The position numbers were made by a program, and so were the translations under genes. DNA of 64,000 nt from contig CP136069.1 in NCBI GenBank assembly GCA_032622095.1, forward strand, positions 3,375,566 to 3,439,565. Reading direction: 5' to 3'. This document shows, piece after piece, positions 1-64,000 of the stretch. The notes beneath the pieces were generated by a model that was given only the letters and a program-made list of their open reading frames with translations, did not search any database and was not told where the DNA came from. How positions within the stretch are numbered: the first letter of the stretch is position 1; the number at the start of each line of letters is the position of its first letter. The stretch comes from Siphonodentalium dalli (taxonomy: Eukaryota; Mollusca; Scaphopoda; Gadilida; Siphonodentaliidae).

Positions 1-50
1 AGTCCCTTGAGAAATGTTCACATCATAATTAAGTTCAACAAATATATATA

Positions 51-216
51 CAGTAATGCCCAAAGTACATTTTGTAATCGACTCCAGTCTCCTTATAATT
101 AACCACAGCAGATTTATGGGTAATTTTTCAGGATTTAGTAGGAAATATGGCTTGTTGCCATTCATCGGAAAGCTCTCGCTGTGGTTTATAATTGGTCAAT
201 TACTTTGGGCATTCTG
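51..216. mobile_element. Tc1/mariner-type palindromic MITE, degraded copy
   Basis: Left end CAGTAATGCCC after a TA dinucleotide and right end GGGCATTCTG before TA. The inner half carries the family's hallmark stretches (CCACAGCAGA, GGATTTAGT, GGCTTGTTGCCATTCATCGG). The right half is mostly missing. Better copies lie at 1129-1341 and 3925-4137. Assignment to Tc1/mariner rests only on the TA target site and CAGT-type ends. Confidence 0.7.
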
Positions 217-491
217 TAGACCATTTGCTGAACTTAATTATTATCTGAACATTTTCCACGTGTGTTATCTGTCGTCATGCTTATATTTCGGAACATCCCT
301 CCCAATGAATAATAAACCATTCCAATGTATACTTTTATAACTGAATGGGAGAATCCATTTTGTATAGAAAGGGTTAAAATGCTTCAAGGCAATCGTAACG
401 AGAATAGAATGTTATTGGAATTCCATCATAAAAATCACAAATAACAAATATGAAGATATCGGACATTGGTAAATCACCTAAAATATCGAGT

Positions 492-762
492 GGTATGAAG
501 ATATCATATATCGGTATATCACCTTAAATAGTATGTGCTTCTTAAGGTATGAAGATATCGTACATCGGTATATCACCTTAAATAGTATGTGCTTCTTAAG
601 GTATGAAGATATCGTACATCGGTATATCACCTTAAATAGTATGTGCTTCTTAAGGTATGAAGATATCGTACATCGGTATATCACCTAAAATAGTATGTGC
701 TTCTTAAGGTATGAAGATATCGTACATCGGTATATCACCTAAAATAGTATGTGCTTCTTGAG
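492..762. repeat. 54-bp minisatellite, 5 copies
   Basis: Five head-to-tail copies of a 53-54 bp unit beginning GGTATGAAGATATCG and ending TATGTGCTTCTTAA. The first copy is the most divergent and the last two lack one T. The open frame on the minus strand is only the repeat read through and is not called as a gene. Confidence 0.9.
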
Positions 763-1128
763 GTGTCCAAATTTTACTAATTATGGTATTTGCCAGAATA
801 GTTATGCTACAACTGATGTTTTCTTGTGTTTTAATACCAATAAATAAATATAAGGTGACTTGGGCATCACCACTATATTGCTGGTAATTATATTTGATTG
901 TGGAAATACGAAGCACAAATACAACCCGTCATAGTGATTGTTATCTGTATTCAGGCCTTAAGATTCGACGAGAATCACCGAATCGATTCTCGTAATGATT
1001 CTTGCGAAACTTTTCAATTTTCAGTGCTTTATGACTAACTTGATTCTCGCAAAATTAAATATATTTTAGAGTTATTGTTCTTCACTGTTACAGATTTTGT
1101 TTACAAACAAGGATTTCAACAAGCTGTA

Positions 1129-1341
1129 CAGTAATGCCCTAAATAATCAACTCCTCAACCACAGCAGAATTATGGGTAATTTTTCAGGATTTAGTCGGAA
1201 ATATGGCTTGTTGCCATTTATCGGAAAGCTCTCAGTGAGAGATTTCCGATGGATAGCAACAAGCCATATTTCAGACTAAATCCTGAAAAATTACCCATAA
1301 TTCTGTTGTGGTTAAGGCGTCCATTATTTAGGGCATTACTG
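1129..1341. mobile_element. Tc1/mariner-type palindromic MITE, full copy
   Basis: A near-perfect inverted repeat of about 213 bp. It starts CAGTAATGCCCTAAATAATC and ends with its reverse complement, flanked by TA on both sides. The two arms would fold into one long hairpin centred near 1235. No coding capacity. Confidence 0.85.
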
Positions 1342-1695
1342 TATCTTGTCACTGGATGACTAGTCTATTGATAACGAAAAGAAGAACAAAGTCTTTCTAT
1401 TTTTTCGCATTCTACTTTTTTACAAGCTTTGTATTATTTCTCAGCTTTACCTTCCGTATCTTTAACCCCTTTGAGTACTGGATATATTCTTCCATTGAGT
1501 TATAAAAGTATACATTGGAACGGTCCATTCTTCATTTGTAGGGATATCAGAGGAGACAGCAGGCAGAGAAATACCATAATTTGTTTTTGCAATGTTCAGT
1601 AATATGATGGTGTATTGAGCATTCCCACAAATGAAACAATGGGAATCAAGTAACTACTCGTCAGCTCGTATCAAGTGGTTTGTTATTATCTACAG

Positions 1696-1839
1696 GAGCA
1701 TAGACACAGATGAGGGGTGGGATCCTTTTGCTGTTCCGGATAGAATCACTGGTTTGCAAGCGTTAGACGAGCTCAACCCCAACAGGAAGTGGAATTTTAT
1801 CAAGATAAACATTGGCTTGGAAGAACTCCAACAAATAAG
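1696..1839 (+). CDS. ASNSD1: ASNSD1, exon (first of five in window)
   Basis: Exon of asparagine synthetase domain-containing protein 1, a protein with an N-terminal glutamine-amidotransferase-like domain and a C-terminal asparagine-synthetase-like (ATP-pyrophosphatase) domain. The acceptor is TTATCTACAG at 1686-1695 and the donor AAG|GTAAAA at 1840. The exon enters with one base to finish a codon and leaves with two. The peptide contains VPDRITG, then [16 protein letters not shown], close to the vertebrate segment with VPDRITG and RIWNFVEINVSMEELQ as I recall it. The N-terminal half, including any SGG-type nucleotide-binding loop, lies upstream of the window. The apparent ATG at 1631 is intronic and not a start. 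Confidence 0.9.
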
Positions 1840-1855
1840 GTAAAATTTAAGCCTT

Positions 1856-2290
1856 AAAGGTACTCAATCCGATTCGATGGTCCTCATATCATCAGATCCC
1901 AACAACACATTTTTTTTTAAATGCTGCTTCAGTTATCAGAATCGAGAAATTGCCCAAAAATAATGCTATAAACCAGTCAACTATAGTATAAAATTGTCCA
2001 AAACCTGTTATTTATCAACATTTTGTTCAATGAAATTTTGCCGGTTTGTCAAATATCTGACACAAAAAAGTCACTTGATTTTAGAGTTATCCATCTTCAT
2101 CTGCAATTTGGTCTGAGATCGTCCTCTCGTCGACTGTTTACTCGGCCACTTAAAATTATCAGTGGTGAAAAATAATAGATTTCGAACATCAAAATCTGAT
2201 AACTCTGAGCTTTGATGGGTGGGTTCCTCGACTCAAATAAAATATTTTTACCCCCGAAGCCAAGAAAATAGTCATTTGGGATCGTTAATC
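1856..2290. mobile_element. AAGGTACTCAATCCGAT-family palindromic element, truncated
   Basis: Left end AAAGGTACTCAATCCGATT, and an internal part with GGGTGGGTTCCTCGACTCAA and ACCCCCGAAGCCAAG, matching the complete copy at 16886-17344. One arm is largely lost. Confidence 0.65.
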
Positions 2291-2320
2291 CGGATAATGC
2301 ATCTTTAACTGCTGTCATTT

Positions 2321-2413
2321 GCAGAATGAGGTCCCCAGAGGGTGTATTTAGTGATGCTATCCCGCATAGCGTGCTAGCATGACTAAATTCACCCTCTGGC
2401 GACCTCATTCTGC
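2321..2413. mobile_element. Short palindromic MITE (GCAGAATGAGGTCCCCAGAG family), copy 1
   Basis: A 93-bp perfect-fold palindrome. GCAGAATGAGGTCCCCAGAG opens it and its reverse complement closes it, with the TAGCATCAC-type core in the middle. It is the first of eleven copies within 4.8 kb of ASNSD1 introns. Confidence 0.8.
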
Positions 2414-2606
2414 TTAGGCCCTCAACTGCTATGGTAGATCTAGGATCAGATTGAAGTTCCCCAGTTGAAGTTGGTAATGATCACCCATTGGGCACCTCAA
2501 TTATGAATTTTATCTTCTGCAAATTAGGGGATATAGAAACTTCCCAGATGGGAAAACGCAACTAAAAACAATGTTAATTTGATACTTCCCAGAAGATGAG
2601 GCCTAA

Positions 2607-2699
2607 GCAGAATGAGGTCTCCAGAGGGTGAATTTGGTGATGCTAGCCCGCTCTTCAGGATAGCATCACTAAATTCACCCTCTGGGGACCTCATTCTGC
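2607..2699. mobile_element. Short palindromic MITE (GCAGAATGAGG family), copy 2
   Basis: Same 93-bp hairpin as at 2321. It is flanked on the left by an AGAAGATGAGGCCTAA segment that accompanies several copies. Confidence 0.8.
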
Positions 2700-3138
2700 A
2701 AATGACAGACACGCTATTTGCAGGCTTGGCTGGAAGCAGCTGTGTCATCTCTGCACCAAGACAAAAATAAATGGTAATTTGACAAAATGAACAACGCAAG
2801 TTTCAGACTAGGGGTAGCTTTATCAGGTCTGGCAATTCTCTATTATAGCTACATTTGACTATAGTAAAACAATTTATACTATAGTAAATTTTGACTATAG
2901 TAAAACAGTAAAACAAAGCATTACCTGCGAACTGTTGCAACTAAGGGTGACGAATCCGTGAGAAATTGGGGGTTATCCGTGTTTGCGGAATTGCCGTGGA
3001 AATCCGTGAGTCTCACGGAGAATCCGTGGAACTTAACAGCTCTGGTGAGGGGTATTATGTTGTTACATGTTGCCGATAACATTTTGATTGCACCAGCTTG
3101 CGGAATATTGGAGAAGCATAGCTAAGCACATACATCTG

Positions 3139-3540
3139 TTAACCCTTTACCCAACAGAAGGGCCCTGTGCCAATGCATTCTCTTATATATGCGAGTCGAC
3201 CATAGGTCGCCTCGCATATATAAGAGAATGCATTGGCTTAACACATATTAAAAATGATAAAATTGTTAAAGAATGTAAGAAAAAATGGTAAAAAGTGTTA
3301 AAAAAAGAGTTTTTTTAGGCCAATGCATTCTCTTATATATGCGAGGCGACCTATGGTCGACTCGCATATATAAGAGAATGCATTGGCACAGGGTATAACT
3401 GTAACCATCACAATGTGGTCAATGAGCCGGTTCCAATGATATCCATATTTGTATGGTTCTATTGAGACAGACCGAAGATATTTTAGGCTGTTGAAGCTTT
3501 ATTTGGCCGGTTTTGGCCGGTTTGTTGGGTAAAGGGTTAA
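3139..3540. mobile_element. TTAACCCTTTACCCAACA-family MITE carrying two 70-bp hairpin modules
   Basis: Terminal inverted repeat TTAACCCTTTACCCAACA on the left and TGTTGGGTAAAGGGTTAA on the right. Inside are two inverted copies of the 70-bp hairpin module (GTGCCAATGCATTCTCTTAT...) at about 3168-3238 and 3320-3390. The right half has GAGCCGGTTCCAATGATATC and GGCCGGTTTTGGCCGG. Related copies lie at 46153, 46704 and 60013. Confidence 0.8.
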
Positions 3541-3924
3541 GATATTTGTTATTCTATGTGATAAGGTACTCGGATCTATATGATATATAGAGTAACATTG
3601 TTGGAATAGTTTGTTAATTATACATGAAAATGGCAAAAATATTAATTTACTAAGAGTATTATCAAACCATGTTCTTGTATATTTAAATGATTGTTTATTG
3701 GATTGGGGTTATCTCTCTTCAACCAGATTCATCCATCGTCAATAGCCATATGTGGCTACAATAGCTATTGTAGTTATATTTGGGAATTTCCAGACCTGTT
3801 TATACAGGTATATCACTCTAAAGCTTCATACTAGTACAAATATTATTGTCTTTAAAAACCCGAAAAACCTTGAATATTTATCACTAAAACATGCATTCTG
3901 ATTGGACGAGAGCTGCTAAATCTA

Positions 3925-4137
3925 CAGTAACACCCTAAATAATCGACTCCTAAACCACAGCAAAATTATGGGTAACTTTTCAGGATTTAGTTGGAAATAT
4001 GGCTTGTTGCAATTCATCGGAAAGCTTTCACTAAGAGCTTTCCGATGAATGGCAACAAGCCATATTTCCGACCAAATCCTGAAAAGTTACCTATAATTCT
4101 GCTGTAGTTAAGGAGTCGATTATTTAGGGGATTACTG
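3925..4137. mobile_element. Tc1/mariner-type palindromic MITE, full copy
   Basis: A 213-bp palindrome with TA on both sides, of the same length as the copy at 1129-1341. The left arm reads CAGTAACACCCTAAATAATC, with one base changed and one inserted relative to the family consensus. Confidence 0.8.
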
Positions 4138-4188
4138 TAGTTTTCAGTTCACCAGCATCCAAGCCTTGAAATAGCGTGTCTTTCATTT

Positions 4189-4373
4189 GCAGAATGAGGT
4201 CCCCAGAGGGTGAATATTTAGTAATGTTACCCCCGCATAGTGGGCTAGCATCACCAAATTCACCCTCTGGGAACCTCATTCTGCTGAGGTGTAAGCAGAA
4301 GGAGGTCCCCAGAGGGTGAATTTGGTGATGCTAGCCCGCTATGCGGGGTAGCATCACTAAATTCACCCTACTT
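4189..4373. mobile_element. Two adjacent short palindromic MITEs (GCAGAATGAGG family)
   Basis: A complete copy at 4189-4284 is followed after 10 bases (TGAGGTGTAA) by a second at 4295-4373 that loses its right end in the final arm. The doublet recurs at 4826-5006 with the same spacer, so the pair was copied as a unit. Confidence 0.8.
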
Positions 4374-4446
4374 CAAGGCTTGCCAGCATCGCTACTACTG
4401 ACAACGTGATTCAAACAAGGCTTGAAATAGTGTGTGTCTGTCATTT

Positions 4447-4534
4447 ACAGAATGAGGACCCCAGAGGATGAATGTAGTGAACTAACAAAGCAGATTAGCA
4501 TCACTATATTCACCCTCTGGGGACCTCATTCTGC
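4447..4534. mobile_element. Short palindromic MITE (GCAGAATGAGG family)
   Basis: An 88-bp diverged copy (ACCCCAGAGGATGAATGTAG on the left arm) with an intact right arm. Confidence 0.75.
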
Positions 4535-4703
4535 TTATGCCTGATCTTCTGGGAAGTATCTATAGTCACAAATTAACATTGTTTTTAGCTACTTTTTCCC
4601 TTCTGTTTAGTTTCTATATTGGCAGAATATAAAATGCATTATCGAGGTGACTATTATATAAATGGGTTAACATCAATCTGATCCTATGTCTCCCATCGAA
4701 TTA

Positions 4704-5006
4704 AGCAGAATGAGGTTCCAAGAGATTGAATTTGGTGACGCTAACCTGCCGTTATTAGGAAAATGTGTCACAGTTGATTCCACATGTTGCCACGGCGTTT
4801 CCCACAGCATTGCTTATTGCTGTGGTCAACGGTGAATTTAGTGATGCTACCCCGCATAGGGGGCTAGCATCACCAAATTCAACCTCTGGGAACCTCATTC
4901 TGCTGAGGTGTAAGCAGAATGAGGTCCCCAGAGAGTGAATTTGGTGATGCTAGCCCGCTATGCGGGGTAGCATCACTAAATTCACCCTCTTGGGACCTCA
5001 TTCTGC
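4704..5006. mobile_element. Short palindromic MITE doublet with an 80-bp internal insertion
   Basis: The left arm at 4704-4744 is separated from the rest by an unrelated ~80-bp palindrome-like segment (CACAGTTGATTCCAC ... GCTTATTGCTGTGGTCAAC). The copy resumes at about 4826 and ends at 4903. A complete copy follows at 4914-5006. Confidence 0.7.
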
Positions 5007-5114
5007 AAATGACAGACACACACAGGTAGCAACATGCACTACTTTGTGTCGTCTGCTCCAGGCTATGAGGGTCGCCTTAAGTGTTTAACTCATTTCTCTA
5101 CCAACTTTTAACAG

Positions 5115-5262
5115 GAATGAGCACATCCGCCACCTCGTATATCCACTGAACACAGTTCTTGATGATAGCATCGGGTGTGCGGTCTGGTTTGCCGCAAGAG
5201 GAATCGGCGTCATGCGGAATCCTTCAGGTCAAGGTCACACGATCTGTCAAAGCTCGGCCAAG
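5115..5262 (+). CDS. ASNSD1: ASNSD1, exon
   Basis: Second ASNSD1 exon in the window. The acceptor is ACTTTTAACAG ending at 5114 and the donor AAG|GTAAGG at 5263. It enters with the single base that completes the split arginine codon and leaves in phase 0. The peptide holds the family signature [20 protein letters not shown], close to the vertebrate [20 protein letters not shown] as I recall it. It continues into a less conserved stretch ([17 protein letters not shown]) before the nucleotide-domain exon. Surrounding introns are almost wholly MITE-derived. Confidence 0.93.
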
Positions 5263-5283
5263 GTAAGGATGAATGGGAGATAA

Positions 5284-5550
5284 TTTAGCCCTTTCAGTGC
5301 CAAGTCCGATTTTTGTATCAACCCATATTTCCTTGATCATTTTTCAAATTTATTGATTATAATAATGTGATACATTGATGGAAAGAGCATTTTTCAAATT
5401 TATTGATTATAATAATGTGATACATTGATGGAAAGAGCTCTAAGAGCTCTTTCCATCAATGTATCACATTATTATAATCAATAAATTTGAAAAATGATCA
5501 AGGAAATATGGGTTGATACAAAAATTGGACTTGGCACTGAAAGGGTTTAA
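5284..5550. mobile_element. CCCTTTCAGTGCCAAGTCCG-family palindromic MITE
   Basis: A long palindrome beginning 21 bp after the ASNSD1 exon. Ends read CCCTTTCAGTGCCAAGTCCG and its complement. The centre has CTAAGAGCTCTTTCCATCAA against its reverse complement, with one arm partly duplicated (two copies of CATTTTTCAAATTTATTG). Relatives: 9083, 9568, 12441, 14033 and 18921. Confidence 0.8.
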
Positions 5551-5599
5551 CTACTCTTATAAACCAATCATCTGTATGCTATATTGTTTGCAGATCACA

Positions 5600-5709
5600 C
5601 TTAAAGTGATGTGAAACACTCCGGTAGGATGAGCAAATATAAATGGAGAATAATCTTAAAGTGATGTGAAATACTCCGGTAGGATGAGCAAATATAAATG
5701 GAGAATAAT
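5600..5709. repeat. 55-bp tandem duplication
   Basis: Two adjacent copies of a 55-bp unit starting TTAAAGTGATGTGAAA and containing CCGGTAGGATGAGCAAATAT, with one C/T difference. Confidence 0.85.
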
Positions 5710-5799
5710 CTTCCTCAAAGCAGCTCAAAGTAGTATTTTTTTACAAATAATATAATCAAATTGACAAAACACACTGTCATTCTTATATATTAATTAAAT

Positions 5800-5885
5800 G
5801 CGGTGACTCTCTATGGCGAATTTTTTTTTCGTTAGTTTATCGCCGATAGATGCGTCTCGAATCGAGAAGTAAATATTTATAATTG
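5800..5885 (-). repeat. End of the 62.7-64 kb repeat family, reverse orientation
   Basis: Reads as the reverse complement of 62745-62825: GTTAGTTTATCGCCGATAG, TCTCGAATCGAGAAGTAAAT, AATTGAGCGTAGTTCAGACG. It is a dispersed copy of the sequence that also borders the large minisatellite at 48120. Confidence 0.7.
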
Positions 5886-6074
5886 AGCGTAGTTCAGACG
5901 ATGTTTCTATGGAGTGTTACAGTTGAATTGCTTCAGATTTTCGGCAATGCTACTACATGTATAATGATACCTTCCTCCAGTTGGCATAGCGCCTGTATAC
6001 ACACACACCAGAACAAGTACATAATATATCTTGAATGCTGTGAACCAAGCCTGAGTTTAGTGTGCCTGACATTT

Positions 6075-7053
6075 GAAGAATGAGGTCCCCAGAGAGTGAA
6101 TTTAGTCCGCTATGTGGGATAGCATCACTAAATTCACCCTCTGGGGCCTCATTCTGCTTAGGCCTCATTTTCTCTGGAAAGTTTCTCTATTATCACATAT
6201 CTATAGAAACATCTTCACATAGATTCTATTTCTTTTTTAGTTTAGTTTCTCTATATCCCCATATTGGCAGACGACACATTGCATAATCAAGGTACATCAC
6301 AATATTCATCATTTGGGAACTTCAATCTGAGTCTATGTCTCCAATAGCAGATGAGACCATACAGAATGAGGTCCCCAGAGGGTGAATTTCATGATGCTAG
6401 CCCACTATGCGGTCACTAAATTCTGCAAATGACAGACACACCAAACTCAGGCTTTCTGTTAATAAAACGCAGTCAAACTGAAGATTGGGAATATTGTTTG
6501 TTTATAAACGCATATACTTTGGTTTATTGCTGCTAAATATCTGAATATAAATTGAATTTACCTACATTTCTTACTTGCTCCATATTTCATATAAAATTAA
6601 TAAAATATATTGCATTGCTGTTAACATGGCGAATGAAGTCTGAGTTTAGTGTGTCTGTTATTTGCAGAATGAGGTCCCCAGAGGGTTACGCTATCCCACA
6701 TTGTGGGCTAGTATCACCAAAGTCACCCTCTGGGGACCAATTCTGCTTAGGCCTCAACTGCTAAGGCAGACCTATGATCAGATTGAAGTTCCCCAGTTGA
6801 AGTTGGTGATGTTCACCCAATAGTCACGTCGATTATGCATATTATTTTCTGCAAATTAGGGGATATAGAAACTTCCTAGAAGGGAAAAAGTAACTAATTA
6901 CAATGAAAACAATGTTAATTTTAGACTATAGATACTTCCCAGAAGATGAGGTTTAAGCAGAATGAAGTAGGTCCCCAGAGGGTGAATTTAGTGATGCTGT
7001 CCCACACAGTGGGTTAGCATCACGAAATTCGCCCTCTGGGGACCTCATTCTGC
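6075..7053. mobile_element. Four short palindromic MITEs (GCAGAATGAGG family), clustered
   Basis: Copies at 6075-6157 and 6664-6746 fold end to end, 6361-6426 has lost most of one arm, and 6957-7053 is complete with a 3-bp insertion in the left end. Between them are AT-rich stretches with a shared GGGGATATAGAAACTTCC segment (2530, 6850), indicating that the hairpins sit in a longer, itself duplicated, host sequence. Confidence 0.75.
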
Positions 7054-7120
7054 AAATGACAGACACACTTTATCGAGGCTTAGTCATTAATATAAAACAT
7101 GCATCTCAAACATCACTGAT

Positions 7121-7330
7121 GTTTAACCCACAGTGAGCCTCACACAGATGGAAGCATGCACTGCAGAGTGTCGTCTGCTGCAGTCTATATGGGGGCTCTC
7201 TAAAGGGTTAATAACCGAGGTGATATATAAAGTTTAATGTTTAACCCACAGTGAGCCTCACACAGATGGAAGCATGCACTGCAGAGTGTCGTCTGCTGCA
7301 ATCTATTTAGGGCTCTCTATGGGTAAGACA
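7121..7330. repeat. 118-bp tandem duplication
   Basis: Two copies of a segment beginning GTTTAACCCACAGTGAGCCT and containing GTCGTCTGCTGCA start at 7121 and 7239. The GTCGTCTGCT motif also occurs in the spacer of the 370-bp hairpin elements. Confidence 0.8.
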
Positions 7331-7387
7331 TGCAACCGAATGATAATATACAACAGACTTCAAATGTGTTGTGGTCAACCTTAGCTA

Positions 7388-7549
7388 CAGTAATGCCCTA
7401 AATAATTGACTCCTTAACCACAGCAGAATTATGAGTAACTTTTCAGGATTTAGTCGGATGAATGGCAACAAGCCATAATCCGACTAAATCCTGAAAAGTT
7501 ACCAATAATTCTGCTGTGGTTAAGGAGTCGATTATTTAGGGCATTACTG
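7388..7549. mobile_element. Tc1/mariner-type palindromic MITE, centre-deleted
   Basis: TA-flanked CAGTAATGCCCTAAATAAT ends with both arms present. The central ~50 bp of the fold is missing. Confidence 0.8.
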
Positions 7550-7552
7550 TAA

Positions 7553-8768
7553 TCCAAAGTCACATGTGGTCAACCTTAGTTTTATGGTTTAACCAATACA
7601 GGTGCCTGACAAGGTAGCACATCTGCCCCAGTCAACGAATAACAAGTCAGAATGGAGCACTGGCTGACTGACCTTAAGGCCTTTCCGTTTGTCAACATAA
7701 GTATAATGAAAGAAATAATGGCTTACAATCTATCCGTCATATAATTTCCCCACATAATGAAGGTGGTGCATAAATGTATGGATGTCAAAAGAAAGGGGAG
7801 GTTGTCTGCTAGGCATATTAAAGAAGATTCGAGGCTAAATATGATGATGACCAAGGTCCCAATTTCTGGCAGACAAATTGCTCCTCGTTCTGATGACATG
7901 AATTTTGAGGTGGAAGCTGGATCCTTGAGCGGTTTATTGGAATTTTGAAAATAGTTTTAGAACGTACCCACAAAAACAAGATTTCATTTAATGCCAAAAG
8001 TAGAATTTTTAAATTTTTGAAAATTACTCCCAATGAGACAAAAAGAAGCCAAAATGTTTTGATAAGATAATCATCAGTTGCAGATTGCTGACTATATGCC
8101 ATGCTAATCGAATAACGTTTCGACTCGTTAATATACAACAGACTTTAAATGTGTTGTGGTCAACCAGACTCAACAAGCTAATACTCAGCCTCCAGTTGGC
8201 CTTTTATGATTTTTGTGTTGCGACCTTCCAGAAGAGTCGTAAATGATTCATGACAAATTTTTACCTCTTACAGACAACCTAGATTATAAGCCTTGGTAAT
8301 TCACACATGCTGTCATAAATTGATGGGTGAAAACTATTTATGAAGTTTCAAGTCAGTTTGTGATTAAAGTATTCAATTGGGTCTTACTAAAAGTACTAAA
8401 AGCCAACCGCACCCGTCTGTACCGCACACAGGGGTCCGAGCGAGACGGAGCATGCACTATCATGCAGAATAGTCATGTATGTACCAAAGTTCCAATCCCC
8501 AAGTCGATAGCTCAACTGGAAAAGGCACTATTAACCCCTAACTTGTGGCCGATTCCATTCGGTATGCAAAAAAAAAAGGCACCGACTACCCCTCCCCTAT
8601 CTGCCTGACTATAAATGACATCATATAATGCAGCGAATACCCTTCTGCATCCATGAGCGATCGGGCAAGTTGCTAGCTGTAGCGGAAGTGAACATATTAA
8701 CCCATAAACCCATAAAATTGGCCAAAAGAATTTTATGGCAATAAAGTCTCGCACAACACTACATTTAT
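7553..8768. other. ASNSD1 intron sequence without recognised elements
   Basis: No conserved reading frame, RNA gene or clear terminal repeat is visible. A short direct repeat (ACAACAGACTT.AAATGTGTTG at 7349 and 8137) is present. Confidence 0.5.
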
Positions 8769-8769
8769 A

Positions 8770-8848
8770 CAGTAATGCCCTTAATAATTGACTCCTTAAC
8801 CACAGCAAAATTATGTGGTTAAGGAGTCGATTATTTAGGGCATTGCTG
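8770..8848. mobile_element. Tc1/mariner-type MITE, minimal 79-bp derivative
   Basis: Only the outer ~35 bp of each arm remains, joined at AAATTATGTGGTTAAGG, and still flanked by TA. Confidence 0.8.
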
Positions 8849-8916
8849 TAACCTTAATAGACTGAACAATGGGATGTATTGCTCTGTGATCTTTCAGGTG
8901 ATCTTTGACCTTTCAG

Positions 8917-9068
8917 GTGATCTTGTGCGGAATGGGTGCTGATGAGCAGCTAGCCGGCTATGCTCGCCACCGAGCGAGATTCAGAGACGACGGGTGGGAC
9001 GGACTTATTGATGAAATCCACCTCGAGATCAATAGAATATCATCAAGGAATCTGGGCCGAGATGACAG
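8917..9068 (+). CDS. ASNSD1: ASNSD1, exon
   Basis: Third ASNSD1 exon in the window, encoding the core of the asparagine-synthetase-like domain. The acceptor is TGACCTTTCAG ending at 8916. An identical TCTTTCAGGTGATCTT lies just upstream at 8891, so a competing acceptor exists; the downstream one restores phase 0. The donor is ACAG|GTATGC at 9069. The peptide begins [19 protein letters not shown], matching the family's [11 protein letters not shown] motif, and ends in [12 protein letters not shown]. The 3' end of this exon and its donor are partly duplicated twice in the next intron. Confidence 0.95.
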
Positions 9069-9082
9069 GTATGCTTCAGTGT

Positions 9083-9336
9083 TTAACCCTTTGAGTGCCA
9101 GGTCGATTTTTGTATCAACCCATATACCCTGTGCCAATGCATTCTCTTATATATGCGAGTCGACCATAGGTCGCCTCGGATATATAAGAGAATGCATTGG
9201 TCTAACAATGTTTTTTTTTTTTTTTTTTTTTTTTACAATTTTTTACAATTTGAATGATTTATTCTTATATTCTTTAACAGACTTATTTTGTAGGTTTAGG
9301 GCCGATGAGATCGGCCCCTGGCACTCAAAGGGTTAA
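9083..9336. mobile_element. CCCTTTGAGTGCCAGGTCG-family MITE with one hairpin module
   Basis: Inverted ends TTAACCCTTTGAGTGCCA and TGGCACTCAAAGGGTTAA. The 70-bp hairpin module lies at 9131-9201, followed by a 24-base T run. Confidence 0.8.
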
Positions 9337-9344
9337 CACGCACA

Positions 9345-9462
9345 AGATCAATAGCATAGCATCAAGGAATCTGGGCCGGGACGACAGGTACATGTATGAT
9401 TCAGTGTTTAACACACCTGAGATCAATAGAATATCGAGAAATCTGGGCCGAGACAACATGTA
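9345..9462 (+). pseudogene. Two partial intronic copies of the ASNSD1 exon 3' end plus donor
   Basis: Positions 9345-9412 repeat exon bases 9027-9084 (AGATCAATAG.ATAGCATCAAG, GGAATCTGGGCCG, ACAGGTA). Positions 9419-9462 repeat them again with a short deletion and GACAACATG in place of GATGACAGG. The first copy keeps a usable GT donor; neither has an acceptor of its own. They lie between two MITEs of one family (9083-9336 and 9568-10022), which suggests that mispaired MITEs drove the duplication. They are pseudo-exon fragments, not additional coding exons. Confidence 0.85.
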
Positions 9463-9567
9463 CATTAATGCCCTAAATAATCGACTGCTTAACCACAGCA
9501 GAATTATGGGTAACTTTTCAGGATTTAGTCTGAAATGTGGCTTGTTGCTATTCATCGGAAACAACTT
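9463..9567. mobile_element. Tc1/mariner-type MITE, left half only
   Basis: One arm, from CATTAATGCCCTAAATAATC to CATCGGAAAC. It is interrupted by the MITE that starts at 9568. Confidence 0.75.
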
Positions 9568-10022
9568 TTAACCCTTTGAGTGCCACGGGCCGATCTCATC
9601 GACCCTAATTTACGGTGTGTAAAATCGGCCCTAAAATTTTTTATTTTTTTTTAGGGGTTGAATTTTTTTTGGGTATGCTTAAGCATGCTATAGCGAATTT
9701 AAAAACAAACTGGATAACACCTTAGGGGCATGTTATAACTCAAAACTATCACCAAGTATTCATAGTAATAATTTTGATGCCCATGAAAAACGTGAGATTC
9801 CCTGGCACTAAACCTACAAAATAACTCTGTTAAAGAATATAAGAAATAATAATTAAAATTGTAAAAAATTATAAAAAATAATAACAAATGATGAAAAATT
9901 GTTAGGCCAATGCATTCTCTTATATATGCGAGGCGACCTATGGTCGACTCGCATACATAAGAGAATGCATTGGCATAGGGTATATGGGTTGATACAAAAA
10001 TCGGACCTGGCACTGAAAGGGT
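9568..10022. mobile_element. CCCTTTGAGTGCCA-family MITE with one hairpin module
   Basis: Ends TTAACCCTTTGAGTGCCA and CTGGCACTGAAAGGGT. A hairpin module at 9905-9974 lies in the opposite orientation to that of the 9083 copy. The body has GGGCATGTTATAACTC and TGCTTAAGCATGCTATAGCG, shared with 19150-19260. Confidence 0.8.
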
Positions 10023-10270
10023 ATTTGTTCAGTACAAAATTTATTATAAAGGTGCAAGAGATTTTGTCCATTTAATTCAATTTCCGTACATATTCGCGTG
10101 AACTTACAGGTTGGGAGAATTTAGCTAATCGCTTGACACAGCTACCTTTGCAGGTTGGGAAAATTTACTCAAGAAACCTAATTGTCGGACACTAATCCAA
10201 CAATTTTGGCATTTAAGAAACTCCCGCAAATGTAATTTGTGTGGTGGATTCTGTCACACCAATGGTAGAT

Positions 10271-10406
10271 AAATGTGTTATATACACAATGTGTTTGTAA
10301 CGATTCATGTATCGCGACGTCGCCTCGTCGCTATATGGCCACGGAAACTAGCCTCGTCGCGATACGTGAATCAATACAAACACATTGTGTATATAACACA
10401 TATTTA
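10271..10406. repeat. Imperfect palindrome, ~136 bp
   Basis: The arm beginning GTGTTATATACACAATGTGT is mirrored at the right end with few mismatches, and GTATCGCGACG pairs with CGTCGCGATAC. It is a probable small hairpin MITE of a family not seen elsewhere in the window. Confidence 0.75.
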
Positions 10407-10793
10407 TCGATAAAAAAACCCCCCTTTTGTACAAAACGTACATGTATTGACAGATCTAATGTTAATCTGTCCAAATCAATCGCATATTTGAATCCAAGTA
10501 TCCACTTCACAATTATTTTTGCCTGAGTTACAGCCTTTCATTCTTCAATACTCTACAATTTATTTTCATACGACTTAATAACTCAAACAAATATATACTA
10601 TGAATAACTTTTAGTTGCACACTGTTTCGGAAATCAGGTTTATACCAATTTTATTGCCCGAGTTGTGCCGTTGTCAAAATTTTCGCGATATTTTTAATCA
10701 GTTCATATTTGGGTTCCTACCTGCCCATGTCTGAATCTTGTTTGTTGTTGGAATTGTTATAAATCTTTTTCAATAACTTACATAATATTTCAG

Positions 10794-10884
10794 GATAATA
10801 TCGGACCATGGGAGAGAAGCTCGATTTCCGTATCTGGACGAGGATGTTGTCCGATTTCTTAGTGATCTGCCACTCGATCAGAAA
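10794..10884 (+). CDS. ASNSD1: ASNSD1, exon
   Basis: Fourth ASNSD1 exon in the window. The acceptor is TAATATTTCAG ending at 10793 and the donor AAA|GTGAGT at 10885. The first base completes the arginine split across the intron. The peptide [20 protein letters not shown] corresponds to the family's GDHGKEARFPFLDENVV segment as I recall it (the xVRxPFLD region of asparagine synthetases). Confidence 0.95.
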
Positions 10885-10944
10885 GTGAGTAACAATTAAA
10901 GTAATATGGAATGCTCCTATAACATGTTCAGAAGTAAATAGTGA

Positions 10945-11453
10945 CAGGGTTCGTGCGGCCACTTGCCAATTTGCCATGGCAAAAATAATTCACATTTGGC
11001 AAAACTTTTGGCAAAGTCACTTTTGATTCCTCAAGAAAGTTTATTAATATTTGTCACTCAAACCCACTCATTTCAGAAAACGTTTTCATTATTAATGGTA
11101 TTAGTGGTGATTTACAAGGTTATGAAAAGTTAACACCTCTATCAAGATACAATTAATCCGACATCATTAGTATCTGCTGGTGGTGTTTCGATGTGCCTTT
11201 CTGATGAAGAAACCCTTCTACAATTGCATTGTTATGTTGTTGGTTTATTGTTATATGATAAACTCAAGTACAGAGACGAGAATTAATAATAACTAACTGC
11301 TTTCCTATCGATATCAAAGGTTGCTCAAGCAGCGAATGTCAAAATAAAAGAAACAATGTTGTAGAAACTGATAGCATTTGGCAACTTGTAACAGCATTTG
11401 GCAAAAAATATTTTAATTTGGCAAAAGTAAATTTTGGTCCAGCGCGGACCCTG
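10945..11453. mobile_element. hAT-type non-autonomous element, 509 bp
   Basis: Ends CAGGGTTCGTGCGG and CAGCGCGGACCCTG are inverted. Flanking octamers are AATAGTGA (10937-10944) and AATAGTGT (11454-11461), an 8-bp target duplication with one mismatch, as expected for hAT. Both subterminal regions carry TTTGGCAAAA motifs. No transposase remains. Confidence 0.85.
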
Positions 11454-11539
11454 AATAGTGTCCAAAGTAGATATTATGCCTCCATAACTGAAGGAAATGG
11501 TGGGTTTACTGGATTACATGCATCCGGACCTCCGTCTGT

Positions 11540-11900
11540 CCGGGCAGATATCTCAACCACTGGTTGTCGGATCTCAATGAAATGGGTTTGGATGTTCACT
11601 ACTATGAGGACATTCAATGAAGTGTTCAATTGTTTTATTCAGGTTTTCTGTTCTAGAGTTATTCATCTTTGTTAATCTGGAAATCTTGATTTTATTGTCC
11701 AGATATCTTGACCATTGGTTGTCATGGTTATCAGATTTCAATGAAATTTGGTGTGAATGTTCAACACTATGAGGACATTCAGAGGAGTGTTCAAACATTC
11801 TATTTGGGTTATCCGTTCTAGAGTTATTCATCTTAGTTTATCTGGAAATGTTGTTTTTTTTTGTCTGTCCGAGCAGATATCTCGTCCATACATTGTCTCA
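11540..11900. repeat. ~165-bp tandem repeat, about 2.3 copies
   Basis: CAGATATCTCAACCA, CAGATATCTTGACCA and GCAGATATCTCGTCCA mark successive starts. Internal blocks CACTATGAGGACATTCA and CTAGAGTTATTCATCTT recur. The class is a diverged tandem dispersed repeat often preceded by TCCGTC runs. Confidence 0.8.
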
Positions 11901-11958
11901 TCTCTATGACATTTGTGAACCGCCATATCAAATCCAGTCGTAATTCGGGATTTTTTTA

Positions 11959-12329
11959 CCCTGTGCCAATGCATTCTCTTATATAAGAGAATGCATTGGC
12001 CTAACAATTTTTTATCATTTTTTTTAAATAAATGTTTCTTACACTTTTTAGGACATAAAATAAAAAACATCCATTACCCATAGGTCGCCTCGCTATATAA
12101 GAGAATGCATTGGCCTAACAATTTGTTTACAATTTTAATAATTTTTTCTTGTATTCTTTAACAATTTTATAATTTCACCCATACAGAGCCCCAGACAAAC
12201 ATGAGCAGACGACACTCTTCTATATGCTCTATATATGTGTGGGGCTCCCTGCAGGGTAATGGATGTTTTTTATTTTATGTCCTAAAAATTGTAAGAAACA
12301 TTTATTTTAAAAATGCATTGGCACAGGGT
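11959..12329. mobile_element. Hairpin-ended element, ~370 bp, rearranged
   Basis: Starts CCCTGTGCCAATGC and ends GCATTGGCACAGGG, with the internal GAGCCCCAGACAAACATGAG and CTCCCTGCAGGGTAATGG spacer. Both end hairpins have lost their centres, and a spacer fragment is repeated. Confidence 0.7.
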
Positions 12330-12440
12330 AAAAAAATCCCGACTTACAACTGGATTTGATATGGCGGGTCACAAATGTCATGTCGTCTGCTTTTATCATA
12401 ATAACATCCCTCCAAATGAATAATACACTGATCTGCACTT

Positions 12441-12974
12441 TTAACCCTTTCAGTGCCAAGTCCGATTTTGTTTACCCTGTGCCAATGCATTCTCTTATAT
12501 ATGCGAGTCGACCATAGGTCGCCTCGCATATACAAGAGAATGCATTGGCCTAACAATTTTTTATAATTTTTTTTATAAATTTTTCTTACAATATTTAGGA
12601 CATAAAATAAAAAAACATCCATTACCCTGCAGGGAGCCCCACACATATATAGAATCATATAGAAGAGTGTCGTCTGCTCATGTTTGTCTGGGGGTCTGTA
12701 TGGGTGAAATTATAAAATTGTTAAAGAATATAAGAACAAATTATTAAAATTGTAAAAAAATAATAACAAATGATAAAAAATTGTTAGGCCAATGCATTCT
12801 CTTATATATACGAAGTGACCTATGGTCGACTCGCATATATAACAGAATGCATTGGCACAGGGCTCTTAGAGCTCTTTCCATTAATGTATCCCATTTTTAT
12901 AATCAATAAATTTGAAAAATGATCAAGGAAATATGGGTTGATACAAAAATCAGACTTGGCACTGACAGGGTTAA
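12441..12974. mobile_element. CCCTTTCAGTGCCAAGTCCG MITE containing a full hairpin-ended element
   Basis: The left end is TTAACCCTTTCAGTGCCA. A complete hairpin-ended element at 12475-12862 replaces most of the left arm. The right arm continues from GCTCTTAGAGCTCTTTCC to CAGACTTGGCACTGACAGGG. The right terminus is the seed of the adjoining minisatellite. Confidence 0.8.
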
Positions 12975-13416
12975 ATGAGACTTGGCACTGACAGGGTTAA
13001 ATCAGACTTGGCACTGACAGGGTTAAATCAGTCTTGGCACTGACAGGGTTAAATCAGACTTGGCACTGACAGGGTTAAATCAGACTTGGCACTGACAGGG
13101 TTAAATCAGACTTGGCACTGACAGGGTTAAATCAGACTTGGCACTGACAGGGTTAAATCAGACTTGGCACTGACAGGGTTAAATCAGACTTGGCACTGAC
13201 AGGGTTAAATCAGACTTGGCACTGACAGGGTTAAATCAGACTTGGCACTGACAGGGTTAAATCAGACTTGGCACTGACAGGGTTAAATCAGACTTGGCAC
13301 CGACAGGGTTAAATCAGACTTGGCACTGACAGGGTTAAATCAGACTTGGCACTGACAGGGTTAAATCAGACTTGGCACTGACAGGGTTAAATCAGACTTG
13401 GCACTGACAGGGTTAA
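12949..13416. repeat. 26-bp minisatellite, exactly 18 copies, derived from a MITE terminus
   Basis: Eighteen head-to-tail copies of a 26-bp unit (ATCAGACTTGGCACTGACAG plus GGTTAA) run without a break and with only three or four substitutions. The first copy is the right end of the MITE at 12441-12974, so the array arose by tandem amplification of a transposon end. It stops 59 bp before the last ASNSD1 exon. Confidence 0.95.
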
Positions 13417-13475
13417 CTGACTGGGAGAATCCATTTAGTCTAGAAATGGTTAATTTCTTTGATTTCTTTGGACAG

Positions 13476-13661
13476 GCGAACCTCAATCTGCCGCGTGGAC
13501 TCGGTGAGAAGCTGGTCTTACGGCTACTCGCGTTTCAACTCGACCTCAAGCAGACGGCCGTGCTTCCAAAGCGAGCAATTCAATTTGGGTCAAGAATCGC
13601 CAAGATGGAGAACAGCAAAGAGAAAGCAAGTGATGTCTGCCAACGACTGAAGGAAAAATGA
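13476..13661 (+). CDS. ASNSD1: ASNSD1, terminal exon with stop codon
   Basis: Last exon. The acceptor is TTCTTTGGACAG ending at 13475. It enters in phase 0 and ends at TGA 13659-13661. The peptide begins [19 protein letters not shown] and contains [16 protein letters not shown], matching the family's C-terminal LPRGIGEK and [16 protein letters not shown] segments as I recall them. It ends QRLKEK, shorter than the vertebrate tail. The five exons here total 240 codons including the stop. The final bases of the exon are duplicated in tandem downstream. Confidence 0.95.
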
Positions 13662-13777
13662 ATTAGATCATGTTCTAACGACTGAAAGAAAAATAAATTG
13701 GGTCGTGTGCCAACGACTGAAGGAAAAATGAATCAGATCGTGTGCTAATGACTGAGAGAAAAATTAATCGGGTCGAG
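13638..13777 (+). repeat. 35-bp tandem repeat spanning the ASNSD1 stop codon, 4 copies
   Basis: The unit TGCCAACGACTGAAGGAAAA plus ATGAATCAGATCGTG starts inside the coding sequence and repeats at offsets of 35 bp (AACG at 13642, 13677, 13712, 13747). Only the first copy is translated; 35 is not a multiple of three. A possible AATAAA polyadenylation signal is created in copy 2 at 13692-13697. Confidence 0.85.
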
Positions 13778-13811
13778 AATCGTTAAGATATCACTGAAAT
13801 TTTGTGAAAAT

Positions 13812-13985
13812 CCTGTGCCGATGCATTCTCTTATATATGTGAGTCTCCCATATATAAGAGAATACATTGGCCTAACTGCCCTAACAATATTAGATTGACC
13901 TTGAAAGCCAGTGCATATGTGCATATATAAGTGAATACACGGGCACATGATCTTTAGTGCTGCACCAGCGCAGCTCCCGTCATGA
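13812..13985. mobile_element. Degraded hairpin module and MITE end
   Basis: CTGTGCCGATGCATTCTCTT is paired with AAGAGAATACATTGGCCTAA after loss of the centre. It is followed by a further diverged copy and a CATGAAAGGGTTAA terminus. Confidence 0.6.
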
Positions 13986-14032
13986 AAGGGTTAATCCAAC
14001 ATCGTGCTTGTGCCAGATTTCTGCGTTTTAGA

Positions 14033-14430
14033 TTAACCCTTCCAGTGCCAAGTCCGATTTTTGTATCAACACATATTTCCTTGATCTCAAATGAGTTACT
14101 ATTTTTTACGGAATTTATCAACCTCGTTCACTAAATTCGATTTGAGCCGAGGTCTACCGAGGCTCAAATAGAATTTAGTGGACGAGGTTGATAAATTAGG
14201 TATAATGAATCTGAGATACTTTTTATCACATGATCATATAATCGCTAAAATTTTATCCAAAAGAACAATAATTAACTGCAGCCAGCGAACTTTGTCCCAA
14301 GGAGCAGCGTGACATCATTGCATGCGATGATATTACACGTGTCTATTACGCTCGAATATTACATAGGAAAATAGTGCTAATCATGTGATAAAATAATGTG
14401 ATACATTGATGGAAAGAGCTCTTAGTTAAG
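14033..14430. mobile_element. CCCTTCCAGTGCCAAGTCCG-family element interrupted by a palindrome
   Basis: The left end reads TTAACCCTTCCAGTGCCAAG and the right side ends in GATGGAAAGAGCTCTTAG. A separate palindrome at 14112-14197 (GAATTTATCAACCTCGTTCA against its reverse complement) is nested inside. Confidence 0.65.
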
Positions 14431-14459
14431 TCCATCTTAAGACCATCTTAAGACCTTGA

Positions 14460-14832
14460 TTCGTGGAAGTGGGCACGTGTCAGTCCGTGTGCCCGTGGGA
14501 ACGCGTCATTTTGGGGTCATTCGGCAAAAAAATATGGCCGCCAATGGCCAGTTTGGTTTTTACTCTTTGTACATGTATGACTAAATATTTCTACAAAATC
14601 CATTAGCATGGGCTGCAGGCCCATCTGTTTGGTTGATCTTCATGAATTTTGTCATGGATGTTGACATTGACATGTAGATGGGAATGGGTCATTTTGAGGT
14701 AATTCGGCCAAAAAACATGGCCTCCGGTGGCCATTTTAGAATTTACTCTTTGCATCACTAAATCCTTTGGCACACCCTACAGACCACATCCTTGATCCGA
14801 TCATCACCAAACTTCATATGGATCATCAGGGT
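14460..14832 (-). repeat. ~165-bp dispersed tandem family, reverse orientation
   Basis: Reverse complement of the 63-64 kb family: GTCATTTTGGGGTCATTCGG, ATGGCCGCCAATGGCC, CTTCATGAATTTTGTCATGG. It continues past the hAT insertions at 14833 and 15385 and resumes to about 16260, so one long repeat was split by two transposons. Confidence 0.8.
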
Positions 14833-15217
14833 CAGAGGCGTACTGGCCGATCGGGGTATATGTGGTTTCAGGTAAATATATCTGAATGGTCTCATACTGG
14901 GAATATATAGAACCATGGTTTATGAATATATAGGATATTTGGCCAGAGCACTGAGTTGCAAGAGGGGTGCAAATGGAATTATGCAAAAACATGTCTTTGG
15001 TCTGATTCTGATTCAAGGGGGTGAAGTTGAAACTTCCCAAGGTGGGCATCCCCCGAACAGATTCTGATTCAAGGGGGGGGGGGGGGGGTGCAGTTGAAAT
15101 TTCCCAAGGTGGACACCCCCTGAACAGATTCTGATTCAAAGGGGGGGGGGGGGGGTGCAGTTGGAATTTCCCAGATGGGCCGGTATTATATTCATTTTTT
15201 GGCCCAGTCCGCCTCTG
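14833..15217. mobile_element. hAT-type non-autonomous element, 385 bp
   Basis: Ends CAGAGGCGTACTGGCC and GGCCCAGTCCGCCTCTG are inverted. The 8-bp target duplication ATCAGGGT flanks it at 14825-14832 and 15218-15225. The interior has three tandem copies of a ~57-bp unit with GATTCTGATTCAAGGGGG, two of them carrying long G runs. Confidence 0.9.
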
Positions 15218-15384
15218 ATCAGGGTCACATCTAGATGAGAATGAGTCATTTTGGGGTAATTCATTCATTCATATACATTGTCATTCCATTTCCATCAATA
15301 TTTATTTTTTGGTCTCTCTTCATATTTACATCTTGTCTTACTTAGACATTTCAATTAGCACCTTTCCTAATTCCTCCATTTACT

Positions 15385-16201
15385 CAGGGGCGGATCCAGG
15401 AAATTTGAAAGGGGGGGGGGGCGCCATATATAGGAATATAGGCATATATGATGCGTAGCATCATCCGAGCTGCGAAGTTGTGAGCGGGGGAGAGCACGAG
15501 AGGGTGACCCCCCCCTCTGGTAGGTATACAGGGGTCCGGGGGACCTCCCCCGGGAACTTTTTTGGATACTACACTACTGAGTATGCACACATAAAACACA
15601 AATCTCAGTTACGCGGATCAATCGATGTTACTACACCAGGACCAGGACCAGGTATATAACATGAGTGGGCAGCATAATTACGGTATGCTGTATGGAGAGT
15701 CGTACAGATAGATTAAAGCTCCTGTGTTTTCACCCCAGTTATATGTCCTCATAACATATGGGAAACTTCTGTACTATCGAATGGTCGGACTATACGTTGT
15801 GTTGGCTTATCCCAAAGTGTAGCAGTCTCGTTTCTTTTGCTACATGTATATATAGATGGAATAGACATTTGACACCACAGTTAGCGTTGCTATATCTATA
15901 TTTATAGAAAAACTTTGGGCACCTAAAACTTGGCGCGTCCACATCGCGGTATGTTGGATTCACCCTTGCATGGATTTACATCTATTCACAGTTAAAATAC
16001 TTCTACGTTTGAGTCAGATTAATGTAAAACATGTATATATAAGCATGTAAGCAATATGTATTAGCAATATTAAGCGCAGAAACTTAGGGCGCTCGGTGAC
16101 AATTTGCGCCCGCGGACACGTCGCAAAAATTCCTTGCTCTGGCGAAAATAGGGGGGGGGGGGGGCGCGCGCCGAGGGCGCCGGATGGTAGAACCGCCCCT
16201 G
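15385..16201. mobile_element. hAT-like non-autonomous element, 817 bp
   Basis: Ends CAGGGGCGGATCC and GAACCGCCCCTG are inverted. The 7-bp direct repeat ATTTACT flanks it (15378-15384 and 16202-16208). The related unoccupied sequence near 62885 reads CAGTAAATGGAGGAATTAGG on the other strand, which confirms the insertion and the duplication. G-rich subterminal regions; no transposase frame. Confidence 0.85.
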
Positions 16202-16487
16202 ATTTACTGTCAACCATTAAATTATTACAGTGTCATTGACACTTTCATTCATTCTAGAGTTATTCTCCTTTATCTGGAAATTTTATGTCATATTGAAGTC
16301 ATATATATTGCAACGAGTTTGGAAGATTAAATGTCACGAGAATTGAATGGTGTGAAATATTTTATTCCAGGAATAATCATAAATCAACTAAATAACTTAA
16401 CATAACAACTGTACACATAAAATTATCACGTCAACTTAAAGGTACTCAATCCGAAATCCGATTAAGCAGCACTATATTTTTTCAAGA

Positions 16488-16880
16488 CCCTGTGACCATA
16501 GGTCGCCTCGCATATATAAGAGAATGAATTGGCTTAACAATTTTTTTTTCATTTTTTTTTATAAATTCTTCTTACCGTACATTCTTTAACAATTTTTAGG
16601 ACATAAAATCAAAAACATTCAAAGTGTGAATAACCCTGCAGGGAGCCCCCACACATACATGGAAGCATATAGAAGAGTGTCGTCTGCTCATGTTTGTCTG
16701 GGGCTCTGTGTGGGTGAAATTATAAAAATTTTAAGAATATAAGAAAAAATTATTAAAATTGTGAATAATTGTAAAAAATAATAAAAAATGATAAAAAATT
16801 GTTAGGCCAATGCATTCTCTTATATATGCGAGGCGACATATGGTCGACCCGCATATATAAGAGAATGCATTGGCACAGGG
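16488..16880. mobile_element. Hairpin-ended element, ~390 bp
   Basis: The left hairpin is reduced to one arm (ACCATAGGTCGCCTCGCATA). The spacer GAGCCCCCACACATACATGG ... CATGTTTGTCTGGGGCTCTG is present, and the right hairpin at 16805-16873 is complete up to GGCACAGGG. Confidence 0.8.
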
Positions 16881-16885
16881 TATTA

Positions 16886-17344
16886 GAGGTACTCAATCCG
16901 ATCAGACGCCCCTATATTACTATTTCTTTGGCTTCGGGAGTAAAAAATATATATATATATTTTATTCGAGTCGAGGACCCACCCTTCAAAGCTCTGAGTG
17001 ATCAGATATCAATTTTCGAAGTTTGTTAATTTTTGGAGACGTGGTCCACTTCCACGCGCTCAAACAGACAAATTGCGTTGTAAGGTGGTTAACTCTAAAA
17101 TCAAGTGGTTATTATTGTTAATAGTAACCACTTGATTTTCTAATTATCCATCTTACAACTGCAATTTGTCTGTTTGAGCGCGTGGAAGTGGACCACATCT
17201 CCAAAAATTAACAAACTTCAAAAATTGATATCTGATCACTCTGAGCTTTGAAGGGTGGGTTCCTCGACTCAAATCAAATATTTTTTACCCCCAAAGCCAA
17301 AGAAATAGTAATTTAGGAGCGTCTAATCAGATTGAGTACCTTTA
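16886..17344. mobile_element. AGGTACTCAATCCGAT palindromic element, full copy, 459 bp
   Basis: A near-perfect palindrome. Outer ends are AGGTACTCAATCCGATCAGA and its complement. Inner arms are CAAACAGACAAATTGCGTTG and the mirrored copy around a short loop at about 17115 (AGTGGTTATTATTGTTAATA). A fragment of the same family at 16439 lacks the rest. Confidence 0.85.
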
Positions 17345-17427
17345 ACGAGAAAAATATTCAACGTATGACATGAGGAGACTTACGCACACCACTTAACACT
17401 TCCATGACGGCGCTGCGTTGGTGCAGC

Positions 17428-17782
17428 TTTAAAGGGATACTGTACACCAAATCCGACCATACATGGGACCATCTCCTTTTATACTCCACAGAATATATGC
17501 AACAAATGAATGAATTTGGTCTATGGATTAATGCAATATACACTTGTGTGCTCTGTGAACGATGCAAACAACATGGTAATTATAATGAAGATGAATTTAT
17601 GACTAGTTATAAATTCATCTTCATTATAATTACCATGTTGTTTGCATCTTTCATAGAGCACACAAGTGTATATTGCATTAATCCATAGACCAAATTCATT
17701 CATTTGTTGCATATATTCTGTTGGGTATCAAAGGAGATGATCCTATAAATGTCACGATTTAGTGTACAGTACCTCTTTAAAG
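17428..17782. mobile_element. AAAGGGATACTGTACACC palindromic element, 355 bp
   Basis: Long arms (TTTAAAGGGATACTGTACAC on the left; GTGTACAGTACCTCTTTAAA on the right) meet at GACTAGTTATAA near 17607. The near-identical plus- and minus-strand open frames are the two arms of the palindrome and not genes. Confidence 0.85.
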
Positions 17783-17860
17783 ACCATGTGCCAGTGGATT
17801 CTCTTATATATGTGAGTCTCTTATAATAATGTGATACATTGATGGAAAGAGCTCTAAGAG

Positions 17861-18229
17861 CCCTGTGCCAATGCATTCTCTTATATATGCGAGTCGACCA
17901 TAGGTCGCCTCGCATATATAAGAGAATGCATTGGCCTAACAATTTTTTACAATTTTAATAATTTGTTCTTGTATTCTTTAACAATTTTATAATTTCACCC
18001 ATACAGAGCCCCAGACAAACATGAGCAGAAGACACTCTTCTATATGCTTCTATATATATGTGGGGCTCCCTGCAGGGTAATGGATGTTTTTTTATTTTAT
18101 GTCCTAAAAATTATAAGAAAAATTTATTTAAAAAACATGATAAAAAATTGTTAGGCCAATGCATTCTCTTATATATGCGAGGCGACCTATGGTCGACTCG
18201 CATATATAAGAGAATGCATTGGCACAGGG
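17861..18229. mobile_element. Hairpin-ended element, 369 bp, best copy
   Basis: Two complete 70-bp hairpins, inverted to each other, form the ends (CCCTGTGCCAATGCATTC ... GAATGCATTGGCACAGGG). The spacer has GAGCCCCAGACAAACATGAG and CTCCCTGCAGGGTAATGG. Each hairpin pairs CTCTTATATATGCGAG with its reverse complement around GTCGACCATAGGTCGC. Confidence 0.9.
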
Positions 18230-18594
18230 TAAAAAAAATCCCAGTGCCAGTGGATTCTCTTATATATGTGAGTCTCCCAGGGGAGAATAAATACACTGGC
18301 TTACAAGGTAAGGGTAAATATTGTTAGCCCAATGCATTCTCATATATATGCGAGGGTATTCGCCAAATTTCAGGAAGCTCCAGTCAGGAAAAGGTTAATT
18401 CAAGTGCCAACATTGGCTTTATAATAGAGCATTTAGAATCCACAACTCAATTGGTTAATTGGTTTTCAATATTACACCTGTACACTGTTTGGGCCTGTCT
18501 AGCACTAAAGTTTTCCAGATTTTGAGAAAAAAATAAAAATAAAAATATATCTCTCATCTCAAAATTGTGATCTAATTGCCTGAGAACATATATA

Positions 18595-18796
18595 CAGTAA
18601 TGCCCTAAATAATCGACTCCTTAACCACAGATGAATTATGGGTAACTTTTCAGGATTTAGTCGGAAATATGGCTTGTTGTCATTTATCTGGGAGAGATTT
18701 CCGATGAATGACAACAGGCCATATTTCCGACTAAATCCTGAAAAATTACCCATAATTCTGCTGTGGTTAAGGAGTCAATTATTTAGGTCATTACTG
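18595..18796. mobile_element. Tc1/mariner-type palindromic MITE, full copy
   Basis: TA-flanked CAGTAATGCCCTAAATAATC palindrome, with slight loss of the centre around TTTATCTGGGAGAG. Confidence 0.85.
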
Positions 18797-18920
18797 TATT
18801 TTACTTTAATGTGAGAGAAAATGCTACACTGCACTGCATCCAAGATATGTGTATATTCTTCACGGAAGATTCTCCCACATGTAGATCATAATCATCTCCC
18901 CAAGATTTTCCTATTCAGTT

Positions 18921-20424
18921 TTAACCCTTTCAGTGCCAGGTCCAATTTTTGTATCAACCCATATACCCTGTGCTAATGCATTCTCATAGGTCGCCTCGCA
19001 TATATAAGAGAATGCATTGGCCTAACAATTTTCATCATTTGTTATTATTTTTTACAATTTTTTACAATTTTAATAATTTTTTCTTATATTCTTTAACAGA
19101 CTTATTTTGTAGGGTTAGTCAAGGTTAGTGCCAGGGAATCTTAAGTTTTTCATGGGCATCAAAATTATTACTATGAATACTTGGCGATAGTTTTGAGTTA
19201 TAACATGCCCCTAAGGTTGTTTTTAAATTCGCTATAGCATGCTTAAGCATACCCCAAAAAAATTAAACCCCAATTTTTTTTTTTATTATTATTTTTAGGG
19301 CCGATTTTACAGACCGTAAATTTATAGGGCCGATTATCGGCCCTGGCACTGAAATAGGGTCCTGCGAATATTCGATATGATTCGAAAGTCAAATTTGATT
19401 CTAATTCGATTCGAAATTGCCAACTCGAAATTTCGAATATACACTGATGGAAAAGTAGGCTGTTTACGGGCAGGTACACACGTCGATCTTAGCTGTTTTG
19501 TGCCATTTATTACAGAAAATGATGTATATATGTACCTTATAATTCTCATTGTACATCGCGATTATATATATTAAATATAAGTACCGGGTATAGACAGCAA
19601 TTAGCCACTATAGGACAACTAAATACGTCTGATTTATATCTTTTAACATGGTAGCCAAAAGCTAGGAGATCGCCGATGGACCGACGACGCGCGTAAATTA
19701 TAATAGCCATGAGACTGATCAACCGCTAGCGTTATCCGCGGTCTATCCGTCTCAGATTCCGCGTTATGTAATATAGCTCAGAATTTAAACAACACGTGTT
19801 CATTTTGGCGGTGTTTTTAAAAAATTTCGGAGCTTCCTTTGACAGTTAACAAAACGTCATCCGTTATTCATGTTTATTTTAAACATGATAAAGCTGCAGG
19901 CTTACACATGTGATGAATGCAACATGGTGTATAAATCGTAAGCATCTGGGACCCATCTATGGAATCATCTGTCCAAGAAGCACCCAGCACTACATAAACA
20001 GGCTACACTGCGACTGTTGTTGCATCTTCAAGTTTATAACTACGGGTGATTCCGAATGTTGATTTGCAATTTTTCATGCAATCTGTACAAATTTTGCGTG
20101 ATATAGTTCCAATAATCAGTTTAGTGTTTATATATTAATCGTCGTGACGGCCGCTTGGACGTTTTAATCAATTATCAATTGAAGTTAATAGTATTGCAAA
20201 TGACAGTTCGTCGCCACATACTAGTAAGTTATGATTTAACTTCGTGCATGTAGTTCATGGAATGTTTTACAAATCGTCTAATCGTTGACAAAACATGCCC
20301 AATTGAGAATACAACATACAGATATGATTCGAATCAATATTCGATATTCGATTTCCTGAATTCGATTCGATATTCGATTCGATCAAAATCTCCAATTCGC
20401 AGGACCCTACACTGAAAGGGTTAA
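18921..20424. mobile_element. CCCTTTCAGTGCCAGGTCC MITE split by a hAT element
   Basis: Left terminus TTAACCCTTTCAGTGCCAGG. The right terminus GGCACTGAAA is cut at 19354 and completed by GGGTTAA at 20418-20424, on the far side of the 1055-bp insertion. The left part contains a hairpin module with one arm deleted. Confidence 0.85.
19355..20409 (+). mobile_element. hAT element remnant with a BED zinc-finger relic, 1055 bp
   Basis: Identical 15-bp terminal inverted repeats (TAGGGTCCTGCGAAT) and a perfect 8-bp target duplication CACTGAAA at 19347-19354 and 20410-20417 identify a hAT insertion. At about 19887-20000 the plus strand reads YTCDECNMVYKS, a stop codon, then ASGTHLWNHLSKKHPAL. This is a BED-type zinc finger (C-x2-C ... 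H-x5-H), the DNA-binding module of many hAT transposases, broken by an in-frame TAA. No catalytic core is left. Subterminal regions are rich in ATTCGAT motifs. Confidence 0.88.
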
Positions 20425-20689
20425 ACGTATGCAATGAAATGATAAAAAAATTTTATAAAAAAAATCCTGCCTGCAGATTGAATTGTTGCACATACAGATT
20501 TAGATTTTCTATTTGGAGGGAACGTGTCAATGAAAATATGATGAACATAATTAGAACAGATACCATTAGTCAATCACAGAACTCACAACAATGATCCCGT
20601 CAACTAGTAAACCATCAAAACAAATAATAAATAACACTCAAATAAATATATACATAATTTACATGATGAGTATTCACATAATTTACAGG

Positions 20690-20985
20690 AAAAGCATACA
20701 AACTATCAACTGTTTATCAGGAATTCTACAAACAATCAACCGTTTATTAGGAAATTCTACAAACTGTTGACCGTTTATCAGGAACTAGTACAAACTGTCG
20801 ACCGTTTATCAGGAACTAGTACAAACAGTACGTTGACCATTTTCAGGAAAATGTATAAACTGTTGACTGTTTATCAGTAAATCGTACAAACTGTTGACTG
20901 TTTATAAGGAAATCATACAAACGGTTGACTGTTTATCAGGAAATCATACAAATTTTCGACTGTTTATCAAGAAAACAAACTCTGT
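20690..20985 (-). repeat. ~31-bp minisatellite in the SYCP3 3' region
   Basis: About nine degenerate copies of a unit like ACTGTTTATCAGGAAATCAT followed by ACAAACTGTTG lie directly downstream of the SYCP3 stop codon, so they are probably in its 3' UTR. The AATAAA read on the minus strand at about 20742 is a candidate polyadenylation signal within the array. Confidence 0.8.
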
Positions 20986-21034
20986 AAGATCTGCCGCATT
21001 ATCAAGAAAACAAACTCTGTAAGGACTGCCGCAC
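20967..21034 (-). repeat. 35-bp tandem duplication of the SYCP3 coding terminus
   Basis: The last ~33 coding bases with the stop (TCAAGAAAACAAACTCTGTA on the plus strand) are repeated immediately downstream at an offset of 35 bp with two adjacent changes. The outer copy is untranslated. Confidence 0.9.
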
Positions 21035-21055
21035 ATTTCTTATTTCCCTTTGTTG
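21002..21055 (-). CDS. SYCP3: SYCP3 homologue, terminal exon with stop codon
   Basis: On the minus strand the acceptor TTTTTCCAG is followed by 17 codons and TGA: QQREIRNVRQSLQSLFS. The recalled vertebrate SYCP3 C terminus is QQQEIASVRKSLQSMLF, which matches at most positions and ends at the same place. Entry is phase 0, matching the donor of the exon at 42453-42518. The conserved terminal segment is implicated in SYCP3 fibre assembly in vertebrates. It is too short for ORF callers, so it was found by its relation to the upstream exons. Confidence 0.85.
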   Translation of the reverse strand, partial: QQREIRNVRQSLQSLFS

Positions 21056-21139
21056 CTGGAAAAATAAAAACAAATTATTATGTCAGATTGGAATGCAGAA
21101 AAAACATAAAAACAAATTTATTATGTCAGGCTGGATTGT

Positions 21140-21215
21140 AGAAATAAACATAATGAAAGTGTCAATGACACTGTAGCTCAACTTAGGTAGGTGAATAATA
21201 TAATGGTTGACAGCA
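21140..21215 (+). repeat. Fragment of the 62.7-64 kb repeat family
   Basis: AAGTGTCAATGACACTG and AGCTCAACTTAGGTAGGTGA match 62830-62890. The match stops at GGTTGACAG, exactly where the ATTTACT target lies in other copies, followed by a G/C-rich stretch (CACAGGGGCCTGTAACGC) that may be another insertion. Confidence 0.7.
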
Positions 21216-21774
21216 CAGGGGCCTGTAACGCGCTCCGCTGTCCGCCCCCCTTTTGCACTGCCCATATACGCCGCCTCTATATACGCGCCTTCGCGTTAAT
21301 GGAACATTATATAGACAAGGGGCACTGTAGAAATTCAACGTTTCACCATCGCTCGGGAGTCGCACAAATTTAGCCCATCCACCCCAGTAATGATAACGAT
21401 ATATACACGGATGGATCGGCAAAGAATTCATCTTTCAATTAATACCACAAACTCCCATCAGAAACATTCATACACGTTGCATTTGATAAAATTTTAACCA
21501 CCGAATATTGTCTCCGGAGGGCGTATTTTTTAGGATTGATCGGGCTCAGAAGCAATGGCCGACATGTGTCTCTAAATTCACCACCCATACAGTTTACTAT
21601 CATTAAAAATCGGTCAAACGATCAACTAAATATCTGGAACTTAGTGATTTCTTGTCGGCTAATAATTTATTTACTCATACAAATCGACACATTGTCAGTA
21701 AACAATTTATATAGAGGAGAAATCTGTCGATAATTCCAACTTTAAAAAAAAAAAAATTGTCAAGTCACACAGTT

Positions 21775-21930
21775 CCTAATTTTAATATTCATTGTGACCT
21801 GACCTTTCCATGACTGACATAGTAGAAACAGCCAATCACCGCTCAGTGTTAGAATCAAGGTCCTCATTTTAATATTCATTATGACCTGACCTCGATTGTA
21901 ACACTGAGCGGTGATTGGCTGTTACTTAGA
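21775..21930. repeat. Palindrome next to the foldback element
   Basis: CAGCCAATCACCGCTCAGTG is mirrored by CACTGAGCGGTGATTGGCTG. A direct repeat TTTTAATATTCATTGTGACC / TTTTAATATTCATTATGACC precedes each half. It ends about 30 bp before the giant element. Confidence 0.75.
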
Positions 21931-22086
21931 GGCAACGCATGAGAATAGTAGTCCACTAATAGTCGGGGAGCCAATAAGGTCCACCTGCACCCCCCCGATG
22001 ATTACAAATAACCTTATTTTTATTGTTCCCTATGGTATCCAGATAAAGAATCCGGAATTCACCGAAAAATAAAGGTGGCCCTACTA

Positions 22087-25000
22087 GGTTACACTGGTGT
22101 AAATAAGGTTCCGAGTGACATCTGGCGGATGCGGGAGGAATATATAGGAGAGAATAAAATAGACACTGGGCCCTGATTGGTCAATAGCCTTGTGTGCTTT
22201 TCACATAAAAAAATCGTCACACCTCTTCCCTATGATTTCCCATAGGTAAAATAACCATTGGCACAGGAATTAACCCTTTGTAGTGAAGTTTGAATTTTTT
22301 GGTGTGGTCTAAAATATGACTGTATTTTTTTATGCGGTTCTGACACTAGTTACGAAAACATAAGATTTAAAGGCGAATTCCCTGCTAGACAGACATGATT
22401 TTTTTGTGTAAAAAGTTTCCCAAAATGTCAATTTTTCAGATTTAAAGAAATTTTTTGACCCAACATTTATATTGCCAACACTATACGCTAAAACGTTAGC
22501 ACTGAGGCCTATGGAAAACATTTACACCAGTGTAACCTAAAGGGAAAAAATAGCTTTTTATCATTTTTGATTCCTGGGAGTCACTTTAAAGCATTTTAAT
22601 GCATTTTACAGAGCCTGGTCTTTCAGTCCAATGAATATCTCATGCTTGATGTGGCTATTCTTGCTGCTGATGCCTTCTTTCACTTACATCAGCCAAAAAA
22701 ATAGTAAGATTTTTCATAAAAAATGCCAATTTTTCAAGGTATTTTCAAAAAATTTCAAGGTGGTAATAGTCACATGATAATGCAAATGACCCATAACATG
22801 GGCATGTCAACGACACATATATCAATTGTTATAAGAACCTAATTTAACAAGTATTTTGGATTTTATAGCCAGTGATATACAGATATATATCATAAAAGTG
22901 TGTCATTTCCACTGGTGGGTATGGTCATTTGAAGGTTAATAGCACTAAAACTTGGACACATTTAAGAAAATGCTCCAGCAATTCAAAGAGAGCATATCTT
23001 TATTCAACTAATTCAATATACACCCACATCCAGTTATCTTGGATCACCCTTGCAGACCTGAAAATGTCATATTTTATTCTTCAATGTGCTGATAAAGTCA
23101 TGCGCTTGATGCTCAGCTGATCAGATCTGGACTCAATGACCTCACATCACCAGAAGTTCTCTCATGGAAAAAATATTGAACAGTCTTCCATAGCTGATCC
23201 AAGTTTGCAACACCAGACCCCTAAAACTGAGTGAAAATGGGGCCTGAACATGACTGGTGGTGGAAAATTGTGCTTTTTTGATGAATAATTTGTTAAAGGG
23301 GGTGGGGTTAAATTGTGTGTGATAAATAAAGAACCACAGAAGTGATGTTGTTTTTGAACACATTTTTTCGATTGATGGGCAATTCTGAAGAATTGTAGGG
23401 AGTTACAATTATTCCGCGAAAAAGCGGGCTATCGCTTTAGGTTACACTGGTGTAAATAAGGTTCCGAGTGACATCTGGCGGATGCGGGAGGAATATATAG
23501 GAGAGAATAAAATAGACACTGGGCCCTGATTGGTCAATAGCCTTGTGTGCTTTTCACATAAAAAAATCGTCACACCTCTTCCCTATGATTTCCCATAGGT
23601 AAAATAACCATTGGCACAGGAATTAACCCTTTGTAGTGAAGTTTGAATTTTTTGGTGTGGTCTAAAATATGACTGTATTTTTTTATGCGGTTCTGACACT
23701 AGTTACGAAAACATAAGATTTAAAGGCGAATTCCCTGCTAGACAGACATGATTTTTTTGTGTAAAAAGTTTCCCAAAATGTCAATTTTTCAGATTTAAAG
23801 AAATTTTTTGACCCAACATTTATATTGCCAACACTATACGCTAAAACGTTAGCACTGAGGCCTATGGAAAACATTTACACCAGTGTAACCTAAAGGGAAA
23901 AAATAGCTTTTTATCATTTTTGATTCCTGGGAGTCACTTTAAAGCATTTTAATGCATTTTACAGAGCCTGGTCTTTCAGTCCAATGAATATCTCATGCTT
24001 GATGTGGCTATTCTTGCTGCTGATGCCTTCTTTCACTTACATCAGCCAAAAAAATAGTAAGATTTTTCATAAAAAATGCCAATTTTTCAAGGTATTTTCA
24101 AAAAATTTCAAGGTGGTAATAGTCACATGATAATGCAAATGACCCATAACATGGGCATGTCAACGACACATATATCAATTGTTATAAGAACCTAATTTAA
24201 CAAGTATTTTGGATTTTATAGCCAGTGATATACAGATATATATCATAAAAGTGTGTCATTTCCACTGGTGGGTATGGTCATTTGAAGGTTAATAGCACTA
24301 AAACTTGGACACATTTAAGAAAATGCTCCAGCAATTCAAAGAGAGCATATCTTTATTCAACTAATTCAATATACACCCACATCCAGTTATCTTGGATCAC
24401 CCTTGCAGACCTGAAAATGTCATATTTTATTCTTCAATGTGCTGATAAAGTCATGCGCTTGATGCTCAGCTGATCAGATCTGGACTCAATGACCTCACAT
24501 CACCAGAAGTTCTCTCATGGAAAAAATATTGAACAGTCTTCCATAGCTGATCCAAGTTTGCAACACCAGACCCCTAAAACTGAGTGAAAATGGGGCCTGA
24601 ACATGACTGGTGGTGGAAAATTGTGCTTTTTTGATGAATAATTTGTTAAAGGGGGTGGGGTTAAATTGTGTGTGATAAATAAAGAACCACAGAAGTGATG
24701 TTGTTTTTGAACACATTTTTTCGATTGATGGGCAATTCTGAAGAATTGTAGGGAGTTACAATTATTCCGCGAAAAAGCGGGCTATCGCTTTAGGTTACAC
24801 TGGTGTAAATAAGGTTCCGAGTGACATCTGGCGGATGCGGGAGGAATATATAGGAGAGAATAAAATAGACACTGGGCCCTGATTGGTCAATAGCCTTGTG
24901 TGCTTTTCACATAAAAAAATCGTCACACCTCTTCCCTATGATTTCCCATAGGTAAAATAACCATTGGCACAGGAATTAACCCTTTGTAGTGAAGTTTGAA

Positions 25001-25243
25001 TTTTTTGGTGTGGTCTAAAATATGACTGTATTTTTTTATGCGGTTCTGACACTAGTTACGAAAACATAAGATTTAAAGGCGAATTCCCTGCTAGACAGAC
25101 ATGATTTTTTTGTGTAAAAAGTTTCCCAAAATGTCAATTTTTCAGATTTAAAGAAATTTTTTGACCCAACATTTATATTGCCAACACTATACGCTAAAAC
25201 GTTAGCACTGAGGCCTATGGAAAACATTTACACCAGTGTAACC
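22087..25243. mobile_element. A-S-A-S-A direct-repeat insertion, 3157 bp
   Basis: Three 451-bp blocks A (22087-22537, 23440-23890, 24793-25243) alternate with two 902-bp blocks S. The 1353-bp period looks identical by eye. Each A begins GGTTACACTGGTGTAAAT and ends ATTTACACCAGTGTAACC. ACTA flanks the whole insertion (22083-22086, 25244-25247), while the unoccupied site in the opposite arm (about 40850) has a single ACTA (CCCTACTAGGTGC read on the minus strand), so this is a 4-bp target duplication. The layout mimics LTR-internal-LTR-internal-LTR. The 60-73 codon frames in A and S resemble no protein I know. Confidence 0.88.
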
Positions 25244-26499
25244 ACTAGGTGCTAGAGCCATTTGAATCCAAGATGGCCGCCATTTCCTCTAATTCCGACC
25301 AGCTGTATTTAATCGTTGTAATAGATCGGTTGTTAGCAAAAGACACAGACAAAATATATGCCATTTGTTGGTATGATGTCCTTCTTCAAATGACGGCAAA
25401 AAATTTCGAAAAAAAATTCAAAATGGCCGCCGAAAAATGACGTCATCTGCACGAAAATAGGAAATTTAATTAATATTTCACCATATCTTCCATTTTTCTT
25501 CACATTAATCATTAGTAAATGGCAATGTTTTTGAGACAGTCATCAAGCGTGATATTATAGCGTCATTTTAAGACATTTGCCATTGACGAGGGTTCCGTAA
25601 TAGATACAGAAAGAGGATTTGAAAAAGAGGGGTAAAATTTTCGATTTTTTGCCAGACGATTTTGATAGTCATTTTATCGACAAACCACACAGGCTGTTAA
25701 TAGAATGTCAACAACTATGTGCTTTATTTTATTGGACGGATGTTTTACTTCAATGGGAATGAAATTGGTGTAGAAAATTTCCAAAATGGCCGCCGAAAAT
25801 ATGAAAAATGGTAAATATTGCCCCAGGGTGTCCTGCAATGGCTTACAAGTTGTGGTTAATATATAAAATTGGCTAATCTGTATTATATACATTGCATACT
25901 AACATGTCTGATGCACCATGGATCATTGTTTCTATTGTCACCACTGACATCACCAGAAATATTGGATTTTTCTCTCACAAACTTGACATAAATTTCGGCA
26001 AAAATTCACTTTTCAGGGTTGGACAATTGTTTTAAGTAAAATGCAACTATCATTGGTATCAAAGGTATTTATTGTATTGGTCTATCTTAAATGTGTCACA
26101 CTACGGTGTTTATAGACCAAATTGCTCAAGATGGCTTCCAAAATGGCAACCAAATTTGTAAAAAGTTAATTTTTTACATATATCCCGAACATTATTCTCT
26201 GCGTTATCCGACAAGGTAGTAAATTGTGACTCACTTGGTTATTGTACGTGTTAGTTTATTAACTGACAACTACGTTCTATTATGTTTGTCCCAGTTCCAT
26301 ATGGGGCATGACAAATTCATTTTAAAGTTGCAGTATGGAATTTTGCGGAGAACCTCTTTTGTGTTTCTTGCCATATTATTGAAAGGAAATGGGCAGAACT
26401 TTGAAACGGAACTGAGATGAACCATAATATGTGGCTATTCTGGTCCATTATGATAAAACATATCAACTGGATACACGGTGGATGCCAAGATGGTAGCCA

Positions 26500-27400
26500 G
26501 GGAGTTACTATATGGTCATAGATGAGGTGAATAGGTATACAGGGAGTTATTGTATGGTCAACGGTGAGATGAGTACATGTATGTATACAATTAGTGACTG
26601 TATGATCATAAATGTAATGAATAGCTATACAGGGAGTGACTAAATGGTCATGTGTCAGGTGTATGAGTATACCCGGTGTTCCTGCTTGGTGACGTGTAGG
26701 TCATGTGTAGGTTATACGGGTATACACATGTGTTGCTATATGGTCATGGGCGAGGGGTATGTGTATATAGCGAGCGGCTATATGGCCATGGATGATGTGC
26801 ATATGCATACATGGAGTGAATATACTGACATGGCTGGGGAGTATTAGTATATCTTGAGTGGCTATTCTGCTATGGTGTGACAAATAGGGATACGGGGAGT
26901 GACATGGCCAAGGGTGAGGTGAATATATATACAATGATTGACCATGATCATGTACGAATGTTTTGAATAGGTACACACGGTGTGACTATATGGCCATAGG
27001 TCAGATGAAGGAGTATACCAGGTGCCATGGGTGAGGGTATGTGTATGAAGCGAGTGGCTATATGACCATTGGTGAGGTGGATATGTATACCCGGGGTGAC
27101 TCTATGGTCATTGTTGTGGTGTTGATGTATATATTGAATGTCCTATTTGACCATGTGTGTGTGGAGAATAGGTATACCATGGGGATGACCGTATGGCCAA
27201 TAGTGAGGTGAATGGGTATACAAGGAGTGACTCTATGGTTATGGGTCATGTTTAGGATTATACCCGGTGTGACTGCATTGTGACTCATGGCTGTATGGCC
27301 ATCCATGGTCATGGGTCAGGTGTACGTTTATACAGTTGGTCACTATATTGTTATGTCTGTAGTGTTTATGTATATATGGAATGACTGTGTGGTAATGGGT
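26500..27400. repeat. ~42-bp degenerate minisatellite, left arm of foldback
   Basis: About 20 units of the type GAGTGACTATATGGTCATGG then GTGAGGTGAATAGGTATACA. Units diverge considerably, and the mirrored array in the right arm has the same divergent units in the same order over 26500-26930. Confidence 0.85.
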
Positions 27401-27529
27401 GGCTATCGCTTTTCACGTTTAAAGTTCCCCCATGTACACAAACACTATCATGGCTGGAGAACTCTTTGATATGACCTCTCTATTGATTAAGATATCCTTG
27501 CGTTATTGTGGAAAGCGATAGCCACCCAA
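27400..27529. mobile_element. Small inverted-repeat element at the foldback centre
   Basis: GGGTGGCTATCGCTTT at 27400 and AAAGCGATAGCCACCC near 27513 form inverted ends around ~90 bp. The minisatellite switches orientation across it, so it marks the symmetry point of the foldback. It may be the original loop or a separate small MITE. Confidence 0.7.
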
Positions 27530-28245
27530 ATTACACATGTACAACCCACCCATGACCTCATATGTACATAAACACCACACAAATGACAATATAGTCACCC
27601 ACTCTATACACATACACCTGACCATACAGCCATATTTGGTTATACTGGTACATGCCACAAATGACGATACAGCCATGAGTCACCATGCATGAACACCAGG
27701 TATACTTCTACACCTGACCATATAGTCACTATGTGTATACATATTCACCACATTCACGATCATAAAGTCACTCATTGTATACCTATTCACCTCACCGTGG
27801 ACCATACAGCCACTACATGTATATCTATTCGCCATACCCATGACCATAGAGTCAATCCAGATATACATATACACCTCATCAATGGTGAGCCCTTCCAAAT
27901 ATACCAATACCCGCACACACGACCACTCATAAGTTTAATACTTGCATATACACCTCGCACATGACAATTCAGCAACTCAATGTATACTTATACACGCCAT
28001 CCATGATCATTCATCTACTAGTACACCCTATACACCACCGATGATAATACATCCACAACATATATCAATATACGACCCACCCGTTACCAAAAGGCACTCC
28101 CTATATAGCCACAGGTATGCATATAACTTCAATCTTGACCGTACAGGCATACCAGGTGCACCTATACACATTACCCATAACCATAAAATCACTCCCTATT
28201 TATCTACGCACTCCATCCATGATCATACAGACAGCACAAATATAT
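27530..28245. repeat. ~42-bp minisatellite, inverted orientation (right arm, inner part)
   Basis: Units such as CATACAGCCACTACATGTAT with ACCTCACC/ACACCTGACC run opposite to 26500-27400. Open frames rich in His, Thr and Ile here are repeat read-through. Confidence 0.8.
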
Positions 28246-28558
28246 AATATTTATAAATAATATTACTTTTTCCTTAAGGGAAGCCCGAAACTGAACTATA
28301 TGGATTACGTCTCCGGCCTTGTGTCAATCAGGAGGGTTAAAATTTTATTGCTGTGCCGACCCTACTCACATCCGTGTCCAGATTAGTCTCGCATGAATAC
28401 ACCCGCATTCTATCTATTGTCTAGTCAGTTTTTTATTTCCGACTTAATCATGAGATTTGCGAGTCGCGGGGTTGGGAATGGCACCACCATGGGAGGGATC
28501 TATGATAGTTCAGTTTCGGGCTTCCCTTAAGGAAAAAGTAATATTATTTATAAATATT
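28246..28558. mobile_element. Short TIR element, 313 bp, derivative of the 28561-35445 family
   Basis: Ends AATATTTATAAATAATATTA and its complement continue as TTTTTCCTTAAGGGAAGCCC. From 28290 to about 28440 it matches the reverse complement of the big element's right end (GTCTCCGGCCTTGTGTCAAT, TTATTGCTGTGCCGACCCTA). It is therefore a deletion derivative lying next to a longer relative. Confidence 0.8.
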
Positions 28559-29442
28559 ATATTTTTCCGCCAAGGAGAAGCCCTCAACTGAACTATATGG
28601 ATTAGAATGCAAGCCCAGGAGGAGGCACGAGCAATAAAGTTAATTAATATCCAAATTCGATGGGAATGTACTCTTCCGAAACAGGATTCATGTAAATGTG
28701 ATTTAGTCATGAATCAGATATGATTATGTTACGTGAAAGAGCTCCCCAATTCAGATTACGACATTGCTCAAATGTGTACCGCACCCCCCCCCCCCCTTTG
28801 TTTTTGGAATAAACATCCCAGGTAGTGCCATATAATTCATGCTAGCGAGACAATCGAGCAAGTATAACTTTGCTGCATCCTATTCTCTTTGTTATCTTCT
28901 CCGCTCTCGCGAAAGTTCACATTATGAACTGATGTCACATGCAGCCATTGTGTATGCCATAACATATCAGAATGCTTATGATACACCAGGGAGCAAATTA
29001 ACTAGAATCGCATCGCGATTTGCCACTGAAATGTGGATACCGGTAATAGCGAGGAATTTTTTATACATGTATGATGTTATAAAAATGCTATCTAATCATG
29101 TCAATGTGAGATTATTTGCGAATCAGATATCGAAAGTAAATTGCTCCCTGTGATACACAAACCAGATATAAAAATGATATGCTGCAGATATCATAGCGAG
29201 GTATGAGGTTTCATTAGATCATGCCACACATCTGTACTCCAGCCTCGTATAATGTAGAGAGCAGGGAACGCCATCATGATCCAAGGTATCATTGCATACC
29301 AGTATATATGGGATTAGAGAACACCACTGAGGACTTGATGAACAAGCATAGAAGCATCAGTGATCTATGATGGCGCACATAACGAGTGTCGGGTACATTT
29401 CGAAATGATCAAATGTAGCAGAATGATCAAAATTGCAAAATG

Positions 29443-29965
29443 ACCGGTGAAGGAGTGGCCTGGAGGTATCCCGAAGGTATTACGATTCCAGGAGATTGGA
29501 CCCCATCGTGTGGAGATGTGGGCCACTGCACCGTGGGGAAGAGATAGAAGGCTGGTTGGTGCAGCTCTTGGAGGCACGCAACAAGTCTTCCCCACCCAGA
29601 TCATTCAGCCTTTCTTTCCTACCGGTGAAGGAGTGGCCTGGAGGTATCCCTAAGGTATTACGATTCCAGGGGATTGGACCCCATCTTGTGGAGATGTGGG
29701 CCACTGCACCATGGGGAAGAGTTAGAAGGTTGGTTGGTGCAGCACTTGGAGGCACGCAACAACAAGTCTTCCCCACCCAGAACATTCAGCCTACCGGTGG
29801 AGGAGTGGCCTAGAGGTATCCCGAAGGTGTACGATTCCAGGGGAGTGGCTGGACCCCATCTGTGGAGATGTGGGCCACTGCACCGTGGGGAAGAGGCAGA
29901 AGGCTGGAGCAGCTCTTGGAGGCACGCAACAACTCTTCACTTCCCCACCCAGAACATCCTCCAAA
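29443..29965 (+). repeat. ~175-bp tandem repeat, 3 copies, possible degenerate exons
   Basis: Units start at 29443, 29621 and 29793 with ACCGGTGAAGGAGTGGCC (GGTGG in the third). Shared blocks are GATGTGGGCCACTGCACC, GGAGGCACGCAACAA and TCTTCCCCACCCAGA. Related copies recur at about 30475, 31435, 32559 and 33529. More than one frame is open in parts, so coding potential cannot be decided. Confidence 0.8.
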
Positions 29966-30056
29966 GGCTACAGTGCTGGATCTTTCCTGACTGAGATAAA
30001 TACTTGGACTTATCGCAAATTGTTGAATTAAATGAAGCAATATAAGATATCAACCT

Positions 30057-30268
30057 GTATCCTCATCCTGTACAAAATCACTTACCAGCGGAACATCAGA
30101 ATCCTCGTCCGACAGTGTGCCTGGTGACCCACTGTCGACCCGCGATTCTTGCTCATCGTCGTCAAACCTGCCGACGCCACGCGATGCAGAGAAGCATGTC
30201 GAGATCGACGCCAGCCAACAGAATTGGCTGCATCAGGTTGGGATACCAGACTGTGGAAGAGGCCTACA
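30057..30268 (+). other. Ser-rich open frame, possible exon, unknown function
   Basis: An open stretch of about 70 codons without a start methionine: SGTSESSSDSVPGDP, then STRDSCSSSSNLPTPRDAEK and VEIDASQQNWLHQVG, ending at a TGA. A second frame over the same bases is open from 30115 (TVEEAYTEMVRRKTNALAFG). Composition suits a disordered protein segment of a transposon gene. No homology is recognised. Confidence 0.25.
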
Positions 30269-30319
30269 CTGAAATGGTTCGACGCAAGACAAATGCTCTT
30301 GCATTTGGGATAAGTAGCT

Positions 30320-30496
30320 ATGTCCTGTCCAAGGTCACCCCCTCAAATTCAGGGGCATCATCAAGCTGCGCCCCCAAGGCCAGAGGGAATAAGTTCTGAT
30401 GAGCCATTTGATCAGAGGAAGCCCCTTCCATGGAATCCCCCAAATGCAGGTGGTCCTGACCAAACTGGAATAAATGTCGATGACATACCACTATGA
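30320..30496 (+). other. Pro-rich 58-codon open frame, unknown function
   Basis: ATG-initiated frame MSCPRSPPQIQGHHQAAPPR continuing to EPFDQRKPLPWNPPNAGGPD and a stop after VDDIPL. It could be the C-terminal exon of a gene in the big TIR element, because a related stop-proximal segment (GTCGATGACATACCACTATG) recurs in the 31435 repeat. Unproven. Confidence 0.25.
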
Positions 30497-33400
30497 TCAC
30501 ATGACGGCGGAGGAGCAGGCCCGGATGTATCCCGAAGGTATTACGATTCCAGGGGATCGACTGGACCCCATCTTGTAATGATGTGGGCCACTGCACCATG
30601 GGGAAGAGTCAGAAGGCCATTTGGCTGGTGCGCTATGTCTATGAGAGCAAGAGCGTCACGTGACAACGAGTCTTCCCCACCCAGAACAGCCGCCAAAGGC
30701 TACTCCCAGGTGCCCAATAATTGTGGTGGCCTATAAACAGATCTTCGTGGCAGGAATCCAGGCCGAAATCAAAATACTGATGGAAATTTCACTCTATGTG
30801 GAATAATAGTATATCGATGTGAATTTTTTCGAAATTTAATAATCGTATTGCCACTACCATTAGGCACCTGAGAGAAAGGTGCCGGAGCAATCGCCCGTGA
30901 AGATTGGTTTCCCGAATCAACCACTTGCAGCACCCGCCTACCATTGGTTCACACTGCCGTAGCAGGACCTGGGGGGCCAGAACTGGTCCTGCCCGAGGTA
31001 AAGACTGGTACGGTTGCTCAAAGTAGGTAATCATTGACTAATATGCCCTTACCCAACTATAACAAGTAATACACCCGTGAATGAGCAACCTGCACGGTGT
31101 GTGGCCATCAAATTCGAATCATGTTCGACTGCAAGACATGCTGTTAGTTATAACAAAGCAAGGTTAATATACATAACACAATACAACCTAGGTTATTGAG
31201 TATAAAGTAAGGTTAATATAAAATCACGTTATACCCCTGGCCACGTGATCTTACCTGCTATGACAGGTAAGATACTGTCTTTTCTCGTATATGAGGACGA
31301 TGAGTTCCGAATGCACATAGGCAAGAACTAGGCGGTTTCCGTTAGGAAAGTGCGCTTACAGCGGACGTGAAGATACGAATGCCTTCATTTTCGTCATGAT
31401 TGTATCGAATCGTTTTGTCACATAATCAGTGGATATGTCGATGACATACCACTATGATCACATGACGGCGGAGGAGCAGGCCCGGATGTATCCCGAAGGT
31501 ATTACGATTCCAGGGGATCGACTGGACCCCATCTTGTAATGATGTGGGCCACTGCACCATGGGGAAGAGTCAGAAGGCCATTTGGCTGGTGCGCTATGTC
31601 TATGAGAGCAAGAGCGTCACGTGACAACGAGTCTTCCCCACCCAGAACAGCCGCCATAGACGAAGAGCCATGTCATGGCCGGTTTCGGAAATATATTGGC
31701 AGTAGATGTGCGCAATATAAACGCTGCGCATGTAAGCTCGCTTTAGACATGTAACAATACAAATGCAGTCCTTTCTGATATTCTGCGCAATATAAATGTG
31801 TTGCATGTAACTGCGCATCATACACGAGTGAAAGCTATGTGGCAGAATATCGTTTTGATATATGTGGAAATAGAAGTTAGTGAGCCAAGTGATGGTCTCT
31901 ACTGGAAAGACTATTGGCAGTGAATCTGGAGCACGTGACAATATGTATTCTTTCTATTTCGCTGTTTGCCGTTATCATTCACTGATGAAACTGCAAAGTA
32001 TGTCAGTATTGGGATGAAAACTGTTCACCATATGTAAGCATACTAGTAGTCAGTTCTGACAGCATACATGAGGCCCTGATACCATATGATTGTCATGTAC
32101 AATGTATGGAACTATTACGGCGTGCAATACATTATTGAAAGCTCGCCCATGCCGAGGCATATTAGAGCCTACGGTAAGAAGGCTTAGTGTCAGGCTACAA
32201 AGTTTTCACTTCATTGCAGTTGGTGAACAATAGGTCGTAGTAACCCAAACTGTACATACATGGATGTAAAGAATGCAACACAATATTTAGAACGTCAGAC
32301 AACACATCAATTTGAAGTGTGGTTATATATGTGATAACGAATACCATCCCCCTGTTACGGAGTGTTAGTAACTATTGTACTGATGATACAATGAGTTATA
32401 TGATATTTAATCGTGATAGACAAGGCAGAATNNNNNNNNNNNNNNNNNNNNNNNNNNNNNNNNNNNNNNNNNNNNNNNNNNNNNNNNNNNNNNNNNNNNN
32501 NNNNNNNNNNNNNNNNNNNNNNNNNNNNNNNGGTCCTGACCAAACTGGAATAAATGTCGATGACATACCACTATGATCACATGACGGCGGAGGAGCAGGC
32601 CCGGATGTATCCCGAAGGTATTACGATTCCAGGGGATCGACTGGACCCCATCTTGTAATGATGTGGGCCACTGCACCATGGGGAAGAGTCAGAAGGCCAT
32701 TTGGCTGGTGCGCTATGTCTATGAGAGCAAGAGCGTCACGTGACAACGAGTCTTCCCCACCCAGAACAGCCGCCAAAGGCTACTCCCAGGTGCCCAATAA
32801 TTGTGGTGGCCTATAAATAGATCTTCGTGGCAGGAATCCAGGCCGAAATCAAAATACGGATGGAAATTTCACTCTATGTGGAATAATAGTATATCGATGT
32901 GAATTTTTTTTTTTTTTTTTTTGAAATTTAATAATCGTATTGCCACTACCATTAGGCACCTGAGAGAAAGGTGCCGGAGCAATCGCCCGTGAAGATTGGT
33001 TTCCCGAATCAACCACTTGCAGCACCCGCCTACCATTGGTTCACACTGCCGTAGCAGGACCTGGGGGGCCAGAACTGGTCCTGCCCGAGGTAAAGACTGG
33101 TACGGTTGCTCAAAGTAGGTAATCATTGACTAATATGCCCTTACCCAACTATAACAAGTAATACACCCGTGAATGAGCAACCTGCACGGTGTGTGGCCAT
33201 CAAATTCGAATCATGTTCGACTGCAAGACATGCTGTTAGTTATAACAAAGCAAGGTTAATATACATAACACAATACAACCTAGGTTATTGAGTATAAAGT
33301 AAGGTTAATATAAAATCACGTTATACCCCTGGCCACGTGATCTTACCTGCTATGACAGGTAAGATACTGTCTTTTCTCGTATATGAGGACGATGAGTTCC

Positions 33401-34523
33401 GAATGCACATAGGCAAGAACTAGGCGGTTTCCGTTAGGAAAGTGCGCTTACAGCGGACGTGAAGATACGAATGCCTTCATTTTCGTCATGATTGTATCGA
33501 ATCGTTTTGTCACATAATCAGTGGATATGTCGATGACATACCACTATGATCACATGACGGCGGAGGAGCAGGCCCGGATGTATCCCGAAGGTATTACGAT
33601 TCCAGGGGATCGACTGGACCCCATCTTGTAATGATGTGGGCCACTGCACCATGGGGAAGAGTCAGAAGGCCATTTGGCTGGTGCGCTATGTCTATGAGAG
33701 CAAGAGCGTCACGTGACAACGAGTCTTCCCCACCCAGAACAGCCGCCATAGACGAAGAGCCATGTCATGGCCGGTTTCGGAAATATATTGGCAGTAGATG
33801 TGCGCAATATAAACGCTGCGCATGTAAGCTCGCTTTAGACATGTAACAATACAAATGCAGTCCTTTCTGATATTCTGCGCAATATAAATGTGTTGCATGT
33901 AACTGCGCATCATACACGAGTGAAAGCTATGTGGCAGAATATCGTTTTGATATATGTGGAAATAGAAGTTAGTGAGCCAAGTGATGGTCTCTACTGGAAA
34001 GACTATTGGCAGTGAATCTGGAGCACGTGACAATATGTATTCTTTCTATTTCGCTGTTTGCCGTTATCATTCACTGATGAAACTGCAAAGTATGTCAGTA
34101 TTGGGATGAAAACTGTTCACCATATGTAAGCATACTAGTAGTCAGTTCTGACAGCATACATGAGGCCCTGATACCATATGATTGTCATGTACAATGTATG
34201 GAACTATTACGGCGTGCAATACATTATTGAAAGCTCGCCCATGCCGAGGCATATTAGAGCCTACGGTAAGAAGGCTTAGTGTCAGGCTACAAAGTTTTCA
34301 CTTCATTGCAGTTGGTGAACAATAGGTCGTAGTAACCCAAACTGTACATACATGGATGTAAAGAATGCAACACAATATTTAGAACGTCAGACAACACATC
34401 AATTTGAAGTGTGGTTATATATGTGATAACGAATACCATCCCCCTGTTACGGAGTGTTAGTAACTATTGTACTGATGATACAATGAGTTATATGATATTT
34501 AATCGTGATAGACAAGGCAGAAT
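30452..34523. repeat. Near-identical ~1.99-kb tandem duplication flanking an assembly gap
   Basis: 30452-32431 and 32532-34523 differ by a T-run length (6 against 18 bases near 30830/32910) and at least two substitutions. Each copy itself contains two copies of a ~217-bp segment (30475/31435 and 32559/33529). The first copy stops, and the second starts, exactly at the N run, so an assembly artefact is as likely as a real duplication. Confidence 0.9.
32432..32531. other. Assembly gap, 100 N
   Basis: Exactly 100 unresolved bases, a conventional placeholder length, joining two copies of the same ~2-kb block. Confidence 1.
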
Positions 34524-35265
34524 TGTCGAAATACCTTGAAGACGATGTAATGTGTTATTACATTTGCCATGTGTCTAACAAGACCACGCGCTCATACATA
34601 CTGGCGGGCGTAGATTCGCAGGTATTGATCGTTAAAACAATGTTACAGATCGCTCAGTCGAAAGAAATGTGAATTGTCATCTGATGATAACAAGTACTAT
34701 CTTTCGTATTTATTCATGTAAATTATTACAAAGGAGGATATGGCTGTCCCGTGCAACTTTCTGGGAATTAACAGAGCAGTGCCATGTATGATTTGGTAGT
34801 ATACATTAGGATACAAAGCAACGGAACTTACGAAATAACCGAAGCGAGTCGACGGAAACTTATGTAAAGTGAAACACGTGTAGCACGAAATTAGGAGATA
34901 TCGCATACCGTACTACATTGCGTCCTCAATTGTAAGTCATGATAGTCATCACGCCGTATGTGTGGCTCAATATGCACTATGTGGTTTTGCCACAAGTAAG
35001 CTATGTGCTTCTTTAGTCATTGTCAAGATGGCCATCTTAATCCAATTGATGGAAGATAAAGCCGTCTTGAGGAAAACAGAAAACACGGAAACAAATTACG
35101 GATACAGTGAAACGAAAAAAGTTCCCGTTTCGGATGTGAGAAATATTAATTAACTATCGGGTACAATAAATTGCAAGTTTGTAATATCAACAATAAATAT
35201 TGAGTCGATAAACTCGCAACACAGAAAGATACAACCTTGAGAAAATAGAAACGATCCTGTCCTGG
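34524..35265. other. Inner right part of the large TIR element, no recognised content
   Basis: Unique-looking, with no convincing frame or motif. The last ~180 bp (35266-35445) are the subterminal region shared with the 313-bp derivative. Confidence 0.5.
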
Positions 35266-35511
35266 CGAGGAGGAATAAAAACTGACTAGACAATAGATAG
35301 AATGCGGGTGTATTCATGCGAGACAAATCTGGACACGGATGTGAGTAGGGTCGGCACAGCAATAAAATTTTAACCCTCTGATTGACACAAGGCCGGAGAC
35401 GTAATCCATATAGTTCAGTTGAGGGCTTCTCCTTGGCGGAAAAATACATATACACCCACATGTCACAATACAGCCACACACGGTACACATATACATCCCA
35501 CCACGACATTA

Positions 35512-37674
35512 GGCCGGTATAAATAAATTCCTAGATCATCATCCAAATTTTTTTCAAAAGTGGGGCGGGGGGGGGGGGGGGGGGGGGGGGGGGGGCGAAT
35601 TTTATTTTTTATTTTTTATTTCGAAACTACCATGTTTCCAATACAGTATTTTCCTTAAACTAGCCGAGTGAATTTCACAGTGGTTTGTATTATCCGCATG
35701 CAACCCTGATGCATGGATGTGTGATGGAAGACACACTGTAGCACTTAAAAAATACAAGCTAAATGTGTAAATCACTCAACTTTTATAATACAAGTCCTAC
35801 ATGTAATTGTAGACTACATTGGTGTTAGTTGATGGGGGGGGGGATATGCCCATGGGTATATACCGGGTGCATATAGAGAAAGCACATGTCATTGTGTTCA
35901 TGGACAAAGGATGCAATTGCAATATGCAACACATGGTTGATATATTTATAAATACATTGATTGTATTTAATAAATGAGTCAATTGGTCATCATGTCATCA
36001 TTCAGCTTTTCGTTCCAGATTTATTGACGTATTATAAAACAGACGTGAAACATTTGTATTGAGTATACACTGCATCATTTGCCTGTTCTCAATGACACGT
36101 GCAATACAGTACAAGCTCCCGAGAAAGTTAACTTGTATTTATATTAATTCAAACATCTTTAATATTTATTAAAAAATTAAAACACTTTTATCACAACCCA
36201 AAGGGTTGTTTTACAGTAACATAAGCAACGCAAGTATAGTTGTGACGTCAGTAATTTCTATACTCTATCAATATGAAAAAATTGATTTTACATCCGGGCG
36301 ATTCAGACCTATGGGGCCCTATGGTGGCCGCCATGTTGGAATAGAATTGTCAAATTAATAAAACGAATTTATTTTTCTTCTTCGATCAGCCTCCCTATAG
36401 CAACACTATTAAATTTGAAAACAAAATCAACCTTATTCAAAATTAAATGCTTAATGTGGATTTAGCTGACGCGGGCGCATAGCATTCGGCAAACCTCGCC
36501 AGATTCCGTACCGTTACAGTTAGAATATTAGTATTGATGTTTAATAAAGAAACATGAAACCATTTTAGATATTTAATTGTTATTTTGACAAATTTGACTT
36601 ATCGCATCTATTTCTGGCAGCCGGGAATGTCGTAAAATTTCACCGAATGGATTACTTAAAATCATGTCTAGTTTCAGTTTATTTTACATATATACAATAA
36701 TTGATACCCAAGTGTGCTTAATATAATATAATAAATGTAAATTCATCATTTACACGACGTCTTTGTCAACACAAAGATCACAGAATAGTAGAGATATACC
36801 AATGTCGTAAAATAAAAAAAATGTGTTGTCACAGTCAATAGAGTTACAGCGCTTGCATCGAGATTCGCGATGACAATCTTCTGAGAACGCGTTCCACAAA
36901 GTTGTGATTTTTCGTAAAACTGCGTCAACTTTATTCACTCGAAACCAAAATATTCAAACACGTGCTTTTGTATACGTTTTTTATACGTTTTAGCATTCGG
37001 CAAACCTCGTCATATTCCGTCACCGTTTGCCCCAGAGGTCACAGGTCGAGGAGTTCAGAATGCCGTTTTAGTAGAAATACAACTGCCTTGTCAGTGCTGT
37101 TAAATAATTACACTCACTGGCTTTTGTTAACATGCAATTAGTCGCCATTGTAACATCCTCTATGTAGACAATGGATCACGAATAAAGCGCCGGGCTTATT
37201 GTTTTCCTGATTGGATTAAATCTGAACATTGATATAAACTATAGTCAGACTATAGATAACCCACACTGCCGCTTACATAATAACCAGGGCATTCCCGACT
37301 CCAAGCAAACACTTGGGAACAAGACGACTGTCAGTCAAGACTACTTACATAATAGTGTCATTTTAACATGGGAATGTTGTCCAATAAAACTACAAGACTT
37401 AAAGTGTTATTTTAATATTCACATTTAATTGAAAAAATTCCCAAATAATCGGCGTTAGATCGGCTTTCATCAGTTTTACTGTCCCGATTTCTTAGGATTT
37501 TTGGTTTGCAAAGGGCCATATCCGAGTTTAAGCCCACTTGGATTTTTGAGCTCAAATAAAACAAAGGCCCCCTGGGCCTAAACGCGGGTCAGTACGGTAA
37601 TAAAAATATATGGGGCGGGCCAAAAAAATCGGGGCGGGCGGGGATGATGATCTAGGAATTTATTTATACTGGCC
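35512..37674. mobile_element. TIR element with TTA target duplication, 2163 bp (Harbinger-like)
   Basis: Inverted ends GGCCGGTATAAATAAATTCC (left) and GGCCAGTATAAATAAATTCC (right, minus strand) continue to GATCATCATCC. TTA flanks both sides (35509-35511, 37675-37677). A 3-bp TTA/TWA duplication is typical of PIF/Harbinger, but no transposase or Myb-like frame is present. A 29-base G run lies at 35567. GCATTCGGCAAACCTCG occurs twice inside (about 36483 and 36993), an internal duplication. Confidence 0.75.
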
Positions 37675-37677
37675 TTA

Positions 37678-38093
37678 CAGTCACTCCATATATACATAAA
37701 CAACTCACAGATGACCATGTAGCTACTCTCGTTATATCTATACACCACAGCAATGCCCATACGGTCACAACGGCCACACACAACAATACACCGTACAGTC
37801 ACTACATGTATACCGATTCACCTCACACATGCCCATACAGCCACTCCTTATATTCCTATGCATCTCACCATGGACACCCCACTCATAACCATATAGTCAC
37901 TCCTTGTATACATATTCACACCATTCATGCCCATACAGTAACTCCCTGTATATATATTCACCTCACCCTTGGCCATGTCACTCCCCGTATCCCTATTGTC
38001 ACACCATAGCAGAATAGCCACTCAAGATATACTAATACTCCCCAGCCATGTCAGTATATTCACTCCATGTATGCATATGCACATCATCCATGC
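37678..38093. repeat. Foldback right-arm minisatellite segment
   Basis: ~42-bp units in the orientation CAGTCACTCC ... TATACATATTCACC. This is the mirror of 26850-27380, separated from the outer arm by the hAT element. Confidence 0.8.
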
Positions 38094-39308
38094 TAGAGTT
38101 TAATATTTCCCGGTTTATTTTGGAAAACGGAACCGGGACATTTTTCATCCCTGGATCCGGGAACCGGGAAAATTCCGGTTTATTTGTTGACATCATATTA
38201 TGATAATAACTTACTGCCGAAGGTCAAAATATATACACAACATGGTTTTAATGCAACATCTCTTTAATTACTTTTAAAACTTACAGTTGAACAACAAAAG
38301 TAACACGCGAATCTTGCCGCATTCTTGCGCCATTTAAACAAAAATAAACACATGATTGATTTTCACAGTTCATAACTTCATAGTCAAATCGTACTGTAGT
38401 TTAGCGTACCGTACCGTTAATGTCATCAATTTAGCAGCATCAACGAAGACTCGATCACCCTTAAGTGAAAGTTCGTTAAGCAATCGTCTGTTTTACGTAG
38501 AAGTTTTGCGATAGAACTTCCGTAAAAACAGAAGAGCTGTCACTTAATCGTGAGTTATTAGCCTGACGAATGAAATATTCCCAAACCGGCGAGGCATTTT
38601 GCATGCAAGCCATATCCAGTCACTGATTCACTGTATAATAATAACACGATTTACACGAACAATACGGCAATGTGACGGCATCAAATGATCTAACTATCAT
38701 AAGAAAGGTTTGTCAATTGTCATGTATATACTATATAGCATAAATGACGTCATGACTCATGAATGGAGTCATGATGTCGTCATCTTAAGCGACCTTCACA
38801 CAGCTTCGCAAACTCGCAACGTTCGGTGCAACCGTGCAAGGTCAGTTGAAATATACAACACTGTCTAGACTCTAGATCAAAGAATTCCCCGACAAACGGA
38901 AAAGCCGCGTCAGTAATGCCATCATGTTGCAGAATCGCATTGATGTGTTTGACCTCAAACGGCGAGTGAGACAATGTTGTCAATTTCACTGTGTCTGTTT
39001 ATATTAGTAACACTATCAAATTATCAATGCCGGCCATTCCAGGGTGCCCCAAAAACGTTATAATTACGTGCAGACTGCAGTTAACACTAGATATGACGGT
39101 AACGAATCTAACGATCATACGATATACACGATTGTGCTTAAAACGTACATATACACACTATTAAATACATTATGTTCCGACTCAAATCACATCACAATGG
39201 ACGTTTTACATTTCCCGGTTCCCGGTTCCCGGTTTTGAAAATCCGGATTTCGGGACTTGTCAATTGGAAATCGGGAACCGGGAATTCCCGGTCCCGAATT
39301 AAACTCTA
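38094..39308. mobile_element. hAT-type non-autonomous element, 1215 bp
   Basis: Inverted ends TAGAGTTTAAT / ATTAAACTCTA and a perfect 8-bp duplication ATCCATGC at 38086-38093 and 39309-39316. The mirrored left arm (about 26790-26800) is continuous here, giving an internal empty-site control. Subterminal regions have CCCGGTT/AACCGGG runs. A 69-codon frame at 38780-38989 (minus) shows no recognisable domain. Confidence 0.9.
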
Positions 39309-40947
39309 ATCCATGCCCATATAGCCGCTCGCTATATACACATACCCCTCGCCCATGACCATATAGCAACACATGTGTATACCCGTATAACCTACACATG
39401 ACCATACCGCCACATCACCAAGCAGGAACACCGGGTATACTCATACACCTGACACATGACCATTTAGTCACTCCCTGTATAGCTATTCATTACATTTATG
39501 ATCATACAGTCACTAATTGTATACATACATGTACTCATCTCACCGTTGACCATACAATAACTCCCTGTATACCTATTCACCTCACCTATGATCATATAGT
39601 AAGTCCCTGGCTACCATCTTGGCATCCACCCTGTATCCAGTTGATATGTTTTATCATAATGGACCAGAATAGCCACATATTATGGTTCATCTCAGTTCCG
39701 TTTCAAAGTTCTGCCCATTTCCTTTCAATAATATGGCAAGAAACACAAAAGAGGTTCTCCGCAAAATTCCATACTGCAACTTTAAAATGAATTTGTCATG
39801 CCCCATACGGAACTGGGACAAACATAATAGAATGTAGTTGTCAGTTAATTGACTAACACGTACAATAACCAAGTGAGTCACAATTTACTACCTTGTCGGA
39901 TAACGCAGAGAATAATGTTCGGGATATATGTAAAAAATTAACTTTTTACAAATTTGGTTGCCATTTTGGAAGCCATCTTGAGCAATTTGGTCTATAAACA
40001 CCGTAGTGTGACACATTTAAGACAGACCAAAATAATAATACCTTTGATACCAATGATAGTTGCATTTTACTTAAAACAATTGTCCAACCCTGAAAAGTGA
40101 ATTTTTGCCGAAATTTATGTCAAGTTTGTGAGAGAAAAATCCAATATTTCTGGTGATGTCAGTGGTGACAATAGAAACAATGATCCATGGTGCATCAGAC
40201 ATGTTAGTATGCAATGTATATAATACAGATTAGCCAATTTTATATATTAACCACAACTTGTAAGCCATTGCAGGACACCCTGGGGCAATATTTACCATTT
40301 TTCATATTTTCGGCGGCCATTTTGGAAATTTTCTACACCAATTTCATTCCCATTGAAGTAAAACATCCGTCCAATAAAATAAAGCACATAGTTGTTGACA
40401 TTCTATTAACAGCCTGTGTGGTTTGTCGATAAAATGACTATCAAAATCGTCTGGCAAAAAATCGAAAATTTTACCCCTCTTTTTCAAATCCTCTTTCTGT
40501 ATCTATTACGGAACCCTCGTCAATGGCAAATGTCTTAAAATGACGCTATAATATCACGCTTGATGACTGTCTCAAAAACATTGCCATTTACTAATGATTA
40601 ATGTGAAGAAAAATGGAAGATATGGTGAAATATTAATTAAATTTCCTATTTTCGTGCAGATGACGTCATTTTTCGGCGGCCATTTTGATTTTTTTTCGAA
40701 ATTTTTTGCCGTCATTTTGAAGAAGGACATCATACCAACAAATGGCATATATTTTGTCTGTGTCTTTTGCTAACAACCGATCTATTACAACGATTAAATA
40801 CAGCTGGTAGGAATTAGAGGAAATGGCGGCCATCTTGGATTCAAATGGTTCTAGCACCTAGTAGGGCCACCTTTATTTTTCGGTGAATTCCGGATTCTTT
40901 ATCTGGATACCATAGGGAACAATAAAAATAAGGTTATTTGTAATCAT

Positions 40948-40948
<1 letters not shown>

Positions 40949-41002
<54 letters not shown>
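40949..41002. repeat. 54-base poly(G) tract
   Basis: An uninterrupted G run next to the right end of the foldback. The matching position of the left arm has only seven C (21990-21998), so the tract expanded after the arms formed, or is partly an assembly effect. Confidence 0.95.
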
Positions 41003-41003
<1 letters not shown>

Positions 41004-41089
41004 GGTGCTGGTGGACCTTATTGGCTCCCCGACTATAAGTTAACTGTTAAAAGAGCATACCACATACGCGAATTTATAAATTTATTGTG

Positions 41090-42408
41090 AAAACAAATGA
41101 GCACCCCCCTCCCCATTCAACCCCTTCTTATATTTCTGATTGTCCCCCGACGTTTCCGTCGGAGGACTATAGAAATGACCCTCGTCCGTCCGTCCGTGCG
41201 TGCGTCCGTCCGTCCGTGCGTCCGTGCGTCCGAGATTGGGTACCTTCATGGTGTAATCAACTCCTCCTACAGTTTTAAACGTAGAGATTTGAAACTCTGG
41301 GATATTGTTACTAACATGTTGGTGATTTGCAACATCTATATAGCTAATCAAAAATATAATTTTTTCCATATTTTTGGGGGGGTTTTCGACTTAGAAAATT
41401 TGAAACATTTTTGCCTTTTGGATGAGATTGGGTACCTTCATGGTGTAATCAACTCCTACTACAGTTTTAAATGTAGAGATTTGAAACTCTGGGATATTGT
41501 TCCTAACATGTTGGTGATTTGCAACATCTATATAGCTAATCAAAAATATCATTTTTTCCATATTTTTGGGGGGGTTTTCGACTTAGAAAATTTGGAACAT
41601 TTTTGCCTTTTGGATGAGATTGGGTACCTTCATGGTGTAATCAACTCCTCCTACAGTTTTAAATGTAGAGATTTGAAACTCTGGGATATTGTTCCTAACA
41701 TGTTGGTGATTTTCAACATCTATATAGCTAATCAAAAATATCATTTTTTCCATATTTTTGGGGGGGTTTTCGACTTAGAAAATTTGGAACATTTTTGCCT
41801 TTTGGATGAGATTGGGTACCTTCATGGTGTAATCAACTCCTCCTACAGTTTTAAATGTAGAGATTTGAAACTCTGGGATATTGTTCCTAACATGTTGTTG
41901 ATTTGCAACATCTATATAGCTAATAAAAAATATTATATTTTCCATATTTTTGGGGGGTTTTCGACTTAGAAAATTTGGAACATTTTTGCCTTTTGGATGA
42001 GATTGGGTACCTTCATGGTGTAATCAACTCCTCCTACAGTTTTAAATGTAGAGATTTGAAACTCTGGGATATTGTTCCTAACATGTTGGTGATTTGCAAC
42101 ATCTATATAGCTAATACAAAAATATCATTTTTTTCGCGTTTGCATGCGTTTGTTCATCGGGTTGTTTTGTCCAAGAAATTTTGCGGTGGTTTGCAACATC
42201 TATATATTGTATAACATTGTTGCAAATAGTATCCTTCTAACAAATCCAATCATGAAGTTTACCACTCCAGTCGGGGGACATGTGGTCTGCGACCTTTTAT
42301 TGATATTGTCATGTTAACACATGGGTCGATATACTTTGTGAATGCATGGCTATATGTTTTTTGTATCTTGAAGTTAATATGTAAATAAAGATATTAAAAA
42401 AAAAAAAA
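41090..42408 (+). mobile_element. Retroposon-like block: TCCG microsatellite, 192-bp tandem repeats, poly(A)
   Basis: Opens with GTTTCCGTCGGAGGACTATA and a (TCCG/TGCG)n run at 41183-41230. It continues with about 4.6 copies of a 192-bp unit (GAGATTGGGTACCTTCATGG ... TTTTGCCTTTTGGAT) and ends with AATAAAGATATT followed by A(13). Because 192 is divisible by three, a 290-codon frame runs through the repeats (EIGYLHGVINSSYSF per unit). That frame has no recognisable domain and is probably not a protein. The poly(A) tail with upstream AATAAA suggests RNA-mediated insertion. Confidence 0.7.
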
Positions 42409-42452
42409 ATTCTAAAGCTACCTTAACAGAGTTATGGATCGTAGATACTCAC

Positions 42453-42518
42453 ATTGTCTTCAAGAAGCTTTTTCTGCAAAACACACATTTCATTCTTCAT
42501 TGTCTCCTTTAATTTTTG
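42453..42518 (-). CDS. SYCP3: SYCP3 homologue, exon
   Basis: Minus-strand exon between the acceptor TTTCATTTCCAG and the donor AAT|GTGAGT. It has 22 codons, phase 0 at both ends: QKLKETMKNEMCVLQKKLLE then DN. It is a heptad-type coiled coil and matches the vertebrate SYCP3 stretch containing EFKKEMAMLQKKIMMET (recalled), including the invariant-looking EM and LQKK. The intron that follows it in the gene is 21.4 kb long and holds the giant foldback element. Confidence 0.85.
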
Positions 42519-42713
42519 CTGGAAATGAAATTAAATATGAAATAAAAACAAAATATATAAACGAGAGACCGAACACAATCGTTGATTCTTAATCCATACC
42601 TAAAACCATATGTACCAAATTTCATGCTTTAATCCGGCTAGTCACGATTTTTTTGTTAATTGACTGGGCTAATACCATCTACAACAGTTGAAATCATCAA
42701 TCTAGAACAGAAT

Positions 42714-43213
42714 GGCTGCGGACACACGTATCACAGTAGCGATGGCATAGTAGGTGTGACAATTAATTATGGTCCAATTTTGGTGACAATTGGTCGTCAT
42801 ATTCCTGTGCCATAGCGAGACATGTCGCCCGCTGCACATTCTCACAATGAGTCTTTTCCAAGATCTATCAGCGTCGAGATCGACATCTCAATGATTTATC
42901 AAACCGAATGTCTTGTCGCTGTTGATCGTTACTCAACACCCAATGTTATATTTTTAATGCTAACACACAAGGCAATTCTGGAGCAATTTTATGTATCGTA
43001 GAGAATACAATGTGGCTAAACGTAATGAGTAGAGATCAACCTTGGTGAAACTCAATGGGTTAATTGGTCAGTCGACTCACTGTGCGAATATGCGGCGCGC
43101 GACACGACTCCCTATGGCATATAAATTATGTTGACCAATTGTCACCAAACTCTACCATAATTAATTGTCACACCTACAATGCCATCGCTACTGTGGTACG
43201 TGTGTCCGCAGCC
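42714..43213. mobile_element. TIR MITE, 500 bp, with AAT target duplication
   Basis: Inverted ends GGCTGCGGACACACGTATCA / GTGGTACGTGTGTCCGCAGC. Arms extend ~130 bp each (GTGTGACAATTAATTATGGT mirrored). AAT flanks both sides. The loop carries GAGATCGACATCTC and other unmatched sequence; no coding potential. Confidence 0.85.
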
Positions 43214-43407
43214 AATATATAACTGTTCACAAAAAGTTAAAATTATTGGAAATTAAGAGATGTTACATGGCATAAAACCAGACTCTATCCACTTGTGTGC
43301 AAACATTAATCTGGATTGGAATTATGATAATGATTAGGAAACAAAAATATTTTAGATTCACATGGGATAGCAGGTGTTTATGGAATGAGTGGATAGGGTT
43401 AGTATTG

Positions 43408-43876
43408 CAGCCCTGGGAATTAGCCTAGGAAATAGGCAATGCCTAGGTAAAAGCAGAGACAAAATCAGTTTGCCTAGGCAATTATATTGCCTAGGTAAAA
43501 CAAGTTCATTGGGTTACTAAAATTGATTTGTGTCTATCAGAAATAGAACCTCTTTAGCCAAAATGACTTCCTTAAATCACTCTTTACATATATTGTCCTA
43601 AAATTGTTTCCATGGCACTGGGCCATTAACTAGCTACCCATATTAAAGGGCACTAGTTTTGGAGATGATTTGTGGAATGTATATATATGTCATATATGAT
43701 GTCAGAGTAGTGGCCTGGAAATGTTCTCCAAAATAACTAAGCATTTCAGGTTATTATTGAATCATATTGATTTGAGATGCAAAATTGCCTAGGTAAAATC
43801 TGTTTTTGCCTAGGCCGATTTCTTTCACCTAGGCAAAAATATTGCTTAGGCAAATTTTCCTTAATTCACAGGGCTG
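43408..43876. mobile_element. TIR element with CCTAGG palindromes, 469 bp
   Basis: Ends CAGCCCTGGGAATTA and TTAATTCACAGGGCTG are inverted, with the TATTG repeat on both sides (43403-43407, 43877-43881). The palindrome TTGCCTAGGCAA and variants occur at least seven times in the two subterminal zones. Repeated short palindromes like these could be transposase-binding sites. The 5-bp duplication is atypical of hAT (8 bp). Confidence 0.75.
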
Positions 43877-44850
43877 TATTGTTAAGCAAATCAACCCAAT
43901 GACCCAAACTATACAATTAACTCAGGGGCCTGTCATCATAAACTAGTTGTGCCATGAAATATAAACTCCTGTGGATGACAAATTTGTTAGTTATCAAATC
44001 TCTATGGCCGTATGGAAGAGGGTTAAGGCCAAAAAAAAAAAGTGTTTTGGTTCTCGGGCAATTTTTTTCTTCAAATCAATGAGGGAGGGAGGGTTTTATT
44101 TTTATTTTTTATTTTTTTTCTGCGCATAGTAAGCATGGACAAAGATACCTTCCTCTGTCTGGTAATAACCAGAAAGGTAGAGGGAACTGTTTTGCATATA
44201 AACTCATTTAGTCTTATATAAAAATGACATTGTACTACCAGTGTATGACTGGGATTACCTAACAATATATAATGCCCCTGACATTAACTACTGTTATTGT
44301 TGTCTAAAAACTGATACCTCCCCATTCTAATATGTGATCCTGAATTTAGTCCCGTGCCTTTCGATTGTATAAAGTTACAATTAGTGTAAGTTGTTCACAA
44401 TGACTAATTGTAAGAAGAGCATGAGGATCAGCTAATCATTTTCATAATTGTAGTCATCTACTTCATGTTGTAAGCCTGCAAGTCACGTTTAACACATTAC
44501 ATGTTAGAGCTCAATGCACACTAATATTCAACATATATCTGCTATGGACATGTTGATAAAATCCACACACACACAAAAAACAAAACAAAAAAACAAAAAA
44601 ATTTCAATTTTTTTTTTTCGTAAGTTTTTTAGTCGTAACATCAGGCATTGCAATAAAAAGGCCTAATGCGGCCCTTTTTATTCAATGCGGCGGGGCCTGA
44701 GAACAAAAACCTTTTTTTTTTTGGCCTTATCAAATCTATATGGTCGTTTGGAAGAGGGTTAATATTTCCTAAATATTCAACTGAAAATAGTTCATACAAA
44801 GCATGTGACAAGTCATGTGTGGCCATGCAATAAGTCAAATGCCATATAAA

Positions 44851-46069
44851 TTGAAATAATACATGTAGCATCATTATGTCTGGTAAATATTATGATCTAT
44901 TATCTTCTAAAAACTAGGCTGGGTTCTTACTTGTGCTTTAATGTCAATAAATTAATAATAAGAACCCAGCCTAGTTTTTATGTTTACCCATACCATAGTA
45001 TGGTAAACATAGTGTCGTTGTCCGGATTGACCACTCGTCGTTAGTCCATCCGTCTGTCTGTCTGTCGACACTTTACGCATGGTGCGATAGCTCGAACATT
45101 TTCTATCTGATCGGAACCAAATTTTGTATATGAATTTCTCAGCATAAAAGACAGATCGAGTTCGATTATGGGATTGATCCGACTATATTTAACTGAGTTA
45201 TGGCTCTTTTTCGGAAAAATATATTCAATAAAAACAATTAAAAAAAAAATTTTAAATTTAATTCCTTGCTCAATTTAACCAAAAAAAAATGAATATGAAT
45301 TAAAATAAAAAAAAATATATAATAACATATTTTTTGTTTGAATATTTAAATTGAAATTTTTTTTTTTTTTAAGTTAACAAAATTTGAAAAACTAACACCA
45401 TTATAACTCTGCCAAGGGTACCCCGAGTCACCACACCAAATTTTGTTTAAATCGGTCCATAATCTTGTGTTATGTACTGGTAAATTTGTTTGGAGCGACT
45501 TTAAACCCAATTCATCAATTACATCCCATGCCTTTGGACTACTTAGCTATTGATAAGGCTATTTTATTTTCTGATGTCTCTTATGCCAATGTGCAAATAA
45601 AGAAAGCTGTGTATATCACTGAGTATATCACTCAACAGATGGCCTGAGGTCATTATAAATGTTATTGGTTTAACAGAGATGCCAGCATCAATATAAACAA
45701 TGTCTGATTTGTTGACAGCTCTGCTATATAATTTATATTAATGGATCAGCAATGAGGTGTCGTTTATCACCTTTTCACATTTAATCCAAGGCTGAGCTGG
45801 TGCAGCATTGCAGATTCTGTGCAAGTGCATTCTCTTATATACATGCGAGTGACTCATAAATTCCAATAATTTGTGTACATTTGTCTATAATAGTACATAA
45901 CAGTATACTCTAAAATTCAACGTCAAAACTCTCATTTATGATTCCGATCATAGTAATTTACTATCGCCAAGGGATGGGTTAACATCTGCCGATCGTGATA
46001 GACCTCTCGTTAGAAGATAATAGATCATAATATTTACCAGACATAATGATGCTACATGTATTATTTCAA
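44851..46069. repeat. 60-bp inverted repeats enclosing 1.1 kb
   Basis: 44851-44910 (TTGAAATAATACATGTAGCA ... TTATCTTCTAA) is the reverse complement of 46010-46069 with almost no differences. Inside are a 70-bp palindrome with AACTAGGCTGGGTTCTTA at its left arm (44911-44985), an AT-rich zone and a ~150-bp segment after CCGTCTGTCTGTCTGTCG typical of dispersed invertebrate repeats. Confidence 0.75.
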
Positions 46070-46152
46070 GCACAAGTATTTATGAATTTTCAAAACAGAA
46101 CATCACCTCTAATTATATAAAAATATTCAATATATGTTTATAAGAGTGTTCA

Positions 46153-46502
46153 TTAACCCTTTACCCAACAAACCGGCCAAATAAAGCTTCAACAGCCTAA
46201 AATATCTTCGGTCTGTCTCAATAAAACCATACAAATATGGATATCATTGGAACCGGCTCATTGACCACATTGTGATGGTTACAGTTATGCCCTGTGCCAA
46301 TGCATTCTCTTATATATGTGAGTCGACCATAGGTCGCCTCGCATATATAAGAGAATGCATTGGCCTACATTCTTTAACAATTTTATAATTTTTAATGTGT
46401 TAAGCCAATGCATTCTCTTATATATGCGAGGCGACCTATGGTCGACTCTCATATATAAGAGAATGCATTGGCACAGGGCCTTTCTGTTGGGTAAAGGGTT
46501 AA
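46153..46502. mobile_element. TTAACCCTTTACCCAACA MITE, full copy, 350 bp
   Basis: Both terminal repeats are present. Two hairpin modules lie at 46293-46363 and 46404-46473, separated by a spacer of only ~40 bp. Confidence 0.85.
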
Positions 46503-46703
46503 TGAACTTGGTTAGAAGTGGAGGGTTAATTTAGTATTTTCTAACCAGTTGAAACAGTACATCCATATCAATGACAGGAATATTTATCTGCTTGTTACCC
46601 ATTTTACAGATAATTCATATTGGCCAGTCAATATTTGAGTTTGATATTGATAGCATGTGTCTACAGGGTGGGTGGCCAGAGTTAATATAGTTTTCATTAC
46701 CAA

Positions 46704-47078
46704 TTAACCCTTTACCCAACAGAACGCCCCTGTGCCAATGCATTTTCTTATATATGTGAGTCGACCATAGGTCGCCTCGCATATATACCGTAAGAGAATG
46801 CATTGGCTTAACAATGTCATATTAAAAATGATAAAATTGTCAAAGAATGTAGAAAAATATTATAAAAATTGTTAAAAAATGTAAGAAAAAATTATAAAAT
46901 TGTTAAAGAATGTAAGAAAAAGTGTTAAATTTTTTTTTTTTTTAAGCCAATGCATTCTCTTATATATGCGATGCGACCTATTGTCGACTCGCATATATAA
47001 GAGAATGCATTGGCACAGGGCATAACTGTAACCATCACAATGTAGTCAATGAACCGGTTCCAATGATATCCATATACC
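46704..47078. mobile_element. TTAACCCTTTACCCAACA MITE, right end lost
   Basis: Left terminus and two hairpin modules (46737-46806, 46945-47013). The right side stops at GATATCCATA without the terminal repeat. The spacer is a local A-rich duplication. Confidence 0.8.
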
Positions 47079-47149
47079 TAATCCATACAGGCGAAGACTG
47101 TGGCAATATAAACTTAGCTAAAGAACATTATGAAAATTATTTGAACTAG

Positions 47150-47640
47150 AGGTGTGACTGTCCCAATGGGACTACGGATACCCCCCCTGTTTTTAAAATA
47201 CTAAGATGCTTCACATGTCAGCAAAAATTTATTTAAAATAATAAAATAACAGTGCCCATTGCAGGCGTACAACCATAACCCTAATCTTAAACCTATTGAC
47301 CGAAAAATGTAGGAATAATAGCTTGTATACAATTATGTATGTTGAAAAAGTCGAAAAAGGGGAATAACTCCACACAAAAAATGTCGGACAGACGTCATAA
47401 TCACAGGTGCACATGTTCCCATGGCACTAAATATCAGTGCCAAGATTAAAAAACATTGACTGAAAAATGTAGGAATAAAAGCTCGGACAAAATCATGCAT
47501 GTTGCAAAAAAAGTTTCTAAATCGAAAAAGGGGGATAACTCCACCAAAAAATGTCTGACAGACGTCATAATCGCAGGTGCACAAGTTCCCATGGAACTAA
47601 ATATCTGTGCCACGTTGAGGGGGGTATAATTATTGCATTG
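47150..47640. repeat. ~170-bp tandem repeat, about 2.5 copies
   Basis: GAAAAATGTAGGAATAA, GGGGATAACTCCAC and GACAGACGTCATAATC recur with a period near 170 bp. A related single copy lies at 62190-62330. Confidence 0.8.
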
Positions 47641-47817
47641 TGGGAAGGGTTAATTCTTTTCTAAACCGATCACCATTCAATACCAAAAACTATACAGGTT
47701 AGGGGGTGTATCATTATAAACCTTCACATAAAATACGTACACGATCAGACAAAAAATACATAACCAGATTGCAATGTCACAATGGACGTGGGGAGAACAG
47801 TTGGTATTATAACGTAC

Positions 47818-47896
47818 CTGATTATTTGAACTGATCCTGTCTACATGAGTGAGACTGTCGTTGAGGCTATCATGCAACGTTGACAAATTACCAAAC
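47818..47896 (-). CDS. SYCP3: SYCP3 homologue, exon
   Basis: Minus-strand exon between the acceptor TTTTATTTTCAG and the donor CAG|GTACGT. The first base completes an arginine codon split by the upstream intron, and it leaves in phase 0. The peptide FGNLSTLHDSLNDSLTHVDR ISSNNQ covers the middle of the C-terminal coiled coil. It aligns without gaps to the recalled vertebrate SYCP3 segment around QLYEQFIKSMEELEKNHDN. Similarity in this part alone is low; support comes from phase and the flanking exons. Confidence 0.8.
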
Positions 47897-48012
47897 CTGA
47901 AAATAAAAATACATGAAAAGTCAAACATCACGTAAATCAGAAAGGCTTGATTTTGAAAGGAACGAAAGAATTAGAATTTGTCTACTTGCAGTATTGTGAT
48001 TAGCACAATATA

Positions 48013-48118
48013 CAGTAATGCCCTAAATAATCAACTCCTTAACCACAGCAGAATTATGGGTAATTTTTCAGGATTTAGTCGGAAATATGGCTTGTTGCCA
48101 TTCATCGGAAAGTTCTTA
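48013..48118. mobile_element. Tc1/mariner-type MITE, left half
   Basis: TA followed by CAGTAATGCCCTAAATAATC, reading into TTGCCATTCATCGGAAAG and then unrelated sequence. Confidence 0.8.
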
Positions 48119-48161
48119 GTGAATTGTTAATATTTACATCTCGATTTGGGACGCAACTATC

Positions 48162-48538
48162 CAGGGACCAGCCTAGGGTCAAAATATAGGGAGAAGTGAC
48201 TTCTCCCTCTTGGAAAAATAAGGAGAAGTGAGGGCTTACCAGGGAGAAGTGGAGTGTTAGTGCGACTATTTGTCGCTAGTAACTATTCATTAGAACTGAT
48301 TGTTTTAGCTGTTATTATTGTCCACAATAGATTTTCTACATGGGTGAGGATAAACTGGAAGTGTTAAGCTGAGCAGTAGATCATCCAGTCACCAATTCTT
48401 CAGGGAGATTAAAAATTTAACTAAATTTTTTTTTTTTTTTTTAGGGAGACATCCACTTCTCCCTGACGTCATTTCAGGGAGACTTGCGGCCACACAGGGC
48501 GACTATTTCGCCCACGTCGCCCCCTAGGCTGGTCCCTG
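48162..48538. mobile_element. hAT-type MITE at the edge of the minisatellite, 377 bp
   Basis: Ends CAGGGACCAGCCTAGG and CCCTAGGCTGGTCCCTG are inverted. The 8-bp target duplication CAACTATC flanks it (48154-48161, 48539-48546). Several AGGGAGAAGTGG/CCACTTCTCCCT motifs lie near both ends. Its right ~100 bp, with the T run and right target copy, is the header repeated through the satellite. Confidence 0.9.
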
Positions 48539-48546
48539 CAACTATC

Positions 48547-51500
48547 GGTGATAATCTAACACAAATGATTTCACCATTGATAGTCATTGATAATCTAACA
48601 CAAATGATTTCGCCATTGATAGTCATTGATAATCTAACACAAATGATTTCGTCATTGATAGTCATTGATAATCTAACACAAATGATTTCGCCATTGATAG
48701 TCATTGATAATCTAACACAAATGATTTCGCCATTGATAGTCATTGATAATCTAACACAAATGATTCCGCCATTGATAGTCATTGATAATCTAACACAAAT
48801 GATTTCGCCATTGATAGTCATTGATAATCTAACACAAATGATTTCGCCATTGATAGCCATTGATAGTCATTGATAGTCATTGATAGTCATTGATAGCCAT
48901 TGATAGCCATTGATAGTCATTGATAGCCATTGATAGTCATTGATAGCCATTGATAGCCATTGATAGCCATTGATAGTCATTGATAGCCATTGATAGTCAT
49001 TGATAGCCATTGATAGTCATTGATAGTCATTGATAGTCATTGATAGCCATTGATAGCCATTGATAGTTGATAGTCATTTTTTTTTTTTTTTTAGGGAGAC
49101 ATCCACTTCTCCCGGACGTCATTTCAGGGAGACTTGCGGATAACAGGGCGACTATTTCGCCCACGTCGCCCCCTAGGCTGGTCCCTGCAACTATCGGTGA
49201 TAATCTAACACAAATGATTTCACCATTGATAGTCATTGATAATCTAACACAAATGATTTCGCCATTGATAGTCATTGATAATCTAACACAAATGATTTCG
49301 CCATTGATAGTCATTGATAATCTAACACAAATGATTTCGTCATTGATAGTCATTGATAATCTAACACAAATGATTTCGCCATTGATAGTCATTGATAATC
49401 TAACACAAATGATTCCGCCATTGATAGTCATTGATAATCTAACACAAATGATTTTGCCATTGATAATCTAACACAAATGATTTCGCCATTGATAGTCATT
49501 GATAATCTAACACAAATGATTTCGCCATTGATAATCTAACACAAATGATTTCGCCATTGATAGTCATTGATAATCTAACACAAATGATTTCGTCATTGAT
49601 AGTCATTGATAATCTAACACAAATGATTCCGCCATTGATAGTCATTGATAATCTAACACAAATGATTTCGCCATTGATAGTCATTGATAATCTAACACAA
49701 ATGATTCCGCCATTGATAGTCATTGATAATCTAACACAAATGATTTCGCCATTGATAGTCATTGATAATCTAACACAAATGATTTCGCCATTGATAGTCA
49801 TTGATAATCTAACACAAATGATTTCGCCATTGATAGTCATTGATAATCTAACACAAATGATTTCGCCATTGATAGTCATTGATAGCCATTGATAGTCATT
49901 TATAGTCATTGATAGCCATTGATAGCCATTGATAGTCATTGATAGCCATTGATAGTCATTGATAGCCATTGATAGTCATTGATTTCGCCATTGATAGTCA
50001 TTGATAGCCATTGATAGTCATTGATAGTCATTGATAGCCATTGATAGTCATTGCTAGCCATTGATAGTCATTGATAGCCATTGATAGTCATTGATAGCCA
50101 TTGATAGTCATTGATAGCCATTGATAGTCATTGATAGTCATGATTTCGCCATTGATAGTCATTGATAGTCATTGATAGTCATTGATAGTCATTGATAGTC
50201 ATTGATAGTCATTGATAGTCATTGATAGTCATTGATAGCCATTGATAGTCATTGGTAGCCATTGATAGCCATTGATAGTCATTGATAGCCATTGATAGTC
50301 ATTGATAGTCATTGATAGCCATTGATAGTCATTGATAGTCATTGATAGCCATTGATAGCCATTGATAGTCATTGATAGTCATTGATAGCCATTGATAGTC
50401 ATTGATAGCCATTGATAGCCATTGATAGCCATTGATAGTCATTGATAGTCATTGATAGTCATTGATAGTCATTGATAGTCATTGATAGTCATTGATAGCC
50501 ATTGATAGTCATTGATAGTCATTGATAGCCATTGATAGTTGATAGTCATTTTTTTTTTTTTTTTAGGGAGACATCCACTTCTCCCTGACGTCATTTCAGG
50601 GAGACTTGCGGCCAGACAGGGCGACTATTTCGCCCACGTCGCCCCCTAGGCTGGTCCCTGCAACTATCGGTGATAATCTAACACAAATGATTTCACCATT
50701 GATAGTCATTGATAATCTAACACAAATGATTTCGCCATTGATAGTCATTGATAATCTAACACAAATGATTTCGCCATTGATAGTCATTGATAATCTAACA
50801 CAAATGATTTCGCCATTGATAGTCATTGATAATCTAACACAAATGATTTCGCCATTGATAGTCATTGATAATCTAACACAAATGATTTCGTCATTGATAG
50901 TCATTGATAATCTAACACAAATGATTTCGCCATTGATAGTCATTGATAATCTAACACAAATGATTTCGTCATTGATAGTCATTGATAATCTAACACAAAT
51001 GATTTCGTCATTGATAGTCATTGATAATCTAACACAAATGATTTCGCCATTGATAATCTAACACAAATGATTTCGCCATTGATAGTCATTGATAATCTAA
51101 CACAAATGATTTCGCCATTGATAGTCATTGATAATCTAACACAAATGATTTCGCCATTGATAATCTAACACAAATGATTTCGCCATTGATAGTCATTGAT
51201 AATCTAACACAAATGATTTCGCCATTGATAGTCATTGATAATCTAACACAAATGATTCCGCCATTGATAGTCATTGATAATCTAACACAAATGATTTCGC
51301 CATTGATAGTCATTGATAATCTAACACAAATGATTTCGCCATTGATAGTCATTGATAATCTAACACAAATGATTTCGCCATTGATAGTCATTGATAATCT
51401 AACACAAATGATTTCGCCATTGATAGTCATTGATAATCTAACACAAATGATTTCGCCATTGATAGTCATTGATAATCTAACACAAATGATTTCGCCATTG

Positions 51501-54500
51501 ATAGTCATTGATAATCTAACACAAATGATTTCGCCATTGATAGTCATTGATAGCCATTGATAGTCATTTATAGTCATTGATAGCCATTGATAGCCATTGA
51601 TAGTCATTGATAGCCATTGATAGTCATTGATAGCCATTGATAGTCATTGATTTCGCCATTGATAGTCATTGATAGCCATTGATAGTCATTGATAGTCATT
51701 GATAGTCATTGATAGCCATTGATAGTCATTGCTAGCCATTGATAGTCATTGATAGCCATTGATAGTCATTGATAGCCATTGATAGTCATTGATAGCCATT
51801 GATAGTCATTGATAGTCATGATTTCGCCATTGATAGTCATTGATAGTCATTGATAGTCATTGATAGTCATTGATAGTCATTGATAGCCATTGATAGTCAT
51901 TGGTAGCCATTGATAGCCATTGATAGTCATTGATAGCCATTGATAGTCATTGATAGTCATTGATAGTCATTGATAGCCATTGATAGTCATTGATAGTCAT
52001 TGATAGCCATTGATAGCCATTGATAGCCATTGATAGTCATTGATAGTCATTGATAGCCATTGATAGTCATTGATAGCCATTGATAGCCATTGATAGCCAT
52101 TGATAGTCATTGATAGTCATTGATAGTCATTGATAGTCATTGATAGTCATTGATAGTCATTGATAGCCATTGATAGTCATTGATAGTCATTGATAGTCAT
52201 TGATAGCCATTGATAGTTGATAGTCATTTTTTTTTTTTTTTTTTAGGGAGACATCCACTTCTCCCTGACGTCATTTCAGGGAGACTTGCGGCCACACAGG
52301 GCGACTATTTCGCCCACGTCGCCCCCTAGGCTGGTCCCTGCAACTATCGGTGATAATCTAACACAAATGATTTCACCATTGATAGTCATTGATAATCTAA
52401 CACAAATGATTTCGCCATTGATAGTCATTGATAATCTAACACAAATGATTTCGCCATTGATAGTCATTGATAATCTAACACAAATGATTTCGCCATTGAT
52501 AGTCATTGATAATCTAACACAAATGATTTCGCCATTGATAGTCATTGATAATCTAACACAAATGATTTCGTCATTGATAGTCATTGATAATCTAACACAA
52601 ATGATTTCGCCATTGATAGTCATTGATAATCTAACACAAATGATTTCGTCATTGATAGTCATTGATAATCTAACACAAATGATTTCGCCATTGATAGTCA
52701 TTGATAATCTAACACAAATGATTTCGTCATTGATAGTCATTGATAATCTAACACAAATGATTTCGTCATTGATAGTCATTGATAATCTAACACAAATGAT
52801 TTCGCCATTGATAATCTAACACAAATGATTTCGCCATTGATAGTCATTGATAATCTAACACAAATGATTTCGCCATTGATAGTCATTGATAATCTAACAC
52901 AAATGATTTCGCCATTGATAGTCATTGATAATCTAACACAAATGATTTCGCCATTGATAGTCATTGATAATCTAACACAAATGATTTCGCCATTGATAGT
53001 CATTGATAATCTAACACAAATGATTTCGCCATTGATAGTCATTGATAATCTAACACAAATGATTTCGCCATTGATAGTCATTGATAATCTAACACAAATG
53101 ATTTCGCCATTGATAGTCATTGATAATCTAACACAAATGATTCCGCCATTGATAATCTAACACAAATGATTCCGCCATTGATAGTCATTGATAATCTAAC
53201 ACAAATGATTTCGCCATTGATAGTCATTGATAATCTAACACAAATGATTTCGCCATTGATAGCCATTGATAGTCAATGATAGTCATTGATAGTCATTGAT
53301 AGTCATTGATAGCCATTGATAGCCATTGATAGTCATTGATAGCCATTGATAGTCATTGATAGCCATTGATAGCCATTGATAGTCATTGATAGCCATTGAT
53401 AGTCATTGATAGCCATTGATAGTCATTGATAGTCATTGATAGTCATTGATAGCCATTGATAGCCATTGATAGTTGATAGTCATTTTTTTTTTTTTTTTAG
53501 GGAGACATCCACTTCTCCCTGACGTCATTTCAGGGAGACTTGCGGATAACAGGGCGACTATTTCGCCCACGTCGCCCCCTAGGCTGGTCCCTGCAACTAT
53601 CGGTGATAATCTAACACAAATGATTTCACCATTGATAGTCATTGATAATCTAACACAAATGATTTCGCCATTGATAGTCATTGATAATCTAACACAAATG
53701 ATTTCGTCATTGATAGTCATTGATAATCTAACACAAATGATTTCGCCATTGATAGTCATTGATAATCTAACACAAATGATTCCGCCATTGATAGTCATTG
53801 ATAATCTAACACAAATGATTTCGCCATTGATAGTCATTGATAATCTAACACAAATGATTTCGCCATTGATAGTCATTGATAATCTAACACAAATGATTTC
53901 GCCATTGATAGTCATTGATAATCTAACACAAATGATTTCGCCATTGATAGTCATTGATAATCTAACACAAATGATTTCGCCATTGATAGTCATTGATAAT
54001 CTAACACAAATGATTTCGCCATTGATAATCTAACACAAATGATTTCGCCATTGATAGTCATTGATAATCTAACACAAATGATTTCGCCATTGATAGTCAT
54101 TGATAATCTAACACAAATGATTTCGCCATTGATAGTCATTGATAATCTAACACAAATGATTTCGCCATTGATAGTCATTGATAATCTAACACAAATGATT
54201 TCGCCATTGATAGTCATTGATAATCTAACACAAATGATTTCGCCATTGATAATCTAACACAAATGATTTCGCCATTGATAGTCATTGATAATCTAACACA
54301 AATGATTTCGTCATTGATAGTCATTGATAATCTAACACAAATGATTTCGTCATTGATAGTCATTGATAATCTAACACAAATGATTTCGCCATTGATAGTC
54401 ATTGATAATCTAACACAAATGATTCCGCCATTGATAATCTAACACAAATGATTTCGCCATTGATAGTCATTGATAATCTAACACAAATGATTCCGCCATT

Positions 54501-57500
54501 GATAATCTAACACAAATGATTCCGCCATTGATAGTCATTGATAATCTAACACAAATGATTTCGCCATTGATAATCTAACACAAATGATTTCGCCATTGAT
54601 AGTCATTGATAATCTAACACAAATGATTCCGCCATTGATAATCTAACACAAATGATTTCGCCATTGATAGTCATTGATAATCTAACACAAATGATTCCGC
54701 CATTGATAATCTAACACAAATGATTCCGCCATTGATAGTCATTGATAATCTAACACAAATGATTTCGCCATTGATAATCTAACACAAATGATTTCGCCAT
54801 TGATAGTCATTGATAATCTAACACAAATGATTTCGCCATTGATAGTCATTGATAATCTAACACAAATGATTTCGCCATTGATAGTCATTGATAATCTAAC
54901 ACAAATGATTTCGCCATTGATAGTCATTGATAATCTAACACAAATGATTTCGCCATTGATAGTCATTGATAATCTAACACAAATGATTTCGCCATTGATA
55001 GTCATTGATAGCCATTCATAGTCATTTATAGTCATTGATAGCCATTGATAGCCATTGATAGTCATTGATAGCCATTGATAGTCATTGATAGCCATTGATA
55101 GTCATTGATTTCGCCATTGATAGTCATTGATAGCCATTGATAGTCATTGATAGTCATTGATAGTCATTGATAGTCATTGATAGCCATTGATAGTCATTGA
55201 TAGCCATTGATAGTCATTGATAGCCATTGATAGTCATTGATAGTCATTGATAGTCATGATTTCGCCATTGATAGTCATTTATAGTCATTGATAGTCATTG
55301 ATAGCCATTGATAGTCATTGGTAGCCATTGATAGCCATTGATAGTCATTGATAGCCATTGATAGCCATTGATAGCCATTGATAGTCATTGATAGCCATTG
55401 ATAGTCATTGATAGTCATTGATAGTCATGATTTCGCCATTGATAGTCATTTATAGTCATTGATAGTCATTGATAGCCATTGATAGTCATTGATAGCCATT
55501 GATAGTCATTGATTTCGCCATTGATAGTCATTGATAGTCATTGATAGCCATTGATAGTCATTGATAGTCATTGATAGTCATTGATAGTCATTGATAGCCA
55601 TTGATAGCCATTGATAGCCATTGATAGCCATTGATAGCCATTGCTAGTCATTGATAGTCATTGATAGCCATTGATAGTCATTGATAGCCATTGATAGCCA
55701 TTGATAGCCATTGATAGTTGATAGTCATTTTTTTTTTTTTTTTTAGGGAGACATCCACTTATCCCTGACGTCATTTCAGGGAGACTTGCGGCCACACAGG
55801 GCGACTATTTCGCCCACGTCGCCCCCTAAGCTGGTCCCTGCAACTATCGGTGATAATCTAACACAAATGATTTTGCCATTGATAGTCATTGATAATCTAA
55901 CACAAATGATTTCGTCATTGATAGTCATTGATAATCTAACACAAATGATTTCGCCATTGATAGTCATTGATAATCTAACACAAATGATTTCGCCATTGAT
56001 AATCTAACACAAATGATTCCGCCATTGATAGTCATTGATAATCTAACACAAATGATTTCGCCATTGATAGTCATTGATAATCTAACACAAATGATTTCGC
56101 CATTGATAATCTAACACAAATGATTTCGCCATTGATAGTCATTGATAATCTAACACAAATGATTTCGCCATTGATAGTCATTGATAATCTAACACAAATG
56201 ATTTCGCCATTGATAGTCATTGATAATCTAACACAAATGATTTCGCCATTGATAATCTAACACAAATGATTTCGCCATTGATAGTCATTGATAATCTAAC
56301 ACAAATGATTTCGCCATTGATAGCCATTGATAATCTAACACAAATGATTTCGCCATTGATAGTCATTGATAATCTAACACAAATGATTTCGCCATTGATA
56401 GTCATTGATAATCTAACACAAATGATTTCGCCATTGATAGTCATTGATAGCCATTGATAGTCATTGATAGTCATTGATAGTCATTGATAGCCAATGATAG
56501 CCATTGATAGTCATTGATAGTCATTGATAGCCATTGATAGTCATTGATAGCCATTGATAGTCATTGATAGCCATTGATAGTCATTGATTTCGCCATTGAT
56601 AGCCATTGATAGTCATTGATAGCCATTGATAGTCATTGATAGTCATTGATAGTCATTGATAGCCATTGATAGTCATTGATAGCCATTGATAGTCATTGAT
56701 AGTCATTGATAGCCATTGATAGTCATTGATAGTCATGATTTCGCCATTGATAGTCATTGATAGTCATTGATAGCCATTGATAGTCATTGGTAGTCATTGA
56801 TAGCCATTGATAGTCATTGATAGCCATTGATAGTCATTGATAGCCATTGATAGTCATTGATAGTCATTGATAGTCATTGATAGTCATTGATAGCCATTGA
56901 TAGTCATTGATAGTCATTGATAGCCATTGATAGTCATTGATTTCGCCATTGATAGCCATTGATAGTCATTGATAGCCATTGATAGTCATTGATAGCCATT
57001 GATAGTCATTGATAGCCATTGATAGTCATTGATAGCCATTTATAGTCATTGATAGTCATTGATAGTCATGATTTCGCCATTGATAGTCATTGATAGCCAT
57101 TGATAGCCATTGATAGTCATTGATAGTCATTGATAGTCATTGATAGTCATTGATAGTCATGATTTCGCCATTGATAGTCATTGATAGCCATTGATAGTCA
57201 TTGATAGTCATTGATAGTCATTGATAGTCATTGATAGTCATTGATAGCCATTGATAGTCATTGATAGTCATGATTTCACCATTGGTAGTCATTGATAGCC
57301 ATTGATAGTCATTGATAGTCATTGATAGCCATTGATAGTCATTGATAGTCATTGATAGTCATTGATAGCCATTGATAGCCATTGGTAGTCATTGATAATC
57401 ATTGATAGCCATTGATAGTCATTGATAGTCATTGGTAGCCATTGATAGTCATTGATAGTCATTGATAGCCATTGATAGCCATTGATAGCCATTGATAGCC

Positions 57501-59724
57501 ATTGATAGTTGATAGTCATTGATAGTCATTGATAGCCATTGATAGCCATTGATAGTCATTGATAGTCATTGATAGTCATTGATAGCCATTGATAGTCATT
57601 GATAGTCATTGATAGCCATTGATAGCCATTGATAGTCATTGATAGTCATTGATAGTCATGATTTCGCCATTGATAGTCATTGATAGTCATTGATAGCCAT
57701 TGATAGTCATTGATAGCCATTGATAGCCATTGATAGTCATTGATAGCCATTGATAGTCATTGATAGCCATTGATAGTCATTGATAGCCATTGATAGTCAT
57801 TGATAGTCATTGATAGCCATTGATAGTCATTGATAGTCATTGATAGTCATTGATAGCCATTGATAGTCATGATTTCGCCATTGATAGTCATTGATAGCCA
57901 TTGATAGCCATTGATAGTCATTGATAGCCATTGATAGCCATTGATAGTCATTGATAGCCATTGATAGTCATTGATAGTCATTGATAGCCATTGATAGTCA
58001 TTGATAGCCATTGATAGCCATTGATAGCCATTGATAGCCATTGATAGCCATTGATAGTTGATAGTCATTTATAGTCATTGATAGCCATTGATAGTCATTG
58101 ATAGTCATTGATAGCCATTGATAGTCATTGATAGCCATTGATAGCCATTGATAGTCATTGATTTCGCCATTGATAGTCATTGATAGTCATTGATAGTCAT
58201 TGATAGCCATTGATAGCCATTGATAGCCATTGATAGTCATTGATAGCCATTGATAGTCATTGATAGCCATTGATAGCCATTGATAGTCATTGATAGCCAT
58301 TGATAGTCATTGATTTCGCCATTGATAGTCATTGATAGCCATTGATAGTCATTGATAGTCATTGATAGCCATTGATAGCCATTGATAGCCATTGATAGTC
58401 ATTGATTTCGCCATTTATAGTCATTGATTTCGCCATTGATAGTCATTGATAGCCATTGATAGTCATTGATAGCCATTGATAGTCATTGATAGCCATTTAT
58501 AGTCATTGATAGCCATTGATAGCCATTGATAGTCATTGATAGCCATTGATAGTCATTGATAGCCATTGATAGTCATTGATAGTCATTGATAGCCATTGCT
58601 AGTCATTGATTTCGCCATTGATAGTCATTGATAGCCATTGATAGTCATTGATAGCCATTGATAGCCATTGATAGTCATTGATAGTCATTGATAGTCATTG
58701 ATAGACATTGATAGCCATTGATATCCATTGATAGCCATTGATAGTCATTGATAGCCATTGATAGTCATTGATTTCGCCATTGATAGTCATTGATAGTCAT
58801 TGATAGCCATTGATAGTCATTGATAGTCATTGATAGTCATTGATAGCCATTGATAGCCATTGATAGTCATTGATAGCCATTGATAGCCATTGATAGTCAT
58901 TGATAGCCATTGATAGTCATTGATTTCGCCATTGATAGTCATTGATAGTCATTGATAGCCATTGATAGTCATTGATAGTCATTGATAGCCATTGATAGCC
59001 ATTGATAGCCATTGATAGCCATTGATAGTCATTGATTTCGCCATTGATAGTCATTGATAGTCATTGATAGTCATTGATAGCCATTGATAGTCATTGATAG
59101 CCATTGATAGTCATTGATAGCCATTGATAGTCATTGATAGCCATTGATAGTCATTGATAGCCATTGATAGTCATTGATAGCCATTGATAGTCATTGATAG
59201 TCATTGATAGCCATTGATAGTCATTGATAGCCATTGATAGCCATTGATAGTCATTGATAGCCATTGATAGTCATTGATAGCCATTGATAGCCATTGATAG
59301 TCATTGATAGTCATTGATAGCCATTGATAGTCATTGGTAGTCATTGATAGCCATTGATAGTCATTGATAGCCATTGGTAGCCATTGGTAGCCATTGGTAG
59401 CCATTGATAGCCATTGATAGCCATTGGTAGCCATTGGTAGCCATTGGTAGCCATTGATAGCCATTGATAGCCATTGATAGTCATTGATAGCCATTGATAG
59501 TCATTGATAGTCTAACACAAATGATTTCGCCATTGATAGCCATTGATAGCCATTGATAGTCATTGATAGTCATTGATAGCCATTGATAGTCTAACACAAA
59601 TGATTTCGCCATCGATAGCCATTGATAGCCATTGATAGTCATTGATAGCCATTGATAGTCATTGATAGCCATTGATAGCCATTGATAGTCGTTGATAGTC
59701 AATGATAGCCATTGATAGTCATTG
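48547..59724. repeat. 11.2-kb higher-order minisatellite (39-bp and 10-bp units)
   Basis: Two unit types alternate. The 39-bp unit is TGATAATCTAACACAAATGA plus TTTCGCCATTGATAGTCAT; the 10-bp unit is ATTGATAGTC or ATTGATAGCC. Blocks are ordered header, 39-mers, 10-mers. Headers (AGGGAGACATCCACTTCTCC ...) start at 48443, 49093, 50565, 52245, 53499 and 55745. After about 56450 only 10-mers with occasional ATTTCGCC remain. Long open frames on both strands (minus-strand unit MTINGEIICVRLS) exist because 39 is divisible by three. The array lies in an SYCP3 intron. Confidence 0.97.
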
Positions 59725-59914
59725 CATATAATTAATATAAGAATAATCAATTTGGATTAATATTCATAACAAATAACTACTTTGAGCAAGATTATTATCA
59801 ATTTCTGTTTGATCACCCTATCATAGTGTTTCACACCACTTTAACATGTGTTGCTATGAAATAGAACCAAACTACATGCGTTGCTATGCAATAGAACCAA
59901 GGAGTTAATGTTAC

Positions 59915-59973
59915 CTTTGTTTTTGAGATGAACCAACTGTCTGTAAGACCTTAAGTTGCTGCTTGTAGAAATT
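59915..59973 (-). CDS. SYCP3: SYCP3 homologue, exon (most 5' one supported)
   Basis: Minus-strand exon between the acceptor CTTTACTTCAG and the donor AAAG|GTAACA. Nineteen codons plus two bases: NFYKQQLKVLQTVGSSQKQ, then the arginine completed by the next exon. It aligns to the recalled vertebrate segment NMFRQQQKIFQQSRIVQSQR at the same spacing (QQ.K.. Q, Q.QR). Joined with the next three exons it gives 85 residues of Cor1-type coiled coil. SYCP3 is a structural protein of the meiotic chromosome axis. The N-terminal two thirds is not found in the window. Confidence 0.82.
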
Positions 59974-60012
59974 CTGAAGTAAAGAAAGGTGAAACCATTA
60001 TAATTTATAAAT

Positions 60013-60382
60013 TTAACCCTTTAACCAACAGAACGGCCCTGTGCCAATGCATTCTCTTATATATGCGAGTCGACCATAGGTCGCCTCGCATATATAAGAG
60101 AATACATTGGCTTAACACATTAAAAATTATAAAAATGGTAAAAAGTGTTAAAAATTTTTTTTTTTTAGGCCAATGCATTCTCTTATATAGACCATAGGTC
60201 GCCTCGCATATATAAGAGAATGCATTGGCACAGGGCATAACTGTAACTATCACAATGTGGTCAAGGAGCCGGTTCCAATGATATCCATATTTGTATGGAT
60301 CTATTGAGACAGACCGAAGATATTTTAGGCTGTTGAAGCTTTATTTGGCCGGTTTTGGCCGGTTTGTTGGGTAAAGGGTTAA
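60013..60382. mobile_element. TTAACCCTTTAACCAACA MITE, full copy, 370 bp
   Basis: Terminal repeats at both ends, a hairpin module at 60045-60112 and a second with a central deletion at 60173-60229, then the GAGCCGGTTCCAATGATATC half shared with 3139-3540. Confidence 0.85.
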
Positions 60383-60655
60383 AATCCCACTTTGGAATTG
60401 GAAGTTTTTTTGGTAGTAAACTTATAAACTTATACCTAACTCTGGTAAAATTGGGTGGCTCGAACTGGCTGGAACCAGAAAATGAATTGACTGTTATTTT
60501 GTGACAGTAAACATACATATCAAATTTCACTATTGGGCAATATATGCTTAGAGACACTCAGTATTCAACACAGTATATCCATGATACAATGAGATAAAGT
60601 CATGATTATTACACAAAACAGGTACCTACCAGCAGATCATGCCATGAATCTCTAT

Positions 60656-61045
60656 CCTGTGCCAATGCATTCTCTTATATATGCGAGTCGACCATAGGTA
60701 GCCTCGCATATAGAAGAGAATGCATTGGCCTTTTTTTGTTTTAACATTTGTTATTATTTTTTTACAATTTAAATAATATTTTCTTATATTCTTTAACAAT
60801 TTTTATAATTTCACCCATACAGAGACCCAGACAAATCGAGCAGACGACACTCTTCAATATGCTTCTATATATGTGTGGGGCTCCCTGCAGGGTTATGGAT
60901 GTTTTTTTATTTTATGTCCTAAAAATAGTAAGAAAAATTTATATAAAAAAATGATAAAAAATTGTTAGCCGCCAATGCATTCTCTTATATATGCGAGGCG
61001 ACCTATGGTCGACTCGCATATATAAGAGAATGCATTGGCACAGGG
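60656..61045. mobile_element. Hairpin-ended element, 390 bp
   Basis: CCTGTGCCAATGCATTC ... GAATGCATTGGCACAGG with two full hairpins (60660-60729, 60973-61041) and the CTCCCTGCAGGGTTATGG spacer. Confidence 0.85.
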
Positions 61046-61254
61046 TAAAAGTAATAGTATTTTATAACAAATTTTATAAATCTTCCGTGTTGAATGTGAG
61101 TCATCAGATTTCAGGCCTTAAACCCCATGCTACCGCAACCTCCATATAAACTCACGGTTTGGGGAAATACAGAAAAAATTTTAAAGTTTTTTATTTCATA
61201 AATTTTTACCTAACCAGGAAGTAAATATGCAAGTCTAATGCGAAGAAATCTTAC

Positions 61255-61290
61255 TTGAAAGATTCTTGCCATGTCGGTGTGTTCTATTGT
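61255..61290 (-). CDS. Tentative further SYCP3 exon
   Basis: Read on the minus strand, ATGTAG is followed by 12 codons (TIEHTDMARIFQ) and a CAA|GTAAGA donor in phase 0, the phase needed to join 59973. An in-frame TAG sits at the proposed acceptor, so the exon cannot be longer. The acceptor has no clear pyrimidine tract and the peptide shows no firm similarity to SYCP3. Transcript evidence would decide. Confidence 0.25.
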
Positions 61291-61434
61291 CTACATGAAT
61301 AGGTGCCTCAATATAGTGTCGGCTTATTTCGTGGTGGTTTACTACACATGATGAAATTAGTGGATTGCAATGCAACATTATTAAAAAAAACCACTGATAT
61401 AGACACTGATCGTGTTCATCGAACAACAGATAGA

Positions 61435-61980
61435 CAGTAATGCCCTCAGTGAGAGATTTCCGATGAATGGCAACACGCCATATTTCCGACTAATTCCTGA
61501 AAAATTACCCATAATTCTGCTGTGGTTAATGAGTCGATTATTTAGGGCCAGTGGTTAGCGCGTTGGACTTGTCTTCGCTGTCAACACAGCGAGGCGAGTT
61601 CGCGGCTGGCTGGTGGTCTGTTATGAGTTTCCACACAGCAGTGGCTTGGCCGACTTGAGCGATGTGCAATTGTTGGATTGTACACTGTTTGAATCTCGCG
61701 CCAAGTTGTGACCCTTGAGCAAGGTCGCTCGTACTGTGTCTGCTTTGCACCACCCATGCATTACAAGGGTACCTGATAATGAGCAGTGAAAGATCTTGTC
61801 AGTATGCTAGCCATATGGTATCCTCGCATACTCCCGGCTGTACCTCCCCCTGTCCCCGGGGAGCAGTAGATGGTTACTGAATGTTCAGGCTCATCAGGGT
61901 AATAATTGTAAAACTTTGAGCGCTTTGGGCCTCATGGGAAAGGCACTTTACAAATGATATACATTATTATTATTACTGTA
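61435..61980. mobile_element. Tc1/mariner-type MITE split by a SINE
   Basis: Its inner part and right arm (GAGAGATTTCCGATGAATGG ... GAGTCGATTATTTAGGGC) are cut at 61548. The missing terminal ATTACTGTA reappears at about 61971 after the SINE. The left arm is reduced to CAGTAATGCCCT. Confidence 0.8.
61549..61972 (+). mobile_element. tRNA-derived SINE, ~424 bp
   Basis: The head resembles tRNA with an A box in CAGTGGTTAGCGCGTTGGAC and a weak B box in GAGTTCGCGGC. The body has ACCCTTGAGCAAGGTCGCTC. The tail GAGCGCTTTGGGCCTCATGG, AAAGGCACTTTACAAATGAT ends in a short ATT repeat, a 3' layout common in SINEs of marine invertebrates. Direction is plus. The exact family needs a repeat-library comparison. 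Confidence 0.8.
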
Positions 61981-62740
61981 CTTCGCGACTCTCTAATGTA
62001 ACTGCATGTTCTTCTCCTTCCTGGAGCTCATAATACAATCACTGAATGAATTTGATACACTTTTCCAATCCAACGAGAGTGGAGTACATGTTGAAATCAA
62101 TGAAAATTAACATTTTCATTATTTCTTTATTCTAAATTTATCTCTCATGAATAAAAGTAATGTAAATGTACGTTTCAAAAACATTGATCAATAAATAAAG
62201 TAATGTAAGCTCGGACAAAATCGCACAGTTTCAAACCATTAATAAGTTGAAAAAAGGGAATAACCCGACTAAAAAAAAGTCAGACAGACTTCATAATCGC
62301 AAGTGAACAGATTCCCTTGGTATTAAGTATTTGAATTAAAAAAAAAAAAGTAAAATGAAGAATTACAATTTCGGAGACTTGGACATTTATTACAGGGGGG
62401 GGGGGGGGGGGGGGGGGGGGGGTATAACAAGAAAATTCCACAGGGTCAGAGCGAGAACTTTGTGCTAGCTGGCATGGGTTCATCATTTACGACAGCTTCT
62501 AGCCAATATTCCAAGATGGTGTGTACACAGCCTAACACAGGAAGCATCATTAGCCACAAAATATTGCATTGTCAATTGCATTGATTTCAGTTCTAAGATG
62601 ACGTGGACAGAGGAATTAAAGACATATTAAGGACTTGTTTGTGTGCGTGAAACTGATGAGTTAGTATTCAGGGGCAATGTCAATTGGAGGAATGTAGCAT
62701 TTTACTAACATCGCTGAAAATTTAAAACAAATCAACTGTA
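61981..62740. other. Non-genic sequence with one dispersed-repeat copy and a poly(G) run
   Basis: 62190-62330 matches the 47150-47640 repeat (AGCTCGGACAAAATCG). A 28-base G run is at 62395-62422. Nothing else is recognised. Confidence 0.6.
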
Positions 62741-64000
62741 CCACTTTAAGAAAACATCGTCTGAACTACGCTCAATTGTAAATATTTACTTCTCGAATCG
62801 GGACGCAACTATCTGCGATAAACTAACAATGAAAGTGTCAATGACACTGCAGCTCAACTTAGGTAGGGGAATAATTTAATGGTTGACAGTAAATGGAGGA
62901 ATTAGGAAAGGTGCTAATTGAAATGTCTCAGTAAGACAAGATGTACATGTCAATATCAACATTCATGACAAGTTTCATAATGATCGGATCAGGGATGTGG
63001 TCTGTAGGGTGTGCCAAAGGATTTAGTGATGCAAAGAGTAAATTATAAAATGGCCACCAGCGGCCATGTTTTTTGCCGAATGACCCCAAAATGACTCGTT
63101 CCCATCTACATGTCAATGTCAACATCCATGACAAATTTCATGAAGATCAAACAAACAGATCGGTCTTTAACCCATGCTGATGGATTTTGTAGAAATATTT
63201 AGTCATACAAAGAGAGCCATTGGTGGCCATGTTTTTTGCGGAATGACCCAAAATGACGTGTTCCCATCAAGAGGTCACTCCGATTATCCATATGAAGTTT
63301 GGTGATGATCAGATCAGGGATGTGGTATGTAGGGTGTGTCAAAAAATATTTAGTGATGCAAAGAGTAAAATCCAATATGGCTGCCAGCGGCCATGTTTTT
63401 TGGCCAAATGACCCCAAAATAACACGTTCCCATCTAGAGGTCACCCCGATGATCCATATGAAGTTTGGTGATGATCGGATCAGGGATGTGGTCTGTAGGA
63501 TGTGTCAAAGGATTTAGTGATGCAAAGAGTAAAATCCAAGATGGCCACCAGCGGCCATGTTTTTTGGCCGAATGATCCTAAAATGACTCGTTCCCATCTA
63601 CATGTAAATGTCAACATTCATGACAAATTTTATGGTGATCAGACAAACAGTACGGCCTGTAGCCTGCGCCAATGGATTCCAATTTGAAATCCAAGATGGC
63701 CACCAGCGGCCATGTTTTTTGGCTGAATGACCCCAAAATGACTCGTTCCCATGTACATGTCAACATTCAATACAAATTTCATAAAGATCCGACCAAAGAT
63801 ACGACGTGTAGCCAGCGCGAAAGTATTTAGTGATGCAAAGAGTAAAATCCAAGATGGCTGACGGCAGCCAAATGACCCCAAAATGATTCGTTCCCATCTA
63901 GAGGTCGCCCCGATGATCCATATGAACTTTGGTGATGATCGGATCAGAGATGTGCTCTGTAGGATGTGTCAAAGGATTTAGTGATGCAAAGAGTAAAATC
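62740..64000 (+). repeat. Dispersed repeat with ~165-bp degenerate tandem units, runs off the window
   Basis: The left part (ACATCGTCTGAACTACGCTC, GGGACGCAACTATCTGCG) has relatives at 5800 (reverse) and 48120. From 62938, six or seven units of the type ATGACCCCAAAATGACTCGT ... GATTTAGTGATGCAAAGAGT ... GGCCACCAGCGGCCATG follow at 158-175 bp spacing. A reverse-orientation copy occupies 14460-16260. Open frames in it are repeat read-through. Confidence 0.85.

What the first reader, a model, noticed from the sequence alone, without database searches (positions are those of the whole stretch)
21960..41035. A 19-kb foldback element with minisatellite arms and nested insertions, resolvable layer by layer
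Outer inverted ends (TAGTCGGGGAGCC...) enclose arms that are ~97% identical at the outside and become ~42-bp tandem arrays inside, with the orientation switch at 27400-27530. Five later elements break the arms: 22087-25243 (ACTA duplication), 28246-28558, 28561-35445, 35512-37674 (TTA) and 38094-39308 (ATCCATGC). Removing them leaves about 5 kb. Long TIRs made of tandem repeats recall Foldback/Galileo elements, which I know mainly from flies, so a giant member in another animal lineage would be notable. No transposase is present, so the mobiliser is unknown.
Basis: partly seen in the sequence, partly recalled or inferred. Interest (0 to 1): 0.88.

Follow-up and report, generated by a model that had tools for sequence, protein, structure and literature searches.

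The report
Common hairpin transposon with overwritten arm
This is one copy of a common jumping DNA element, about 5,300 letters long and shaped to fold back on itself, which was later hit by five other elements; relatives in the same genome suggest that one of its two arms was overwritten by a copy of the other.

Summary
The foldback is real. Tips lie at 21960-22086 and 40859-41035, the collinear arms have 20 substitutions in 1,819 aligned bases, 42-bp arrays lie inside, and five later inserts break it. It is not giant: the 19 kb is a ~5.3-kb element plus inserts, and a 100-N gap (32432-32531) flanked by a ~1.98-kb contig overlap inflates one insert by ~2.1 kb. Eight intact relatives are 5.2-5.3 kb, without N, with the same arms, arrays and off-centre loop; one, aligned to the window, shows the empty sites. 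Target duplications are exactly 3 bp, of varied sequence, in 18 of 20 two-ended copies. That argues against Galileo/P (7-8 bp), Mutator-type foldbacks (8-10 bp) and Tc4 (TNA in CTNAG). No transposase was found; the mobiliser is unknown. New: in subfamily B the two arms are separate lineages; in the window's subfamily A the outer ~1.85 kb of the long arm looks like a copy of the short arm, switching near 37940. A tree without arm exchange is rejected (p-AU 5e-5). Foldbacks are known outside flies; this is a new variant of a known kind.

The parts
21957..21959 (.). left copy of the 3-bp target duplication (TAA)
   Evidence: sequence; 3-bp duplication exact in 18 of 20 two-ended copies
21960..22086 (+). 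outer tip of the short (S) arm
   Evidence: 99-100% identical at 40 of 40 scored places, of 1,096 first-look candidates; first 26 bp exact at 659 places
22087..25247 (.). later insert 1 (R-I-R-I-R, 453-bp R units) plus one ACTA copy
   Evidence: tip and flank domain are contiguous in the fetched intact copies
25248..26500 (+). non-repetitive flank domain of the S arm
   Evidence: found in both arms of fetched intact copies at about 93-99%
26501..27394 (+). S-arm array of 42-bp units (about 21 unit lengths in intact copy L012)
27395..27535 (+). central loop, where the array orientation switches; off-centre in the intact copies
   Evidence: 94-99% identical in the copies that hold it whole
27536..28245 (-). 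inner part of the long (L) arm array; keeps the old L lineage
28246..28558 (.). later insert 2, short element with inverted ends, at or beside a TA
28561..35445 (.). later insert 3, 45-bp inverted ends, at a TA; contains the assembly gap and the duplicated overlap
32432..32531 (.). 100-N assembly gap between two overlapping contig ends
35448..35511 (-). L-arm array, continued
   Evidence: 98.6% to L012 element 3108-3179
35512..37674 (.). later insert 4, TTA duplication
   Evidence: junction overlap of 3 bp against L012
37675..38093 (-). L-arm array; the switch from old L lineage to copied S-arm sequence lies near 37940
   Evidence: 100% to L012 element 3177-3595; switch point in L012
38094..39308 (.). 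later insert 5, 8-bp duplication ATCCATGC
   Evidence: junction overlap of 8 bp against L012
39309..41035 (-). outer L arm: array end, flank domain and tip (tip 40859-41035), read as being of S-arm origin
41036..41038 (.). right copy of the 3-bp target duplication (TAA)
   Evidence: sequence

Best explanation
The element is a non-autonomous DNA transposon of foldback form. SHOWN: its tip occurs hundreds of times; the intact copies read carry tip, flank domain, 42-bp array, off-centre loop, array, flank domain and tip; 18 of 20 two-ended copies sit in an exact 3-bp duplication; in the window's subfamily A the two arms have been equalised after the split from subfamily B, and the outer ~1.85 kb of the long arm resembles the short arm of B. 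INFERRED: an unidentified transposase that cuts with a 3-bp stagger recognises the TAGTCGGGGAGCC tips and moves the element in trans. INFERRED: the long arm was overwritten by the short arm while the two paired, during gap repair, gene conversion or a template switch in the hairpin. That made a longer collinear inverted repeat in the copy that founded subfamily A, which then multiplied. The window copy was later hit by five other elements.
For: 659 exact tips against 0 for the reversed control. Eight intact A copies of 5,196-5,268 bp, none with N, 98.0-99.6% to L012 (L014 in two blocks). The 3-bp duplication is exact in 18 of 20, the cross-pair control gives 17 of 380, and 0 of 20 match at 4 to 10 bp. 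Arms in B (8 copies): within-copy S-L 4.51%, S-S 2.84, L-L 2.55, 3 fixed differences. Arms in A (9 copies with the window): 0.69, 0.76, 1.01, none fixed. The 442-bp outer L array of L012 matches the S arm of 8 of 8 B copies at 94-96% over ~430 bp, but their L arms only in patches at 71-82%. Switch between arm positions 1,800 and 1,900 (L012 against L030). The all-S against all-L tree costs 56 log units, p-AU 4.6e-5.
Against: No transposase or autonomous copy was found, so mobilisation in trans is inferred. The array block could have been lost from B's long arm rather than gained in A's, since no outgroup fixes the polarity. On the flank domain alone the direction S to L is weak: putting A with B_L gives p-AU 0.042 but p-KH 0.11 and p-SH 0.41, and A_L is nearer B_S than B_L in 7 of 8 B copies, equal in L027. 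Two of 20 copies lack the 3-bp match (L027, L031). The copies were taken from the best or first-listed matches, not at random.
Confidence: 0.78

Rival explanations
1. It is a Galileo/P-superfamily element in another animal lineage.
For: Long, internally repetitive inverted arms, as in Galileo (PMC3573991 sections 3 and 7).
Against: Target duplication is 3 bp of varied sequence in 18 of 20 copies, not 7-8 bp GTATTAC/GTANTAC. No P-type transposase domain in the window stretches scanned.
Confidence: 0.02
2. It is a Mutator-type foldback such as Tetris or Tm1.
For: Architecture much like Tetris: outer flank domain, tandem-repeat domain, inner domain, non-coding middle.
Against: Tetris duplications are 8-10 bp and Tm1 8-10 bp, mostly 9; here 0 of 20 match at 4-10 bp.
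Confidence: 0.03
3. The inverted arms are an assembly artefact of joining two contigs head to head.
For: There is an N gap between the two arms.
Against: The contig ends overlap by ~1.98 kb at 99.2%. Other copies have both arms in one stretch without N (L009-L015, L022, L023 and others; N counted in L001-L028). The window's two arms have different inserts and different flanks with a shared 3-bp duplication.
Confidence: 0.02
4. No arm overwriting: A keeps the ancestral collinear arms, and B lost array units from its long arm and drifted.
For: No outgroup fixes the polarity of the array block; the flank-domain test of direction is weak (p-SH 0.41).
Against: A's arms differ by 0.69% within a copy while A and B differ by about 3.8-4.8%, so A's arms must have been equalised after the split, and the no-exchange tree is rejected (p-AU 4.6e-5).
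Confidence: 0.12
5. It is a Tc4-like foldback (a foldback with a 3-bp duplication).
For: Tc4 is a fold-back element that duplicates only TNA (PMC11071193 section 6 and reference title). The window's own site reads C-TAA-G, which fits CTNAG.
Against: Of the 18 duplications, 13 are not TNA (GTA, TTG, CAC, TAT, ATA, AAA, CTG, GGT, TTT, ATT); of the 5 that are, only the window's lies in CTNAG (flanks).
Confidence: 0.03

Closest known systems
Tetris, Drosophila virilis (PMC4079207; abstract, section 10 and part 1 of section 16 read)
   Same: Non-autonomous; arms with a non-repetitive outer flank domain followed by tandem repeats; variable repeat number; mobiliser unknown
   Different: 8-10 bp duplications, ~220-bp repeats and three structurally complete copies there; 3 bp, 42-bp repeats and 659 exact tips here
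Galileo, Drosophila (PMC3573991 abstract, sections 3, 7 and part 1 of 10; PMC4168063 passages)
   Same: Long inverted arms that expand by tandem repeats and by recruiting sequence of one end onto the other; subfamilies; copies made of arms only
   Different: 7-8 bp duplication with consensus GTANTAC and a known P-superfamily transposase; here 3 bp and no transposase found
Tm1, root-knot nematodes (PMC3169594, abstract and passages)
   Same: Foldback-like composite arms, short MITE-like derivatives, no clear target consensus
   Different: 8-10 bp duplications and a Phantom/Mutator-type transposase in some copies
Tc4, C. elegans and relatives (PMC11071193 section 6)
   Same: Fold-back structure and a 3-bp duplication
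   Different: Target is CTNAG with TNA duplicated; here 13 of 18 duplications are not TNA
Zator superfamily (PMC10045372, passage)
   Same: 3-bp target duplications
   Different: No sequence link shown; the one family searched (PF07592, the prokaryotic relative's domain; that link is recalled for the Pfam model) matched nothing here or in the 14 controls, so the search is uninformative

Membership tests
Foldback-type element (structural class) | Long inverted arms containing internal tandem repeats | tested here: met
Foldback-type element (structural class) | Multiple dispersed copies with target duplications | tested here: met
   659 exact tips; 18 of 20 with a 3-bp duplication
Galileo (P superfamily) | 7-8 bp target duplication, consensus GTANTAC | tested here: not met
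   0 of 20 copies match at 7 or 8 bp; family value
Galileo (P superfamily) | P-type transposase in autonomous copies | tested here: inconclusive
   none in the window stretches scanned, but no autonomous copy was found to examine
Mutator-type foldbacks (Tetris, Tm1) | 8-10 bp target duplication | tested here: not met
   0 of 20 at 8, 9 or 10 bp; family values
Tc4 | TNA duplication within CTNAG | tested here: not met
   5 of 18 duplications are TNA and 1 of 18 (the window) lies in CTNAG; family value
Zator or another superfamily with 3-bp duplications | 3-bp duplication | tested here: met
   family value for Zator
Zator or another superfamily with 3-bp duplications | Matching transposase in an element with these tips | tested here: inconclusive
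   PF07592 found nothing in this genome or in the controls; the PF02992 search did not complete

The most novel reading that the evidence does not exclude
The tips TAGTCGGGGAGCC with 3-bp duplications mark a transposase lineage not yet tied to foldback elements, which has produced long-armed families of different age in this genome (the young ~5.3-kb family and the older L038 type). Arm overwriting inside the hairpin would be its regular way of renewing inverted ends before each burst of copies.
Probability: 0.3. Interest if true: 0.7.

Novelty: new variant of a known kind. Interest (0 to 1): 0.48.

Why it matters
How the arms of foldback elements stay alike is not settled. Here two subfamilies, whose arms can be told apart by an off-centre loop and unequal arrays, let one read a single overwriting event with its breakpoint and, less firmly, its direction. 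[quoted passage not shown] A family with 659 exact tips and exact 3-bp duplications points to an origin other than Mutator or P. It also shows that an apparent 19-kb giant can be a plain 5.3-kb element plus inserts and an unmerged contig overlap.

Tried and rejected
Pfam scans, six frames with stops read as X: 28561-32431, 34400-39400, 22000-26900, L038:1-5000. No transposase. Hits listed and set aside: TDBD 0.021, and PF13889 0.0014, PF02939 0.076, PF23693 0.089, PF16985 0.026, PF13538 0.0028, PF10115 0.0063 and PF09834 8.9e-5 (DUF2061, 23.3 bits against a cut-off of 23.1, no stretch significant alone; by my coordinate reckoning it lies inside insert 1). Not scanned: 21960-21999, 26901-28560, 32532-34399 and 39401-41035; the last two repeat scanned sequence.

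Viral-contig scan with the 20-bp tip: no hit. Rfam and tRNA scans of the window: nothing. Similarity of the 42-bp unit to the tip, as extra transposase sites: within the range of shuffles. In the same call the arrays agree with their unit at 79%, while shuffled sequence reaches 72-76% under that gap-rich alignment, so the case for period 42 rests on the autocorrelation and on TRF, not on that number. PF07592: nothing here or in the controls. Tips diverging at base 14: 38 sites, 32 with C, control 2, no +/- pair within 15 kb; these led to the older relative L038, not to a mobiliser. The 17.9-kb copy at C1:173025433-173043380 was read in the hope of a gene; it holds ~13.4 kb of ~163-bp tandem repeats. 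Paper searches: in the listings, abstracts and passages I saw, no foldback with nonspecific 3-bp duplications is described; the library is partial.

Rows dropped: of the 20 stretches, 13 entered the arm comparison; L016, L017, L020, L021, L024, L025 and L026 did not, being truncated, short or lacking one end in the stretch. The duplication count used 16 of the 20 plus L029-L031 and the window.
Full report
OBSERVATION. The arms, the arrays, the switch of orientation and the inserts are in the sequence at the stated places. A self-comparison gives one 1,556-bp inverted block at 98.5% (25244-26793 with 39309-40862), the tips at 100% over 100 bp (21990-22089 with 40856-40955), and a further block of 209 bp at 91%. 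With inserts set aside, the collinear part has 1,819 aligned bases with 20 substitutions and 7 indels; the largest indel is 50 nt, where the right arm has a run of 54 G and the left a short run of C. Both arrays repeat at 42 bp. In the intact copy L012 the short-arm array is about 21 unit lengths and the long-arm array about 35.

THE GAP. The window has one run of 100 N, at 32432-32531, inside the third insert. The 1,980 bases before it and the 1,992 after it are the same sequence, aligned to the edges of the gap, with 3 mismatches and one 12-T length difference. This is how two overlapping contig ends look when they were not merged. The insert is therefore about 2.1 kb shorter than it seems, and the locus is about 17.0 kb rather than 19.1 kb.

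OTHER COPIES. The genome holding the window has 2.23 Gb in 9 contigs and no name. A frame at 8905-9336 and a weak Asn_synthase match whose best stretch lies near 10801-10899 suggest an asparagine-synthetase-domain gene; 42 proteins match a 51-residue piece at up to 71%, one labelled Acipenser sinensis. That the host is an animal is my inference. The outer 127 bp gave 1,096 first-look candidates, of which 40 were scored, all at 99-100%. The 26-bp tip occurs exactly 659 times (310 + 349), its reversed control never; 100 places were listed. Twenty stretches around copies were fetched, then three more. Eight intact copies of the window's type are 5,196-5,268 bp long, contain no N, and carry tip, flank domain, array, loop, array, flank domain and tip. 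They are 98.0-99.6% identical to L012, six of the other seven in one end-to-end block and L014 in two. Copies of a second type (B) are 4.9-8.3 kb, the longer ones through duplications or inserts. The inner long-arm array of L012, queried alone, gave 4,918 first-look candidates, 40 scored; 40 of 42 listed matches are at 99-100%, the other two at 72 and 75%. So the arrays travel as a fixed part of the element. That list shows no cluster of matches such as a satellite would give, but the tool skips simple repeats and the surroundings were not read.

INSERTS. The window copy aligned with L012 shows the inserts as breaks whose edges overlap by the duplicated target: ACTA, TA, TTA and ATCCATGC. Inserts 2 and 3 share one break; their order was not resolved.

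TARGET SITE. Of 20 copies with both ends in hand (19 loci and the window), 18 have an exact 3-bp direct repeat at the ends and none matches at 4 to 10 bp; left and right flanks of different copies agree at 3 bp in 17 of 380. The misses are L027 (AAC/TAG) and L031 (ACA/ATA). One further copy, read later and not in that count, has TAT/TAT. The triplets vary. Around them there is a weak palindromic preference: C at the second base to the left (11 of 18), G at the first two to the right (12 and 11 of 18). This argues against membership of Galileo/P (7-8 bp), of the Mutator-type foldbacks Tetris and Tm1 (8-10 bp) and of Tc4 (TNA in CTNAG). The window's own site, C-TAA-G, would fit Tc4, but 13 of 18 triplets are not TNA. 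The superfamily stays open. A 3-bp duplication is stated for Zator, but my one search on that line rang in no control and shows nothing.

ARM HISTORY. The loop is off-centre, so the arms can be named short (S) and long (L). There are two subfamilies: A (9 copies including the window) and B (8 copies, ~4% away). An inner stretch of the flank domain, about 800 bp, was compared in 34 arms. In B the arms differ by lineage: S-L within a copy 4.51%, S-S 2.84%, L-L 2.55%, 3 fixed differences. In A they are one mixture: 0.69%, 0.76%, 1.01%, no fixed difference. In the tree B's L arms form a group (support 98) and A's 18 arms another (99); B's S arms form none of their own, because A sits among them. 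A's long arm is nearer B's short arm (3.83%) than B's long arm (4.79%) on average, and in 7 of 8 B copies, L027 being equal. Along L012's long arm, similarity to the short arm of L030 runs from the tip through the first ~440 bp of array and stops between 1,800 and 1,900; from 2,000 inward it matches the long arm of L030 at 94-97 per 100 bases. The 442-bp outer array of L012's long arm is found in the short arm of 8 of 8 B copies at 94-96% over ~430 bp, and in their long arms only as patches at 71-82%. The all-S against all-L tree is rejected (56 log units, p-AU 4.6e-5). A tree with A's arms on the B_L side is not clearly rejected (p-AU 0.042, p-KH 0.11, p-SH 0.41). The edge of collinearity in the window at 26942/37938 coincides with this switch. 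So exchange between arms is well supported; the direction S to L rests mainly on the array, and its polarity lacks an outgroup.

STRUCTURAL VARIATION. Several B copies carry tandem duplications of flank-domain bases ~57-432, in one arm (L011 in part, L019, L027) or both (L018, L028, L031); L029 and L030 have none. This recalls Galileo, where tandem repeats expand and sequence beside one arm is recruited into the other (PMC3573991 section 7). Short derivatives exist, for example a 645-bp copy (L017).

OLDER RELATIVES. Tips that diverge at base 14 number 38 against a control of 2, and 32 of them read ...GCCC. Six were read (1.5 kb each); they share terminal stretches of about 40-255 bp at 74-95%. 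One locus, L038, is a ~3.9-kb element with ~1.1-kb arms at 75% identity and scattered similarity to the flank domain; its far tip has 3 mismatches and its target duplication was not tested. So the tip seems to mark a lineage with long-armed members of more than one age.

MECHANISM. Shown: many copies, precise 3-bp duplications, a fixed modular structure, no long reading frame (longest ATG frame 174 aa in 4 of 4 intact copies examined), and arms in A equalised after the A/B split. Inferred: movement by a transposase made elsewhere; pairing of the arms as the route of overwriting; this event as the founder of subfamily A.

ASSESSMENT. As a structure this is a known kind. New are the nonspecific 3-bp duplication in a foldback family, as far as the papers I saw go, and a readable case of arm overwriting.

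Noticed in passing
window 22085-25243: Insert 1 is R-I-R-I-R: three 453-bp R units and two ~900-bp I units, 100% identical over 1,806 bp, each R with inverted GGTTACACTGGTGTAAAT ends. Either recent tandem recombination of a terminal-repeat element or a tandem MITE.
   Followed up: partly
window 28246-28558 and 28561-35445: The two side-by-side inserts are relatives (93.9% over 181 bp at their ends); the longer one carries ~178-bp repeats and no Pfam domain in 28561-32431.
   Followed up: partly
window 40949-41002: Run of 54 G in the right arm where the left arm has a short run of C; real expansion or sequencing artefact.
   Followed up: no
L039-L040 (G000:C1:173025433-173043380): A 17.9-kb copy of the same foldback with ~13.4 kb of ~163-bp tandem repeats inside its flank domain; TAT/TAT duplication. 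The window has a period-164 array at 62969-64000; the two were not compared.
   Followed up: partly
window 48549-59724: About 11 kb of compound minisatellite built from 10-, 29- and 39-bp units (CATTGATAATCTAACACAAATGATTTCGC) with longer periods of 107, 136 and 146 bp.
   Followed up: no
window 41232-42133: 192-bp tandem repeat, 4.7 copies at 97%, just outside the right end of the foldback.
   Followed up: no
window 8905-9336 and about 10801-10899: Frame resembling an asparagine-synthetase-domain protein (the name ASNSD1 is my recall) and a PF00733 match, E 7.8e-7 for the whole frame, no stretch significant alone.
   Followed up: partly
L038 (G000:C4:43789171-43799170), bases 1 to about 3870: Older long-armed relative sharing the 13-bp tip, arms 75% alike.
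   Followed up: partly
window 12947-13416: 26-bp minisatellite, 18 copies at 98%.
   Followed up: no
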